Source of the DNA: Candidatus Saccharimonadota bacterium
Lineage (GTDB): Bacteria; Patescibacteriota; Saccharimonadia; Saccharimonadales; UBA10212
DNA length: 64,000 nucleotides
Direction of reading: 5' to 3'
NCBI GenBank assembly: GCA_016176605.1
Contig: JACOWW010000002.1
Coordinates: forward strand, 64,846 to 128,845
Shown: positions 1 to 64,000 of the stretch, in pieces
Layout: every line of letters starts with the position of its first letter
Numbering within the stretch: position 1 is the first letter of the stretch
Notes under the pieces: generated by a model
The model's input: only the letters and a program-made list of their open reading frames with translations
Databases searched by the model: none
Told to the model about the DNA's origin: nothing
Program-made: the position numbers and the translations under genes

Positions 1-1
1 A

Positions 2-418
2 GTCCAGCACTACGGCGAAGAAATCGAAGAGATGAACCACCTCTATGGCGGTATCAAAGAACTGCACGCTAGGCCCGGTGCTGTTTTTGTAGTTGATATG
101 CAAAACGATGAGATAGCCGTCAAAGAAGCCCGCAAGTTAGGTGTTCCAGTTGTCGGTCTGACCGACACCAATGTTGACCCCACCATTGCCGACTATCCAA
201 TCCCATGTAACGATGATGCGACTAAGACCATAAATTTAGTTTTGGATTATGTGCAACAAGCTATTGCTGATGGCCAAACCAAGGTCAAAAAAACAGCCAC
301 AGACGAAAAACCAGAAGCGGCCGGCGCTAAAATTGCAGCCGCGACCAAAGAAACAGATGGCAAAGAACAGAAGACAGAAAAAGAAACTGTAACTGCGCCA
401 GTGAAAGGTATAGGCTAG
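2..418 (+). CDS. rpsB: 30S ribosomal protein S2, C-terminal part (5' truncated by window edge)
   Basis: Frame is open from base 2 (VQHYGEEIEEMNHLYGGIKELHARPGAVFVVD...); S2 motifs GVPVVGLTDTNVDP; followed by tsf. Confidence 0.93.
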   Translation, partial: VQHYGEEIEEMNHLYGGIKELHARPGAVFVVDMQNDEIAVKEARKLGVPVVGLTDTNVDPTIADYPIPCNDDATKTINLVLDYVQQAIADGQTKVKKTATDEKPEAAGAKIAAATKETDGKEQKTEKETVTAPVKGIG

Positions 419-422
419 AATC

Positions 423-887
423 ATGACAAATATTGATATTAGCGAAGTAAAGCGTTTGCGCGAGCTGACAGGAGTCGGCATCACTGACGCGAAGGCTGCG
501 CTGGTGGAAGCCGAAGGTGATTTTGACAAGGCGCTGGCAGCCATGCGCAAAAAAGGCTTAACGAAGGCAGATAAACGCAGCGAGCGCGAGGCCAGAGCGG
601 GGCTAATTGGCGGCTACGTGCATGATGGCCGCATCGGCGTTTTGGTAGAAGTAAATTGCGAGACCGACTTTGTGGCTAAAACTGATGAATTTAAAGAATT
701 AGTCAAGGATTTGTGCCTACATATCGCCGCCAGCGAACCCGAAGATGTAAAAATGCTCCTTGACCAACCTTTCGTCAAAAATCCAGAAATTACCGTAGGC
801 GATTATATTAAAGAACATGTCGCTAAACTGGGCGAAAACATTGTCATTAGGCGCTTTGCACGCATGGCGCTAGGCGAGGTAAATTAA
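423..887 (+). CDS. tsf: Elongation factor Ts
   Basis: VKRLRELTGVGITDAKAALVEAEGDFDKA...VNCETDFVAK motif. Confidence 0.96.
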   Translation: MTNIDISEVKRLRELTGVGITDAKAALVEAEGDFDKALAAMRKKGLTKADKRSEREARAGLIGGYVHDGRIGVLVEVNCETDFVAKTDEFKELVKDLCLHIAASEPEDVKMLLDQPFVKNPEITVGDYIKEHVAKLGENIVIRRFARMALGEVN

Positions 888-894
888 AAAGACG

Positions 895-985
895 GGTGCT
901 CTCGGAGCAGTTTTTCAACTGCTACCACGAAGGTGCACCCGCCATTATCCCGACGGGTGCACCTTGGGGTGCGTTCCCGTCGGGG
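895..985. terminator. Two complex hairpins between tsf and the convergent small-protein cassette
   Basis: AGCAGTT/AACTGCT hairpin near 905-923; CGACGGG (951-957)/CCCGTCG (976-982) enclosing GCACC ttgg GGTGC. Confidence 0.55.
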
Positions 986-1009
986 GCGGAGGAGAAACCG
1001 AAAAGGCGA

Positions 1010-1195
1010 TCATGCTCGCTTCTTTCGACCTAATCGGCGACTGATGGCGTCTGGTAGCGCCAGGAGTATGACTATGAGTCCGACTCCTGTGCAAGCAAGT
1101 CCGATAAGCATGTTGCGAGCATCCTGGTCGCCATTGAGCGCATCAGCGATCGTGTCCGTAAAGGCGTTCTCTGCGTAGTACGGCTTCTTTATCAT
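1010..1195 (-). CDS. Small membrane protein, hypothetical (start re-assigned inside the longer ORF)
   Basis: MIKKPYYAENAFTDTIADALNGD... preceded by AGGAG; one hydrophobic segment. Confidence 0.5.
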   Translation of the reverse strand: MIKKPYYAENAFTDTIADALNGDQDARNMLIGLACTGVGLIVILLALPDAISRRLGRKKRA

Positions 1196-1206
1196 CACGT
1201 CTCCTG

Positions 1207-1530
1207 CTAGTAGGGTCGTGGCTCGAAGAAGCCCTGCCAATCCATGAGAACCAGGGCGAACAGGCCAGCAAATGCCAATCCACCGCCACTGGCAGCGATC
1301 ACAAACTCCCACGACAGGCTCGTAATCGCGACCGCGGAACCGGCAGCGCAAGCTGCCGATACTCCAGTCGCAACCACGGCACGCCGGAGAAGCTTCACCT
1401 TCATTTCGCGGGGCAGAATTTCGCTGTTGCCAGGGTCATCGCACCAACCGGAGCCATTGGCGAAGCCCAATGCGGCCACAGCGAGCGCGATGAGCGCGAA
1501 AAGTGACAGTCCTACAGCCAGGAATTCCAC
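1207..1530 (-). CDS. Hypothetical membrane protein with multiple TM segments
   Basis: Good SD (AAGGAGGAG) before ATG; hydrophobic segments. Confidence 0.55.
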   Translation of the reverse strand: MEFLAVGLSLFALIALAVAALGFANGSGWCDDPGNSEILPREMKVKLLRRAVVATGVSAACAAGSAVAITSLSWEFVIAASGGGLAFAGLFALVLMDWQGFFEPRPY

Positions 1531-1642
1531 TTCTCCTCCTTAAACCGGAAAGAACAGGCCAACACGGATGTGTTGGCCCGCGTTGACGATAAAGTAATTA
1601 ACCCACAAAAGCGTAAATTATTCAATCTGATAAAATTTAAAC

Positions 1643-2206
1643 ATGAGCCCCAGTCAGATTTTGGAGGAAGTCAGAAGAAAAATAGACGCCGCTACGGCGC
1701 ATTTACAAGATGAGTTAAAAAAACTGCGCACCGGCCGGGCCCACCCCAGCATGCTCGATAGCGTAATGGTCGAGGCTTACGGACAAACTATGCCGCTTAG
1801 AAGCGTGGCGGGAATAACCGCGCCTGAACCGCAGCTGCTGCAAATCAGTCCCTTTGATCCAAGTAACTTACAGCCCATCGCCGAAGCCATCAGAAATGAC
1901 CAGTCACTCGGATTAACACCAACCGACGACGGCCGGGTAGTACGCATTAATCTACCCCCTATGACAGCTGAAAACCGCCAAGCTATGGTTAAAGTTCTAA
2001 ACCAAAAAGTCGAAGATTGCTTTGTGGCGGTGCGCCAAGCCCGCCACGACGCTTTTCACAAGGCGGAACAAGCCGAAAAAGCCAAAGAAATCGGTAAAGA
2101 TGAGCTAGAACGGTTCAAAAAACAAGCCGATGAATTAGTTGCCCAACAAAAGACCCAAGTCGAACAACTATCAAAATCAAAAGAACAAGAAATTCTAACA
2201 GTCTAG
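1643..2206 (+). CDS. frr: Ribosome recycling factor
   Basis: LRTGRAHPSMLDSVMVEAYG...DDGRVVRINLPPMTAENR. Confidence 0.96.
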   Translation: MSPSQILEEVRRKIDAATAHLQDELKKLRTGRAHPSMLDSVMVEAYGQTMPLRSVAGITAPEPQLLQISPFDPSNLQPIAEAIRNDQSLGLTPTDDGRVVRINLPPMTAENRQAMVKVLNQKVEDCFVAVRQARHDAFHKAEQAEKAKEIGKDELERFKKQADELVAQQKTQVEQLSKSKEQEILTV

Positions 2207-2290
2207 GGGGGCAGTGGTCAGTAATCAGTGGTCAGTATTCAAAAACTGGACCCTGAACCCTGACAACTGAGCCCTGATATACTAGAGCAT

Positions 2291-3460
2291 ATGCAGATTC
2301 TTCTGGCTATTTTAGGTTTTGCCCTTTTTATCGGACTGGTCTTAATCCACGAGTGGGGGCACTTTATCATCGCCCGCCGCAATGGCGTGGAAGTAGAAGA
2401 GTTTGGCCTAGGTTTGCCGCCCAGAGCCTGGCGCAAAAAACTAAAGTCTGGCATGGTGATTAGCCTAAATTGGTTGCCGCTGGGCGGCTTTGTGAAGTTA
2501 AAAGGCGAACACGACAGTGATGACCGGCCCGGCAGTCTCGGCGCTGCCAGTTTATGGGCAAAGACCAAAATTATGATGGCCGGGGTTACTATGAATCTTA
2601 TTGCCGGCCTGGTATTGCTAACAACTTTAGCTTTTATTGGCATTCCCAAACTGATTGATAACCAATTCTCAGTTCCTAGTGACACTAAAGTCATCCACCG
2701 CCAGCTGCTAGTAGGTTATATAGAACCGGATTCGCCTGCCCAAAAAGCCGGACTTTCCGGCCGCGACACCATTAAGTCGATAAGTGCTGGCGGCCAGACC
2801 CGAAATATTACGACTGCCGAAGACATGAACAAGGCTACGACCGCTTTTGCCGGCCAAATGGTACAGCTGACAATTAGCCGCAGTGGGAAAGAGCAGGTAA
2901 AAGATATAACTCTGCGCAGCGCGGCGGAAGTTGAACCAACCAAAAACACGGACAATCCCAAAGGCTATTTGGGTATCAGCCCCAACGAACTTTCGGCCTA
3001 CCGGGCCACGTGGAGCGCGCCGATCGTCGCGCTTGGTTTTACAAAACAGCTAGTGGTACTAACCATCCAGGGGCTAGGCCATGCGCTTAGCGGGCTAGGG
3101 TCGGCAATCGCCGGAACTGTGACTGGCAATGAACAAGCTCGCATCAAAGGCCAGACACAGGCTACTGACCAAGTTGGCGGGCCGGTGGCCATCGGCGCAA
3201 TTCTTTGGGGCGGCGGCAGTTTGGGTTTTAACTTCGTAATTATGGTCATAGCTGTGTTATCGTTGACCCTCGCCTTGATGAACGTGCTGCCGCTGCCTGT
3301 TCTTGATGGTGGCCGGTTAGTTATGATGCTAATCAGCCGCGGCGTCCTGCACCGGCCGCTTAGCAAAAAGACCGAGGAACGCCTAGTGGGCGCCAGCATG
3401 GCATTATTGTTAGTGCTGTTCGCTTTAATTACTATTGTCGATGTCCGCAGATTTTTCTAA
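2291..3460 (+). CDS. rseP: Site-2 protease RseP-like, M50 with PDZ
   Basis: HEWGH zinc motif, PDZ region, NVLPLPVLDGG. Confidence 0.93.
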   Translation: MQILLAILGFALFIGLVLIHEWGHFIIARRNGVEVEEFGLGLPPRAWRKKLKSGMVISLNWLPLGGFVKLKGEHDSDDRPGSLGAASLWAKTKIMMAGVTMNLIAGLVLLTTLAFIGIPKLIDNQFSVPSDTKVIHRQLLVGYIEPDSPAQKAGLSGRDTIKSISAGGQTRNITTAEDMNKATTAFAGQMVQLTISRSGKEQVKDITLRSAAEVEPTKNTDNPKGYLGISPNELSAYRATWSAPIVALGFTKQLVVLTIQGLGHALSGLGSAIAGTVTGNEQARIKGQTQATDQVGGPVAIGAILWGGGSLGFNFVIMVIAVLSLTLALMNVLPLPVLDGGRLVMMLISRGVLHRPLSKKTEERLVGASMALLLVLFALITIVDVRRFF

Positions 3461-4229
3461 GGAGCCAAAAGCTAAAAGCCACCCTTCGACTTCGCTCAGG
3501 GCTGGAAAGCTAACAGCTGATCTCGGGGGGCCGGTTCGGGTAATTCTGGCGGCCTTTGGAATATTTCTTGCAAGCCAGTTTATTGCCGTGCTCTTGATAG
3601 GAATCGGTCTGAATTTTGCCGGCGTGCAGCAAAACATAGACCAGTCCGCCGCCGCCCAATTTTTTTATATTTTGCTAGCCGAGGGCGTGGCTATTGGCAG
3701 TATCTATTGGTTGCTCAAGCGGCGGGGGCTTACATTATCTGCCATCGGCCTAGGGCAGAAGCTGGCCTGGCGTGACTTCAAGTGGGCTGCGGCTGGTTTT
3801 TTGGCATTTTACGGCCTGGCGGTGGCCGTGACGGTGCTTTTAACCATATTTATTCCTAGTTTTGACGCGGACCAAGCCCAAGATGTTGGCTTTAATTATT
3901 TATCAACCCCGCTAGATCAAATTATCGCCCTGGTGGCTTTGGTAGCACTGCCATCAATCGGCGAGGAAATACTTATGCGGGGGTATCTCTACTCCGGACT
4001 ACGCCTGCGCATGACCTTTTTTCCGGCGATGATTATAACCAGCCTGCTTTTTGGTGCGGCCCACCTAACTACCGGCGTCAAAGGCGCCCTGTGGGCCGCC
4101 GGTGTATCGACATTTATTTTGTCTGTGGTTTTAGTCTATTTGCGCGAGCGCACTGGCGCGCTATATGCACCGATTATGGTCCACGGGTTTAATAATTTAG
4201 TCGCCTTTTTGGTCCACTTCCACTCCTAG
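3435..4229 (+). CDS. CPBP family intramembrane metalloprotease (N-terminus carries repeat-derived peptide HPSTSLRAGKL)
   Basis: EEILMRGYLYSGLR and GAAHLTTG motifs. Confidence 0.85.
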   Translation: MSMSADFSKEPKAKSHPSTSLRAGKLTADLGGPVRVILAAFGIFLASQFIAVLLIGIGLNFAGVQQNIDQSAAAQFFYILLAEGVAIGSIYWLLKRRGLTLSAIGLGQKLAWRDFKWAAAGFLAFYGLAVAVTVLLTIFIPSFDADQAQDVGFNYLSTPLDQIIALVALVALPSIGEEILMRGYLYSGLRLRMTFFPAMIITSLLFGAAHLTTGVKGALWAAGVSTFILSVVLVYLRERTGALYAPIMVHGFNNLVAFLVHFHS

Positions 4230-4398
4230 ACTTTGCACCGCGATTAGCCTGCCAGCCAGCGAAGCTGCCAGCATCGCTAATCGCTTGTGGCGCATTACTT
4301 CGTTAGAGCCTCCGCTACTCGTTCTCTGTATTTTCCTATACAGTTCGCTTCGTTGCTCGGCTCTTCCTTGTACTGCATCCACATGCAAAGCCTAGGAG
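4223..4398 (-). ncRNA. SR-A structured element, copy A
   Basis: Closing stem CTCCTAGaCTTTGCA (4223-4237)/TGCAAAGcCTAGGAG (4384-4398); conserved core shared with four other loci. Confidence 0.6.
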
Positions 4399-4458
4399 CA
4401 AGCGGCTAGAATTTCTACTTGCCAATTTTCAAACAAACAGATTTAATTAAGTGTAATG

Positions 4459-4580
4459 AGATACCAAAGTACGTTTTCTGTTCTGCCCATCCCGCGACCT
4501 GCCTAGCAGTCGGGGTATCTTGTATTTCATTAACGCAGGCGGCCCCGACGAAGGGGCATTTTTAATGCTCGCCGTCTGCG
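4459..4580 (+). ncRNA. Candidate structured 5' leader of the 4604 gene
   Basis: AGATACC/GGTATCT, GCCCC/GGGGC, GCATT/AATGC, CGCAGGCGG/CCGTCTGCG helices in a non-coding stretch. Confidence 0.4.
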
Positions 4581-4603
4581 AACATCATTGAAAGGATTAA
4601 AAA

Positions 4604-4936
4604 ATGGCAACGTACGAAGATTTTGAAAAACTAGACATTAGGGTCGGTAAGATTGTAGGAGTAGAAAATTTTCCTCAGGCGCGCAAGCCCACTTTTAAGC
4701 TAACGGTTGATTTTGGTCCTGAAATTGGAACCAAAAAATCATGCGCCCAATTGCCGCAAAACTATTCCGAAGCCGAACTTAAGAACAAATTAGTTCTTGG
4801 TGTGGTTAATTTTCCGGCTCGGCAAATTGGGCCGGCCGTATCTGAAGTTTTGACGTTAGGCGTGCCGGACCAAGAAGGTAACTGCATTTTAGTCACACCT
4901 GACAAAGATGTGCCCATTGGCGGCAAACTGTACTAG
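4604..4936 (+). CDS. tRNA-binding domain protein, CsaA / MetRS-beta-like
   Basis: EKLDIRVGKIVGVENFPQARKPTFKLTVDFGPEIGTKKSCAQLP. Confidence 0.85.
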   Translation: MATYEDFEKLDIRVGKIVGVENFPQARKPTFKLTVDFGPEIGTKKSCAQLPQNYSEAELKNKLVLGVVNFPARQIGPAVSEVLTLGVPDQEGNCILVTPDKDVPIGGKLY

Positions 4937-4951
4937 AATGTAAGTTAAGCG

Positions 4952-6202
4952 ATGCGTAGATCACAAATATTTCTGAAAACCCGTAAAGAGGCGCCGGCTG
5001 ATGAGAAGGCTAGTAACGCCCAACTGCTTATTCGGGCCGGCTACATTCATAAAGACGCCGCTGGCGTTTATGCCTTGCTGCCTTTGGGGCTGAAAGTCGT
5101 TGAGAACATTAAGCAAGTAGTGCGCGAGGAGATGAACGCTATCGGCGGTGAAGAGTTGTTAATGACTACCCTGCAGCGAAAGGAACTTTGGTCTAAGACT
5201 GAGCGTTGGGACGATAAGGCCGTTGATATCTGGTTTAAAACCAAACTTAAAAACAATTCGGAAGTTGGACTAGCTTGGTCGCACGAAGAGCCAATCTCTG
5301 AAATGATGAGCGCATTCATTGCCAGTTACCGCGATTTGCCGGCTTATGTTTATCAGTTCCAGACCAAACTACGCAACGAACCTCGGGCCAAAAGCGGAAT
5401 TTTAAGATCCCGCGAGTTTATCATGAAAGACCTTTACTCTTTCAGTCGCGATGCCAAAGAGCACGAAGCCTATTACCAAAGAGTAATCGCTGCCTACCAC
5501 AAAATTTTTAAGCGGCTTGGGCTGGATGATATTACATATCTAACATTTGCCTCAGGCGAACCATTTACTCAATTTAGCCACGAGTTTCAAACAATCTTGC
5601 CAGCAGGTGAGGATGTAATTTATCTAGATAAGGTTAAAAAAACGGCTATCAACGAAGAAGTAATGAGCGACGAAGTTATAAAACAGCTGGGTCTTGATAA
5701 AAATAAACTGGCGAAAACTACTGCTGCAGAGGTTGGTAATATCTTTAACTTCGGCACCGCTAAAAGCCAAAAACTGGGCTTAACCTACACAGATGAGCGC
5801 GGAGCAGAAAAAGCAGTGGCATTAGGCTCTTATGGTATCGGCATAACGCGTTTGATGGGGGTTATGGCTGAACATTTCGCTGATGATAAAGGCTTGGTTT
5901 GGCCGGCGCTTGTAGCACCATTTGATGTTTATTTAGCCCGTTTGTCGGACAAAAAAACAGTGGTAGAAGCGGCCGATAAAGCCTATAGCCTATTGACAGA
6001 TTCTGGAGTTTCGGTACTATATGATGACCGTAGTGCGCGACCCGGCGAAATGTTCGCCGACGCCGATTTGATCGGGCTGCCCCAAAGGGTAGTGGTGAGT
6101 GAACAAACAATCAAAAAAGACTCGTTCGAGCTAAAGTCCCGCCAGGATCCAAAAGTGCACCTGTTTAAACTTGACGAACTGGCCGGAGCTTTACACGCTT
6201 GA
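4952..6202 (+). CDS. proS: Prolyl-tRNA synthetase (short form)
   Basis: MRRSQIFLKTRKEAPADEKASNAQLLIRAGYI; class II motifs. Confidence 0.93.
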   Translation: MRRSQIFLKTRKEAPADEKASNAQLLIRAGYIHKDAAGVYALLPLGLKVVENIKQVVREEMNAIGGEELLMTTLQRKELWSKTERWDDKAVDIWFKTKLKNNSEVGLAWSHEEPISEMMSAFIASYRDLPAYVYQFQTKLRNEPRAKSGILRSREFIMKDLYSFSRDAKEHEAYYQRVIAAYHKIFKRLGLDDITYLTFASGEPFTQFSHEFQTILPAGEDVIYLDKVKKTAINEEVMSDEVIKQLGLDKNKLAKTTAAEVGNIFNFGTAKSQKLGLTYTDERGAEKAVALGSYGIGITRLMGVMAEHFADDKGLVWPALVAPFDVYLARLSDKKTVVEAADKAYSLLTDSGVSVLYDDRSARPGEMFADADLIGLPQRVVVSEQTIKKDSFELKSRQDPKVHLFKLDELAGALHA

Positions 6203-6270
6203 TATAATTAAGGCCCAGCCACAATTAGGAGACGTGACTCTTTGAAAGAAAGGTCTGTATTTAGACTCTC

Positions 6271-6732
6271 ATGAAGAAACTATTCAATTTAACCCAAAAC
6301 GGGCTAGACGAGCTAAAAAAGGAGCTCAAACACCTGCTGGATCAGCGCCACGGGATTGCTGATCGGATTAAACAAGCCCGCGAGCTGGGGGATCTATCCG
6401 AAAATGCCGAATACCAGACGGCCCGCGAAGAACAGGATAGATTAGAGACGCGCATAGGCGAGCTGGAACATGTGGTGTTTAATAGTAAACTAATCAAAAA
6501 ACCCAAAAGTAATGGTCGTGTAAAGTTAGGCTCCACTGTTAAGTTAAGAAGCGCTGATGGCAAATCTAAAGAATTTCAAGTAGTCGGCACTATGGAAGCC
6601 GACCCGCTCAGCGGCAAAATCAGCGACGAATCACCAATTGGCAAAGTCCTAATCGACAATAAAGTCGGCGACAAGGTAGTAATAAAGCTCCCAAACGAAA
6701 ATTCCACCTACAAAATCACCTCCATCTCCTAG
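6271..6732 (+). CDS. greA: Transcription elongation factor GreA
   Basis: LTQNGLDELKKELKHL...ARELGDLSENAEYQTAREEQ. Confidence 0.95.
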   Translation: MKKLFNLTQNGLDELKKELKHLLDQRHGIADRIKQARELGDLSENAEYQTAREEQDRLETRIGELEHVVFNSKLIKKPKSNGRVKLGSTVKLRSADGKSKEFQVVGTMEADPLSGKISDESPIGKVLIDNKVGDKVVIKLPNENSTYKITSIS

Positions 6733-6734
6733 AG

Positions 6735-6830
6735 AAGCAACTAGAAACTAGGAATTAGTAACTAGGTACGAAAAATCATCGTGATATTTTTATACTAGTT
6801 TCTATTTACTAATTACTATTTACTAGTAGT
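6735..6830. repeat. Inverted pair of degenerate TAGTAAN heptamer arrays
   Basis: AACTAGAAACTAGGAATTAGTAACTAG ... CTAGTTTCTATTTACTAATTACTATTTACTAG. Confidence 0.8.
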
Positions 6831-8345
6831 ATGAAGTGGCTGAATAAAATCGCCGATGAGGTAATTACCAGGCACCCTAAAGGTGAAATATTAGTTTCTT
6901 CCGGCGCATCACCGTCAGGCAGCTATCATATTGGCCACCTGCGCGAAATTATCATCTGTGACGCCATAAAAAGGGAACTTCAAAATAGGGACAGACAGGC
7001 TAAACACCTGCACTATGTCGATGATCTCGACGGCCTGCGAAAAACTCCTGTGGACATTCCGGCTGAGCATGAAAAATATCTCGGACAATCTCTTTGTGAT
7101 ATACCGGCTCCAGGCGGCAAAGGTTCATATGCCGACTATTTTTTTGACAGCTTTTTGCGTAGCGCCAAAGCCCTCGGCGTCGATATGGAAGTCATCCGCA
7201 GCCACGAAAAATACCGCGCCGGTTTTTTTACTGATGCCATTGAAAAGTCACTGGCCAAAGCTCTCGAAGCCAAAAAAATACTAGAAACGGTTTCGGGGCG
7301 GAAACTAGGCAAAGAATGGTCGCCGATCCAGGTAAATGAAGGCGGCTATTTAAAAAAAAGAGCTTTCCAGTCAATCGACACAAACGCCAAAACCATAACT
7401 TATTTTGATAAAGATGGCGCGAAAAAAACGACTAGCTATCAAAAGGGCGAAGTCAAACTCGATTGGCGAATTGACTGGCCGGCGCGCTGGTGGTTACTGG
7501 GCGTTGATGTGGAGCCTTTTGGCCGCGACCATGCTTCGGCCGGCGGCAGTTACGACACTGGCGAAGCGCTAGTTAGAGAAATTTTCGGTGGCCAGGCTCC
7601 GCTGCCGGTACCCTATGATTTTGTAAACCGGGCCGGCGACACTAAAAAAATGAGCGCCAGTCAAGGTACCGGCCTAAGCGCAGCTGAGGTTGTCGATGTC
7701 TTACCGCCCGAAATAGTTCGTTTCTTTATGTTGCGCTTTCCGCCGGAGAAACGTTTATATTTTGACAGCGAAAAAGGCGTAGCCCAATTGATTGATGATT
7801 TTGCCGAACTGATGCAAAAAGAACCCGATTCAAAAGTTATCAGTCTTTCCCAAGCCGGATCTGCGCCAGTGATAAGCAGCGTGCCTTTTTCGCACCTGGT
7901 TGGCAGTTATCAAGCATCCTTGCGCGATAGCGAAAAAACGATTGAAGTGATTAAGCGTACAGAACATGCCGATGTGGCCGGCGCCCAAGCAGGCATTATT
8001 AAAAAAGAACTGGCTTATATTGATAACTGGCTGGATAAGTGGGCGCCGGAAGATATTAAATTTGAACTAAGAAAAAAAATTAATAAAGATGATTTTTCGG
8101 CAAAGCAACAAAAGTTTCTAAAAGCATTAGCAGAGAAAATAGCTGCCGTGCCAGCTAATGCCGATGGCGATTGGTTTCACAAAACCATTTACGACCTTAA
8201 AGACACTGTCGGTATGGAGCCTAAAGCCATGTTCGAAACGCTTTATAGAGCCCTCATTGGTAAAACTAGCGGCCCGCGGGCTGGCTGGTTTCTCTCCATC
8301 TTACCCCGCGACTGGCTTATGAAAAGATTAAAATTAGAAGGTTGA
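6831..8345 (+). CDS. lysS: Class I lysyl-tRNA synthetase (archaeal type)
   Basis: SGSYHIGHLRE (HIGH), KMSAS; class I LysRS layout. Confidence 0.93.
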   Translation: MKWLNKIADEVITRHPKGEILVSSGASPSGSYHIGHLREIIICDAIKRELQNRDRQAKHLHYVDDLDGLRKTPVDIPAEHEKYLGQSLCDIPAPGGKGSYADYFFDSFLRSAKALGVDMEVIRSHEKYRAGFFTDAIEKSLAKALEAKKILETVSGRKLGKEWSPIQVNEGGYLKKRAFQSIDTNAKTITYFDKDGAKKTTSYQKGEVKLDWRIDWPARWWLLGVDVEPFGRDHASAGGSYDTGEALVREIFGGQAPLPVPYDFVNRAGDTKKMSASQGTGLSAAEVVDVLPPEIVRFFMLRFPPEKRLYFDSEKGVAQLIDDFAELMQKEPDSKVISLSQAGSAPVISSVPFSHLVGSYQASLRDSEKTIEVIKRTEHADVAGAQAGIIKKELAYIDNWLDKWAPEDIKFELRKKINKDDFSAKQQKFLKALAEKIAAVPANADGDWFHKTIYDLKDTVGMEPKAMFETLYRALIGKTSGPRAGWFLSILPRDWLMKRLKLEG

Positions 8346-8347
8346 CC

Positions 8348-8480
8348 AGCGTTGATAGGTTTGCTATAAATAAACGCATGGTTCGCATAGCTATCACGAT
8401 TAAGACAACAACAATCGCGCATTGGTCGTGACAGGCTTTTAATTAGAAAATAACCGCCCGGTCACGACCGGGCGGTTTTA
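8348..8480 (+). promoter_or_regulatory. Candidate attenuator: antiterminator GGTCGTGAC (8424-8432) versus terminator (8452-8477)
   Basis: Terminator AACCGCCCGGTC ac GACCGGGCGGTT then TT; upstream 9-mer complementary to GTCACGACC at 8461-8469. Confidence 0.5.
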
Positions 8481-8498
8481 ATAACTTGGGAGAAAATT

Positions 8499-8711
8499 AT
8501 GTCCAACGAAGCAGCTGTAGAAAAGTCAGAGCAACCAGATCCAGAAATACCAGTAAGTGGCGTACCTTCTTTTTCTTGGGAGCATCCTAGATCGCTAGAT
8601 AAACCTGCGCCCGAGAAAAAAATGACGACTTTGGAAGTCTTGGGTCTGCGTACGCTCGCAGACTTTATAAAGGTCGCTAGACAAGGTGACGATGAAGCCA
8701 GCTATCGATGA
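8499..8711 (+). CDS. Hypothetical small protein
   Basis: SD GGAGAAAAT before ATG. Confidence 0.5.
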   Translation: MSNEAAVEKSEQPDPEIPVSGVPSFSWEHPRSLDKPAPEKKMTTLEVLGLRTLADFIKVARQGDDEASYR

Positions 8712-8793
8712 AATCCTCAGGCTATCTTTATTAAAAGCAGTACTTTTATTGCTGGGCTTGGCTTGTACCAAAAAACCGTAGACAATGTAAACA

Positions 8794-9978
8794 ATGTCTA
8801 GCGCTATCTTTTTAGATCAACAAAGAGCTAAAACTCTGATTGCTAAACACGGCTCGCCGCTATATGTTTATGACCTAAATGCTTTAGAGAACAGGGCAAA
8901 AGAGCTGTTGAGATATTGTCAGTCCTTAAGCTGCACGCCGCGTTACGCCATAAAGGCCAATCCACATCGAGATATTATTAAATTATTTAGCAGACTTGAC
9001 CTGCACTTTGATGCCAGCTCAGATTACGAAGCTGATGAAGCTATCGCCGCGGGAGTACATCCTGCAAAAATCAGTCTCAGCTCACAACAGCCTCCGCGTG
9101 ACATGAAAAAAACACTGCAAAGCGGCATTAAATTCGTGGCGACCTCATTTCATCAACTGGGAATAGTTGAGCAAACGGGCTGGAAAGACAACATTGCCGT
9201 TAGATTAAACCCTGGTCTTGGGACAGGCCACAATCGTCGGACAACTACCGGCGGGATAACTTCTAGCTTTGGTATCTGGCACGAATACATACCAGAGGTT
9301 TTGGACTGGCAATCTAAATCCGGAATTAATATTAATCGGGTCCATATCCACATTGGCTCTGGTGGTGACAGCAAAATCTGGCGTACGGCAATCAGGCTGT
9401 CGCTAGAATTAATACAACAACTACCATCCGTCGAAATATTGAATATGGGCGGCGGCTACAAAATTGCACGCCTAGAAGACGAGAAATCAGCCGATATTGG
9501 CAGAATAATAATAATTTTTGGGTCTGAAATTAAAAATTTCGCTACGCGGACAGGTCGTAAACTGCGGCTGGAAATCGAACCAGGCACTTGGCTGGTGGGC
9601 AATGCCGGCCTGCTGCTGAGCCGGATAGTCGACATAGTTGATACCGGCAAAAATGGTTTTAATTTTATTAAGCTGGACAGCGGTATGAATGATCTGCTGC
9701 GGCCGGCGATGTATGGCGCCCAGCACGAGGTCAAAATATTAAACGATTCCATAAAAACAGCGGATTACGTTGTGGTCGGCCATAACTGCGAAACAGGCGA
9801 TATATTTACGCCCGCGCCGGGCGACCCTGAAGCAATTAAGCCCCGCAAACTTAATCGGGCAAGCATCGGCGATTTAGTGGTTGTCGGCGGCGCCGGTGCA
9901 TACGGCGCCAGTATGCGGGCCGTCGGCTACAACAGTTTTCCCTCAGCCGCCGAAATTTTTATCAATGGATCCCGTTAG
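8794..9978 (+). CDS. lysA: Diaminopimelate decarboxylase-like fold-type III PLP enzyme
   Basis: YAIKANPHRDI (PLP lysine), HIHIGSGGD, ATWLVGNAG-type motifs. Confidence 0.85.
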   Translation: MSSAIFLDQQRAKTLIAKHGSPLYVYDLNALENRAKELLRYCQSLSCTPRYAIKANPHRDIIKLFSRLDLHFDASSDYEADEAIAAGVHPAKISLSSQQPPRDMKKTLQSGIKFVATSFHQLGIVEQTGWKDNIAVRLNPGLGTGHNRRTTTGGITSSFGIWHEYIPEVLDWQSKSGININRVHIHIGSGGDSKIWRTAIRLSLELIQQLPSVEILNMGGGYKIARLEDEKSADIGRIIIIFGSEIKNFATRTGRKLRLEIEPGTWLVGNAGLLLSRIVDIVDTGKNGFNFIKLDSGMNDLLRPAMYGAQHEVKILNDSIKTADYVVVGHNCETGDIFTPAPGDPEAIKPRKLNRASIGDLVVVGGAGAYGASMRAVGYNSFPSAAEIFINGSR

Positions 9979-10059
9979 AACTCACTTAACTTCCGCAATT
10001 TGGTTAACGTCTGGATCTCGGTGCTTACTTCGAAACGCGCGACTAATTTTGGAGGCTCT

Positions 10060-10692
10060 ATGAGTTCTAACGGGATGGATAAACAGTTGCGGGCAATTTT
10101 ACAAAAAAACTCGCTGCAGGCGGCCCCGCTGCTATTGGGGTGGACATTAGTTCGCCAAACTCAGGCAGGAACAATAAAATTACGCATTGTTGAAACGGAG
10201 GCCTATCATCAAGATGACCCGGCCAGCCACAGTTTCCGCGGCCCAACAATCCGTACGGCGCCGATGTTTCAAGCCGGCGGCCGGCTGTATATTTATTTCA
10301 CTTACGGCAGGCATTTTTGCCTGAATATTGTAACTGGCGCACGGGGCAGGGGTGAGGCTGTTTTGATCCGAGTCGCTGAGCCAATCGAAGGAATTGAAAT
10401 CATAATAAAGAACCGTTTTGGAAATGTGAAAGGTCCGTCCTTTCACAACTTGGCGAATGGGCCTGGAAAGTTAACACAAGCGCTGGGCATAAAAGACACC
10501 AGCCTGTCGGGGAAAAAGCTTGACTTGTCAAGTATTTTCCTCGAGCCGCCACAAAAACCGGTCAAAGCCCAAGAGATTGTCGCCAGCTCCCGGATTGGCA
10601 TTCGCCAAGCTACCGAAATGCCCTGGCGCTTTTATATAAAAAACAACCCTTGTGTTTCAAAACATCCCAAAGCCCGTCACTTAGGATTATAA
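10060..10692 (+). CDS. 3-methyladenine DNA glycosylase (AAG/MPG family); start re-assigned from 10000
   Basis: VETEAYHQDDPASHSFRGPT, LNIVTGARGRGEAVLIRVAEP, LANGPGKLTQALGI; SD GGAGG at 10051. Confidence 0.88.
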   Translation: MSSNGMDKQLRAILQKNSLQAAPLLLGWTLVRQTQAGTIKLRIVETEAYHQDDPASHSFRGPTIRTAPMFQAGGRLYIYFTYGRHFCLNIVTGARGRGEAVLIRVAEPIEGIEIIIKNRFGNVKGPSFHNLANGPGKLTQALGIKDTSLSGKKLDLSSIFLEPPQKPVKAQEIVASSRIGIRQATEMPWRFYIKNNPCVSKHPKARHLGL

Positions 10693-10701
10693 TTAGGCCC
10701 A

Positions 10702-11610
10702 ATGATAGACAGCGCGCCGGCGATAGCTACCTTCGGCCTGGGCAAACGCTACCCGAGCAGCGATAGATATGCTGTTAAAGACCTAAACCTTAACATTCTG
10801 CCCGGCGAAATTTACGGCTTTTTGGGCCCTAACGGTGCCGGAAAATCAACGACCATCCGCCTGCTGATGAATTTTATCCAGCCAACCGAGGGACACGCGC
10901 TGGTCAGTAACCTCAATGTTGTCAGCCAGTCGCCGGCAGTTAAAAAAGCCGTTGGTTATCTGGCTGGCGAAGTCGCGCTTTATAACAAAATGACCGGCGC
11001 CCAATTTCTGGAGTATATGGCCGCCCTGCAGCCGCCAAAACACCGTCGCTATCAGCGCGACTTGGCGCGCCTATTCCGCCTTGACCTTAACATGAAAATC
11101 GGTCAGCTAAGCAGGGGCAACCGGCAAAAAATCGGTTTGATTCAGGCTTTAATGCACGAGCCTGAGGTTCTAATCCTGGACGAACCCACGGCCGGGCTCG
11201 ACCCGTTGATGCAGGAAGTATTTTTCGAGATGGTGCGGGCTGGCAAAAAACAAGGTGCGACATTTTTTATCAGCAGTCACAATTTGAGCGAAGTGCAAAA
11301 AATGTGCGACAGGGTTGGTTTTATTCGCGATGGTAAACTGATAGCCGAGCAAACTATCGTTGAACTCGCCAGCCAAGCGCTGCAAACCTATAATATTTCT
11401 TTTGCCGACGCTACCCCGCTGGCCGAGCTGCGCGCAATACCTACGGCACGTCTTAAAATTAACACGCCGCGTCATGTGACAGTCCGCATAAAGGGTGATT
11501 TAAAACCTTTGTTTTTGGTGTTGGCGCGCCACAAAGTGATCGGCTTGGGGCGCGAAGAGGCCAACCTGGAAGAAGAATTCTTGAGATTTTACCGCGGAGG
11601 CAAAAGATGA
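10702..11610 (+). CDS. ABC transporter ATP-binding protein
   Basis: GPNGAGKSTT Walker A, LSRGNRQKIGL, LILDEPTAGLDP. Confidence 0.95.
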   Translation: MIDSAPAIATFGLGKRYPSSDRYAVKDLNLNILPGEIYGFLGPNGAGKSTTIRLLMNFIQPTEGHALVSNLNVVSQSPAVKKAVGYLAGEVALYNKMTGAQFLEYMAALQPPKHRRYQRDLARLFRLDLNMKIGQLSRGNRQKIGLIQALMHEPEVLILDEPTAGLDPLMQEVFFEMVRAGKKQGATFFISSHNLSEVQKMCDRVGFIRDGKLIAEQTIVELASQALQTYNISFADATPLAELRAIPTARLKINTPRHVTVRIKGDLKPLFLVLARHKVIGLGREEANLEEEFLRFYRGGKR

Positions 11611-12407
11611 AGCATATTATTCGCTGGAACTTTTGGCAGCGCCGCTGGTCAGTTTTTTGGTGGTGTCTTGGTATTACAGCTTTTGTCAGCTTGGAACTAG
11701 GGGTGTATCCTTCCGTAAAAAGCCAAGCGGCGCAGCTAAACGAAGCGTTATCACACCTGCCGGAATCTGTTCGGGCCTTGATTGGTGGCAGCAGCGACCT
11801 TTTTTCACCGGTGGGCTATCTTAATTCGCGGCTGTTTTACTTACTATTGCCGCTGCTTTTGAGCATTTTAATAATTGGTCTCGGTAGTTCATTAATTGCT
11901 CGCGAAGAAACAGATGGAACCATTGAGCTGCTGCTAGGCCGTCCGGTTTCACGCGGCAAATTGCTGCTGGCTAAAGCTTTGGCGGGACTTTTAGTCAGTG
12001 CGGTTGTCGTTTTGGTATCAGCGATTAGTATAACTGCACTTGTCAAATTGGTTGGTTTGGTTGTTCCTTTGCCGCGCATTTTATTCGCCGTTTTATTGGC
12101 CGCTTTACTGGCACTGTTTTTTGGCATGATAGCCTTTTGCCTGGCGGCGATGGGCGCCGCCGGCCGCGGTGCCAGTATTGGTGTGGCGAGCTTGGTTGGG
12201 CTCGGCAGTTACATCATTGCTTCGTTGGAAAGCGTCGTGGACTGGCTTAGCTGGCCGGCAAAAATCTTACCGTATCATTATTACAACCCGACTGAGGTTT
12301 TAAATGGTTTTTACGCTTGGAAAGTAGCCTCGATCTTCACAATTGCCATCTTGATTTTGGGAGTAATTTCTTGGTTAAGTTTTAGAAGGCGCGACATAAA
12401 TGTCTAA
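11607..12407 (+). CDS. ABC-2 type transporter permease
   Basis: Multiple TM segments; REETDGTIELLLGRPVSRGKLLLAK; overlaps the ATPase gene. Confidence 0.85.
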   Translation: MKHIIRWNFWQRRWSVFWWCLGITAFVSLELGVYPSVKSQAAQLNEALSHLPESVRALIGGSSDLFSPVGYLNSRLFYLLLPLLLSILIIGLGSSLIAREETDGTIELLLGRPVSRGKLLLAKALAGLLVSAVVVLVSAISITALVKLVGLVVPLPRILFAVLLAALLALFFGMIAFCLAAMGAAGRGASIGVASLVGLGSYIIASLESVVDWLSWPAKILPYHYYNPTEVLNGFYAWKVASIFTIAILILGVISWLSFRRRDINV

Positions 12408-12849
12408 CAATAAAAAGACGATCGTAATCTGTTCCAGCGCTAATTTTTATAAACACGCACTTGAAGTCTCAGAACAACTTAAGGAGATGGGCTATAAAAC
12501 GCTCGTCCCAATAACTATTAAAAAGATGAAACGTTCCGGAAATTTTAATGCTTCGGATTATCGAATTTGGTTCAAAAACCCAGATGCCTTTAAGCGAAAA
12601 ACCTATTTAATGCGCAACCATTTTAATAAAATCGCTAAAAGCGATGCGGTCTTAGTCGTTAACGATGAAAAGCGAGGCATAAAAGGCTACATCGGAGCCA
12701 ATGTTCTAATGGAAATGGGACTGGCGCTTCATTTAGGCAAGTTAATTTACATCTTTAACGGCGTTCCTGCGGACAGCCCGATATACGAAGAAGTACGAGC
12801 CATGCAATCCAAGATTATTAACGGGGATTTAAGCAAAATAAAACTCTAA
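12400..12849 (+). CDS. Nucleoside 2-deoxyribosyltransferase-like / TIR-like fold protein
   Basis: IVICSSANFYKHALEVSEQLKEMGY...GANVLMEMGLALHLGKLIYIFN. Confidence 0.6.
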   Translation: MSNNKKTIVICSSANFYKHALEVSEQLKEMGYKTLVPITIKKMKRSGNFNASDYRIWFKNPDAFKRKTYLMRNHFNKIAKSDAVLVVNDEKRGIKGYIGANVLMEMGLALHLGKLIYIFNGVPADSPIYEEVRAMQSKIINGDLSKIKL

Positions 12850-12860
12850 GTAACCGATCA

Positions 12861-12892
12861 TTATTCCAATATTCTGCAGAATATTGGAATAA
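12861..12892. promoter_or_regulatory. Perfect 32-bp palindrome upstream of wHTH gene
   Basis: TTATTCCAATATTCTGCAGAATATTGGAATAA. Confidence 0.85.
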
Positions 12893-12911
12893 ATATGCTA
12901 TGGTTTGATGG

Positions 12912-13181
12912 ATGATGAATGCTAAGTACCTGGAAAAAATAGTTAAGGGTTTTGCTAATCACCACCGCATAAGGATTCTTGAATTGGTAGCTAAGGAGCC
13001 CAACCTGACACTTCTTGATATTACCGATAAGCTTAAAATTAACTTTAGAACTGCTAGCGAACATACTAGAAAATTAGTGGGAGCAGGGCTCTTGTTGAAA
13101 AAATATAAAGGTACGTCAGTTGAGCATAGGATTACTGACAGAGGCAAACTAATTCTCAAATTCTGCAGAATATTGGAATAA
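12912..13181 (+). CDS. ArsR-like winged-helix regulator
   Basis: FANHHRIRILELVAKEPNLTLLDITDKLKINFRTASEHTRKLVGAGLL. Confidence 0.8.
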   Translation: MMNAKYLEKIVKGFANHHRIRILELVAKEPNLTLLDITDKLKINFRTASEHTRKLVGAGLLLKKYKGTSVEHRITDRGKLILKFCRILE

Positions 13182-13195
13182 GGACGGAGTTTATT

Positions 13196-13357
13196 ATGGG
13201 GGAGATTGCTATTTTGGCGGCGGGGTGTTTCTGGGGCGATCGGCGGCTTCGCCTTATGAGACAAACTACGTTTTTCTCATCGCGCCGGGCACGAAATGAA
13301 TTCGGTGCTCGGGCTGCTCTTTTCCTAGTTTGTAGTAAACTGGACATCGGTGTATGA
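13196..13357 (+). CDS. 53-aa upstream ORF with MsrA-like N-terminus continuing through SR-B element
   Basis: MGEIAILAAGCFWGDRRLRLMRQTT...; stop TGA overlaps msrA ATG (ATGA). Confidence 0.5.
   Translation: MGEIAILAAGCFWGDRRLRLMRQTTFFSSRRARNEFGARAALFLVCSKLDIGV
13244..13325 (+). repeat. SR-B double-hairpin element, copy 1
   Basis: H1 ATGAGAcAAAC/GTTTtTCTCAT; H2 CCGGGCAC/GTGCTCGG. Confidence 0.75.
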
Positions 13358-13869
13358 AAGATATAGCTATATTCGCAGCTGGGTGTTTCTGGGGAGTCCA
13401 GTATTATTTCGACCAAGTGCCGGGCGTGCTGGAGACAGAAACGGGCTATACGGGTGGTAATGTCGAAAATCCAACCTACGAACAAGTTTGCGGACATAAA
13501 ACGGGACATGCTGAGGCCGTCAGAATTGTTTTCGACCCAAGGAAAGTCAGTTACGAAAAGTTGCTGAGGCATTTTTTTCGGATGCACGACCCGACTCAGC
13601 TAAATAGGCAAGGTCCGGATATTGGCGACCAGTACCGCTCGGCTATTTTTTACACTGACGAAGCACAAAAAAAGACTGCCCAAATAATAATTAACGAGTT
13701 GAACGAGCAGAAATTTAAGAACAAAATAGTTACGACGCTAGAACCCGCCTTCGCTGAAGCTTCGGTGGACAGGCCGGCCGGTAGGTGGTGGCCGGCCGAA
13801 GAGTACCACCAAAAATATACCCAAAAGACAGGTATGGGTGCCTGTCACACTCCGTACCAACCAATCTAG
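13354..13869 (+). CDS. msrA: Peptide methionine sulfoxide reductase A (with inserted AFAEASVDRPAGRW peptide)
   Basis: AAGCFWG, GHAEAVRIVFDP, WPAEEYHQKY. Confidence 0.95.
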   Translation: MKDIAIFAAGCFWGVQYYFDQVPGVLETETGYTGGNVENPTYEQVCGHKTGHAEAVRIVFDPRKVSYEKLLRHFFRMHDPTQLNRQGPDIGDQYRSAIFYTDEAQKKTAQIIINELNEQKFKNKIVTTLEPAFAEASVDRPAGRWWPAEEYHQKYTQKTGMGACHTPYQPI

Positions 13870-13876
13870 TCGGCTT

Positions 13877-13951
13877 GCCCAGCTCTAATTCCTGAAGCGC
13901 ACATGTCGGGGGAATATCCCTATTTGGCGCATCAAGATATTAGGGCTGGGC
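13877..13951 (-). ncRNA. SR-C motif, copy between msrA and PEBP gene
   Basis: Closing stem GCCCAGCtCTAAT/ATTAGgGCTGGGC; reverse strand has AAATAGGGATATTC and GGGCAAG as in the mraZ/rsmH leaders. Confidence 0.45.
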
Positions 13952-14518
13952 GGCGAATAGTCCGGTTAGAATTGTTTGGTCTAATATGTGGCCCTGCATG
14001 GCGCTCTTAAGCTGGTCACGATTAGTATCACTTTTTAACCCCAAAGACTTATCTAGTGCATAAAGTTCAAAAATATAGTGGTGTGTACCGGTACCGGCCG
14101 GCGGGCAGGGGCCCATATAACCAGCTCGGCCGGCGCTGTTGATGCCTTGGACAGTCCCGGCTGGCACGCTGTTGACGGCGATAGTTTCAGCAGAAGCAGA
14201 AATGTCCCACGCCGTCCAGTGGACAAAATCTCCACCAACAGCGTCAGGATCATGGATGATCAGCGCTAAACTTTTCGCACCATCCGGCACGTCCACAATA
14301 TTAAGCGGCGGATTGACATTTTGGCCCTTACAGGTGTACTGGACAGGAATGGCTGCGCCGTCACGAAAAACCTGACTGAATAACTTTAAGCTAGATTTCG
14401 GATTGTTAGTTTGGGTTTCCATAGTTTTTGGTGCCTCCTTTTTAGCAAATAACAATACTGTGGCGGCCGCTACAACCAGCAAGCCGATAATAATCAACCT
14501 AAGCGACTTTGGCCGCAT
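13940..14518 (-). CDS. YbhB/YbcL family PEBP-like protein, exported
   Basis: IPVQYTCKGQNVNPPLNI, LALIIHDPDA, HWTAWDI. Confidence 0.9.
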   Translation of the reverse strand: MRPKSLRLIIIGLLVVAAATVLLFAKKEAPKTMETQTNNPKSSLKLFSQVFRDGAAIPVQYTCKGQNVNPPLNIVDVPDGAKSLALIIHDPDAVGGDFVHWTAWDISASAETIAVNSVPAGTVQGINSAGRAGYMGPCPPAGTGTHHYIFELYALDKSLGLKSDTNRDQLKSAMQGHILDQTILTGLFAAQP

Positions 14519-14567
14519 AAATAAATAATACCTGTTATAGCCAATCTATGTCTGTAAAAAATTCAGG

Positions 14568-15224
14568 TTATTTTTTCTTCTTTTTAGTATAGATTATCAG
14601 CCGTCCTTTAATTTGCTCCAGTATCCCCCGTTTTTCCAACTGCTTGACAAGAGTGGTGGTAGTTTCGCGGGTGACACCGGACAAGTCGGCAATTTCTTGG
14701 TGCGACAATTTAATTTTTAGGCGGTAAGCATTGGGACGGATGCGCTCGCCGAACTTAGAAATGAAGTAAGGCAGCAGCATAACTACCTTATTGATGGCTT
14801 TTTTGCTCTTCATAACTTCTAGCTGCTTCATAATGGCTTCGTTGGTGGCCGATACATAAGCCAAATAAACTTTCATACTTTCAGTGCTGGCCTCAATAAT
14901 TTCTTTAAAGGTGTCGCGAGACAGAACGCGCATCGTAACATCGGTAAGCGATTGGTAAAAATACTTAACCTTGTAGTTATGCCAATCTAATGAGACGGAA
15001 AAAGCAATAGGAAAAATATCGCCGGGGCCTAAGAGAAAAATAGTCCGGGTGTCGCCACTGTCTAGTATAGTGTAAGCCTTCACATACCCTTCCTTTATGA
15101 GGTAAAAATGCGTAAGTTCATCGCCCTCGTAATAAATTAGCTGATTTTTTGGGTATTTCTTGGTGCTAGCTTTAGCAAAGAGCTTTTCAATCCTTGCCTG
15201 ATACGTTGATATCTGCTCTGCCAT
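14568..15224 (-). CDS. Crp/Fnr family transcriptional regulator
   Basis: cNMP-binding domain and HTH LSHQEIADLSGVTRETTTTLVKQLEKRGIL. Confidence 0.9.
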   Translation of the reverse strand: MAEQISTYQARIEKLFAKASTKKYPKNQLIYYEGDELTHFYLIKEGYVKAYTILDSGDTRTIFLLGPGDIFPIAFSVSLDWHNYKVKYFYQSLTDVTMRVLSRDTFKEIIEASTESMKVYLAYVSATNEAIMKQLEVMKSKKAINKVVMLLPYFISKFGERIRPNAYRLKIKLSHQEIADLSGVTRETTTTLVKQLEKRGILEQIKGRLIIYTKKKKK

Positions 15225-15237
15225 ATCTTTAGTATTT

Positions 15238-15303
15238 CATATCCACAGCCCAAACCCAAGCTCTGCCTCCGGGGCGTCTAAGTGTCGACGGGCTGTGGAT
15301 ATG
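15238..15303. promoter_or_regulatory. 14-bp perfect inverted repeat in divergent promoter region
   Basis: CATATCCACAGCCC / GGGCTGTGGATATG. Confidence 0.7.
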
Positions 15304-15361
15304 TATTGATAATTTGCGGAGTGAGGCATATCATGAAGTCATTACTAATTAAGGAGGATCT

Positions 15362-15670
15362 ATGGATCTTGCTAAGGTCAATAGGCAAATGGTGGAGCAG
15401 CTTGTCAGCCTTTTTGTAGTGCTGGCGGAAGCTTTACTAATAGTGCGGGTTGTGCTTCGGTTCTTCAATGGCAATCCGGACGCGACGTTCGTGCACTGGG
15501 TTTACACCAATACGCAAGTATTGCTTGAGCCGCTGCGCAACGTCTTTACTTCGGTAGACGTGGTTAGCCGTGGCTGGGTGGTAGACTATGTCGCCTTGGC
15601 TGCGATGGCTTTCTGGGTCGTCGTCGGCTACCTGGTAGTTGGCTTAGCTAGCCGCTGGGTGCGTAAATAG
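15362..15670 (+). CDS. YggT-family membrane protein
   Basis: RVVLRFFNGNPDATFVHWVYTNTQVLLEPLRNVF. Confidence 0.75.
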   Translation: MDLAKVNRQMVEQLVSLFVVLAEALLIVRVVLRFFNGNPDATFVHWVYTNTQVLLEPLRNVFTSVDVVSRGWVVDYVALAAMAFWVVVGYLVVGLASRWVRK

Positions 15671-15700
15671 CCCGATAGTAATAAATTAAAACGAAAACAG

Positions 15701-15740
15701 ATTTATCCAGCTCCAGTTTTTAACTGGGGCTGGATTTTTG
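15701..15740 (+). terminator. Rho-independent terminator
   Basis: ATCCAGCtCCAGT ttttt ACTGGgGCTGGAT then TTTTT. Confidence 0.85.
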
Positions 15741-15753
15741 TTAGACTAAGCAT

Positions 15754-15849
15754 ATGCAGAATCCGTTTCAAAGCACCGGCATTCTAATCCTGGTTATAGC
15801 GGCCGCTTTAGCCTTGGTATCCTTGCTGGCTGTCATTCTCGCCCAGTAG
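15754..15849 (+). CDS. 31-aa single-pass membrane peptide
   Basis: MQNPFQSTGILILVIAAALALVSLLAVILAQ. Confidence 0.45.
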   Translation: MQNPFQSTGILILVIAAALALVSLLAVILAQ

Positions 15850-15975
15850 TGAGCTTTCGAGATTATTCGTATACAATGAATATTTAGTTCGCCGGCAGCG
15901 GACTGACTCGAAAGTCTACTACTGGGCTCACTGGCTAGTCTGCCTGCCGGCAGGCAGGCCTGCTAAAATAGGGTG

Positions 15976-16134
15976 ATGGCATATCATAGATGGCGCAGTC
16001 CACCTTACGAACCTGGGCAAAAAACACCTTATAAGCGGCTTCGCCTTATAAGACACCCCTTTGGGGTTTCTCATCGCGCCGGGCGCGGAATAAATCCGAC
16101 GCTCGGGTTGCTCTTCCCGAGGAGCTGCTTGTGA
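15976..16134 (+). CDS. 52-aa upstream ORF mimicking the N-terminus of the downstream nuclease and continuing through SR-B
   Basis: MAYHRWRSPPYEPGQKTPYKRLRL...; stop TGA overlaps GTG start (GTGA); TAAAAT 7 nt upstream. Confidence 0.5.
   Translation: MAYHRWRSPPYEPGQKTPYKRLRLIRHPFGVSHRAGRGINPTLGLLFPRSCL
16035..16116 (+). repeat. SR-B double-hairpin element, copy 2
   Basis: H1 around ACCCC ttt GGGGT; H2 CCGGGCG/CGCTCGG. Confidence 0.75.
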
Positions 16135-16922
16135 ATGAGTGGAGAAAATTTAGAACGGCGCCGTACCAACCAGGACAAAGAGTACCGTACAAGGTTAGTC
16201 GGAGCAAAATTGACCTATTTGTGCAGTGCCCACGCTGTTTTTGGCTGGACACAAGGCTTAAAATCAGCAGGCCCAAAGGCCCGCCTTTTACGCTAAATTC
16301 AGCTGTCGATCAGTTGTTAAAACAGGAATTTGATGCACTGCGTAAAACCGGCAAACAACACCACCTACAGGTTGAGTATGACATTGACGCTAAACCGGTT
16401 GATCATGACAAACTAAATGTTTGGCGGCATAACTTTACAGGGGTTCAGTATCTGCATGAACCGACAAGTCTGCTGGTTTTTGGTGCTATCGACGATTTGT
16501 GGCAAAACTCCAAAGGCGAATACATAGTTTTGGATTATAAGTCTACCTCTAAAGTCGAAAAGATCGATAAGCTCGGCAATGAAAAATGGCATGACCAATA
16601 TCGGCGCCAACTGGCGGTCTATCAATGGCTGCTTAGGCAAAACGGCCTAAAAGTTTCTAATACTGGTTATTGGGTTTATTGCAATGCCATCAAAAATAAC
16701 AAAATATTTGATAAAAAACTGGAGTTCGAGCTTACCCTAATTGCTGAGAAAATTGATGACAAATGGGTAGAGCCAACGATTAAAAAAATCAAAAGCTGCC
16801 TGGAAGACGACATCCCCAAAGAGGCCGCCGACTGTGAACACTGCGCTTACGCCAAATCGCGCACTAAACTTACTCTGGAAGCTCTGCAATCAAAGCCGAA
16901 GAAATTATATATCGACACCTAG
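16131..16922 (+). CDS. PD-(D/E)XK (RecB/Cas4-like) nuclease
   Basis: GAIDDLW...YIVLDYKSTSK, QLAVYQWLL, Cys residues C34..C37 and CEHCAY. Confidence 0.8.
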   Translation: MNEWRKFRTAPYQPGQRVPYKVSRSKIDLFVQCPRCFWLDTRLKISRPKGPPFTLNSAVDQLLKQEFDALRKTGKQHHLQVEYDIDAKPVDHDKLNVWRHNFTGVQYLHEPTSLLVFGAIDDLWQNSKGEYIVLDYKSTSKVEKIDKLGNEKWHDQYRRQLAVYQWLLRQNGLKVSNTGYWVYCNAIKNNKIFDKKLEFELTLIAEKIDDKWVEPTIKKIKSCLEDDIPKEAADCEHCAYAKSRTKLTLEALQSKPKKLYIDT

Positions 16923-17768
16923 ATAACTAAATCTCTCTGTAACTAAATCAATTTCCTCTTTTGTCGGTTCAAATGCTTCGAGCGTGGTTAGTGCACCTAT
17001 TTTTACAGCATTTTTAAGAACCCTTTGTCTTTTTTCTAATCGCCTTATTGTTTTTGAAGGTCTTATTTCTTCTATTTCTACATCAGATTTAAGTACAGAT
17101 CTTGGGTATTTGAGTTTTTTATCGTTACCTCTGAAGATAATAACGTGAGTTGGATTTTGGGCTGCGACAACCTCAAGGCCATTACTCATGTGATCCCAAT
17201 AGGGATGCCCGTTATGGACATGAGGTCTCCAGCCGGCAATTCGGGGCATCCAGGCAGCAGCCTTCAGCGATCCAAATACATCTTCCCTGGAATTGAAATC
17301 ACTAAAAATTACCGATTCTTTCGTGACTGCCGATCTCGCAATGACATTGACAGGTATTTCCGAATCCCGCACACCTTCCCATTCTATACATGGATCACCG
17401 GCTAGGATTTCATCTACGAGGTAATTAATATCAGCAATATTACCTCGAAGAACTCGTCTTAGATTAATAAATTTTGGAGATGGCACTTTTTCCAAGAAAA
17501 CCTTCATCATATCATCGGCTTGTCCAGTAGCTACACACATGGCAATTATCCCCCCGCTGGAAGTACCAGATAGCCTATCGAAAGCTTTGTGCCGCTGTAG
17601 GAAGCAGGTAGTTGCTGCCTCAGCAGCAACTACGATACTACCCATTGCGCCACCTTCAAAGAGAGCAGACACGCTATAGTTGTCTGTTCTTTGTAGCGGT
17701 GAAGAGCCCTCATTAAAGCGTTGATTAATGATTGAAAGGGTTGGATTACTCTCCACATGTTCAGACAT
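16905..17768 (-). CDS. Patatin-like phospholipase
   Basis: GGAMGS, GTSSGGI nucleophile elbow. Confidence 0.85.
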   Translation of the reverse strand: MSEHVESNPTLSIINQRFNEGSSPLQRTDNYSVSALFEGGAMGSIVVAAEAATTCFLQRHKAFDRLSGTSSGGIIAMCVATGQADDMMKVFLEKVPSPKFINLRRVLRGNIADINYLVDEILAGDPCIEWEGVRDSEIPVNVIARSAVTKESVIFSDFNSREDVFGSLKAAAWMPRIAGWRPHVHNGHPYWDHMSNGLEVVAAQNPTHVIIFRGNDKKLKYPRSVLKSDVEIEEIRPSKTIRRLEKRQRVLKNAVKIGALTTLEAFEPTKEEIDLVTERFSYLGVDI

Positions 17769-17855
17769 ACTTTTTATATAATATAAAGATAGTTTATCCT
17801 CTCGCCAACTACCACAACTTTATCTTTTAGAGCCCTAGAGGATATAATTAGGTTT

Positions 17856-19148
17856 ATGTTAGATATCCGGTTTATTCGGGAAAATGCCGAGCTGGTGGCC
17901 GAAAAAGCCAAACAAAAGGGTTTTGATGTTAATATCTCGAAATTGCTCGAAGTTGATAAAAAGTGGAAATCGATTCTTGAAGATCTCGAAGCTGCGAGGA
18001 GTTTTAGGAATGAATTTGCCAAACAAAAGGGTAAAACTGATGTTGAGCTTCGCGCTGAGGCAAAAAAACTTCGAGGAAAAATCAAAGGCCTCGAGGCTAG
18101 ATTGAAGTCAGTTGAGGAAGAACGTTTTAAGCTGCTTAAGGCCGTGCCGAACATGCCGGCTGATGATGTGCCGATTGGCACAACCGAAGCTGACAGTGTA
18201 GTCACTAAAGAATGGGGCGAGAAATCACGCTTTGATTTTGAGCCAAAAAATCACTGGGAAATTGCAGAGACACGCGGCCTGATTGACAAAGAGCGAGCCG
18301 CCAAAGTCGCCGGCAGCCGCTTCGCTTACGTCATGGGTGATTTGGTAAAGCTGCAATTCGCGCTTATTCAGTTTGCACTTGAAGTTTTAACAAACGAAGA
18401 AACGCTTAAAAAAATTATTCAGGAATTTGAGATTAAAAATGTTTCATCGAAACCTTTTGTGCCCGTGCTACCGCCAGCTATGGCCAGAACTGATGTTTAC
18501 GAAGCTACCGGAAGGCTAAATAGGGAAGAGCAAACTTATAAAATCGAAGATGGTGACCTGTGGCTTAACGCTAGTGCTGAACATACTTTGGCGCCAATGT
18601 TTATGCGGGAAATTTTAAATGAAAAAGACATGCCGCTACGTTATGTTGGCTATACGACAGCCTTTCGACGTGAAGCTGGGACTTACGGCAAAGACATGGA
18701 GGGTGTTTTGCGTCTTCACCAGTTCGACAAACTAGAAATGGAAAGTTTCACACTGCCAGAAGACGGTATGAACGAGCACCTTTTTATGATTGCCATCCAG
18801 GAATATCTGATGCAACAACTCAAACTGCCGTATCATGTACTCAATAAGTGCACAGCTGATATTGGATTTCCTAATGCGCGCGGAGTGGATATTGAGGTAT
18901 GGCTGCCCGGCCAAAATAAATACCGCGAGACACATACCGCCGATTTTATCAGTGATTTCCAGGCCGAAGGCACTCAAACGCGCGTCAAGACAACCAATGG
19001 CATTGTATATGTATACAATAATGATGCAACTGCTTTCGCAATGGGCCGCACCTTAATTGCGATTATTGAAAATTACCAGACGGCTGGCGGTAAAGTTGGT
19101 ATCCCGACAGTTCTTAGGCCCTATATGGGAGGCCAACTTGCCATTTAA
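17856..19148 (+). CDS. serS: Seryl-tRNA synthetase
   Basis: MLDIRFIRENAELV, class II motifs, TAFRREAGTYGKDMEGVLRLHQFDK. Confidence 0.96.
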   Translation: MLDIRFIRENAELVAEKAKQKGFDVNISKLLEVDKKWKSILEDLEAARSFRNEFAKQKGKTDVELRAEAKKLRGKIKGLEARLKSVEEERFKLLKAVPNMPADDVPIGTTEADSVVTKEWGEKSRFDFEPKNHWEIAETRGLIDKERAAKVAGSRFAYVMGDLVKLQFALIQFALEVLTNEETLKKIIQEFEIKNVSSKPFVPVLPPAMARTDVYEATGRLNREEQTYKIEDGDLWLNASAEHTLAPMFMREILNEKDMPLRYVGYTTAFRREAGTYGKDMEGVLRLHQFDKLEMESFTLPEDGMNEHLFMIAIQEYLMQQLKLPYHVLNKCTADIGFPNARGVDIEVWLPGQNKYRETHTADFISDFQAEGTQTRVKTTNGIVYVYNNDATAFAMGRTLIAIIENYQTAGGKVGIPTVLRPYMGGQLAI

Positions 19149-19329
19149 ATTACCTGCTAAGTTAAGTAATTTTTTACGGAGTTAAGTATTTTCGGCTCTT
19201 GGGGTGATAATTTGAACATCAGGTTAGATTTTGATACAAAATTGCGCTAAAATAATAAGCTAGCAGATAGCACATAGTTCAGAAATTTTTAGCTAATGGC
19301 TAACGGCTACTAATTGGAGGTTTATTTTT

Positions 19330-21954
19330 TTGTTCAAATTTAAACTAAGCACTAAGCCGCTGAAGCGTGTCCTGGGCGATCCCCAGGCATCAACTATCAA
19401 ACGCCTAAAAAAGCGCGTTAAAGAAGTTAACGCGCTAGCCGATAAGTATAAAAAAATGACCGACGCCAAGCTCAAGGGCCAAACAGCGGAGTTTAAGAAA
19501 AGGCTGGAAAAAGGCGCAACCCTCGACAAAATTTTGCCAGAGGCATATGCAGCAGTGCGCGAAGCGGCCACCCGTACGCTTAAACAGCGCCACTTCGATG
19601 TCCAGCTAATTGGCGGCATGGTTTTGCACGAGGGCGGCGTGTCCGAAATGAAGACTGGCGAAGGCAAAACCCTGGTTGCCACCCTGCCCATTTATTTAAA
19701 TGCTTTAGAGGGCCAGGGCGCCCATGTGGTAACGGTCAACGATTATTTGGCTCAGCGCGACGCCGGCTGGATGGGCCAGATTTATCATTTTTTGGGTCTC
19801 AGCGTCGGTGTTATTATCCCCGACGAATCCTATGTTTATGACCCGAGTTATGAAAATAAAGAACACTTTGACGAACGTTTTCGTCACTTACGTCCAGCCA
19901 CCCGCCAGGAAGCTTACCAAGCTGACGTGACGTATGGGACAAACAACGAATTTGGCTTTGACTACCTGCGCGATAACATGGTGCGCGAAACCGACCAGCT
20001 GCGCCAGCGTGAGCTACACTACGGTATCGTCGACGAAGTTGACTCTATACTAATTGACGAAGCCCGTACGCCGCTGATTATCAGCGCGCCGTCGGCCGCC
20101 AGTGGCGCTGCTTATGACCAGTTCGCCCGCGTGGTGCGTCAGCTTAAAGAAACCGAGCACTTTGAAAAGGACGAAAAACGCCGCAGTGTAGTTTTGACCG
20201 ACGCCGGCGTGGAATTTGTTGAAAAAATCTTGGGCATCCAAGGTCTGTATTCAACCGAAAACCTGCGTACCATCTACCATCTTGAACAAGCCCTAAAGGC
20301 CCAGGCACTTTTCCACCGCGACAAAGATTACGTCGTCACCCGCGAGGGCGAAATCGTCATCGTCGATGACTTTACCGGCCGGCTGTTGCGTGGTCGCCGT
20401 TATAACGAGGGCCTGCACCAGGCCATTGAAGCCAAAGAAGGGGTTGAAGTCCAAGAAGAGAGCATGACTCTGGCCACCATATCCTTCCAAAACTACTTCC
20501 GTTTGTATAAAAAACTAGCCGGAATGACCGGTACAGCCATGACCGAAAGCGAGGAATTTCACCAGATTTATAAACTTAACGTGGTAGAAATCCCGACCAA
20601 CCGGCCGATGGTGCGCGAAGACCTGCCCGACCGTATTTATAAATCCGAAGCCGGCAAGATGCGGGCCATCACCCGTGAAGTCGCTGCTTTGCAAAAGCGC
20701 GGCCAGCCAATTTTGATTGGCACCGTTAGCGTCGAAAAGAACGAACTTTTAAGCTCACTGCTTAAAAAGAGTAAAATTCCGCACGAAGTCTTAAATGCCA
20801 AGAATAACGAGCGCGAAGCGGCGATAGTCGCCAAAGCCGGCCAAAAGGGCGCCGTTACGCTGGCCACTAACATCGCCGGCCGCGGTACTGATATTGTGCT
20901 GGGCCAAGGAGTGGTTAAGCTTGGCGGCCTGTTCGTCCTTGGCAGTGAACGCCATGAATCGCGCCGCATTGATAACCAATTGCGCGGCCGCACCGGCCGC
21001 CAGGGCGATCCGGGCATGACCCAGTTTTATGTATCCTGCCAAGACGATCTAATGCGTATTTACGGCGGCGAGCGCATTGCTTCAATCATGGACCGGCTCA
21101 AGGTTGATGAAGACACACCTATCGAAAGCCGCATGATTAGCAAAAGCTTGGAAGGCGCCCAGAAAAAAGTCGAAGGCTTTAACTTTGACGCCCGCAAAAA
21201 CGTCGTCCAGTACGACGACGTCATGAACCGGCACCGCCGGGCGACCTACGCCTTGCGGCGCGAAGTCTTGCGGGCGCAGGACATCAGCGTCCGGATTAAG
21301 AAATTCATTTCCGAAGAAGCCGGATTCTTGGCCAACCATCCAGACTCACTAAGCGAACATTTCGAAGCTATCCTGACCGAAACATTTCCGCTTGACGAGA
21401 AAACACTCGATAAACTTTTTGACACCGATGCCAGCCAGTTCGAAGCCGCGCTGGACCAAGCCGCCAGCAAGCTTTATAAAAAACAAGAAAGAGTTTTTGG
21501 CGCGGAAATCATGCGCAAAGTCGAGCGCGACGTATATCTGCAGATTCTTGATAATCTTTGGATGCAGCACCTGGAAAATATGGACCATCTGCGCGAAGGG
21601 ATCCATTGGATGAGTGTCGGCCAGCGCGACCCGTTGGTGGAATATCGCCGCCAAGGCGGCCTGTTGTTTGACGAAATGCAGACAGACTTGCGCCACGAAA
21701 TCGTCAGGGCAATTATGCACGCCCAGCCGCTGGAGTCCCAACTAGAGGAAACTGTCGAAACCGACCTGACGCGGGCGGCCGGCCGCTCCGTCGACAATGC
21801 TACACAAATCAGCCACGCCGAAACTTTTGAGGAATCGGACTTTTCTGCGTCAAAGGACGAAAAGGTGGCTCAGGCCCGTTTGCATAACCAGCGCAAAAAA
21901 GCCCGCAAGGCCGAGCGCCAGCGCAAAAAAACGGCTAAACGCCGTAGAAAATAG
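19330..21954 (+). CDS. secA: Preprotein translocase SecA (TTG start)
   Basis: EMKTGEGKTLVATLP, VDEVDSILIDEARTPLIISAP, RGRTGRQGDPG. Confidence 0.98.
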   Translation: MFKFKLSTKPLKRVLGDPQASTIKRLKKRVKEVNALADKYKKMTDAKLKGQTAEFKKRLEKGATLDKILPEAYAAVREAATRTLKQRHFDVQLIGGMVLHEGGVSEMKTGEGKTLVATLPIYLNALEGQGAHVVTVNDYLAQRDAGWMGQIYHFLGLSVGVIIPDESYVYDPSYENKEHFDERFRHLRPATRQEAYQADVTYGTNNEFGFDYLRDNMVRETDQLRQRELHYGIVDEVDSILIDEARTPLIISAPSAASGAAYDQFARVVRQLKETEHFEKDEKRRSVVLTDAGVEFVEKILGIQGLYSTENLRTIYHLEQALKAQALFHRDKDYVVTREGEIVIVDDFTGRLLRGRRYNEGLHQAIEAKEGVEVQEESMTLATISFQNYFRLYKKLAGMTGTAMTESEEFHQIYKLNVVEIPTNRPMVREDLPDRIYKSEAGKMRAITREVAALQKRGQPILIGTVSVEKNELLSSLLKKSKIPHEVLNAKNNEREAAIVAKAGQKGAVTLATNIAGRGTDIVLGQGVVKLGGLFVLGSERHESRRIDNQLRGRTGRQGDPGMTQFYVSCQDDLMRIYGGERIASIMDRLKVDEDTPIESRMISKSLEGAQKKVEGFNFDARKNVVQYDDVMNRHRRATYALRREVLRAQDISVRIKKFISEEAGFLANHPDSLSEHFEAILTETFPLDEKTLDKLFDTDASQFEAALDQAASKLYKKQERVFGAEIMRKVERDVYLQILDNLWMQHLENMDHLREGIHWMSVGQRDPLVEYRRQGGLLFDEMQTDLRHEIVRAIMHAQPLESQLEETVETDLTRAAGRSVDNATQISHAETFEESDFSASKDEKVAQARLHNQRKKARKAERQRKKTAKRRRK

Positions 21955-22052
21955 TAACTAGGAAATAGGAACTAGTATGAGCTATAATCTAAATCTACCA
22001 AGTATCAATAAGCCAGCTAATTTCTATTTACTAATTTCTAATTACTATTTTT
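21955..22052. repeat. Inverted pair of TAGTAAN-type heptamer arrays
   Basis: TAGTAACTAGGAAATAGGAACTAG ... CTATTTACTAATTTCTAATTACTA. Confidence 0.75.
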
Positions 22053-23336
22053 ATGAAGCATAGCGTCGCAGAGGTTCAGTTAAAAAACGGTGCGCGAGGC
22101 CTGCTAATTGATGTTCCCGGCGCGTCAGTGACTAGCTATGAACTTAATTTTAGGGCTGGTGAGTTTTTGATGCCGCGCAGTAAATGGGAAACACCGCACA
22201 TTTTGGAGCACATGGTTTCAGCCGGTGCCAACGAGCGATATCCCGACCGCAATCTTTTTAATGCCGAGATGAGTAAAAATGGTGCCTACATCAATGCCTA
22301 CACCAGTTATTACTCGGTGGCCTATGTTGGCGAGGTTGCCGATTTTGAGTGGGAGCGCGTTATGCGGCTGCAGCAGCTATCGCTAGCCAAGCCGCTGTTT
22401 TTGCAGGCCGAATTTAATGCCGAGTTTGGCAATATACATGATGAATTAATCAGTTTATCTAATAACCATTTTCGGGCGCTGTCGGGCAAAATGAGCCAAG
22501 CCTTTGGCTTCAAAATTGCTACGGATTTTGAGCGTTCAAAACTTATGAACAATGTTGTTCGAGAAGATTTACTGAAACATTATAAGCGCACACATTTTAC
22601 CCGCAACCTGCGCTTCATCATTGCCGGCAGTCTGCGCGGCCGCCGCACTTCAGTTAAACGTTTGCTGGAAGAACTCGATCTGCCAACTGGCTCATCACGC
22701 TTAAGGCTGCCGAAAGAAAGTGCTAGCAAACCGAGAGGGCCGACATTTGTCGCCAACGAAACGGTGCCAAATATATATTTAACTATCAGCACACATTTCA
22801 ACGACATCATCGGCCAAAAAGATGATGACGCGCTGGGGCTAGCCCGCATCATGCTGACAGAGACGTTATATTCCAAGATATTTGGACAGGCACGCGACAA
22901 AGGACTGGTTTACCACGTTAGCTCCGGGCACCATATTTCTTCAAAGGTGACAGAGTGGTGGCTAAGCGCCCAGGTACTGCCGGATAATGCGCTGGCCCTA
23001 GCCGACATCGTACTGGCCGAGATTAAAAAAGTCCAAAACGCCGTTATGGATGAAGCCGAACTGGAAAACACCAAGCAATACGCACTGGGCTCCTTCCAGC
23101 GCTCGCTGCAGACCGTGCAAAATGTGTCTAATGCTTACTCGCGCTACTTTTTTGATGGCTATATTGAGGACATGCGCTTCATACCGGTACGAATCCGCGC
23201 CATCACCAAGCGTGACATTGCCCGCGCAATGCGCAAACTGTTTGCCGAAAATTTGGGCGGAGTAGGGGTGCTGGGCGGCACCGACCCCAAAATTGCCGAA
23301 AAACTAAACGAACATTTGCAGCCACTCTGGAAGTAG
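22053..23336 (+). CDS. M16 family zinc peptidase
   Basis: HILEHMVSAGANERYPDRN (HXXEH), NAEFGNIHDEL. Confidence 0.88.
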   Translation: MKHSVAEVQLKNGARGLLIDVPGASVTSYELNFRAGEFLMPRSKWETPHILEHMVSAGANERYPDRNLFNAEMSKNGAYINAYTSYYSVAYVGEVADFEWERVMRLQQLSLAKPLFLQAEFNAEFGNIHDELISLSNNHFRALSGKMSQAFGFKIATDFERSKLMNNVVREDLLKHYKRTHFTRNLRFIIAGSLRGRRTSVKRLLEELDLPTGSSRLRLPKESASKPRGPTFVANETVPNIYLTISTHFNDIIGQKDDDALGLARIMLTETLYSKIFGQARDKGLVYHVSSGHHISSKVTEWWLSAQVLPDNALALADIVLAEIKKVQNAVMDEAELENTKQYALGSFQRSLQTVQNVSNAYSRYFFDGYIEDMRFIPVRIRAITKRDIARAMRKLFAENLGGVGVLGGTDPKIAEKLNEHLQPLWK

Positions 23337-23340
23337 CTCC

Positions 23341-23476
23341 CCCATCTTTTTCCAAACGCTCCGTTCACTTGATGCAGCTGTAGCTAAAACCAGTCTTTGA
23401 CTTTGGAACTCCTCACAAACTTGCCACTGGCAACTGCTTCAGGCTCGCTGCGCACGTTTGTAAAAAGATGAGGGCT
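23341..23476. repeat. Structured intergenic element with ~20-bp closing stem
   Basis: CATCTTTTTcCAAACG near 23343-23358 pairs with CGTTTGtAAAAAGATG at 23455-23470. Confidence 0.5.
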
Positions 23477-23590
23477 CGCTCCGGCTGCTTATTTAGCTCA
23501 ATTTCAAAAAAAGAATAAAAGTACTTGTATTTTTGGAAGATATATGGTTTAATAACAAAAGTTCGTAAATAATTAAAGGATTTTAGAAAT

Positions 23591-24121
23591 ATGGATCCCA
23601 ACAAACCTGTCGAAGGCCTATTCTCTCCGGAACAGCGTCAGCAGGTGGAGGCCGTGATTACGGCTCTAGCTGAAAAATTTGAGCGCCCGGCAGAAGACTT
23701 TAGTGTGGTATTAGTCGAGTCTGTAGAGGGTGAGCCACGAGCAGTTGTTATGCTGACGGCCGGTAACGGCATTTATAAAGGTAGCTACAACGCCGTTATG
23801 GCTAATAAAAACAGCGATGACTTCATGTTAGAAATTGATGGCCGCCAGGTTGATACCCGCACGGCTATGACTTGGGATGTCTATCAGGCTTTTATCAACG
23901 GCGAAAAGGTCCGCGGCACCAATCCGCTACCGGACAGCCCACAATTAGCTGACCAAAACAATCAGCCCTGGACTGAAACTTGGTTAACCGGCGAACCGGC
24001 GGACGACTTCAATGCCTATTCCGGCCTCGTTAATCTGGACGGCTACCCGAATTACGTTTGGGGCCCTCGTGACTATGCCGACGACGCTCTGCGTTTTCGT
24101 CCCGCAGTGGTGTTGGAATAA
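23591..24121 (+). CDS. Hypothetical protein; possible C-type-lectin-like DGR target-type C-terminus
   Basis: TWDVYQAFINGEK...LPDSPQLADQNNQPWTETWLTGEP...YVWGPRDYADDALRFRPAVVLE. Confidence 0.45.
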   Translation: MDPNKPVEGLFSPEQRQQVEAVITALAEKFERPAEDFSVVLVESVEGEPRAVVMLTAGNGIYKGSYNAVMANKNSDDFMLEIDGRQVDTRTAMTWDVYQAFINGEKVRGTNPLPDSPQLADQNNQPWTETWLTGEPADDFNAYSGLVNLDGYPNYVWGPRDYADDALRFRPAVVLE

Positions 24122-24142
24122 AACTGAGTCTTTAATTTCTAA

Positions 24143-24400
24143 AACTTTCTTTTAACGCAAGAATTATCTTTAACTATCAACCCTCAAATTGACCGCCAAA
24201 GGCCAACCTATAAAGGTATTTCCTATCTCGGTGTTGATTTCAGGCCAAATGGAAAGAGGCTTCAGCTAAGAGTCCGGCGTCAAATTAATAGACGGCTAAG
24301 TAGCCGCAATGTGGCTAGCTACCGGGCCTTAATTTTAGCCCACGAGAAGAATAAGAAACTTAAAGAGTTGGATTGGCGTTTTCTCAGCCAGGACAATTGA
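24143..24400 (+). pseudogene. Remnant of reverse transcriptase C-terminus
   Basis: No start codon; YKGISYLGVDFRPNGKRLQLRVRRQINRRLSSRNVASYRALILAHEKNKKLKELDW resembles RT thumb/C-term of DGR-like RTs (from memory). Confidence 0.45.
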
Positions 24401-24432
24401 GCTTGAAAATAACCTAGTACAATATAGGAGTT

Positions 24433-25536
24433 ATGGATAATCTTAAAAAACGGGTTGATGCGCTTCAAAATGAGGTTAAGAAAACAGCCGAAAAGATTAG
24501 TTTGGACCAGCTTGAGGTTGAACAAAAAAATTTACTGGCGCAGATGCAGAAATCGGATTTTTGGCAAGATGCCCAAAAAGCCCAGGAGATAAGTAAGCGC
24601 GAAGCAGCCCTTAATTCCAGGGTGGCACCCTGGAAAGAATTGCAAAAAGAAGTTGACGATTTGCTTGAGCTTGTCAATATTGGCGACACCAAGATAACAG
24701 AGGAACTCGAGGAGCAACTCTCCACTCTTAACTCTCAACTCTCAGCTCTTATGCGCGATTTGCGCTTTAGCGGTCCGTTTGACGACCACGACGTAATTTT
24801 AAGCATATACGCTGGCGCTGGCGGCACTGACGCCCAAGATTGGGCACAGATGCTGCTGCGAATGTACTTAAGATGGGCTGAGAGCCACCCTTCGACTTCG
24901 CTCAGGGCAGGAAAGCTTAAGGTTGAGGTTTTGGAGCAAAGCAGCGGCGAGGAGGCTGGAATAAAAAGCGCGACTGTAAAAATCAGTGGTGGAGATTTTT
25001 TGTACGGTAAGCTGGCCGGCGAACACGGTGTGCATCGATTAGTTCGTTTAAGCCCGTTCAATGCCGACCATTTGCGCCAAACCAGTTTTGCTAAAGTCGA
25101 AGTTATGCCGGCGATTGATAAGCCAAGCGAAGTCCAGCTTGATGAAAAAGATTTAAAAATTGATGTTTTTCGCGCCGGCGGCCATGGCGGCCAATCGATC
25201 AATACCACAGATTCAGCCGTTCGTGTGACCCACATTCCAACCGGCATCACGACGTCTATCCAAAACGAGCGCTCGCAGCTGCAAAATAAAGAAACAGCGC
25301 TTGGAATTTTGCGCTCAAAACTTATTCAACTGCAGCTAGAACAACATGCCGAGAACCTGAGCCAGCTCAAGGGGCCCAGCCAATCGGCGCAGTGGGGCAA
25401 CCAAATCCGCAGCTACGTCCTGCATCCCTATAAACAAGTCAAAGACAACCGCACTGGTTTTGAGTCTACCGAACCCGACAAAATCCTCGACGGTAACCTC
25501 GACCCCCTCATTGACGCCTGTCTCGAAAAGCTATAG
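24433..25536 (+). CDS. prfB: Peptide chain release factor 2 (no programmed frameshift; inserted HPSTSLRAG)
   Basis: GAGGTDAQDWAQMLLRMYLRWAE, SPFNADHLRQTSF, RAGGHGGQSINTTDSAVR. Confidence 0.95.
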   Translation: MDNLKKRVDALQNEVKKTAEKISLDQLEVEQKNLLAQMQKSDFWQDAQKAQEISKREAALNSRVAPWKELQKEVDDLLELVNIGDTKITEELEEQLSTLNSQLSALMRDLRFSGPFDDHDVILSIYAGAGGTDAQDWAQMLLRMYLRWAESHPSTSLRAGKLKVEVLEQSSGEEAGIKSATVKISGGDFLYGKLAGEHGVHRLVRLSPFNADHLRQTSFAKVEVMPAIDKPSEVQLDEKDLKIDVFRAGGHGGQSINTTDSAVRVTHIPTGITTSIQNERSQLQNKETALGILRSKLIQLQLEQHAENLSQLKGPSQSAQWGNQIRSYVLHPYKQVKDNRTGFESTEPDKILDGNLDPLIDACLEKL

Positions 25537-25560
25537 CTGTTTGTTATAATAAGTCAGATG

Positions 25561-25739
25561 TTCAGGGCTAACGCATTTGGATGCAGAAGGCTATTTCTCC
25601 TTGAGGAGCGGACTGAGGCGTATACAGAAATACGTCAAAGGAGTACCGCAGAGGAAAATAGTTCTGATGCGCCAAAAGCCGCCGCGGCGCAGCCCCGACT
25701 GGTCGGGGCTGGCAGGTGGTGGCGATGCGGAGGCCTGAA
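25561..25739 (+). ncRNA. SR-A structured element, copy B, in the 5' UTR of ftsE
   Basis: Closing stem TTCAGG..CGCAT / ATGCG gagg CCTGAA flanks the SD; core shared with other copies. Confidence 0.65.
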
Positions 25740-26420
25740 ATGATTTTACTCGACAGAGTAACAAAAACTTATGGTAGCAATGAGCCGGCGCTGGAACGTG
25801 TCAGCTTGCATGTTGAGCCTAAGGAATTTGTAATTATCGTTGGCCAAAGCGGCGCTGGTAAATCCACTTTATTCAAACTGCTGACCAGGGAAGAAAAGCC
25901 CACCTCCGGCAAGATAATTGTTGGTGGTATGGACTACGATAAGTTGCGGGACAAGGACATCCCGCTGCTGAGGCGCAAAATCGGCGTGGTTTTCCAGGAT
26001 TTTAAATTGCTGCCAGCCAGAAACGTTTATGAAAACGTCGCCTTTGCGCTGGAAATTGCCGGTTTGCCAACCACCGAAATTAAACACACTATACCGAAGG
26101 TTTTGGACGTGGTAGGTCTAGGCGGTAAAGAAAAAAACTACCCGCGCGAACTATCCGGTGGTGAAAAACAGCGCGTGGCTATTGCTCGGGCGATTGTCCG
26201 CCAGCCAAAAATCTTGATTGCTGATGAACCGACCGGCAACCTGGACCTTAAGCATGCCTGGGATGTTATAAAAGTGCTAGAAAAAATCAACCAATTTGGC
26301 ACCACCGTACTGCTAACGACCCATAATCAGGAAATCGTCAATTATCTAAAGCGCCGGGTAGTAACCATTAAAGACGGCAAAATCGTGTCCGACCACGCAG
26401 TAGGGAAATACAAAATATGA
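25740..26420 (+). CDS. ftsE: Cell division ATP-binding protein FtsE (start re-assigned from 25716)
   Basis: [43 protein letters not shown]; followed by ftsX. Confidence 0.93.
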
Positions 26421-26424
26421 CGAA

Positions 26425-26560
26425 GTCATTACCGTTTACCGTTTACCGTTTACCGTTTACCGTGCCTTATCCGTTTACCATTATCGATGAACAATGGTTA
26501 ACAGCTAATGGTGGATGCACTGTAAACAGAAAATGGCTAACTGTTAATGGTGCCAGAGAG
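26425..26560. repeat. ACCGTTT heptamer array with inverse arm
   Basis: TTACCGTTTACCGTTTACCGTTTACCGT ... GTAAACAGAAAATGGCTAACTGTTAATGG. Confidence 0.8.
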
Positions 26561-26568
26561 GCTTTGGT

Positions 26569-27540
26569 ATGAGATTGAAAAAGAAGGCCGAGCCGGCACT
26601 GAAACAGGACCATAAGTTTGTAACGCTTGAGCGTATTGTTAGAAACGGTTTTGTTAATTTTGGCCGCAACATTTGGCTGGCTATTGCCGCCATCGCCATG
26701 ATGGGAATCACGCTGACCATACTGCTTTTTGCGGTTGTCGCTAATGCCACTTTTAGCCACACTATTTCTGATATCACCAGCCATATCGACGTATCCGTGT
26801 ATTTGAAAGATGATGTTACTGATGGGCAGCGTACCAATCTGATTGAAAACCTAAAGGGCATTGAAAATGTGCAGGCTGTGGCGTACATCTCCAAAGAACA
26901 GGCTCTAAAAAATTATCGGGCTCAAAATATCAATAACAAAGAGCTGCAGGCCGCCATTTCGGAAACCGACAACCCTCTGCCGGCGTCGCTGGTTATCTCG
27001 CCCAAAGACCCCAATAAGCTGGAGACTATAAAAGAGTACCTGGATAAACCGGAAATTTCGTCCCTGCAGTCTGATCCCACTAGTTATAGTGGCGACCGGA
27101 AGGCCGCCATCGATAAGATAGCCAAAGCCACAGACTTTTTCCGCCAAGCCGGTATTGTCGGAATTATCATATTTATAATCATTTCGATACTCATTATTTT
27201 TAATACTATCCGTATGACAATTTTTAATCGGCGTGATGAACTGGTAATCATGCGCCTGCTGGGGGCTACCCCTGGCTATATCCGCGGGCCGTTCATCGTA
27301 GAGACTATGCTTTACGGTGTGGTAGCGGCTGCTATATCTTTAGCTATCAGCGGTGCCTTGTTCGCCGTAGCCAGCTCGACATTGCAGGCCAGCGCCCTAG
27401 GTCTCTTAGACATCAAATACTCTGGCGAGTACTTTAAGAAAAACTTATGGCTAATTTTGACTACTCAAATCCTCGCCGGTATAATAATCGGAGCCGCCAG
27501 TTCCGCCGTTGCTGCCAGGCGGTACCTGAAACTCAAATAG
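26569..27540 (+). CDS. ftsX: Cell division protein FtsX
   Basis: Four TM segments; FNTIRMTIFNRRDELVIMRLLGATPGYIRGPFIVE. Confidence 0.93.
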   Translation: MRLKKKAEPALKQDHKFVTLERIVRNGFVNFGRNIWLAIAAIAMMGITLTILLFAVVANATFSHTISDITSHIDVSVYLKDDVTDGQRTNLIENLKGIENVQAVAYISKEQALKNYRAQNINNKELQAAISETDNPLPASLVISPKDPNKLETIKEYLDKPEISSLQSDPTSYSGDRKAAIDKIAKATDFFRQAGIVGIIIFIIISILIIFNTIRMTIFNRRDELVIMRLLGATPGYIRGPFIVETMLYGVVAAAISLAISGALFAVASSTLQASALGLLDIKYSGEYFKKNLWLILTTQILAGIIIGAASSAVAARRYLKLK

Positions 27541-27625
27541 AAACTAGTAAATAGTAACTAGTAATTAGTAAATAGAAACTAGCAAAAAGGGATTAATATT
27601 TTCTAACGCCTAGTTGCTAGTTGCT
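27541..27625. repeat. TAGTAAN heptamer array
   Basis: CTAGTAAATAGTAACTAGTAATTAGTAAATAGAAACTAG. Confidence 0.8.
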
Positions 27626-27656
27626 TGACGGAGGTGCTATTATTGGTAAAGCTTTT

Positions 27657-28772
27657 ATGCTAAAACAAAAATTCAAAATTAAGCATTCTATCAGCACCAT
27701 TTTTGTTGGTTCTATCTTAATTTTGGGCCTCATTGCTGGCGGTTTGGCGCGGGCCGACCAGTTTGACGAACAAATAAGAGCGCTTCAGCAGCAAAACGAT
27801 ACCAATCAGGTGGCGGTCAATCAGTTAGCGGCTGAAGCAGCTAGCTATCAAGATGCGATTGATAAACTATCGGCCCAGATTAATAATTTACGCCAAGCAA
27901 TACTAGACAACCAGCGCCAAAGTAGCGAACTTCAAAAACAGATAGAAGAGCAGCAGGTAGAGCTGGCGCACCAGAGGCAGGTTCTTGGCATAAACATTAA
28001 AACCATGTACCTGGAAGGGGAAATCTCCACCCTCGAGATTTTGGCCGCCAGCAAGGACTTAAGCGAGTTTGTTGATAGGCAACAATACCGAAATTCCGTC
28101 CAAAGCAAGATTAAGGCGACGGTAGAAAAAATTACTCAGCTGAAACTAGAGCTGGAGGAAAAACAACGCCAAATCCAGGTTTTGATTAAGGAACAGCAGT
28201 CACAGCAAGCAATCTTAAGTGCCGACCAAAACCAGCAAAACGAAATGCTGGCTTATACCGAAGGACAAAAGGCGGCTTATAACCAGCAGATCAAAGATAA
28301 CCAAACTAAGATTAGCGACTTACGCCGACAACAAATTATCATTAACGCCCGGCTTTACGGCGGCGGTGAGATAATCCAAAACAGCCGCTGTGATATATAC
28401 CCTCAAAATTGGTGTAACGCGCCGATGGACAGCATTGTCGACACCTGGGGTATGTACAACCGCGAATGTGTGTCGTGGACGGCTTACCGCGTAGCCGCGT
28501 CGGGGCGCTATATGCCTTATTGGGGCGGGCGGGGTAACGCTAACCAGTGGGACGATAACGCTATAGCCGCCGGCATTCCGGTAGACCGCAATCCAAGAGT
28601 TGGGGACGTAGGTATTAGCAACAGCGGTTATTACGGACATAGCGTTTACGTCGAAGCTGTGAATGGCGACGGTACTATTGCCGTCAGTCAGTTTAATCAT
28701 GACTGGAACGGCACCTATTCATTTGCGCCGCGGATGCCTATTGGCAATCTTGTTTTCATCCATTTCCCCTGA
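27657..28772 (+). CDS. Coiled-coil exported protein with C-terminal CHAP-like domain (peptidoglycan hydrolase; exact start uncertain)
   Basis: EnvC/PcsB-like coiled coil; NRECVSWTAYRVAASG...GHSVYVEAVNGDGTIAVSQFN. Confidence 0.85.
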   Translation: MLKQKFKIKHSISTIFVGSILILGLIAGGLARADQFDEQIRALQQQNDTNQVAVNQLAAEAASYQDAIDKLSAQINNLRQAILDNQRQSSELQKQIEEQQVELAHQRQVLGINIKTMYLEGEISTLEILAASKDLSEFVDRQQYRNSVQSKIKATVEKITQLKLELEEKQRQIQVLIKEQQSQQAILSADQNQQNEMLAYTEGQKAAYNQQIKDNQTKISDLRRQQIIINARLYGGGEIIQNSRCDIYPQNWCNAPMDSIVDTWGMYNRECVSWTAYRVAASGRYMPYWGGRGNANQWDDNAIAAGIPVDRNPRVGDVGISNSGYYGHSVYVEAVNGDGTIAVSQFNHDWNGTYSFAPRMPIGNLVFIHFP

Positions 28773-28830
28773 TCTCTTGATCTTAGAAAACACTCAGACT
28801 TCTACGGTATAATTAAGCGTAAGTAAAATT

Positions 28831-30114
28831 ATGGAAAATACGGAGCCAATAAACCCTACTGTTCCTGTGGCGCAGAAATCCAAAATAAAGTGGACACTGC
28901 CTAAAATTTTCGCGGTTCTTGTTCTAACTGTTATAGTTTTTGCCGGCGGCGTAGCCGTAGGTAGGGGCGATCTGCGGCTGAAAGGGCTCAGCGTGACAAA
29001 AACAAAACCCGGTCCGACCAGCCTCGACTATAGCTCGATTGACCAGATTTACGGTCTGCTTAAGAGTGATTTTGATGGCACCTTGGATGACCAAAAAATA
29101 ATCGACGGGCTCAAGGCCGGCCTGGTTGAAGCCGCCGGCGACCCCTATACCGTTTACTTTAATGCGCAGGAGGCCAAGACTTTCAATGAAGAGCTAAGTG
29201 GCAGCTTCACCGGTATCGGCGCCGAACTCGGAACTGACGAAGATAATAATATTCTCATTGTTGCGCCGCTTAGCGGCTATCCGGCTGAAAAGGCCGGTTT
29301 GAAATCACGGGATATTATCGGCGCCATTGATGGTGAAACTACCGCCGGCTTGTCTGTAGACAAAGCCGTCCAAAAAATAAGGGGCCCGGCCGGTACGCAG
29401 GTCAAATTAACCATCTTGCGGGGGGCAGACAAGCCGTTTGAGGTAACTATTACCCGCCAGCAAATTAATATCGATACCGTTAAATCATCGGTGGACGCCG
29501 GTATCGGCTACTTAAAGATAACTCAATTTACTGACGACACTACCAAGTTGGCAAAAGCCGCCGTTGCCGACTTCCAAAACAAAGGTGTCAAAGCTGTCAT
29601 CTTAGACCTACGCGGTAACCCGGGGGGTTATTTGAGCGGTGCGGTTGATATTGCCAGTTTTTGGCTGGACAAAAAACAAGTTGTAGTTTCCCAAAAACGC
29701 GGTGGACAGACTTTGAGCACGGAGTACGCCAAAAGCGGCGCCACCCTCAAAGACATCCCGACAGTAGTCTTGATCGACGGCGGCAGCGCCAGCGCCAGCG
29801 AAATAACCGCCGGAGCGCTGCGCGATAACGGCGCGGCGACGATAATTGGCGAAAAAAGCTTCGGTAAGGGAAGTGTCCAGCAAGTAGAATGCCTCGGTAT
29901 CGCCAGCCTTAGCATAACCAAAACCAGCGATTCCTGTGTGGGACCAATGCTTAAAGTAACTATCGCCCGCTGGTATACCCCCAAGGGCGTAAATATAGAT
30001 AAACAGGGCATAACACCCGACACGGCTGTTAGCCTCAGCGACGAGGACCAAAAAGCCGGCCGTGACCCGCAAAAAGACAAAGCCATTGAGATTTTACGTA
30101 GTAAAATCCAATAG
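28831..30114 (+). CDS. C-terminal processing peptidase (S41)
   Basis: PDZ plus ILDLRGNPGG, GSASASEI, EKSFGKGSVQ. Confidence 0.95.
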   Translation: MENTEPINPTVPVAQKSKIKWTLPKIFAVLVLTVIVFAGGVAVGRGDLRLKGLSVTKTKPGPTSLDYSSIDQIYGLLKSDFDGTLDDQKIIDGLKAGLVEAAGDPYTVYFNAQEAKTFNEELSGSFTGIGAELGTDEDNNILIVAPLSGYPAEKAGLKSRDIIGAIDGETTAGLSVDKAVQKIRGPAGTQVKLTILRGADKPFEVTITRQQINIDTVKSSVDAGIGYLKITQFTDDTTKLAKAAVADFQNKGVKAVILDLRGNPGGYLSGAVDIASFWLDKKQVVVSQKRGGQTLSTEYAKSGATLKDIPTVVLIDGGSASASEITAGALRDNGAATIIGEKSFGKGSVQQVECLGIASLSITKTSDSCVGPMLKVTIARWYTPKGVNIDKQGITPDTAVSLSDEDQKAGRDPQKDKAIEILRSKIQ

Positions 30115-30240
30115 CCGTTCACCGTTCACCGTTCACCGTTCACCGTTTTCCGTTAACTATACGTTCACCGTTCACCGTTATCCATGGTAAATGGACCTGA
30201 GGCTAACGCACGGTAAATGGTAAACAGTAAATGGCTGATG
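30113..30240. repeat. ACCGTTC heptamer array with inverse GGTAAAT array
   Basis: CGTTCACCGTTCACCGTTCACCGTTCACCGTT ... GGTAAATGGTAAACAGTAAATGG. Confidence 0.85.
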
Positions 30241-30288
30241 TCTGGGCATCTGTGGTAGAATCTAATCAGTTATTAAGCGGAGAATGGC

Positions 30289-31902
30289 GTGGCGGTAAAT
30301 GCCAAGCAGACTAAATATATATTTGTGATCGGCGGTGTCTTGTCAGGGGTAGGCAAAGGTATTACCGCTGCCTCCATTGGCAACATCTTAAAAGCCCGCG
30401 GCCTGTCTATAAACATCCAAAAGTACGACCCATATCTGAATGTTGATGCCGGTTTGCTAAACCCCCGGGAGCACGGTGAGATTTTTGTTACCAAAGACGG
30501 CGCCGAAACTGACCTGGACGTCGGCCATTACGAGCGTTTCTTGGATGAAGATTTAACCCAGTCTAGCAGCTTAATGAGCGGCCGGGTACTGCTAAAAGTA
30601 ATTCAAGACGAAAGGGCAGGCAAGTATCAAGGTGAAGATGTTCAGATAATTCCACATCTAACAGCTGCCATACAGGATTTTATAAGTGAGGCCGGCAAGG
30701 GATTTGATGTCCACATTGTCGAAGTTGGCGGCACGGTTGGCGATATTGAAAGCCTTAGTTTCTTGGAAGCCATCCGCGAGATGAACCTCAGGCTCGGCCG
30801 GGATGACTGCCTGTTTGTCCAGGTTGTATACTTACCGTATCTAGGTACCAGCGGCGAATATAAAACCAAACCGGCCCAAAACGCCGTACGCGGACTGTTG
30901 AGCCTGGGTATTGCACCCGACATTTTAATAGCCCGCTCGGAAAGTAAACCCCCGGCGCGGGCGGTTATACCCAAACTTAGCCTGTTTAGCGGCGTTGAAC
31001 AAAGAGCGATAGTCCTGATACCTAATGCGCCAACTATTTATCAGGTACCGCTGACACTGGAAGACGCTAAAATTGCCGATTTTATTACCGAACGTTTGAG
31101 TTTGCGCAGCCACAAACCGGATATGAATAGCTGGAAAAGAGTGGTCAAAAACGCATTGACGCGTTACCGCAGAACAGTAAGCATCGGCGTGATTGCAAAA
31201 TACACCGATAACCAGGATACCTACTATTGTGTCTTCGAAGCTTTACGGACAGCGGCTTGGGACCAGCAAGTAAATGTTGATATCGTCTGGGTCAATGCCG
31301 AAAATTTGCTTCGCGACAAAAAAGAGCAGGCTAAAATGCAAGCGGTTGACGCCATAGTTGTCCCCGGCGGCTTCGGCAGGCGCGGTCTGGAGGGTAAGAT
31401 ATACGCTGCGGGCTACGCCCTCACGAACAAGATTCCCTATTTAGGGCTTTGTTTAGGGCTGCAAATGGCCGTTATTGCCGCCGCCCGTTGGGCCGGATTA
31501 AAAGGGGCTACTTCCGTTGAGCTGGACGAAGACAGTCCGCACAAAGTCATTGATTACATGGCCGACCAAAAGGATAAAGCCAACACTGGCGGTAGCATGC
31601 GCTTAGGCGATTATCCTTGTGTTCTGGAAAGGGGCACTTTAGCGCGTAAAATTTACGGTCAAGAAAAAATTGTTGAACGCCACCGCCACCGTTGTGAGTG
31701 TGCTAACGCTTACCGCGACCAGTATGAAGGTTGGGGCATCAAAGCCAGCGGCACCAGCCCCGACGGGCATCTTGTAGAAGTCATTGAAGCTATTGATCAC
31801 CCATACTTCATTGCCACTCAAGCCCATCCAGAGCTTCTCTCCCGCCCAACCCGTCCACACCCCCTATTCGTCGGCCTCATCAAAGCCGTCCTCAATAAGT
31901 AA
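30289..31902 (+). CDS. pyrG: CTP synthase
   Basis: KYIFVIGGVLSGVGKGITAASIG; glutaminase PYLGLCLGLQMAVIAAAR. Confidence 0.97.
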   Translation: MAVNAKQTKYIFVIGGVLSGVGKGITAASIGNILKARGLSINIQKYDPYLNVDAGLLNPREHGEIFVTKDGAETDLDVGHYERFLDEDLTQSSSLMSGRVLLKVIQDERAGKYQGEDVQIIPHLTAAIQDFISEAGKGFDVHIVEVGGTVGDIESLSFLEAIREMNLRLGRDDCLFVQVVYLPYLGTSGEYKTKPAQNAVRGLLSLGIAPDILIARSESKPPARAVIPKLSLFSGVEQRAIVLIPNAPTIYQVPLTLEDAKIADFITERLSLRSHKPDMNSWKRVVKNALTRYRRTVSIGVIAKYTDNQDTYYCVFEALRTAAWDQQVNVDIVWVNAENLLRDKKEQAKMQAVDAIVVPGGFGRRGLEGKIYAAGYALTNKIPYLGLCLGLQMAVIAAARWAGLKGATSVELDEDSPHKVIDYMADQKDKANTGGSMRLGDYPCVLERGTLARKIYGQEKIVERHRHRCECANAYRDQYEGWGIKASGTSPDGHLVEVIEAIDHPYFIATQAHPELLSRPTRPHPLFVGLIKAVLNK

Positions 31903-31907
31903 TGATC

Positions 31908-32088
31908 CGTCGAAAACAAAACGGCTGCGCTTGAGCGCAGTACAAGGAAGAGTTGAGCAGCGGACTGAGGCGTATATGTAATACGATGAAGGAGCAGCGT
32001 AAATTCTGACGCAGTAATGTGCCAAGAGCACCAGCGGAGCTGCTAGCTTGGCTAGCAGGTAGGTTGGTGCGGCGCAGTCGTTTTATTC
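31908..32088 (+). ncRNA. SR-A structured element, copy C, between convergent pyrG and rpmA
   Basis: CGTCGAA..AAAACGgCTGCGC / GCGCAGtCGTTTTATTCGACG closing stem; conserved core. Confidence 0.65.
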
Positions 32089-32355
32089 GACGGTGACTTC
32101 GGTGCGGGGTATACTGCGGCCGCTAAACTTTTTGAATTTTCGGTCGTTGAATTTGACCACACCGTCTTTGGCGGCATGGATTGTGTAGTTTCGGCTCATG
32201 AACGTGCCGGTACCGGCTCTCTTGGTCATGCCGATTTGGCGGACAATTACATCACCAGTCTTAACACTTTGGCCGCCAAAGACTTTAACGCCCAACCGCT
32301 GGCCGGGACTATCGTGTACATTTTTGGCTGTACCGCCTGCTTTAGTCTTACTCAT
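32083..32355 (-). CDS. rpmA: 50S ribosomal protein L27 (start re-assigned)
   Basis: MSKTKAGGTAKNVHDSPGQRLGVKVFGGQSVKTGDVIVRQ. Confidence 0.95.
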   Translation of the reverse strand: MSKTKAGGTAKNVHDSPGQRLGVKVFGGQSVKTGDVIVRQIGMTKRAGTGTFMSRNYTIHAAKDGVVKFNDRKFKKFSGRSIPRTEVTVE

Positions 32356-32522
32356 TTGAACCTCTTGCCAGCCAGCCTGCTTGCCTGCGGAGCACGCAAC
32401 TCCGCTGGCTTCTCGGCGCACTACTGCGTCAAAAGCTCCGTTGCTCGTTCACCCCGACGGTACGTCGGGACTCACTCCGCTACTCGCTCTTTCCTTGTAT
32501 TACATCCGAGCAAGAGGCTCAA
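32356..32522 (-). ncRNA. SR-A structured element, copy D, 5' UTR of rpmA
   Basis: Closing stem TTGAgCCTCTTGC/GCAAGAGGtTCAA includes the GAGG SD of rpmA; conserved core. Confidence 0.65.
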
Positions 32523-32534
32523 ATGGCTGGATTG

Positions 32535-33854
32535 TTAACGTTTCTCTAATATCAAAAGTTCGCGGGCGACGATTTGGTCTTCGCGGAAATAGACTAGCTC
32601 ATCGTTTTTAACATGGACGAAATCTACCCGATTATACCCGAGAGAAGTTAAATTATCAACCCATTCGACTTTTTTGCTCAGGGTTGATGCTGAGCGGCGC
32701 GTAGCGCCGTCGAACGCATCAAGCAGCGGCAGTCTGTGAAAGGTCCGTCCTTTCACATTGCGCCAGGCCGGTACGGCTAACGCAACTTTTTGGCCGGCTC
32801 TCAGTTGCGGCGCCAGGTTTTGCAGGAATTTCTTGATGATCGTATTTACGTCATTAACTATTTCTTTTAGTTTGTCAGATGGTGGCAGGGAATTAAGTGG
32901 CCGGCCAAGATACACTTCGCTGGCCACTGCACTGAAACGCGGCCACTGGTAGTTTGTGGCATCACCTTGTTCGATAACCACATGGCCCTCTATTCGCGGA
33001 TATTTCTTAAATAGCCATTGGATATTCACCTTAGAATATTCGACCATCCTGGGTTCAATGTCGGTGCCAACGACGTGATAGCCCATCAAAAGTGCCTCTT
33101 GTAATATCACTCCCGTCCCAGCGAAGGGGTCGAGAATCCTTATTGGTCTGGGTTTACTGTTTACTGTTTTCTGCTTTCTGTTTTCTGGCGAGCTCAAATT
33201 TATCAAAATTTGAGCGAGCTTCGGCGGCAGCATGCCGACCCTTGCATCCCGCTTTGGCCGCACTTGGTCACGTGCCGCGTAAGCTTCAATATCCTGAACA
33301 AAAAATGTCTGCGCTAGATATGTTTGCCTGCCGTGGCGCAGCACTAGCAACTCCCAAGCGCCTCGCTTAGTTAAATTATTGTATAGCACCTGCGCGGTGT
33401 TCAGCTGGAGTGTTTTATTCGGGACGATACGGGCTGGCCGGCCTTGGCTGCGAATAATTTTTTTAAGCGACAGCAAATCGGTGTTCAATTTTTTTACACT
33501 CAGATCAAGGCCATAAACGCTAACCCCTAAAGTAAATTTTCCGCCGCGCTGGTTCTGCAAATGCTTTGGGATATTTTCCGCTAAATATTCATAGGCCGAT
33601 TCCCAATTAGAGGAGGGAAGAACGCTAAGCAGCTGCGCGACTTTTAGCGTGCCGCCGAGCTTTTTAAAATTAATTTCACCGGCTGGAGTGTCCAACAGGG
33701 CGGCATTAGCCAGTGGCTTAACATGCTCAGCGCCATACAAACTCTCCAGCTCGGCCAGCCCCAAAGCCGGCTGGCGCCCCAAAATACAAAGGCTCTTGGC
33801 TTCAAACTCGTTCATCTTATAAAAGTATAACTGAGAGTCGCTCGCACCATGCAT
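32535..33854 (-). CDS. TRM11-like/THUMP-type RNA or DNA methyltransferase (true start probably near 33814)
   Basis: RILDPFAGTGVILQEALLMGYHVVGTDIEPRMVEYSKVN. Confidence 0.8.
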   Translation of the reverse strand: MHGASDSQLYFYKMNEFEAKSLCILGRQPALGLAELESLYGAEHVKPLANAALLDTPAGEINFKKLGGTLKVAQLLSVLPSSNWESAYEYLAENIPKHLQNQRGGKFTLGVSVYGLDLSVKKLNTDLLSLKKIIRSQGRPARIVPNKTLQLNTAQVLYNNLTKRGAWELLVLRHGRQTYLAQTFFVQDIEAYAARDQVRPKRDARVGMLPPKLAQILINLSSPENRKQKTVNSKPRPIRILDPFAGTGVILQEALLMGYHVVGTDIEPRMVEYSKVNIQWLFKKYPRIEGHVVIEQGDATNYQWPRFSAVASEVYLGRPLNSLPPSDKLKEIVNDVNTIIKKFLQNLAPQLRAGQKVALAVPAWRNVKGRTFHRLPLLDAFDGATRRSASTLSKKVEWVDNLTSLGYNRVDFVHVKNDELVYFREDQIVARELLILEKR

Positions 33855-33948
33855 AAAACAAACCGCTTGAGCGCGGGGCGGCTACACTGGCGTACGCCGC
33901 TCCGGCTGCACTCAGCAGAAAGTCTGTTTTATGTAAGGTGCTCGCTCT
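33855..33948. repeat. Structured divergent intergenic element
   Basis: CATAAAACA/TGTTTTATG core stem extended by GCACC..GGTGC-type pairs. Confidence 0.45.
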
Positions 33949-33966
33949 CAGCTATAATAATTTCAG

Positions 33967-35007
33967 ATGAGAGAGCAGAAAAGATCTAAGTGGCGACTTT
34001 ACGTTACAATTGCAACCTTCGTGGCTTTGGGTGTTCTAATTTATAGCCTGCGCCAACAGATTGCCGATGTTATCAAAGAACTTGGCCGGATTAACGCTGC
34101 GGCCTTGCTGCTAATTATCCCTCTCAAGGTGATTAATTTTGATTCTTACGCCCGTTTGTATAAGGACCTGTTTAAAACCTTAGGTAATAAAGTTAGCCAC
34201 TGGGCAATGTATAAATTGTCACTGGAATTAAATTTTGTAAATTACATTTTACCGAGCGGTGGAGTAAGCGGTATATCTTACTTCACTATTAGGGCGCGCA
34301 GCGAAGGTGTCAGCGCCGCCAAGGCTACGCTGGCCCAGATTACTAAGCTATTTTTATTATTCGTTAGCTACCAGCCGCTACTGGTTTTGGGCGTATTTAT
34401 TTTAGCTTTGCGCGATCATGCCAATAATCTCGTTTTAGTAATTTCTACCTCACTTATCACTCTTTTAGTTGTCGGTACGCTGCTGGGTATTTACATTATC
34501 GAAAGCCGGCGGCGCATCAATAGCTTCCTGACTTTCATAACGAGGCTATTAAATAAGGTGGTCAAGCTCGTCCAGCCGCGCAACGGCGAAGTTATAAACA
34601 TTGAGCGGGCCCAAAAAGTTTTTGGCGAACTGCACGATAATTACGAAATATTAAAATCTAATTGGCAGGCGCTGAGGCTTCCGTTTTGGCATACCACAAT
34701 GGCGAATATCACTGAGATCGCCGCCCTTTATGTCGTTTATATAGCGTTTGGCAATTACGTAAATATCGGAGCTGTAATTTTAGCCTACGCCGTGGCTAAT
34801 TTTGCCGGTTTGATTTCTGTTTTACCAGCCGGCATTGGAATTTATGAGGGCCTTATGACGGCCGTTTTAGTAGCCACGGGCATACCGGCAGGACTAAGCA
34901 TTTCGGTAACAATCATGTTCCGCATTGTAACTATGTTCATCCAACTGCCGCCGGGATATTTCTTTTACCAACGCGCTGTCCGTTCGGGGCTGGGCGCCAA
35001 AGTATGA
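33967..35007 (+). CDS. Lysylphosphatidylglycerol synthase TM region / UPF0104 flippase-like protein
   Basis: YILPSGGVSGISYFTIRARSEGVS, LSVLPAGIGIYEGLM. Confidence 0.85.
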   Translation: MREQKRSKWRLYVTIATFVALGVLIYSLRQQIADVIKELGRINAAALLLIIPLKVINFDSYARLYKDLFKTLGNKVSHWAMYKLSLELNFVNYILPSGGVSGISYFTIRARSEGVSAAKATLAQITKLFLLFVSYQPLLVLGVFILALRDHANNLVLVISTSLITLLVVGTLLGIYIIESRRRINSFLTFITRLLNKVVKLVQPRNGEVINIERAQKVFGELHDNYEILKSNWQALRLPFWHTTMANITEIAALYVVYIAFGNYVNIGAVILAYAVANFAGLISVLPAGIGIYEGLMTAVLVATGIPAGLSISVTIMFRIVTMFIQLPPGYFFYQRAVRSGLGAKV

Positions 35008-35017
35008 ACCGTCAAAA

Positions 35018-35125
35018 AACTTCAAACTTCAAAGTTCAAACTTCAGATAAACTTCAAATATTAAAGTTCAGAGTTTGGTGTTTGATGTTTGGTTTTTCTT
35101 TGATTTTTGATTTTTGTTGTTTGAA
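35018..35125. repeat. CAAACTT heptamer array plus inverse arm
   Basis: CTTCAAACTTCAAAGTTCAAACTTCAG ... GTTTGGTGTTTGATGTTTGG. Confidence 0.8.
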
Positions 35126-35149
35126 TTTTTGCCTCCAAAGGAGGCTTTT

Positions 35150-36268
35150 ATGGAAGAATTAGTCTTTACGCCGACTGATTTTGTAGCGGTCTTCAACCAG
35201 ACTTTGGAGCTGGCTTATCCGGTCGTGACAATCGAAGGCGAGCTGGCCAACTTCCACGTTAGCCGAGGCCGCTGGGTTTACTTTGGTATTAAAGACGAGC
35301 TAGCCAGCATTAAATTTTTTGGCAGTGTCTACCAATTACCGGGACCGCTTCAAGACGGTCTCAAACTGCGCGTTATTGGAACGCCGCGCCTGCATCCGCA
35401 ATTTGGTTTTAGCATTACATTCCAGTCCATTCAGCCGGTTGGCGAAGGCGCCATAAAAAAAGCCGCCGATTTGCTGCGCGTCAAGCTGGAAGCCGAAGGC
35501 TTATTCGCGCCGCAGCGCAAGCGGCCGCTGCCAGAGATTCCCAGAAGTATTGGCTTAATAACTGCCGCCAACTCCGCAGCATGTGCCGACTTCATAAAAA
35601 TTCTTAACGAGCGCTGGGGCGGGGTAGAAATAATTTTGGCCGACGTTTTGGTGCAAGGTATGGAAGCGCCAGAAGCAATCGTGGGCGCGCTGGATCATTT
35701 TGAACAAATAAGCCCGCTGGTTGACGTTTTGGTAATAACGCGCGGCGGCGGCAGCGCCGAAGATTTGGTGGCCTTTAATGACGAACGCGTGGTGCGCGCC
35801 GTGGCCGGCAGCCGCACACCGACACTGGTGGCAATTGGCCATGAGGTCGATATCAGCCTGGCCGAGCTGGCGGCTGATAGGCGCGCCAGCACACCGACTA
35901 ACGCCGCCCAAATCGTTGTACCCGACCGCCAGCACGTTATTGCCCAGCTCGATAGTGTAGGATCGGGCCTGCAAAAATTTTTGATGGACACCATTGGCAC
36001 GATACAGACTGATTTAGCAGGCGAGCGAAAATACTTAACAAGTCAAGTATTTTCGTCATTTGACCAAGCCAAACATAATACGGAAGCCAGCCGTAAGCTA
36101 ATCAAAGTCTTTGACCCGCGCGCCGCACTGAAACGCGGTTACGCCATTATTAGCAAGGGCAGGGAACACGTGCGCAGCGTCCGGCAAGTCGCAAAAGGCG
36201 ACAACCTGGGCGTTGAGATGAGTGATGGCAAGATAAACGTCACCGCCACCACCATCCACGAGGTCTAA
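35150..36268 (+). CDS. xseA: Exodeoxyribonuclease VII large subunit
   Basis: MEELVFTPTDFVAVFNQTLE, GELANFHVSRGRWVYFGIKDE, RGGGSAEDLVAFNDE. Confidence 0.95.
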   Translation: MEELVFTPTDFVAVFNQTLELAYPVVTIEGELANFHVSRGRWVYFGIKDELASIKFFGSVYQLPGPLQDGLKLRVIGTPRLHPQFGFSITFQSIQPVGEGAIKKAADLLRVKLEAEGLFAPQRKRPLPEIPRSIGLITAANSAACADFIKILNERWGGVEIILADVLVQGMEAPEAIVGALDHFEQISPLVDVLVITRGGGSAEDLVAFNDERVVRAVAGSRTPTLVAIGHEVDISLAELAADRRASTPTNAAQIVVPDRQHVIAQLDSVGSGLQKFLMDTIGTIQTDLAGERKYLTSQVFSSFDQAKHNTEASRKLIKVFDPRAALKRGYAIISKGREHVRSVRQVAKGDNLGVEMSDGKINVTATTIHEV

Positions 36269-36321
36269 CCCTGAGAAAAGCCGCCGCCAGTTTTACATAA
36301 CTTTTCTCAAGGTCGGACCTC
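36260..36321. repeat. Inverted repeat overlapping xseA stop (AAGGTC-type family)
   Basis: GAGGTCTAACCCTGAGAAAAG / CTTTTCTCAAGGTCGGACCTC. Confidence 0.75.
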
Positions 36322-36336
36322 TAGTAATATAAGAGA

Positions 36337-36537
36337 ATGGCCAAAGAAACAAAGCGGGATTATCAGGCAATGGACGCCGAACTGGCGGAGATTATTGATT
36401 GGTTTGAAAGTGACAAAGTTAACCTAGATGAAGCGATCGTTAAGTATGAAAAGGCCCTAGCGCTCATAGCCGAAATTGAAAAATATCTAAAAACCGCCGA
36501 AAACAAAATCAAAAAAATCACCACCAAATACAAATAA
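36337..36537 (+). CDS. xseB: Exodeoxyribonuclease VII small subunit
   Basis: DAELAEIIDWFESDKVNLDEAIVKYEKALALI. Confidence 0.88.
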   Translation: MAKETKRDYQAMDAELAEIIDWFESDKVNLDEAIVKYEKALALIAEIEKYLKTAENKIKKITTKYK

Positions 36538-36539
36538 AA

Positions 36540-36645
36540 TGATCAATGCTCAATGCTCAATGTTCAATGAATGCAGCAATAAGCAATGTATTAATGTATT
36601 GAATCATTTAAGCATTGACTATTCATTGACACTTCATTTTAATAA
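36540..36645. repeat. CAATGCT heptamer array with inverse arm
   Basis: CAATGCTCAATGCTCAATGTTCAATGAA ... AAGCATTGACTATTCATTGAC. Confidence 0.8.
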
Positions 36646-36647
36646 TC

Positions 36648-37100
36648 TTGGCATACGCATTTGTGCTGCCTTTTGGCGCTCCGTATCTGCCGACAATGAA
36701 AAGCCAGAAGGAAAACGCCCTGGACCTGCTTGGCTTAAAGCCTGGCCAAACACTAGTTGACCTGGGCAGCGGCGATGGCGGCATCCTGGTTTTGGCGGCC
36801 GAGCGGGGGTTGAAAGCTGTCGGTTATGAAATCAACCCATTCTTATGGCTTATCTCACGCCTGCGGACGCTGCGCTACGGGCGCAGAGTCAAAATTAAAC
36901 TCCGCTCATTTTGGGGCGCAGATTTGAGCCAGGCCGATGGCGTGTTTGTTTTTCTGATAACCCACAAAATGGAACAGTTGGACAGGCTACTTTCGGTTCG
37001 AAAATCAAAAAAATCACTTCCAGTTGTTAGCTACGCCTTCAAAATCCCGGGCAAAAAACACCTCAAAAAATCCGGCGCCCTGTTTTTATACCAATACTAA
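36648..37100 (+). CDS. SAM-dependent methyltransferase
   Basis: LLGLKPGQTLVDLGSGDGGILVLAAERGLKAVGYEINPFL. Confidence 0.8.
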   Translation: MAYAFVLPFGAPYLPTMKSQKENALDLLGLKPGQTLVDLGSGDGGILVLAAERGLKAVGYEINPFLWLISRLRTLRYGRRVKIKLRSFWGADLSQADGVFVFLITHKMEQLDRLLSVRKSKKSLPVVSYAFKIPGKKHLKKSGALFLYQY

Positions 37101-37139
37101 TACCTTGCGCACCCAAGGGAAGTCTATTACCATAAGCGT

Positions 37140-37808
37140 ATGCGAAATAGAAACCAAAATGGGTCGGTTGCGTCTTTTGTTACTATTTTTATTTTAGCCT
37201 TAGCATTGCTAGGAACAGCAGTTTTTGCCGGCTGGGCATTCATGGGCCGCCAGGATTTCAAAAACAATTCGGACAAAAAGGTTGAAGCAGCAGTAGAGAA
37301 CGCCAAAAAAGTCCAGGAATCGGACTTGAAATTAAAGTTTGACGAAGATGAAAAGAAACCGAACGAAACCTACAAAGGTTCTACAACATATGGCACGGTA
37401 ACGTTCGATTATCCAAAGACCTGGAGCGGCTATGTTGACGAGACTTCTACCAGCCAGCCGATTAACGGTTATTTCCATCCTCATATAGTGCCCGGCTTGC
37501 AAAGTAAAACAGCTTATGCCCTTCGTGTGGAATTGGTAAATACCGACTACAGCTCGATTGTTAAGCAGCATGATTCGCAAATAAAGGACGGCACCGTTAC
37601 AGCTAACGCTTATGTCCCGCCTAAACTTGTAGGCGTAGCTAATGTCCAGCCGGGCACCAAACTGGACGGAGCCTTGGACCAAGACACCACCGGCTCGATG
37701 GTGATCATCAAAGTCCGCGACAAAACCCTGCAAATTTATACACAGAGCAGCGATTTCCTTAAAGACTTCAACGATACTATCCTCGCCTCTTTAACCTTCG
37801 CCCCCTAG
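37140..37808 (+). CDS. Hypothetical exported/membrane-anchored protein
   Basis: N-terminal TM segment; extracellular domain. Confidence 0.7.
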   Translation: MRNRNQNGSVASFVTIFILALALLGTAVFAGWAFMGRQDFKNNSDKKVEAAVENAKKVQESDLKLKFDEDEKKPNETYKGSTTYGTVTFDYPKTWSGYVDETSTSQPINGYFHPHIVPGLQSKTAYALRVELVNTDYSSIVKQHDSQIKDGTVTANAYVPPKLVGVANVQPGTKLDGALDQDTTGSMVIIKVRDKTLQIYTQSSDFLKDFNDTILASLTFAP

Positions 37809-37819
37809 CCCCTCTGCAT

Positions 37820-37899
37820 AAGGTCCAACCTTGGATAAAACAAAGAGTTTTTAGTAAAAACGACTACGTTTTACCTATTTTTATCCAAGGTTAGACCTT
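37820..37899. repeat. 21-bp inverted repeat (AAGGTC family)
   Basis: AAGGTCCAACCTTGGATAAAA / TTTTATCCAAGGTTAGACCTT (20/21). Confidence 0.85.
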
Positions 37900-37940
37900 C
37901 CAGTAAGTGCTATAATTTGATTATTAACTTTTAGGGGTAT

Positions 37941-38696
37941 GTGTTCTGGATGAGGAAAAATAAAATCGGCAATGACGCCGCAAAAATCGCCCCGATGTAC
38001 GCACTGCTTTCCGCTTTGAGCGACGATTTAAGCCTGCCGCTGCTGCAGATTAAAAACAGCGTTGAGGCATTGCAGCAGGTCAGTTTTGCCAGAGCGGCCG
38101 CCCGCCTGCAGGCCGAAAAGATTAATTTAAGCGCCGACAACGGTTTGCAATTAATAGAAGCCTATAAACTGGTACTCAAGGCCGGCGAAATGGCCCACGA
38201 GGAGTTTGAACCAGTAGCCATTGGCGCCGTACTGCAAGAAGTGGCGCATCAGCTGACTCCATACGCTAAAAAATACGACACTGATCTTTTGGTTGATGTA
38301 CAACATCGTCTAACGCCGGTCCTGGCCCACCAGCCCAGTTTGAGCGCTGCCCTGCAAGTTTTGAGCGCCAGTATGATCCGTGCCCAAGCCGCCCAGGTCC
38401 AACAAAAGCGCTACAAGTTGTTGCTCGGCGCACATAGGAGCGCCGACTACGCCATATCAACCGGAGTATTTAGCAGTATCCACGGTTTAAGTGACAAGAC
38501 CCTGCGTAGCGCCCGTGGGCTGGTCGGCAAAGCCCGCCAACCCCTGCCGGCTATTCCGGCCGGCGCTGCCAGCGGCGTATTGATTGCCGATATGCTCTGC
38601 AGTGCCATGTGGCAGCCGCTGCGCGCCGCCGCCCATGGCGGCTTGCATGGCTTGGCAACAGCCGTGCCGATCAGTAAACAACTGCAATTCGTCTAA
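37941..38696 (+). CDS. Histidine-kinase-like protein, degenerate
   Basis: LSALSDDLSLPLLQIKNSVEAL resembles HisKA but lacks the phospho-acceptor His; adjacent to receiver protein. Confidence 0.5.
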   Translation: MFWMRKNKIGNDAAKIAPMYALLSALSDDLSLPLLQIKNSVEALQQVSFARAAARLQAEKINLSADNGLQLIEAYKLVLKAGEMAHEEFEPVAIGAVLQEVAHQLTPYAKKYDTDLLVDVQHRLTPVLAHQPSLSAALQVLSASMIRAQAAQVQQKRYKLLLGAHRSADYAISTGVFSSIHGLSDKTLRSARGLVGKARQPLPAIPAGAASGVLIADMLCSAMWQPLRAAAHGGLHGLATAVPISKQLQFV

Positions 38697-38799
38697 AAAT
38701 GCTGCGGATTAAGCAAATAGTAATTAGCAATCAGAAATTAGCAAAAATGCTTGTTCCTAGTTCCTATTTCCTACTTTCTGCTCCTGAAAGGAGCTTCTA

Positions 38800-39186
38800 G
38801 TGGCTCGCATATTATTTATTGAGCCGGATCGCATATTGGGCGCCAACGCCAAAAGGATTATGAAGCGGGCAGGGCACGGCGTTGATTGGCACGTCGACCC
38901 GCAGGCAGCCATGGATAGCGCGGATTCGATTCGGCCGGATATCGTTATCCTAGACTTGATGCTTGCCAGCCGTTCCGGCGTGGAGTTTTTGTACGAATTC
39001 CGCAGCTACCCGGAGTGGTCGGAGGTGCCTGTTATAATTTATAGCAGTGTCCCAGCCGAAGAGTTTAACGCCGACTATATCGGCTTTAACCAGTTGGATA
39101 TCGCCGCCTACCACTACAAACCGGCGGCCACGATTGCCGAACTCTTACGATCCGTCGACCGTATCTTGCAGCCAGTTTCACGATGA
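38800..39186 (+). CDS. Stand-alone response regulator receiver domain
   Basis: RILFIEPD, IVILDLMLASRSG, HYKPA. Confidence 0.85.
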   Translation: MARILFIEPDRILGANAKRIMKRAGHGVDWHVDPQAAMDSADSIRPDIVILDLMLASRSGVEFLYEFRSYPEWSEVPVIIYSSVPAEEFNADYIGFNQLDIAAYHYKPAATIAELLRSVDRILQPVSR

Positions 39187-39887
39187 AACATCGTCAATTC
39201 ACTACAAAAGGCATAATCCTGGCCCGGACAGACTTCGGTGAAGCTGATCGTATCTTAACTTTCCTGACGCCGGACCATGGAAAGGTGCAGGCTATCGCTA
39301 AAAGCGTGCGCAAAAGTCAAAGTAAATTAGCTGGCGGCATCGAATTATTTTCTGTCAGTGACCTGACGTTGATTGTTGGACGCGGCGAAATCAACACGCT
39401 TATTTCTTCGCGGCTAGTTAGACACTGCGGAAATATCGTCAAAGACCTTGGGCGCACCAAGCTGGCCTACGAATTCCTAAGGGTTATAAACAAGGCCACC
39501 GAGGACAAACCAGAAGAGGCTTACTTTAAACTGCTGGGCGGGAGCCTAGAAGCGCTCGATGATCTGGAGCTCGAGCCAGAACTAACAGCGCTTTGGTTCG
39601 ACATGCAGCTTTTGAAGCTAGCCGGCCATATGCCTAACTTACGCACCGATTCTTACGGCGCCAAGCTGACGAAGGTAAAATCGTATAGTATTGATTTGGA
39701 AAAAATGCGCTTCGAACCCCGCCCGCAAGGAACCGGTTCATTTACTGCGAATGATATTAAATTTTTGCGTCTCGGTTTTAGTGCGTCTAAACCTCAGACT
39801 ATTCATAGAATAAATGGCGCGGACAAAGTAGCTGTTGTCTGCCAGCCCCTTATCCAAACCATGCTCAAATCCCACGTTCGCACATAA
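39183..39887 (+). CDS. recO: DNA repair protein RecO
   Basis: TTKGIILARTDFGEADRILTFLTPDHGKVQAIAKSVRKS. Confidence 0.9.
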   Translation: MKHRQFTTKGIILARTDFGEADRILTFLTPDHGKVQAIAKSVRKSQSKLAGGIELFSVSDLTLIVGRGEINTLISSRLVRHCGNIVKDLGRTKLAYEFLRVINKATEDKPEEAYFKLLGGSLEALDDLELEPELTALWFDMQLLKLAGHMPNLRTDSYGAKLTKVKSYSIDLEKMRFEPRPQGTGSFTANDIKFLRLGFSASKPQTIHRINGADKVAVVCQPLIQTMLKSHVRT

Positions 39888-39940
39888 ACTTAATTCGCAA
39901 TAAGATTCCGCGTTAGGTCGGTGGATCTAATTGTTGTTTG

Positions 39941-40162
39941 CTAAGCCACTCTTCGGGATTCGGGCGCAGAATTATTGCGGACAAGCACTAGTCGAGCGAC
40001 AGCTTGCTTGCCAACATCATGCGCAAATTCAGCTCTATCTTGTTCTACAGCTACTGTTGGAGGTTCATTAGCTTCTCGTCGAGCTCTAGTCTCTTTATGC
40101 TCTAGTTGATGATTAACGCTGTCAAAAAAGTTATGTTGTATACGGTTGCCTGGTGAGCGCAT
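39941..40162 (-). CDS. Hypothetical protein
   Basis: ORF in an otherwise empty intergenic region; weak SD. Confidence 0.35.
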   Translation of the reverse strand: MRSPGNRIQHNFFDSVNHQLEHKETRARREANEPPTVAVEQDRAEFAHDVGKQAVARLVLVRNNSAPESRRVA

Positions 40163-40287
40163 GTTTATTTTCTTTCAATCTTACAATATGTTTCATTATA
40201 TCACTTATGCATTGCTAATGCAAGGCAAAAATAGCCGTAATTTACTAAAACGTTTATAATCTGTGCTTAAGATGATTAAAGTAGGAA

Positions 40288-40456
40288 CGAAACGCTTGCA
40301 TTTGGATTTAGAAGCTGTTTTCTTGGCGAGCAACGGAGTGAGACGTACGGGAAGGTACGTTGAATGAGTAGCGCAGACAAAAAACAACTTATGGACCAAA
40401 GGGCTGGCGGGTTTCAGGCTCCGCCTGGGAGCAGGTCAGCCGGTGCAAGTATTTCG
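40288..40456 (+). ncRNA. SR-A structured element, copy E, upstream of/overlapping the annotated 5' end of glyS
   Basis: CGAAAcgCTTGCA (40288-40300)/TGCAAGtaTTTCG (40444-40456); ACGTAC/GTACGT hairpin; TATAAT at 40255. Confidence 0.6.
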
Positions 40457-41782
40457 CTTGAGGATATTGTGAGTTTATGTAAGCGGCGGGGCTTTATATA
40501 TCAGGGCAGTGAAATATATGGCGGCCTGGCCGGTACGTGGGATTATGGGCCGCTGGGCGCGCAGCTCAAGCGCAATATCGTTAATGAGTGGCTAAAGTAT
40601 TTTGTCGATGGCTGGGACGACATGTACCTCATCGACACCACGATAATTATGAATCCCAAAGTTTGGGAAGCTAGCGGCCATTTGGATACATTCCATGATC
40701 CGCTGGTGGAGTGCAGCAACTGCCACATGCGTTTCCGCGCCGACAAAGTCGATAAAAACAAGTGCCCAAATTGTGGCAAAGCCAAAACTTTTGGCAAACC
40801 GCGGCGGTTTAACCTGATGTTCAAAACCAATGTCGGCCCGCTGGATGACGAGGATTCGATGGCTTATTTACGGCCGGAAACAGCACAGGGCATGTTTACC
40901 AACTTCAAGAATATTATTGATAGTTTTCATCCGGACCTGCCGTTTGGTGTTGCCCAAGTTGGCCGCAGTTTCCGCAACGAAATTAGCCCGCGTGATTTTA
41001 TCTTCCGCGTCCGTGAGTTTGAAATTATGGAGTTCGAATGGTTCCTTAATGAAAAAGACTGGGAAAAATATTTCGAAAAATGGCGCAAAGACATGAACGC
41101 TTGGTTCAAAAAACTAGGGCTCGATAGTTCGAAAGTTAAAGAACATGAAGTTCCGCCATCAGACCGCGCGCATTACAGCAAACGCACAATTGATTTTTAT
41201 TACGATTTTCCTTCCATTGGTTTTGATGAAATTGCTGGACTGGCTTACCGCACGGATTTTGATCTTAAAAACCACCAAAAAAAGTCCGGTAAGAATTTAG
41301 AGTACCGGCCAAAAGATGGGGGCAAGCCGTTCATCCCGCACGTCATTGAACCGACCTTTGGTCTAGACCGGCATGTCATGGCCGTCATTTCAAACGCCTA
41401 CTCAGAAGACGTGCAGGCTGAGGAGAAACGCATTTTCCTAAAACTGCCGGCCTATTTGGCGCCAGTCAAAGTCGCCGTCTTTCCACTACTTAAAAACAAA
41501 CCGGAGCTGGTCAAAAAAGCCCGCGAAGTTTATGACATGCTAAAGAAGGCAAACCGAGAAGGAATGCCTGGAGCTCGAAGCCTTGGCGAAGTGCTCTGGG
41601 ACGACAACGGCAATATTGGCAAGCGCTACCGCCGCCAAGACGAAATCGGCACTCCTCACACCATCACCATCGACTTCGATACATTAAAGGATGATGCAGT
41701 AACGATTCGTGACAGGGATACAACCAAACAAGAAAGAGTCAAAATAACAGATCTGGTGGGCACTTTAAGTGCCCACCAATGA
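40364..41782 (+). CDS. glyS: Glycyl-tRNA synthetase (start uncertain; GTG 40469 is an alternative)
   Basis: LEDIVSLCKRRGFIYQGSEIYGGLAGTWDYGPLG, PHVIEPTFGLDRHVMAVI. Confidence 0.93.
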   Translation: MSSADKKQLMDQRAGGFQAPPGSRSAGASISLEDIVSLCKRRGFIYQGSEIYGGLAGTWDYGPLGAQLKRNIVNEWLKYFVDGWDDMYLIDTTIIMNPKVWEASGHLDTFHDPLVECSNCHMRFRADKVDKNKCPNCGKAKTFGKPRRFNLMFKTNVGPLDDEDSMAYLRPETAQGMFTNFKNIIDSFHPDLPFGVAQVGRSFRNEISPRDFIFRVREFEIMEFEWFLNEKDWEKYFEKWRKDMNAWFKKLGLDSSKVKEHEVPPSDRAHYSKRTIDFYYDFPSIGFDEIAGLAYRTDFDLKNHQKKSGKNLEYRPKDGGKPFIPHVIEPTFGLDRHVMAVISNAYSEDVQAEEKRIFLKLPAYLAPVKVAVFPLLKNKPELVKKAREVYDMLKKANREGMPGARSLGEVLWDDNGNIGKRYRRQDEIGTPHTITIDFDTLKDDAVTIRDRDTTKQERVKITDLVGTLSAHQ

Positions 41783-42126
41783 ACCGATATCAAGTCATAT
41801 TCTATAAGGATAGTCGCGGCAGGCAGCTGGTCCAAGAATTTATTAACGCTCAGGACACTTCAACCCGGTCAAAATTTGCCAAGTTATTCAACTTACTACA
41901 GATCTACGGTCCAGAATTAATGATGCCGTATGCCAAGTACCTTAAGGACGGCATGTATGAACTCCGCTTGCGCGGTAAAAATGAAGTCCGTATTTTCTAC
42001 ATTTGGATTTCGGGCAATCAGCAAAAAGTTGTGTTACTGCATGCGTTCAAAAAACAATCTCAAAAAATCCCAGCTAAAGAACTTGCCGTAGCCAGAACCA
42101 GACAAAAAGAGTTGACAGGAATATAA
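41779..42126 (+). CDS. RelE/HigB-type toxin
   Basis: MNRYQVIFYKDSRGRQLVQEFI...YELRLRGKNEVRIFYIWISGNQQKVVLLHAFKKQSQK; ATGA overlap with glyS stop. Confidence 0.88.
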   Translation: MNRYQVIFYKDSRGRQLVQEFINAQDTSTRSKFAKLFNLLQIYGPELMMPYAKYLKDGMYELRLRGKNEVRIFYIWISGNQQKVVLLHAFKKQSQKIPAKELAVARTRQKELTGI

Positions 42127-42150
42127 CACATACGTTATACTATAACAGAT

Positions 42151-42453
42151 ATGAGTAAACTAAAGAATAGACTAAAGACATTTACGACATTTGATGATTG
42201 GCGAAAAGAACAAATGAAGGACCCGGAGTTCGTTCGGGAATATCATAAGCTTGACGAAGAATTTGAGCTACTGGAGATGATACTTGCGGCCCGACTTGAA
42301 GCAGAGTTAACACAAACTCAGCTGGCTAAAAAAGCCGGTATGAAGCAGGAAGCGATTGCAAGAATAGAGAGTGGACAATCGAACCCAAGCTATCGAACGC
42401 TCAGACGGGTGGCTGCCGCTATGGATAAAAAAATCGCCTTTGTTAAAAAATAA
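42151..42453 (+). CDS. HigA-type XRE antitoxin
   Basis: ARLEAELTQTQLAKKAGMKQEAIARIESGQSNPSYRTLRRVAAAM. Confidence 0.9.
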   Translation: MSKLKNRLKTFTTFDDWRKEQMKDPEFVREYHKLDEEFELLEMILAARLEAELTQTQLAKKAGMKQEAIARIESGQSNPSYRTLRRVAAAMDKKIAFVKK

Positions 42454-42488
42454 TTGAATTCGTTAAGGGCAGCGTAAAATAAAACCAG

Positions 42489-43049
42489 ATGAAAAGGGTT
42501 TTACGGAGAAAGCAATTTGGCAATCCAATACTTCGCCAAAAGACGGCTGAGTTATCGGAAGAACAAATTTTGTCCGAACCAATCCAAGAGTTGATAGGTA
42601 GCATGCGACACACTTTGGAAAATCGTAAGTATGGCGTAGGCCTGGCTGCTCCCCAAGTCGGGCACAATATTTGCTTAAGTGTAATCCATATCAGGCCAAC
42701 CAAAACCCGGCCCAATCTGCCTAAGGCTAAATGGGCCGACTTAGTTATTATTAATCCTAAAATTATCAAAACTTATGGAGCCAAAATACCGACATGGGAA
42801 GGCTGCATTAGTCTGGCTGAAGTTTTTGCAAAAGTGTCTCGCTATAAAAAGGTCGAGTTGGAATATCTAGACGAAAATGCTATGAGGCACAAAAAAATTT
42901 TCAATAGCCTCTTGGCCCAGGTTATCCAGCACGAAATAGATCATCTGCATAGTATTTTGTTTGTAGATAAAGTCAAAGACACAAGCACTTTTATGTCCGG
43001 TTCTGAGTACAGAAAGCGGATAGTAAGTAAAAACCCGACCGGAGAGTAA
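42489..43049 (+). CDS. def: Peptide deformylase
   Basis: GVGLAAPQVG, EGCISL, QHEIDHL. Confidence 0.95.
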   Translation: MKRVLRRKQFGNPILRQKTAELSEEQILSEPIQELIGSMRHTLENRKYGVGLAAPQVGHNICLSVIHIRPTKTRPNLPKAKWADLVIINPKIIKTYGAKIPTWEGCISLAEVFAKVSRYKKVELEYLDENAMRHKKIFNSLLAQVIQHEIDHLHSILFVDKVKDTSTFMSGSEYRKRIVSKNPTGE

Positions 43050-43058
43050 AATTAGAGC

Positions 43059-44078
43059 ATGAAAGCTGTTTTTATTGAAAAACAGGGTGGGCTGGAAGTT
43101 CTGAAGTATGGCAATCTGCCGAAACCTAAACCTAAAAAGGGCGAGGTGTTGATTAAGATCAAAGCGGCCGCACTAAATCATCTGGATTTACATCTTAGAA
43201 ATGCCAAGCTCAATATACCGTTGCCGCATGTAAGCGGCTCAGACGTAGCTGGTATCATTGAGGAAATCAACGGACCTAGTAAGCTCAAAATCGGGCAAGC
43301 TGTGGTGGTAAATCCGGCTATTCCATGCGGCATCTGCGCCAGATGTAAAAAGAGCTTATCGTGCGAAATCGTTACAATTTTCGGCTACAAAACTCCCGGC
43401 GGCTTTGCAGAATACGTTACAGCTCCAATTAGTCAAGTATATCCTGTGCCGAAGAACCTATCATTCGTTGAAGCCGCGGCTTTTCCGCTGACTTTCCTAA
43501 CCGCTTGGCACATGTTAGTAGGCCGCGCTGAGCTACAAAAGGGCGAAACGGTATTTATTTGGGGAGCATCAGGCGGGTTAGGGTCTGCCGCAATTCAAAT
43601 TGCTAAACACTTAGACGCGAAAGTCATTGCCGCAGCCAAGACCGAGGAAGATGCCAAAAAAATTAAAGCTATAGGTGCTGACAAAGTCGTTATATACACT
43701 AAGGGCAATGTAGTCGAGGAAGTTAAGAAGCTTAACGACAGCACATTGATGGATGTTGTTTTTGAAAGTGTCGGTGCTAAAACTTGGGCCAAAACTTTAG
43801 CCATACTCCGTCCACACGGCAGAGTGGTTATTGCCGGTACGACCAGCGGCGAAATAGCCAGTCAGGATCTGAGCGACATTTATTATTACCAGCAGACGAT
43901 TTTAGGGTCTCGGATGGGCACGCCCGAAGAGTTTGAACAGGTATTGAAACTTGTTGACGAGGGTAAACTAAAACCCGTTATAGATAAAGTATTCCCATTG
44001 AAAAACTTCCGCAAAGCTGAACAACGGCTAGAGGCAAGCAAACAGATGGGCAAGATAGTAATCGAAGTGAAGAAATGA
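43059..44078 (+). CDS. Zinc-binding alcohol dehydrogenase / quinone oxidoreductase
   Basis: MDR fold; ASGGLGSAAIQIAKHLDAKVIA; CGICARCKKSLSC. Confidence 0.9.
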   Translation: MKAVFIEKQGGLEVLKYGNLPKPKPKKGEVLIKIKAAALNHLDLHLRNAKLNIPLPHVSGSDVAGIIEEINGPSKLKIGQAVVVNPAIPCGICARCKKSLSCEIVTIFGYKTPGGFAEYVTAPISQVYPVPKNLSFVEAAAFPLTFLTAWHMLVGRAELQKGETVFIWGASGGLGSAAIQIAKHLDAKVIAAAKTEEDAKKIKAIGADKVVIYTKGNVVEEVKKLNDSTLMDVVFESVGAKTWAKTLAILRPHGRVVIAGTTSGEIASQDLSDIYYYQQTILGSRMGTPEEFEQVLKLVDEGKLKPVIDKVFPLKNFRKAEQRLEASKQMGKIVIEVKK

Positions 44079-44473
44079 CTAGGTTGTTTAGGTTCGATAC
44101 TGTTTCAGTTTCAATCAATGCCAAGCCGGAAAGGGTTTGGGAATTTGTAGCTGACCTCAATAACTGGAAGCAGTTTAGTGATTTTGGGAAAAACCTAGAA
44201 AAAATTAACGAAAACGAATGGGTCACTCATACATCTCAAGGGGACATTAAAGTAATTCCGAAGTTTGATAAAGGACACTTACTGCTTGACCAAATATGTA
44301 TTATCCCCAGCGGCGAGGAGCAATTTATTCCATACCGTGTCGTACCAAACGGCGAGGGCAGTGAACTTATTATGACCAATCAGCAAACAGCCACCGTTAG
44401 CAACAAAGATTACGCCGAGCAGCTTAAATGGGTGAAGGATGAGTTGAATAACATCAAGAAGATTATGGAATAA
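44075..44473 (+). CDS. SRPBCC-like protein
   Basis: FDTVSVSINAKPERVWEFVADLNNWKQFSDFG. Confidence 0.6.
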   Translation: MTRLFRFDTVSVSINAKPERVWEFVADLNNWKQFSDFGKNLEKINENEWVTHTSQGDIKVIPKFDKGHLLLDQICIIPSGEEQFIPYRVVPNGEGSELIMTNQQTATVSNKDYAEQLKWVKDELNNIKKIME

Positions 44474-44475
44474 AA

Positions 44476-45153
44476 ATGAGCAACCAAACAGAAAAGAAAA
44501 TCACGAAAATTGCGTGGTCACTTATAAATAAGGGCGCACTTTCGGTTTTCCTCTATGGCTCGCGGGTAATTGGTGACGCGTTGGCAAACAGCGATTGGGA
44601 ATTGGGCGTAATTTTTGAAGATACCAAGTATGTGCAACGATCCAAGCTGGCAGCATTGGCGCCGGAGGGCATATCAATTTATCCGTTCAAACTCAGTGAT
44701 ATCACGAACGCTGACCCAGAAACCCCCTTCATAAAATCGGTCTGGATGAACGAAATTATCAGGACAGCTAAGACGATTGCTGGACAAGATATCGTATCAA
44801 CGATACCAGCTCCAGAAATCACCAAAGAAGACCTAGCTAAGGACATTGCATTTCATAAAGCACGAGCCCTGGATGCGATGCTAGCCAAAAGACATGAACA
44901 CGAAGAGCTGGCAAAGAATCTGTTCGTGAAGTCATGTCTATTCGGCCTGCGCGATCTGATATTGCAAAAAGGCGGTGATTTTCCAACTAGCTATAAAGAG
45001 ATTTCTGAGAACGCAGAAAAATATTTACCCGAAGAGTATAAGAAACTTTCGAGTCTGGCCCTTTCTGTGCGTAATGGAGAGGCAGAACTTACACTCGATC
45101 TTACCTTTAAGAATATTGGTCTATTTACTGAGGTAATAGAATTTGAAAGTTAA
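44476..45153 (+). CDS. Nucleotidyltransferase-like protein
   Basis: VFLYGSRVIGDALANSDWELGVIFED. Confidence 0.65.
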   Translation: MSNQTEKKITKIAWSLINKGALSVFLYGSRVIGDALANSDWELGVIFEDTKYVQRSKLAALAPEGISIYPFKLSDITNADPETPFIKSVWMNEIIRTAKTIAGQDIVSTIPAPEITKEDLAKDIAFHKARALDAMLAKRHEHEELAKNLFVKSCLFGLRDLILQKGGDFPTSYKEISENAEKYLPEEYKKLSSLALSVRNGEAELTLDLTFKNIGLFTEVIEFES

Positions 45154-45364
45154 TGTTCGGGTAAAGCCTGGAAGTAAAAAGGGACCCTTGGTTGAGTCAG
45201 CCGAAAACAGAAAGCTGGTTGTTTATGTGCGCGAGGCGGCGGTGGACGGTAAAGCCAATGAGGCGGTCATAAAAATTTTGGCCGACCATTTCGATGTAGC
45301 CAAAACGCGCATTAAAATTATTCGCGGTTTTTCAAGCAAGACAAAAACGATTGAGATAAACTAA
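45143..45364 (+). CDS. DUF167 family (YggU) protein
   Basis: VRVKPGSKKGPLVE...AVDGKANEAVIKILADHF. Confidence 0.88.
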   Translation: MKVNVRVKPGSKKGPLVESAENRKLVVYVREAAVDGKANEAVIKILADHFDVAKTRIKIIRGFSSKTKTIEIN

Positions 45365-45428
45365 AATTTGCCCCAGTAAAAACCATGCAGTATAATTAAA
45401 TGATTTAATTGTCTAGGGTAAACTAACC

Positions 45429-46577
45429 ATGAGCGAAACCGCAGCTGAACAAGATCGCCAAAAAGACCGCTTAGTTCAGGGTCTCATACTACAGGGCTAC
45501 GCCAAGGAGCTTTTAATATCTGATTCAGAAAATACGGACGGGTTGATCGTCACGGACGCAAGAATGGTCGGGAAAATAGCTTGGGACCATGATATCCAAG
45601 AACCTCGCTTCGTTACCAACGGCTTTAATCGCTTGACAGATCATTTTTATAATTTTCACCGGCAAGGAGTGGAAGAGCTTTGTCCATGCCCGCTCCAAGG
45701 CCGGTACCAAGAGGGTAGTTTAGCAGAGTTTACACCCGATTCGCTCGTTGAAGTCGTCGAGAGGTTAAAGGCTGATCCAGATGCGCTGGGAAGATATGGC
45801 ATATTTGCTACTGGTGCTCAAAATGTGATTAAGATTGCTGAGCTGCTGGACTACGTAACAGATTTTGAGCGCCGCCGGCGGGAGTATAATGAACGCGAAA
45901 AAATTCGCGGCGAATGCAGTTTGCTGGAAAACGATTCCGACAAAATAGAAATTATTCAAGAAAAAGCCAAGGGACATTTTGACCCGGGCTTACTTATCAG
46001 GGAGTTACAAGGCATTGGGTCGACTAAAAGAGGCGAAGACGGCGAAAATCCTGATGCGCAGGTGAGGGAGATGACGCCTGACGAGGTTCATGAACTGGGT
46101 AATATCCTAAGGATCCATCCCGGCTATCGTGAAACATATGCGCAACGGATAAGAAATCATCAAATTAAAATGTTCGCGGCGTATTCAGATAATCGACCAG
46201 TTGCTGTGGGCACTATAACGTACGAAGGTCCTTTAGAAACGACTGAAGATCAGGATAAAATCACCGAAACTGACGTTATCCGCCTGCTGGGCAAAGGGCC
46301 GTGGGCTCACAATATGTGGACTTGCGAAGGTTACAGGGGCAGAGGCTTGGCACCGTGCGTTATGCTGGCGCGTATAGAGGAAATCAGGCAACGCGGCGGT
46401 GTTCGTATAGCAATGTGCGTGAAACCTGATAATCAAGCCTCAATAAAAGCCAATAGCCGGCTTGGTTTTAAGCCCTATCTCTTAAATGGCAAGCCTTTTG
46501 TTTTTCTGGCTCATCCAGAAGGCGACGAGCCAAGTGAAACCATATTAATGGTGAAAAATCTCACGTGTGGAGAGTAA
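45429..46577 (+). CDS. GNAT-domain protein
   Basis: MFAAYSDNRPVAVGTITYEG...CEGYRGRGLAPCVMLARIEEIRQRGGVRIAMCVKPDNQASIKANSRLGFKP. Confidence 0.75.
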   Translation: MSETAAEQDRQKDRLVQGLILQGYAKELLISDSENTDGLIVTDARMVGKIAWDHDIQEPRFVTNGFNRLTDHFYNFHRQGVEELCPCPLQGRYQEGSLAEFTPDSLVEVVERLKADPDALGRYGIFATGAQNVIKIAELLDYVTDFERRRREYNEREKIRGECSLLENDSDKIEIIQEKAKGHFDPGLLIRELQGIGSTKRGEDGENPDAQVREMTPDEVHELGNILRIHPGYRETYAQRIRNHQIKMFAAYSDNRPVAVGTITYEGPLETTEDQDKITETDVIRLLGKGPWAHNMWTCEGYRGRGLAPCVMLARIEEIRQRGGVRIAMCVKPDNQASIKANSRLGFKPYLLNGKPFVFLAHPEGDEPSETILMVKNLTCGE

Positions 46578-46824
46578 AATAGAAGCAAAGATGGAAGACC
46601 CGTATAGATGCAGAGAAAGTTGCGGTCCGTCCTACGTTAGTGACGGCTGGGGCTGGGTTGAAAATGGCTTCGGACAAGAATTGCTTGTGAAATTGCCGCT
46701 ATCACCCGAAGAACCCGAAGCGCCGAACGAACATTTGGTTAATACATATGCTCGAGCTGAACGGCAATATCGGTCGCGTTGGCGCGAAGTGGCAAGCAGA
46801 TTAATACTCGCAATAAAAGAATGA
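46567..46824 (+). CDS. Hypothetical protein
   Basis: Overlapping coding context. Confidence 0.4.
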   Translation: MESKIEAKMEDPYRCRESCGPSYVSDGWGWVENGFGQELLVKLPLSPEEPEAPNEHLVNTYARAERQYRSRWREVASRLILAIKE

Positions 46825-47501
46825 AACTTTTACTTACATCAAACGGTCTGTCGAATGATTCAATTGCACAAGCATTTGCAGAACTTATAGATAAGAAACC
46901 AGAAAAAGCAAAAGTTGCATTTATTCCCACGGCGGCCAATCCTGAACGAAACAACAAAAAATGGTTAATTGACGACCTTTATCGGATAAAAAGACTGGGC
47001 TACTTTGTTGATATTGTTGAATTAACGGCATTCAAATCTAGGGAATTGACCAAAATTTTAAAACCAATGGATGCTATCTTTGTGGGTGGCGGCAACACCT
47101 TTTATCTAAGCTATTGGATGCAACAAAGTGGTCTTTTTGATATGTTGCCGAAGTTTTTGAAAACTAAGGTTTATGCCGGTATTAGCGCCGGAAGCATAAT
47201 CGCTGGTACTAGTCTGCTACCATCTAAAGCCATTAAAAATGGCTACATAGATGAGCACTACTATGAAAAAAGTGTTCCGGGTGAAGGATCGGATAAAGCG
47301 CTAAAGCTGGTCAATATCATTTTCCGGCCACACCTAAATTCCGAATTTTCCCCAATGGTGACAGAAGAAAATCTAGCCAAAATTGCCCCAAAACTCGATT
47401 ACCCGATGTATGCACTCGACGATAATTCTGCCCTTAAAATCATTGACGGAAATATTGAAGTTATTTCTGAAGACAACTGGAAGCTGTATGAAAATAACTA
47501 G
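46821..47501 (+). CDS. Peptidase S51 (dipeptidase E-like)
   Basis: AIFVGGGNTFYLSYWMQQSG, YAGISAGSIIAG. Confidence 0.88.
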   Translation: MKLLLTSNGLSNDSIAQAFAELIDKKPEKAKVAFIPTAANPERNNKKWLIDDLYRIKRLGYFVDIVELTAFKSRELTKILKPMDAIFVGGGNTFYLSYWMQQSGLFDMLPKFLKTKVYAGISAGSIIAGTSLLPSKAIKNGYIDEHYYEKSVPGEGSDKALKLVNIIFRPHLNSEFSPMVTEENLAKIAPKLDYPMYALDDNSALKIIDGNIEVISEDNWKLYENN

Positions 47502-48102
47502 ATATACGCAGAGCTGTCTTTTGATTGAAGATGGCGGGAGTAAGATTCTGATTGATCCGAGCGGCGAAGATTCGGCAGTAGATTTTGGTAAGCTGGACGG
47601 CGTTTTATATACTCATGAACACGGCGATCATTTTGATCCGGCGCTTTGCAAAAAGTTCATGGAGCAGGGAATTGCCGTTTATGTCAACGCCAGCACAGCC
47701 AAGCAGATCGAGGGCAAGCCAAACGTAGTTAAAGATGGCCAAGAATTTAGCGCCGGCAGTTTCAAAATCAAAGTAATCGAACTGCCGCATTGCCCGATGC
47801 CCAATGGCAGCGCCGGTCCGCAAAACACAGGATATCTGATTAACCAAAAATTATTCCACCCTGGCGATGGAAAAGAACTGAAAGGCTTACAAGTAAATAA
47901 CCTAGCAGTTCCAATAACCGGGCCGGATATTTCAATGCGTGACGCCTTTGATTTTTTGAAGCAAGTCGACGCTAAAATTGGCATTCCTATTCACTACGAC
48001 AAACTTGGCGCCAATGCAGGCGTCTACGCAGAATTTGCCGAACGCCTGCAGATGCCATTTGAAATTCACGCCCTTCAAAACAACGAAAGTCTAAAAATCT
48101 AA
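47488..48102 (+). CDS. Metallo-beta-lactamase fold hydrolase (UlaG-like)
   Basis: DGVLYTHEHGDHFDPALCKKF. Confidence 0.85.
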   Translation: MKITRYTQSCLLIEDGGSKILIDPSGEDSAVDFGKLDGVLYTHEHGDHFDPALCKKFMEQGIAVYVNASTAKQIEGKPNVVKDGQEFSAGSFKIKVIELPHCPMPNGSAGPQNTGYLINQKLFHPGDGKELKGLQVNNLAVPITGPDISMRDAFDFLKQVDAKIGIPIHYDKLGANAGVYAEFAERLQMPFEIHALQNNESLKI

Positions 48103-48121
48103 ATGTAAAAAGATAAAAGGC

Positions 48122-48150
48122 TTGACAAATCTTTAAAACTTTCTGACAAT
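48122..48150 (+). promoter_or_regulatory. Sigma-70 promoter of pyr operon
   Basis: TTGACA (48122-48127), 17 nt, GACAAT (48145-48150). Confidence 0.75.
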
Positions 48151-48157
48151 AGTGCCA

Positions 48158-48274
48158 ATGTCTGAATCAGAAACCAGACAAAAATGGGAAGAGTTTAAAG
48201 GGCGGCAGCTCGAAGCAATAGCTCCGGTAACGGAGCTATTTTTTTATTCGCTGATCGGAATGGAGGACAAATGA
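48158..48274 (+). CDS. 38-aa pyr operon leader peptide
   Basis: MSESETRQKWEEFKGRQLEAIAPVTELFFYSLIGMEDK*; runs through terminator and overlaps pyrD start (ATGA). Confidence 0.65.
   Translation: MSESETRQKWEEFKGRQLEAIAPVTELFFYSLIGMEDK
48217..48247 (+). terminator. Attenuator terminator of pyr operon
   Basis: AATAGCTCCG gtaa CGGAGCTATT followed by a T-run. Confidence 0.85.
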
Positions 48275-49296
48275 GCGAAGCACTACAGCTGCCGTCGTTA
48301 GATGAGTGCGTATTCTCTGAATTTGAAATTAATTTTCCGTTTGGTCCGTCGGCTGGAACGATTAACGGTACCAATGAAGAACTGTTATTACATAGAGCAT
48401 TGGATTCACTTCGTTCGCCAGCTGATTTGACTAAAACCGGCTCCTTTACATGGAATCACCAAGAAGGTAACGAGGCTAAATACGGCCGCTGCTACTATCA
48501 CAACCCGATTACCGGTGAAACTGGCAACTGTATGGGAATGCCAAATATTGGTTACCGACGAGGGACAGAACTTCACCCACGTTTGCAAAATGTGGCAGAC
48601 CAGCTGGGCAAGCTGCTGATTCCCAGCATTTCGGTTGGTAAAGGAGCTATTGCTGTCGAGGCTTTGCCTAAAATGGCCTACGCTTTTGCCAAAGCCGGCG
48701 CAAAAATAATTGAGATTAACTACAACTGCCCGAATATTATCAGAGAAGATGGCTCACGTGAACCGGTTATGGGTTATGAGCCCGATATACTGTTTGGGGT
48801 ACACGACAAAGTTTTCGAAGAGGTTGGTTCCGAAGCTATTATTGTCATAAATCTGCCACCCTATATTGACCAATATCGGCATTTAATTCCGGCTGTTGTT
48901 AAGGGTCTTCACCAGGCACGGGGCAAAATAGCCGTAAACGTCTCAAATACAATCGGCGACCGACAAGTCTTTACCGAAAGTGGGGAACCAGCACTTGACG
49001 TACCTGGTAATCTAGGTGGTCTCAGCGGTCCAGCAACTGTAGACATGGCCAGAAACCAACTGGACATTTTTCGGCACGCCTTACCAAGGCGCATTGGTAT
49101 TATTAGCTGTAATGGCGTATTTAACGGACAAGAGGTATTTCACCGCGTCCATAATCAAGGGGCTGACCTAACGGCTGGAGCGACCGTATTTTTTGAGAAC
49201 GAAACAAGAGGCTTGAGTTACGGCGAGACAGCTTTCCGGATAGCTAAAGAATACGCCCATGTTCAAAACTCGGTGTTAGAGGAGGTACCTACATAA
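48271..49296 (+). CDS. pyrD: Dihydroorotate dehydrogenase-like protein
   Basis: IIEINYNCPNI, IAVNVSNTIGDR, LGGLSGPATVDMA, followed by pyrB/pyrC. Confidence 0.75.
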   Translation: MSEALQLPSLDECVFSEFEINFPFGPSAGTINGTNEELLLHRALDSLRSPADLTKTGSFTWNHQEGNEAKYGRCYYHNPITGETGNCMGMPNIGYRRGTELHPRLQNVADQLGKLLIPSISVGKGAIAVEALPKMAYAFAKAGAKIIEINYNCPNIIREDGSREPVMGYEPDILFGVHDKVFEEVGSEAIIVINLPPYIDQYRHLIPAVVKGLHQARGKIAVNVSNTIGDRQVFTESGEPALDVPGNLGGLSGPATVDMARNQLDIFRHALPRRIGIISCNGVFNGQEVFHRVHNQGADLTAGATVFFENETRGLSYGETAFRIAKEYAHVQNSVLEEVPT

Positions 49297-49364
49297 TATT
49301 TTCGAATTAGAGCGCAAAGGGGGTGGCGAATAATAAACGTAATTATTAAAGTAAAGGACATCAA

Positions 49365-50462
49365 ATGGCAGTAACACAAGAAACAATGATAGTGGATGTA
49401 GATGGTGAAACAATTGATATATCAGGTGTAATTCAGCCTATAGATGGTGATGCAAGCGGTAAAAATTTACTTTGCATGCAGCAGCTTAACGCTGAAGGTA
49501 TACAACCATACATTGACGAAGCCTACGCTGCCGAGTTAATCATTAAAAATCGCTCGCGAAACGGTATAAACTTATTGCCACATGTTGTTTTAAAAGCCGT
49601 CATGCGGCAGCCATCAACTAGAACTGGCGGAAGTATCACGACAGCCATGAGGAAGCTGGGCGGTACGGCCGAACTTATCAGTGGCATGCACAGCTCTTCG
49701 GAAGCTAAAGGGGAAACGTTAGCTGACTCGTGGGTAGCTTTCGCAACACAGGCCGATATTATAGGTACACGTACAGCAGAAGATTGGGGCCCGGCATTGG
49801 CCGCTCATGCCATTAATGAGGCGGTGGAGTATGGCCAACTTTGGCAACGCGTGCCGGTTATTAATTTAGGTGATGGCCGCAATGAGCATCCCACCCAAGC
49901 TCTTGGAGATTTATTTACTATTCACAAACGCTTTAAAAGATTTGAAGGATTAAGACTTGCCGTGGTTGGTGACCATGAGCGGTATCGTGCTCACCATTCT
50001 TTGATGCTTGGCGCCGCAGCAGTGGGCATGGAAATCATAGTAGTTGAATCGCCTGCCGCGCCCATACCTTCATCGTTAGTGGAATTACTTGGCGCTAATC
50101 TTGTTGCTCGCCATGGGGATTTGGACATAGCTATGGCTGACACTGATGTCTTGTACCTGGGTCGTAACCCTGATGAGTACACGAAAAAAGATGACGAAGA
50201 TGAAGAAATAGTCCGGAGAGAAAAGGCTCGGAGTGAGCAGTTGGCCGCAGACTATGAAGGCTGGATAGTTGATTATGACAGGCTCCAGCGGATGAAGCCT
50301 GGCTCCATTGTCATGCATCCACGGCCGAGGCGTGATGAGCTGAACCCCGATGCTGATAGCGACCCTAGAATGAAAGATGTAGAACAAATGGCCAATATGA
50401 TTCCTATGCGTATGGCTATTATCGCCCGGCATCTTGGCAAATCAATCGTAGAACACGTCTAA
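49365..50462 (+). CDS. pyrB: Aspartate carbamoyltransferase
   Basis: RQPSTRTGGSITTAMRKLGG, LGDGRNEHPTQALGDLFTI, MHPRPRRDEL. Confidence 0.93.
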   Translation: MAVTQETMIVDVDGETIDISGVIQPIDGDASGKNLLCMQQLNAEGIQPYIDEAYAAELIIKNRSRNGINLLPHVVLKAVMRQPSTRTGGSITTAMRKLGGTAELISGMHSSSEAKGETLADSWVAFATQADIIGTRTAEDWGPALAAHAINEAVEYGQLWQRVPVINLGDGRNEHPTQALGDLFTIHKRFKRFEGLRLAVVGDHERYRAHHSLMLGAAAVGMEIIVVESPAAPIPSSLVELLGANLVARHGDLDIAMADTDVLYLGRNPDEYTKKDDEDEEIVRREKARSEQLAADYEGWIVDYDRLQRMKPGSIVMHPRPRRDELNPDADSDPRMKDVEQMANMIPMRMAIIARHLGKSIVEHV

Positions 50463-50477
50463 CACCTCCCATCACCT

Positions 50478-51599
50478 ATGCCGAAGTTGCCTGAAACCAT
50501 AACCATCCCCAGCGCGGTGGACATACACGTCCATTTGCGTGAGCCGAGTACTAATAAAGCTGAAACTATTGAGAGCGGTTCAAAGGCAGCTTTACTGGGA
50601 GGTTTTGCTCTAATTTGCGATATGTCTAATAATCCTGGCCGACCTACATGGACGCTCAGAAGAACTATGGATAAACACAATCGTATTTGGCGGACATCAT
50701 ATATTCCGGTAGCGACTTATGCCGGTTCGCAACCAGAATCAAATAACGAACGGGAACTGCCTAAAATGGCGCCTTTAAGTATAGGTCTTAAGTCTTACTT
50801 GGGAGAAACCACCGGCAACAGCAGAGAATATGCAGCTGCTGACTTTAAAGATATTTGGCAGCTTTGGGATTTGCTAGCCCCAGAAAAACCGATTATGATC
50901 CACCGCGGTAGCGCTGACCTAGATGAAATAATAAGCTTTACGGCTGGCGAACTGGGGCATCGCACCCATATTTGCCATACCAATCATCCAGATGAAGTCG
51001 AGATTGTACACCGAGCGAAGAGGGAAGGTCTACCGGTTACAATCGGCGTGTGTCCGCACCACATTTTTAAGACTTCGCATGATGTTCTGACGGAGGGCGA
51101 ATTCGCCAAAATGCAGCCGCCATTAGCCCACCAGACTGACACCGAAAAATTAATGCACCTGTTAGCAGAGGGGTACATTGATATAGTCGAATCCGACCAC
51201 GCACCGCACACTAAAGCCAAAAAATGGGGAGCAGAGCATACTAGTGGTTCGTGTTACGGTGTGCCGGGGATAGAATTTGTTATACCGCTTCTACTCCGTG
51301 CCGAGAAAAAAGGTCGAATTTCCCGAGAACGGATTGTCAACGCCACGTCCACTATGCCGGCATATATTGTTGGACTTAGTCTTTCACCCTATACAAAGGT
51401 TACTTGGGCAATGGAGGAATTTAGGATTGAGGACGAACAGGAGCAGGTGATATCTGGCTCAGGCTGGACGCCATACTTGGGTATGCTGGCTGTTGGAAAA
51501 GTTCAAAGAGCAACAGTGAAGGACAAAGAACTTATCTGCGATGGCCTAATTGTTGGCGAGAAGCCCCAAATCGTGACTCGCCGCGGTACCATAATCTAG
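50478..51599 (+). CDS. pyrC: Dihydroorotase
   Basis: VDIHVHLREPSTNKAETI, ESDHAPHT. Confidence 0.93.
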   Translation: MPKLPETITIPSAVDIHVHLREPSTNKAETIESGSKAALLGGFALICDMSNNPGRPTWTLRRTMDKHNRIWRTSYIPVATYAGSQPESNNERELPKMAPLSIGLKSYLGETTGNSREYAAADFKDIWQLWDLLAPEKPIMIHRGSADLDEIISFTAGELGHRTHICHTNHPDEVEIVHRAKREGLPVTIGVCPHHIFKTSHDVLTEGEFAKMQPPLAHQTDTEKLMHLLAEGYIDIVESDHAPHTKAKKWGAEHTSGSCYGVPGIEFVIPLLLRAEKKGRISRERIVNATSTMPAYIVGLSLSPYTKVTWAMEEFRIEDEQEQVISGSGWTPYLGMLAVGKVQRATVKDKELICDGLIVGEKPQIVTRRGTII

Positions 51600-53200
51600 A
51601 CAATCATAAATAACTCCGCATTATCAGTGCTCACTAGTCTTTCTGCTACTAATTTCTTAAAATTAGGGATACTGCCGCAGTACTTATAAATTGAATTCGT
51701 GCTGGGTAACTCGCTCGATGTTTCTGCTTCTTTATGTCCCGGTATCATACCGTCATTCTTCCGGGCATATCTTACGCCGGCGCTAATGCATGTTTCCAGA
51801 TTGACCCTTTGCCGATAGGTCCGCCTGCCTTCCTTGAGGAACTGTTCAAAGCCGCCGATTTTCTTTACCATCTTCCATGTAGGACCATCTCTACCGTCTT
51901 TTGTTCTTTGTCTTATTATTTTCCCTGAAACCTCACCATTATTTTCTTCCGCGATTTCATCTATCCATTGTGTCCACTCTTCAAACTCCCAGTGACTGAA
52001 GCGGCCCTTCTTCATTTTTGGACGATCAATTGCGGCATGGAAGCCATACACGCCTTCCTCGAATGAGTTTTCTATGGCGTGCTCTGAAGGTCCCTGATCA
52101 AACAACTGGTGAGCGCGGCGAATAATCCGCGCAGTAATCTCTCTATCATAAGGTTCGAGAATGTCGAGCAGCCATTTGCCGTATCGTATGTAGTCTTTTT
52201 TTCGCCACTCATGATATTTTAAAGGGTTACGATCCAAAGGGTCTAGTTTAACACTCTGATCGAGCAGCAATTCTCCGAGTTTACGGATATTCTTCCTCCA
52301 ATTTTTAGGCACACGTTCTGCCTGCTTCGGAGTTAAGAATTTTCGTGTCTTTGTATCATAGTATGAATTAGGGTCAGGTAGTTTAACGGGAGGTATGGGC
52401 GTCCCAGCCCTCTTAATATCCTCCAGCATCCTTTGCCTAATACCAGGGAAAATATAATCAAAATCTGGACCTACAGCCGCTAACTCAACATCATCTGCCG
52501 ATAAGCTAGAGTTACTTTTTATAATTTCTGATTGGAAGGAAGACAAAACAGCCTCGTTGCGTACGTTGACACCAAGTACAATGTTTAGCTTTCTGTCACG
52601 AATTTTCTGCTCATCTTCATTTTCAGAAAAATGGACTAGTTGTTCCACCAGCTGCCACCTTTTGTATCGGGTTATCTTTTCAGAGGGTGGTATTTCAATA
52701 TCCAGTAGTATTGCTCGATCCCATCGGGATTTATCGCCATTTGATTCTCTTTCCAGCTGCTGGAAGCTCTTATTTTTGAGGATGGCCATAAAGAGTTTAT
52801 CTGGCAATAACCCCTTTGACCTGCTTGCCAGTATCTCGTCTAGGACTTTAACTTCATAGTCTTGTCTTTGGGCGAGATCATCCTCGTAATAACTTTGGAT
52901 TAAAGATTGTAATTCCGCTGTGTTCTCACACTGAGTAGCCCGCATAATTTCTTCAGGAGGGTAGTCTACGTAGCTATTTTTATAGAGTGCTTCTAGGTTG
53001 TCTTCATTTGGCAGGACCCCGCCTGATGCAAGGGCGTAGTCTACCGCAGTTTGGATGCCTGAAATAAAAATGTACTGGTCTTTTTCCCACTGTTTTAGTT
53101 CCTCGGGTGTACGTTTAGAGAGGAGAGAGTTAAATTTTGGTTGTTTCGAAAAAGAGGGCTGTGGCAATTCCACCGTTTGGACCACGGGGTTTTTCTCCAT
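51596..53200 (-). CDS. Hypothetical protein with DNA-binding-like repeats
   Basis: Long ORF; repeated segments around GGVLPNEDNLEAL and GMIPGHKEAETSSELPSTNSIYKYCGSIPNFKKLV. Confidence 0.6.
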   Translation of the reverse strand: MEKNPVVQTVELPQPSFSKQPKFNSLLSKRTPEELKQWEKDQYIFISGIQTAVDYALASGGVLPNEDNLEALYKNSYVDYPPEEIMRATQCENTAELQSLIQSYYEDDLAQRQDYEVKVLDEILASRSKGLLPDKLFMAILKNKSFQQLERESNGDKSRWDRAILLDIEIPPSEKITRYKRWQLVEQLVHFSENEDEQKIRDRKLNIVLGVNVRNEAVLSSFQSEIIKSNSSLSADDVELAAVGPDFDYIFPGIRQRMLEDIKRAGTPIPPVKLPDPNSYYDTKTRKFLTPKQAERVPKNWRKNIRKLGELLLDQSVKLDPLDRNPLKYHEWRKKDYIRYGKWLLDILEPYDREITARIIRRAHQLFDQGPSEHAIENSFEEGVYGFHAAIDRPKMKKGRFSHWEFEEWTQWIDEIAEENNGEVSGKIIRQRTKDGRDGPTWKMVKKIGGFEQFLKEGRRTYRQRVNLETCISAGVRYARKNDGMIPGHKEAETSSELPSTNSIYKYCGSIPNFKKLVAERLVSTDNAELFMIV

Positions 53201-53270
53201 AGCTCCTTACATTATTTACACTTTGATTATAACATAAGTACAACTGTGCCTATTTGCTACAATAAAGCTA

Positions 53271-54611
53271 ATGTCGAAAGATAAAAATTTCAAATTTCCG
53301 GAAGGGTTTTTGTGGGGCGCGAGTGTTTCGTCTCACCAGGTGGAAGGGAATAATCACAACCAGTGGAGCGAGTGGGAGCTGGCTCACGCCAATGAGCTGG
53401 CAGCAACGGCCGAAAAAAGACTGGCCCACTGGCTGCCTACTTGGAACGAGATAAAAGACCAAGCAGAGAATCCGACCAACTATATCAGCGGCCAGGCCGT
53501 TGAGCATTATCAGCGCTACGAAGCCGATTTTGATCTAGTAAAAAAACTTAACCTTAATGCTCTACGGTTTGGCGTCGAGTGGTCGCGCATCGAGCCGCAG
53601 GAAGGCCAGTGGGATCAAGCTGCCATCGACTACTACAAAAAATATATTGCCGAGCTTAAAAACCGCGGCCTCCAGCCGGTGATTAATTTATGGCATTGGA
53701 CACTGCCGGTTTGGTTCGCAGATAAAGGCGGCTTTGTCCATCGTCGCAATACCGACTACTTTGTTCGGTTTGTAGAGCGGATCGCTAAAGATTTGATTGT
53801 GCCTTGCAAATGGGTGCTGACGGTTAACGAGCCCAATACTTATATCGGCATGAGTTATTTGGAAGGACACTGGCCACCCCAAAAATATAATCCGATTGAG
53901 GCCGCTCAAGTTTACTATAATTTGGCCATAGCCCACCGTCGTATATATCAGCTGCTTAAAAAAATGGAGCCACAGTTAATGGTTGGTGTAGCCACACAGT
54001 GCAACAACAACCAGCCTAAACGGCCGCGCAATCTTATAGATAAATTTGTTGCCGGCTCGGCTAATTATGTCTGGAACTGGTGGTTTTTGAATCGAGTCAG
54101 AAAACATCAGGACTTTGTCGGCTTTAATTATTATTTTACCGACTATTTCAAAGGGCTCATCAGAAAAAATCCGATGCGCCACTACCGAGATCCGCATCGA
54201 ACCGGTCGTTTAGGCCACCGAGGCCCATTTAAAGCAAGACGCCATAATCCACCGGGCCCTCTAAATGACCTAGGCTGGTACATGGAGCCTTCAAGCATTT
54301 ATAAGATTATTAGACAGATAGCCAAGAAGTATAAGCAGCCCGTTTTGGTAACAGAGAATGGCGTGGCCGATAGGCACGATCAGTACCGTAAGTGGTGGAT
54401 AGAAGAGACGCTATTGGCTATCGAGAAAGCTAATGCCCATGGCGCAAATGTTATCGGCTATTTCCATTGGAGCTTGCTGGATAACTTTGAATGGAACGCT
54501 GGTTGGTGGCCGAAGTTTGGGCTGGTCGCCGTTGACAGGGAACATGGCATGAAACGAACAATTCGGGAAAGCGCGAAATGGTACGCCGCTAAGATAAAGG
54601 AGTTATCTTAG
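53271..54611 (+). CDS. Glycoside hydrolase family 1 (beta-glucosidase-like)
   Basis: FPEGFLWGASVSSHQVEG, LTVNEPNTYI, VLVTENGVAD. Confidence 0.93.
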   Translation: MSKDKNFKFPEGFLWGASVSSHQVEGNNHNQWSEWELAHANELAATAEKRLAHWLPTWNEIKDQAENPTNYISGQAVEHYQRYEADFDLVKKLNLNALRFGVEWSRIEPQEGQWDQAAIDYYKKYIAELKNRGLQPVINLWHWTLPVWFADKGGFVHRRNTDYFVRFVERIAKDLIVPCKWVLTVNEPNTYIGMSYLEGHWPPQKYNPIEAAQVYYNLAIAHRRIYQLLKKMEPQLMVGVATQCNNNQPKRPRNLIDKFVAGSANYVWNWWFLNRVRKHQDFVGFNYYFTDYFKGLIRKNPMRHYRDPHRTGRLGHRGPFKARRHNPPGPLNDLGWYMEPSSIYKIIRQIAKKYKQPVLVTENGVADRHDQYRKWWIEETLLAIEKANAHGANVIGYFHWSLLDNFEWNAGWWPKFGLVAVDREHGMKRTIRESAKWYAAKIKELS

Positions 54612-54625
54612 CTGTTATCCGTTTA

Positions 54626-54793
54626 CCCAGCACTTAGCTCGAGCCTCTAAGATACTTGAGCTAAGTGCTGGGTTTACCGTTATCGATGATCAATGGCTAA
54701 TGGCTAATGGTAAATGTATGGCCTGCCCCGCACTAAAGCCTGAGCGTAGTAGTCTGCAATCAGATTATAGAGCTTCAAGATTTAGTGCTGGGG
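54626..54793. repeat. Two related tandem palindromic elements downstream of GH1 gene
   Basis: CCCAGCACTTAGCTCgAG/CTtGAGCTAAGTGCTGGG and CCCCGCACTAAA/TTTAGTGCTGGGG. Confidence 0.75.
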
Positions 54794-54880
54794 TAAATGG
54801 TAAATTGTAAAGGGTAAATGGTGGACTTGTCCGCAATAAGCTTGATCTTTTTGATACTTTGTGCTAGTATATAAATTGTT

Positions 54881-55339
54881 ATGCGATATAACCCAAACGC
54901 CTATCAACGTCCAAATATCCTAGAGCGAGCAGTAGCAATAACAGTTGGTACTGTCGCAGTGTCTGCCGCCGGAGCAGTGCTGTTTGTTGGGGGAAACAAG
55001 CTGGTCGATCGTACCAGCGGGCTGGATGCAAGAATTGCCGCGGCCCCTAAAGAAGAAAAAGGGAAAACAGGTACGCCTCCAGACTCAGGTATTGTATATA
55101 GATCATTTACTTTCGGCCCCGGAAAAAACAGCTTGTCTTTCCCAGCAGCTAAATTCGGGAGTGCTCAGGACCCTCTTGAGGCAGCCGCTATCATTGATGA
55201 ATACCGAACACCAGACGGTGAAACTGACTATAATGTTCAAAACGGTGAAACCATAACTTTTGCAGTTGACACCGAAAAGCACAAAATAATTCCGCCGGAG
55301 CAGGCGCCTCGTTTGCCTCCTAGCGCAGAACGACCTTAA
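54881..55339 (+). CDS. Hypothetical membrane-anchored protein
   Basis: N-terminal TM segment, preceded by promoter-like TATATAAAT. Confidence 0.6.
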   Translation: MRYNPNAYQRPNILERAVAITVGTVAVSAAGAVLFVGGNKLVDRTSGLDARIAAAPKEEKGKTGTPPDSGIVYRSFTFGPGKNSLSFPAAKFGSAQDPLEAAAIIDEYRTPDGETDYNVQNGETITFAVDTEKHKIIPPEQAPRLPPSAERP

Positions 55340-55436
55340 TCAAACACCACATATTGTGGAAAAGTAATAGGATTTGAAAAAACTGTGGAAAAGTTGTCCG
55401 CCGAAGGCGGACCTTTTCTTATAAAACACTTGCGCG

Positions 55437-55483
55437 TGGGTAGAAAAGGCCTGTACACTCAGCTCAGTGGGTAAAAGTGGGTA
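55437..55483 (+). promoter_or_regulatory. Candidate MraZ boxes
   Basis: TGGGTA at 55437, 55468 and 55478 (last two 10 nt apart). Confidence 0.55.
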
Positions 55484-55511
55484 GCCAAAATAGCTACTTA
55501 CAACACTCAAA

Positions 55512-55585
55512 CCCACGCACAAAAAATTCGATGTTTGGAAATAGGGATATTCTCCCTCTTCTACACTCGGATTTTAGTGTGTGGG
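55512..55585 (+). ncRNA. SR-C leader motif, mraZ
   Basis: CCCACGCAC/GTGTGTGGG stem; loop has GAAATAGGGATATTCTCCCTCTTCT. Confidence 0.6.
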
Positions 55586-55618
55586 CAAGACAAAAACCAC
55601 TATCAAAAGAAGGGACCA

Positions 55619-55984
55619 ATGGGAGACTACTTCGAAAGAAAACTCGACGACAAGCGCCGGCTTAGTATCCCGGCTGAACTTCGAGCCGAGTTTAAAAGCG
55701 GCGTAGTCATCACCAAAGGTTTTAAAAACTATCTACACCTCTATCCTAAGTCCGTCTGGGACGAGCAGGTTGAACCGCAGTTACAAGGTAATATCCTTGA
55801 TGAACAAACTGCGGATCTTAACGTGCAGCTGCGTCTGGGCAAGACAGAGGGCGCGCTTGACGCCAAACAGGGGCGAATCACGCTGGAACAGTCTTTGCTG
55901 GACCATGCCGGAATCGACCGCGACGTCATAGCCGTTAGGGCGGGGCGCTATTGGCGCTTGATGGCCCCTTCGACTCCGCTTTAG
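55619..55984 (+). CDS. mraZ: Transcriptional regulator MraZ (start re-assigned)
   Basis: MGDYFERKLDDKRRLSIPAELRAEF; C-terminus APSTPL derives from CCTTCGACTCCGCTTTAGGG repeat. Confidence 0.93.
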   Translation: MGDYFERKLDDKRRLSIPAELRAEFKSGVVITKGFKNYLHLYPKSVWDEQVEPQLQGNILDEQTADLNVQLRLGKTEGALDAKQGRITLEQSLLDHAGIDRDVIAVRAGRYWRLMAPSTPL

Positions 55985-56049
55985 GGCAGGCAAGTAGATA
56001 GGGCTTCTAGCACATTCACAAATCGGGCCAAAAAGTTTCTTCATCCGGA

Positions 56050-56118
56050 AAATAGCCCGAGTGTCGGATTCATTCCGCACCCGGCGCGATAAGAAACCGC
56101 GAAGGGGTTTCTTATTTT
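56050..56118 (-). repeat. SR-B double-hairpin element, copy 3
   Basis: H1 ATAAGAAACC/GGTTTCTTAT; H2 CCGGGTG/CACTCGG (reverse strand). Confidence 0.75.
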
Positions 56119-56423
56119 CTTCGAGGTTAGCTAATTGGTAGTCAGCCGGTGGATATATTAGGGTCACACCGTTAAAAACACCCTCGTACATTCTTAAACG
56201 TAACACCTCCCAAAACTCCACCTCACAAAGTCTCTCACCCCGTCATCCGACAGGGCAAGCAAGAACTTTTAAGAGCTCAGAAGCAAGAAGCAATTCGCGC
56301 TCTAAGCTCCAAAACTCCTGCTCGAACTTGAGCAGGAAAACAAAAACAAAAAACAACCCAAAAACAAAAAGCTGGCTGCTGATTAGGTGATCTTGACACC
56401 AAAACAAAAAAGTTAGACCAAAA

Positions 56424-56494
56424 CCCCGCACAAAAAACTTGACGAGCCGAAATAGGGATATTCTCCCTCTTCTTACTCAGGTTCTTGTACGGGG
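56424..56494 (+). ncRNA. SR-C leader motif, rsmH
   Basis: CCCCGcAC/GTaCGGGG stem; identical 25-nt GAAATAGGGATATTCTCCCTCTTCT. Confidence 0.6.
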
Positions 56495-56503
56495 CAAGCA
56501 AAA

Positions 56504-57385
56504 ATGTCAAAACCAAAACAAACACACATTCCTGTGCTGATGCAACAGGTTCTGGATCTATTAGCACCCCAAGCGGGCGAGTCGTTCTTGGACTTGACCG
56601 CCGGAGCAGGGGGCCATGCCGGAGCAGTTTTAGAGCTCACCATGGCGCCTGCCAAAGCCACGCTTATAGACCGGGACCCCGAGGCAATTGACGGACTGCG
56701 AAAGAAGTTCAAGGACACAAGCCTCCTGCAGTCGGACTTTTATTCAGCTGTCAAAGAGCTGAAAGGGCAGGGCAAGAAATATGACATAATTTTGGCCGAT
56801 CTTGGTGTAAGTTCACTGCACCTTGAGCACGGGTTGCGTGGCTTTTCTTTCAATCGCCCCGGGCCGCTAGACATGCGGATGGACCGGGGCCAAAGCTTGA
56901 GCGCCGAGGAGATAGTTAATACCTGGAGCGAAGCCGACCTCGCTAATATCTTAAAAAGGTACGGCGAGGAGAGAAAAAGCCGCCAAATTGCCAGAAAAAT
57001 TGTGGCACAGCGCCCGATCCATACCACTGACCAATTGGCCGCTGTTGTGACCAAAACCTACCGGATTCGAAGTCGTATCCATCCGGCGACCAGGACATTC
57101 CAGGCGCTGCGAGTAGCCGTTAATGACGAGCTGAACCAGCTAGAAAAAAGTCTGCCGCTAATGCTGGAACTGCTGGCACCAGGCGGCCGTTTGGCGATTA
57201 TCAGCTTCCATAGCTTGGAAGATCGCTTGATAAAACAATCGTTTAAAGCTGCGACCGAACAAGGTTACGAAGCCGAGATCTATGCGCTCACCAAAAAGCC
57301 CGTTACCGCCACGCCCGATGAAATTGTTTTGAACCCGCGTGCCCGCAGCGCTAAACTGCGAGCCGTAGCAAAAATAAAAAAATAG
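56504..57385 (+). CDS. rsmH: 16S rRNA m4C1402 methyltransferase RsmH
   Basis: HIPVLMQQVLDLLAPQAGESFLDLTAGAGGHAGAVLE. Confidence 0.96.
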   Translation: MSKPKQTHIPVLMQQVLDLLAPQAGESFLDLTAGAGGHAGAVLELTMAPAKATLIDRDPEAIDGLRKKFKDTSLLQSDFYSAVKELKGQGKKYDIILADLGVSSLHLEHGLRGFSFNRPGPLDMRMDRGQSLSAEEIVNTWSEADLANILKRYGEERKSRQIARKIVAQRPIHTTDQLAAVVTKTYRIRSRIHPATRTFQALRVAVNDELNQLEKSLPLMLELLAPGGRLAIISFHSLEDRLIKQSFKAATEQGYEAEIYALTKKPVTATPDEIVLNPRARSAKLRAVAKIKK

Positions 57386-57488
57386 AAAGGGCAAAAAAAC
57401 TCATGCCGATTAAGGTAGAGTACAAAAATTCCCGAGCCACCAAAGTGCCCGTAAGGGTCATACACTAGCGTTGAATCACCGGGAATAT

Positions 57489-57525
57489 CCCCCGCCCGTC
57501 GCCCTAAAAATAAATCGGGCGGGGG
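57489..57525 (+). promoter_or_regulatory. Strong hairpin in ftsL-like gene leader
   Basis: CCCCCGCCCG / CGGGCGGGGG. Confidence 0.7.
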
Positions 57526-57547
57526 AGCCAAGAAGAAAAACAAAAAT

Positions 57548-57922
57548 ATGACATACTCAAGTTCAATCGCCAACCGCCGCCAGGGCTATGCCCGCCGGGG
57601 GGTACCGTCTGGCACCCCCCGCCGCGGCCAAAATGCCGTTTCGTTCCTCGATGCCAGCCGCCCGCTTGGCCCGATTAGCAACACCATCATCTTGATAGTT
57701 TTAGCCTGTTTGATAGGCTTACTGTACCTGACGCAGGTCACTAAGACCAACAGCTACGGCTATACCATCAATAGCCTGCAGCAGCAGCAAACGCAGCTCA
57801 AAGACCAAAAGGCCAACCTAGAAGTTACATCCGCCCGCTTGCAGTCACTGGAACGGGTTTCCAGCAGTGACGTAGCTAAGGGCATGGTTTCGGTCGCGCC
57901 GGCTGGCAGCATTAACCAATGA
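57548..57922 (+). CDS. FtsL-like division protein
   Basis: Single TM plus coiled coil between rsmH and ftsI. Confidence 0.65.
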   Translation: MTYSSSIANRRQGYARRGVPSGTPRRGQNAVSFLDASRPLGPISNTIILIVLACLIGLLYLTQVTKTNSYGYTINSLQQQQTQLKDQKANLEVTSARLQSLERVSSSDVAKGMVSVAPAGSINQ

Positions 57923-59730
57923 TGGGACCGCGACTTCCTGCAGCCACGGCACCAAGTCAGCCTAAATCTAATCGCCGTCCTGAACCGTCTGGTACAGGGC
58001 GCCGTTTGACCATCTGGTACGGCGTTTTGATTTTTATATTAGCTATATTTATAGCCCGGCTTTTTTACCTGCAGGTTATCCGTCACGACTACTATCGTGC
58101 CCAAGCTCTGGCCGATCAACTTAAAGAATATACAATTGAGGCCGAGCGGGGAGTTATCAAAGCTAAAAGCGGCAGCGGACAAGTACCTTTGGTACTCAAC
58201 GAAAAACTTTATACACTGTACGCCGATCCGGTATTTATCAAAAACGCCCGTGACAGTGCTGATAAAGTAGCCGCTGTCATGGGAGCCAAGGCGGACGATT
58301 ATGAAAAGCTGATAAAAACTCCAAAAACCCGATACGTGGTATTGGAGCGCCGGCTTAGCGAAGACCAAAGAAAAAAGATTGAGGAACTTAAACTACCAGG
58401 TGTCGGCACCCAGCCGCAAAATTACCGGACCTATCCGCAGGGGAACCTGGCGGCCCAGGTGCTGGGCTTTGTCAACAACGATGGCGAAGGGGCTTACGGT
58501 GTAGAACAGGCGCTGGATGAAACCTTAAAGGGTGTCCCTGGAAAACTTAAGGCCATAACTGATGCCGAAGGTGTCCCCTTAGCGGCCAGCCGCGACAATG
58601 TCCAAATCGACCCTAGGACAGGCAAGGATATTGTCTTGAGCCTAGACCTTGGCATGCAAAAACAACTGGAAGCGATTTTAAAACAGGGCTTGGACAGCTC
58701 CAAAAGCGCCTCCGGCGGGGCGTTGATAATGGAGGCGGGTAACGGAGCTATTCGGGCCATGGCCAACTTCCCGACCTATGACCCGGCGAGCTATTTCAAA
58801 AATACCGACGCCCAGGTATTCAACAACGCCCTAGTTAGCTCGCCGCTGGAAGTCGGCTCGATTATGAAAGTACTGACAATTCCGGCCGCGCTTGACCAAG
58901 GCGTCGTTAAGCCTGACACTAGCTATAGCGACCCTAACCACTGGAACCTGGACGGTCATGAAATTACCAACATTGAAGAAATTGGTGGCCCGGGCACTCG
59001 CAGTATCACCGACATTTTGAACCGCTCGATCAACACTGGTGCGGTTTGGCTGCTGATGCAAATGGGTGGCCAAACCGGACAAGTTACTGACATTGCCCGC
59101 GAACGTTGGCACGACTACATGGTCAACCGCTACCGCTTGGGCCAGCCGACTGGCATAGAGCAGGGGTACGAGGCCGAAGGTTCTATCCCGGAGCCCAAAA
59201 AAGGTTACGCCCTGCAGTTGACATATGCCAATACCAGTTTTGGGCAAGCTATGACGGCCACGCCGCTGCAGATGGCAGCCGCCTTGGCGGCTATATTGAA
59301 TGGCGGCACTTATTACCGTCCGACACTGGTTGATAGCATCGTTGACGCCTCAGGTAAAGTCCAAATCCAAAAACCCGAAGCCCTGCGTAGCGGCGTAGTC
59401 AGCCCACAAGTAGGTCAAGAGCTTAAATCAATGATGGAATATGCCGTAGCCCACCACAGCTTTAAAAAACCTTTTCCGGCCAATTTTAGCGTCGGCGGCA
59501 AGACCGGTACGGCCCAAATCGCCAACCCGTCCGGCGGTTATTACGACGACCGCTTTAATGGTACCTATGTCGGTTTTGTCGGTGGCGACAAGGTCCAATA
59601 TGTCATTGCCGTACGCGTCAACGAGCCGAAAGTCGGCAAGTACGCCGGCAGCGGCGCTGCCCAGCCAATCTTCGGCGACCTGGCGCACATGTTGATAAAT
59701 GACTTTAACGTAATCCCTAGGAGCCGATGA
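57919..59730 (+). CDS. ftsI: Penicillin-binding protein FtsI
   Basis: ARLFYLQVIRHDYY, SSPLEVGSIMKVLT, GGKTGTAQI. Confidence 0.95.
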   Translation: MMGPRLPAATAPSQPKSNRRPEPSGTGRRLTIWYGVLIFILAIFIARLFYLQVIRHDYYRAQALADQLKEYTIEAERGVIKAKSGSGQVPLVLNEKLYTLYADPVFIKNARDSADKVAAVMGAKADDYEKLIKTPKTRYVVLERRLSEDQRKKIEELKLPGVGTQPQNYRTYPQGNLAAQVLGFVNNDGEGAYGVEQALDETLKGVPGKLKAITDAEGVPLAASRDNVQIDPRTGKDIVLSLDLGMQKQLEAILKQGLDSSKSASGGALIMEAGNGAIRAMANFPTYDPASYFKNTDAQVFNNALVSSPLEVGSIMKVLTIPAALDQGVVKPDTSYSDPNHWNLDGHEITNIEEIGGPGTRSITDILNRSINTGAVWLLMQMGGQTGQVTDIARERWHDYMVNRYRLGQPTGIEQGYEAEGSIPEPKKGYALQLTYANTSFGQAMTATPLQMAAALAAILNGGTYYRPTLVDSIVDASGKVQIQKPEALRSGVVSPQVGQELKSMMEYAVAHHSFKKPFPANFSVGGKTGTAQIANPSGGYYDDRFNGTYVGFVGGDKVQYVIAVRVNEPKVGKYAGSGAAQPIFGDLAHMLINDFNVIPRSR

Positions 59731-59770
59731 GTGCTATAATGGGAGCCGTTATGGCAAAAAAACAAACACC

Positions 59771-60814
59771 ATGGATAGCATGCTACAAATAGTCGCCGAT
59801 TTTTCCACTGTCGAACAGATATTTATGTTTGGCTTACTTAGCTTTTTGGTCAGTATGGTCCTGACCCCCCTTTACACCAGCGCGGCTTTTTCCGGCAAGT
59901 GGTGGAAGAAACAGCGTTCTACGGCTATGACCGGTGAAAAAGCCGCGGTTTACCAAAAATTGCACGCCGCCAAACACGCTAGGCACATCCCGACTATGGC
60001 CGGCATGATTTTTGTACTCTCGACTATTTTGGTCACGATTGCCGGTAACCTTAGCCGTTCCGAGACTTGGCTGCCGCTGGCCGCTATGGCCGGCGCCGGC
60101 TTGATTGGCCTATTTGACGACATTATTAATGTCAAAAGCCTCGCCAATGGTATTGCCGGCATGCGCGTCAAGGTCAAGTCATTGTTGCTGTTAGCCGTAT
60201 CGCTGGTTGGCGGCTGGTGGTTTTTTGCCAAGCTAGGCGTAACGGCCGTCCATATCCCATTTGTCGGCAGCTGGCACATCGGCTGGCTAATAGTGCCGCT
60301 ATTTATTTTGGTGGTTTTTGCCACGGCTAACGCCGTCAATATCACTGACGGTCTTGACGGCTTGGCCGGCGGCTTGGCCGTGTCGGCCTTTTCGGCTTAT
60401 GCTCTGATTGCTTTTATTGAACAAAAATACGGTATTGCTGGTTTTTGTATGACAATCGTCGGAGCGCTGCTTAGCTATACTTGGTTTAACATCTACCCGG
60501 CGCGGTTTTTTATGGGCGATGTCGGCTCTTTTGCCCTGGGTACAGCGTTGGGCGTGGTGGCGCTTTTGACCGATACCATATTTCTACTGCCTATCATTGG
60601 CTTGGTGTTTGTTATCGAAACTGGCTCGGTAGTAGTGCAAATAGCCAGTAAAAAACTCCGCGCTGGCAAAAAAATATTCCTGTCCAGCCCTATTCACCAC
60701 CACTTTGAAGCCATCGGCTGGCCGGAGACGAAGATTACCATGCGTTTTTGGGTCATCGGGCAGGTCGCGGCTATCATGGGCGTAATTCTGTTTGTACTCG
60801 ACGGAGTTTCGTAA
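59771..60814 (+). CDS. mraY: Phospho-N-acetylmuramoyl-pentapeptide transferase
   Basis: IPTMAGMIFVLS, NAVNITDGLDGLAGG, SPIHHHFEAIGWPETKI. Confidence 0.95.
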   Translation: MDSMLQIVADFSTVEQIFMFGLLSFLVSMVLTPLYTSAAFSGKWWKKQRSTAMTGEKAAVYQKLHAAKHARHIPTMAGMIFVLSTILVTIAGNLSRSETWLPLAAMAGAGLIGLFDDIINVKSLANGIAGMRVKVKSLLLLAVSLVGGWWFFAKLGVTAVHIPFVGSWHIGWLIVPLFILVVFATANAVNITDGLDGLAGGLAVSAFSAYALIAFIEQKYGIAGFCMTIVGALLSYTWFNIYPARFFMGDVGSFALGTALGVVALLTDTIFLLPIIGLVFVIETGSVVVQIASKKLRAGKKIFLSSPIHHHFEAIGWPETKITMRFWVIGQVAAIMGVILFVLDGVS

Positions 60815-60817
60815 ACT

Positions 60818-62029
60818 ATGCGCCGCCACCGACCCGACTATGTGATAGTCGTTCTTAGCGCGCTTTTGATGGTCATTGGCCTGGTCGTCGTTTACTCCAT
60901 CAGCCCCGGCCTGAGCGCCTCGCAGCACGTCAGCCAAAATTATTTCATAACCAAGCAGCTGATTGACGTGGGCTTAGGCGTAGTGGCCTTTGGCGTTGCT
61001 GCATATTTGCCGCTGCGCCGCTGGTCTGGACTGGCCGGACCGTTGGCCATAGCCGCGGTTGTTAGTTCGCTGGTTGTCATGTTTACGCCCATCAACGAAA
61101 TTTATCCGGCGCACCGCTGGATACGCTTTGGCGGCTTTTCGTTTCAGGTGGCCGAACTTATCAAGTTGTCGTTGGTCGTCGGCTTAGCCGTCTTTATGGG
61201 CCGGCAATGGCGTCGTGGCCAGTTAGCTGATTTCAACTCCACACTAAAGCCTTTAATAATTTTACTGTTGGCAGTTGGCGTAGTGGTCGCCAAGCTGCAA
61301 AGCGACCTCGGTTCGGCAGTCGTTATAATCGCCATTATGGCCGTTATGGCCTTTAGCGTCGGCATCCCGCTAAAGAAAATAGCCATGATCAGCGCTGTAA
61401 TTGCCGGAATCTTAGTACTGGCTATCGCTGGCACTGACTATCGGCGTGATCGCCTGAGCGCTTTTCTTCATCCCGGCATTGACTGCCAAGGCAGCAGCTA
61501 CCAAGCCTGCCAAGCTTTAACGGCCGTGGGTTCGGGCGGTGTTCTCGGCAAGGGTTTAGGTTTTGGTGCGGCTTCATACGGCTACCTGCCAGAAGCTTCC
61601 AACGATTCGATTTTCGCCATTATGGCCGAAAAGCTAGGTTTTATTGGCTCTAGTGCCATTATCGTTATTTATGGTGTATTCATTACCCGGCTCAAGCGGC
61701 TGGCACAGCGCACAGCTGACCAATTTAGCCGCTTGGTTGTAGTCGGTGTGCTCACTTGGTTATCTACCCAAATGATTATTAATGTCGGCGCCATGCTGGG
61801 GCTATTACCACTAAAGGGAATTACGCTACCGCTGGTTAGCCAAGGCGGGACCAGCCTCATCTTTTTGACGGCCGCCCTAGGGCTGGCTTTCCAGATTTCG
61901 CGTTATACTAGTTACAATGTCACAGAACCAAAAACAAGCTCTTCACAAGGGACCAACGACAATAATTTTAACGGGCGGCGGCTCCGGCGGGCATATAACC
62001 CCTCTCTTACCTCTCGCCCGCGCCCTTAA
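60818..62029 (+). CDS. ftsW: Lipid II polymerase / division protein FtsW
   Basis: SEDS features: GKGLGFGAASYGYLPEASNDSIFA, GLLPLKGITLPLVSQGGTS. Confidence 0.95.
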   Translation: MRRHRPDYVIVVLSALLMVIGLVVVYSISPGLSASQHVSQNYFITKQLIDVGLGVVAFGVAAYLPLRRWSGLAGPLAIAAVVSSLVVMFTPINEIYPAHRWIRFGGFSFQVAELIKLSLVVGLAVFMGRQWRRGQLADFNSTLKPLIILLLAVGVVVAKLQSDLGSAVVIIAIMAVMAFSVGIPLKKIAMISAVIAGILVLAIAGTDYRRDRLSAFLHPGIDCQGSSYQACQALTAVGSGGVLGKGLGFGAASYGYLPEASNDSIFAIMAEKLGFIGSSAIIVIYGVFITRLKRLAQRTADQFSRLVVVGVLTWLSTQMIINVGAMLGLLPLKGITLPLVSQGGTSLIFLTAALGLAFQISRYTSYNVTEPKTSSSQGTNDNNFNGRRLRRAYNPSLTSRPRP

Positions 62030-63128
62030 AGACAAAAATCCCAGCTGCAAAGTCGTATACATTGGCTTAAAAGGGGATAAGATGGAAGCCGGCGTTCGCT
62101 ACGATATTTTCGATAAGGCTGTTTACGTTTCTTCGGGCAAATTCCGCCGTTACCACGGCGAGAGCTTAGTGTCACACCTTATCGACGTTAAGACACTATT
62201 GCAAAACTTTAGGGACTTTTTTAGAGTCGTGTCGGGCACAATTTCCGCTTGGAAGTTACTGCGAAAATACAAACCTAGCGTTGTCTTTAGCAAAGGCGGC
62301 TACGGGGTAGTGCCGGTTGGCCTCGCGGCGCGCCTACTTGGTATCCCGATTGTTACGCATGATTCAGACGCCGCTGCTGGCTTGGCTAATCGGATTATTG
62401 GTCGCTGGGCGAAACTTCACGCCACTGGTATGCCCTCGCGCTATTACCCATACGCCAAAGCCAGCACTCACTACGTCGGCATACCAGTAGATGAGAGAGT
62501 GAAACCGGTAAATGAGGCGCTCAAGCGTTCGCTAAGAAACCAAATTGACTTATCGGCTGATAGCTTAGTTCTCCTGGTGGCCGGCGGCGGCTTAGGCTCA
62601 CAAAAATTAAATGAATTAGTGATCCGAGTAGCGCCCCAGCTTCTAAAAAAGCACCCCAAATTGCACATTGTCCACTTCAGTGGTTCCGGGCATCAGGATT
62701 CGGTTGCTGAACATTACAGACGGGAACTGGGGGCGCAAATGCCCGATAAAGTTAGGGTTATCGGTTTTTCCAGTGACTTTTATGCTTACACCGGCGCGGC
62801 TGATGTGGTTTTAGCCAGGGCAGGGGCGACCACCCTAGCTGAGTTAGCCATCCAGCGCAAAGCGGCCGTCATTATTCCCAGCCCCTTTTTAACCGGCGGC
62901 CACCAATTGCGAAATGCTGAGCAATTAACAACATTAGGTGCAGCCAAAGTTCTGCCTAACGACGTAAGTCCACAAAAGTTATTCAAGGTTTTAGACGAGC
63001 TACTAGAAAATAAACAGATGAGGGCCGGACTAGCGCACAAAATTGGTTCGCTAGCCCGTCCTGATGCGGCTGACAAGTTAGCCGACATTTTATTGCAAAT
63101 AAGCCTGCGCAATGCGGTTGCTCAGTAG
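61917..63128 (+). CDS. murG: UDP-GlcNAc transferase MurG
   Basis: TGGGSGGHITPLLPLARAL, KGGYGVVPVGLAA, RAGATTLAELA. Confidence 0.95.
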   Translation: MSQNQKQALHKGPTTIILTGGGSGGHITPLLPLARALKDKNPSCKVVYIGLKGDKMEAGVRYDIFDKAVYVSSGKFRRYHGESLVSHLIDVKTLLQNFRDFFRVVSGTISAWKLLRKYKPSVVFSKGGYGVVPVGLAARLLGIPIVTHDSDAAAGLANRIIGRWAKLHATGMPSRYYPYAKASTHYVGIPVDERVKPVNEALKRSLRNQIDLSADSLVLLVAGGGLGSQKLNELVIRVAPQLLKKHPKLHIVHFSGSGHQDSVAEHYRRELGAQMPDKVRVIGFSSDFYAYTGAADVVLARAGATTLAELAIQRKAAVIIPSPFLTGGHQLRNAEQLTTLGAAKVLPNDVSPQKLFKVLDELLENKQMRAGLAHKIGSLARPDAADKLADILLQISLRNAVAQ

Positions 63129-63990
63129 AAAAAATCGGCTGAATCGGCGTAAGTTTTCTGCCCAAGGTGGTCAAAAGCCGGCGCCGCGTTACTACTTTAG
63201 ATCATCTGGGCCAGCCGCTGCCAGCCCGTTTCAGAGACGACCAGCTGCCACTAAACCACGAAGCGGCATTCTTAAACGGATCAAAAATGCAGTTGTGGCG
63301 ATAGTTTTGGTTGCCGGCCTCGTATACAGTCTGATTATCAAACCTCGTCCTGAAGTGTTGGTGGCTGATACCAGCTATCATCCAGCCAGCGTCTATCAAT
63401 CGGCGGCCCAAGCGACGTTAATGCCACTGCGTAATCGCAATAAATTGACTTTGGATAAAAACGCCATCAGTTCCGCCATGAAGCGGCAATTTCCAGAAAT
63501 TTCCTTTGTCGAGTTGAAACTGCCGCTGCTGCGTCAAATACCGACTTTTAAAATTGACATTGCCGCGCCAACCTTCAATTTAAGCAGTGCCAATAATCTA
63601 TATATCGTCGGCGCTAATGGCGTCGTAGTAGCCGCCAGCGGCCAATTGCCAAATTTATCGAAGTTACCAACGGTCATTGACCAGTCGGGTTTTGAGGCCA
63701 GCCCTGGTAAGCAAGTGCTAAGCACCGAAGCGATCGCCTTTATCAACACCATACTTGTCCAGTGCCAGCGGGCCGGTGTTAATGTTCAATCGCTGACTTT
63801 ACCGGCGGCGCCCCAAGCCCTCGAACTGAGGGCCAGCGGCAGCCCCTATTTTGTTAAATTCGACCTTGGCGGTGACGCCACGCTCCAGGCAGGGCAGTAC
63901 CTAGCCGCCAAGCACCAGTTTGACAGCGAAAATACTCAGCCCAGCCAATATCTAGACGTCCGTGTGGCTGGAAAGATTTATTACAAGTAG
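63112..63990 (+). CDS. ftsQ: FtsQ/DivIB-type division protein
   Basis: Position after murG; single TM then POTRA-like region FPEISFVELKLPLLRQIPTFKIDI. Confidence 0.75.
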   Translation: MRLLSRKNRLNRRKFSAQGGQKPAPRYYFRSSGPAAASPFQRRPAATKPRSGILKRIKNAVVAIVLVAGLVYSLIIKPRPEVLVADTSYHPASVYQSAAQATLMPLRNRNKLTLDKNAISSAMKRQFPEISFVELKLPLLRQIPTFKIDIAAPTFNLSSANNLYIVGANGVVVAASGQLPNLSKLPTVIDQSGFEASPGKQVLSTEAIAFINTILVQCQRAGVNVQSLTLPAAPQALELRASGSPYFVKFDLGGDATLQAGQYLAAKHQFDSENTQPSQYLDVRVAGKIYYK

Positions 63991-64000
63991 ATCACATACC

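Follow-up and report, generated by a model that had tools for sequence, protein, structure and literature searches.

The tiny genomes of Saccharibacteria and other Patescibacteria carry a dispersed element of about 170 nt that folds like an RNA and lies both in the spacers between genes and within genes. We consider it fairly probable that this is a non-autonomous mobile palindromic element which corresponds, in Patescibacteria, to the Rickettsia palindromic elements and has a sense strand with a conserved fold. The element is absent from Rfam and undescribed: Rfam 15 gave no match to it in the window (the whole 64,000-nt stretch of DNA analysed here) at the gathering threshold, relaxed E-values returned nothing relevant around copies C and D or for three members from other classes, and no description of such an element in Patescibacteria was found in the open-access literature. 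In this respect the Rfam comparison bears out the sequence-only reading of the window, which had recognised no known riboswitch consensus in the family.

Members were sought with a covariance model, R1, built from eight copies of the source genome (including A, C and D, with B and E left out) on a structure written by hand from the folds of individual copies. In the 728-kb, 89%-complete source genome, a relative of Candidatus Saccharibacteria, R1 found 19 copies (E 3e-33 to 5e-14); the five described from the sequence are thus real and were recovered at their places in the window (Table 1), and the family is larger than they suggested. The covariance-model search, a step the same reading had already envisaged, was extended to GTDB species representatives. 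Of 100 relatives, 64 carry the element, with up to 30 copies per genome, and 36 have none; at the level of the class it was detected in 100 of 298 genomes, and at that of the phylum in 36 of 389. Weaker hits in family f36 hint at further relatives of the element in Nanosynbacter. A strict DNA pattern of the element yielded only two matches in the GTDB collection, both in Candidatus Saccharibacteria. Within the window R1 scores the five copies at 87-162 bits, the held-out B and E reaching 87 and 91 bits, and their folds compared with their own shuffles give z values of -7.7 (A), -6.5 (B), -7.7 (C), -6.8 (D) and -3.4 (E). The shared blocks and the helices that differ in sequence yet stay paired were found as described, except that B and E represent a variant without the TACAAGGA block.

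In its common form the element is a three-way junction of a closing stem (P1), a long arm and a second arm (P5/P6); the long arm contains P2 and P3, then short two-pair steps with three tandem-GA-like internal loops between them, and is capped by a GUAU/AUAC hairpin (P4). The second arm, and hence the junction, is present in Saccharibacteria, while two members of other classes in the phylum (L190 and L191) lack it and fold as one long hairpin, so that the long arm is the core. Among 109 distinct copies each of the 49 modelled pairs has changed on both sides. Paired cells amount to 94.8%, compared with 68.1% in shuffles and 24-41% with slid partners, and the covariation score is 0.756, compared with 0.241 in shuffles and at most 0.095 with slid partners; fitting the alignment to the model biases these figures towards the structure, but a hand alignment made before the model already contained the same exchanges. 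The proposal of a structured RNA-like family is therefore upheld in the expanded alignment, and since every pair covaries, the fold belongs with the better-supported ones among bacterial RNA-like families that are still undescribed. Moreover, at pairs without a G-U consensus, non-Watson-Crick cells are G-U in 206 cases and A-C in 93, and copies antisense to both neighbours give 67:27, with 95% of their cells paired. A purely double-stranded DNA palindrome does not explain this preference; hence the sense strand folds in single-stranded form, more likely as RNA, possibly as single-stranded DNA. The strand-specific fold is thus maintained by compensatory change, and the most conserved parts of the element are its internal loops and asymmetric tandem-GA motifs.

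Table 1. Copies of the element in the window, with the cores matched by R1 (positions counted from the first nucleotide of the window).
Copy	Position	Strand	R1 core	Setting
A	4223..4398	-	4232-4389	antisense to both neighbours
B	25561..25740	+	25570-25731	full element with 9-nt outer P1 arms
C	31915..32087	+	31924-32078	between convergent pyrG (30289-31902 +) and rpmA (32083-32340 -)
D	32353..32525	-	32362-32516	between methyltransferase-like gene (32535-33854 -) and rpmA (L27)
E	40286..40458	+	40295-40449	between recO (39183-39887) and class II tRNA synthetase gene

Copy A sits just past the stop codon of a CAAX protease-like gene (3435-4229), that stop being within its P1 arm, and copy B lies in the spacer between a peptide chain release factor gene (24433-25536) and an ABC transporter ATPase gene with its ATG at 25740. 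The 3' P1 arm of copy C overlaps the end of rpmA, and a related genome (G008, locus L042) has a copy at the same place; the site of copy D is also occupied by orthologous copies in G048 and G005. In the case of copy E, the first ATG of the class II tRNA synthetase ORF (40364-41782) falls within the element. Copies C (+) and D (-) bracket rpmA, the gene of ribosomal protein L27, at 31915-32525, and since they flank it on opposite strands, the rpmA transcript would hold D in sense together with the complement of C. Elsewhere, too, copies on opposite strands lie close together in pairs or triplets, ~0.3-0.5 kb apart at most (L002/L015 on contig C2 of G000, L113, L225 and L055).

Three observations together show that the element inserts at new sites: orthologous sites are found empty, copies lie at non-orthologous places, and genes carry in-frame insertions. 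MurE of the source genome is 57 aa longer than its orthologues in six relatives and UvrD is 52 aa longer than in most of nine relatives; the empty MurE and UvrD sites are in same-genus genomes, and same-genus genomes hold copies at non-orthologous places. Der was entered twice, near the C-terminus in the source genome (+58 aa) and, in G048, within the first GTPase domain (+56 aa); the peptide is the same in both cases, and both sites are empty in the 13 other genomes of the alignment. The sequence-only reading had taken the locus-specific P1 as something that simple transposition of a MITE would not leave behind, hinting at a non-mobile element; these empty sites contradict it, as they show that the copies were inserted. 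Pairs of copies within one genome reach at best 82% identity, with a mean of 67% (407 pairs); no near-identical copies occur in one genome, and thus no recent movement was caught.

Insertion into conserved genes (Der, MurE, UvrD, Fpg, UDG and others) is a side of the family that the sequence-only reading had not touched. By a criterion of ORF length and open frame, not annotation, 30 of 117 copies classified with their flanks lie in genes. These copies are in sense and in one reading frame, the gene gaining ~52-58 residues, and the model span is 2 mod 3 in all 30, while the other copies are distributed 33/28/26 over the three classes. As the open-frame selection of the 30 contributes to this result, a cleaner frame test is given by long upstream ORFs that enter a copy in sense: 12 of 13 read through, all in element frame 1, and six of seven ORFs entering antisense stop inside. 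Thus, copies within genes survive only in sense and in one frame, and the gene reads through. In-frame insertions were found in at least 15 different conserved genes; besides Der and UvrD, the interrupted Pfam families comprise Mur ligases, peptidase M1, RarA-like AAA, Fpg, PrmC (in two genomes), UvrC, Dus, TsaD, pseudouridine synthase, UDG, alkyltransferase, S1, S6 and KhpB-like proteins, and in the Pfam-scanned hosts the insert frequently falls within one domain match. LepA (the second copy of L068, and L044) was rejected as a clean in-frame insertion, since L044 has a stop in frame and the L068 frame opens just upstream, and both were counted as N-terminal or leader cases.

No family covered the inserted residues in an NCBIfam scan of five insert-bearing proteins or in Pfam scans of 20. 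In an AlphaFold2 model of Der computed on an alignment (mean pLDDT 70), the insert (residues 391-449) is a disordered stretch (pLDDT ~30) placed between two confident strands of the last domain. The model supports the view that the Der insert is a tolerated loop, and the inserted residues would be made as a disordered loop of the protein, from which tryptic peptides such as TETYR and YDEGAAEPATQR are predicted. A stand-alone peptide encoded by intergenic copies was considered on the basis of frame-1 openness and discarded, as 68 of the 87 other copies have frame-1 stops.

Rickettsia palindromic elements are repeats of 100-150 bp which enter ORFs in frame and are found at the same place in related species (PMC10969869, PMC3767692). 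Like these and the Wolbachia palindromic elements, the element described here is present in many copies in spacers and in conserved genes, which it enters in frame, adding a conserved peptide. It differs from them in belonging to another phylum, in giving no sequence match in the NCBIfam and Pfam scans of the inserts, in its multi-helix junction fold with conserved tandem-GA-like loops, in the matching of P1 to the target flank, and in being conserved above flanking genes whatever its orientation. Compared by description, it works like the Rickettsia elements, and belonging to them is a separate matter. Given that coding palindromes have hitherto been a curiosity of Rickettsia and Wolbachia, Patescibacteria would provide a second, unrelated case, and with up to 30 copies in streamlined genomes of less than 1 megabase, in-frame structured insertions may be a recurrent route of protein change in reduced genomes. 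Annotation would miss the element, its inserts showing up as unusual loops of Der, MurE or UvrD. In the favored reading, the fold would be needed by the element itself, its single-stranded form being recognised by a trans-acting enzyme for spreading.

The closing stem P1 is ~15 bp long and has a sharp end, which brings the whole copy to ~173 nt. In the nine positions beyond the model, pairing is 0.82, 0.73, 0.85, 0.86, 0.80, 0.77, 0.72, 0.59 and 0.51, and at the tenth it falls to 0.33, the background. The outer nine pairs are paired with their own partner at 0.741 (74%) as against 0.453 (45%) after arms were swapped between copies, which confirms that P1 is different yet complementary in each copy. 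The further claim that P1 is built from flanking sequence applies to the 3' arm, often native target, and not to the 5' arm, an inserted complement of that target. Der of G048 illustrates this: codons for the conserved QDFWL segment serve as the 3' arm, opposite an inserted, complementary 5' arm. The same arrangement was found in the methyltransferase beside rpmA in G005, G048 and G056, the homologue of which in the source genome (window 32535-33854) is an empty site. In UDG (L070, L101) and Fpg (L060, L108) the 3' arm is likewise native, and the 5' arms track native codon differences. A rule that the 3' arm is always native was abandoned: it holds for Der of G048, the methyltransferase, UDG and Fpg, but not for MurE and Der of the source genome, where both arms seem mostly inserted. 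In the group of copy D, compensatory changes have kept a locus-specific P1 intact at one site across different families. Two causes fit these data: the target may have templated or guided the 5' arm, matched to the sequence just downstream, during insertion, or the arm may have adapted later under selection for the stem. Outside the core, flank profiles show weak conservation only; the few empty sites reveal no consistent target duplication, and no conserved terminal repeat was seen. A CTAG motif at the ends (13 and 11 of 117, compared with ~4.5 by background) was judged too weak.

The sister species G008 and G013 share the site of seven of 18 copies. Cores at these sites are 86-97% identical (pooled 91%), as opposed to 69-82% in the flanks (70-77% beyond 50 nt), and the core is more conserved than the flanking genes in all seven cases; the 10-25 nt just outside the copies are 85-94% identical. 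This is not expected of a freely decaying selfish element, so that either an ongoing function or recurrent homing is needed, a question raised by same-site conservation above coding flanks; the pattern may reflect strong constraint on each copy or renewal by homing with some co-conversion. A divergent member (L096/L099, core start TCCACAGCTAGCGG) is 97% identical in its core between two sister species, with flanks of ~70%, and ~45 nt upstream of the core are also identical. In G008, one copy (L240, 1501-1715) contains a second, nested insertion of ~60 nt.

The foremost alternative, which we regard as rather unlikely, is a host-beneficial multi-copy noncoding RNA or nucleic-acid scaffold, the folded strand of which, transcribed or exposed, would be useful wherever a copy lies, genes included; the REP-derived nucleoid RNA of E. 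coli offers a comparison. Such a function would account for the G008/G013 copies that surpass their flanking genes in seven of seven cases, for a fold kept equally well in every context and orientation, and for the locus-specific P1 maintained across families in the copy D group. However, the element is dispensable, as relatives hold anything from 30 copies to none, only seven of 18 copies are at a shared site between sister species, and it is hard to understand why a useful RNA should be placed within essential proteins.

UvrD is filled near the same codons in the source genome and G048 with nine nearer relatives empty, which favors recurrent same-site insertion or many losses; such sites may also simply be tolerant loops. 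Possibly, the P1 5' arm is a guide by which the folded RNA pairs with ~9-15 nt of target and homes into the same sites in other genomes. Although we hold this to be unlikely, it would explain why 5' arms track native codons (UDG, Fpg, the methyltransferase), why sites are filled in distant genomes and empty in nearer ones (UvrD, the methyltransferase, perhaps LepA), and why copies at one site differ less from each other than their flanks do, with a slight rise of identity just beyond the copies. If true, RNA-guided mobile elements would include a new class that lacks its own enzyme.

Structured RNAs of mobile elements, the HEARO/OMEGA and retron RNAs, are similar in length to the element and have a locus-dependent end. 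The present element is distinguished from them by having no Rfam match and by the distribution of reverse transcriptase and TnpB: among 100 relatives, reverse transcriptase (PF00078) and the element were not associated (Fisher p = 1.0), while TnpB (PF07282) was absent above the cut-off, so both were set aside as mobilisers. The Y1 transposase gave a weak association (30/34 vs 34/66, Fisher p = 3e-4, uncorrected for phylogeny), and about nine copies lie within ~3 kb of 20 sampled Y1 regions. Given this, and the fact that Y1 enzymes act on single-stranded DNA hairpins, the element could be a DNA-level MITE moved by a REP-associated Y1 transposase, with stems kept complementary by template switching of replication at imperfect palindromes; like the MITEs and REPs moved by RAYT (Y1), it is dispersed, short, foldable and encodes no enzyme. 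We find this quite improbable. Under template switching the internal loops and asymmetric tandem-GA motifs should have been erased, whereas they are the best-conserved parts of the element, and symmetric DNA correction gives no bias such as the more than twofold excess of G-U over A-C. Nor was a Y1 transposase found in the 89%-complete source genome, and nine genomes with 10 or more copies have no Y1 family. Moreover, the Y1 genes carry their own 23-nt repeats as flanks; the REPs here are separate palindromes beside Y1 genes.

Short palindromes of the GTGAAAGG..CCTTTCAC / AAGGTC..GACCTT type occur in the window at 10423-10447, 32735-32759 and 37820-37899; since the Y1 genes of relatives have similar 23-nt palindromes on their flanks (L196, L199, L209), they resemble REP repeats belonging to these enzymes. 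The palindrome at 32735 falls within the loop of the methyltransferase where three other genomes have the main element.

An intron excised from the mRNA, or a translational bypass element, is a very unlikely reading: a strong fold joins both insertion boundaries in a stem and some insertions are in essential enzymes, but a removed segment needs neither the one open frame nor the 2 mod 3 span kept by in-gene copies, and the inserts lie where the protein can accept a loop. In spacers, copies occur in either orientation (27 sense vs 26 antisense copies where the neighbours are co-directional), often directly past stop codons; 17 copies lie in convergent spacers vs 6 in divergent ones. In 28 copies the stop codon of the convergent neighbour is at -12 to 0 of the 3' end of the element, within the P1 arm. 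A cis-acting regulatory RNA of neighbouring genes (leader, riboswitch, terminator or mRNA stabiliser) is likewise very unlikely, since sense and antisense copies are equally frequent in co-directional spacers and fold equally well, which argues against a riboswitch or leader, and the neighbouring genes are unrelated to one another, even though 5' leaders contain some of the copies, such as copy D ahead of rpmA, a case conserved in three families, and convergent spacers prevail over divergent ones.

The window also contains another dispersed repeat of 43-60 nt (TTTCTCATCGCGCCGGGC...), with copies 81-88% alike at 13273-13321, 16048-16107 and 56054-56115, and intergenic arrays rich in TAGTAACTAG-like units in both orientations at 6735-6836, 21945-22058, 27531-27630 and 38711-38791.
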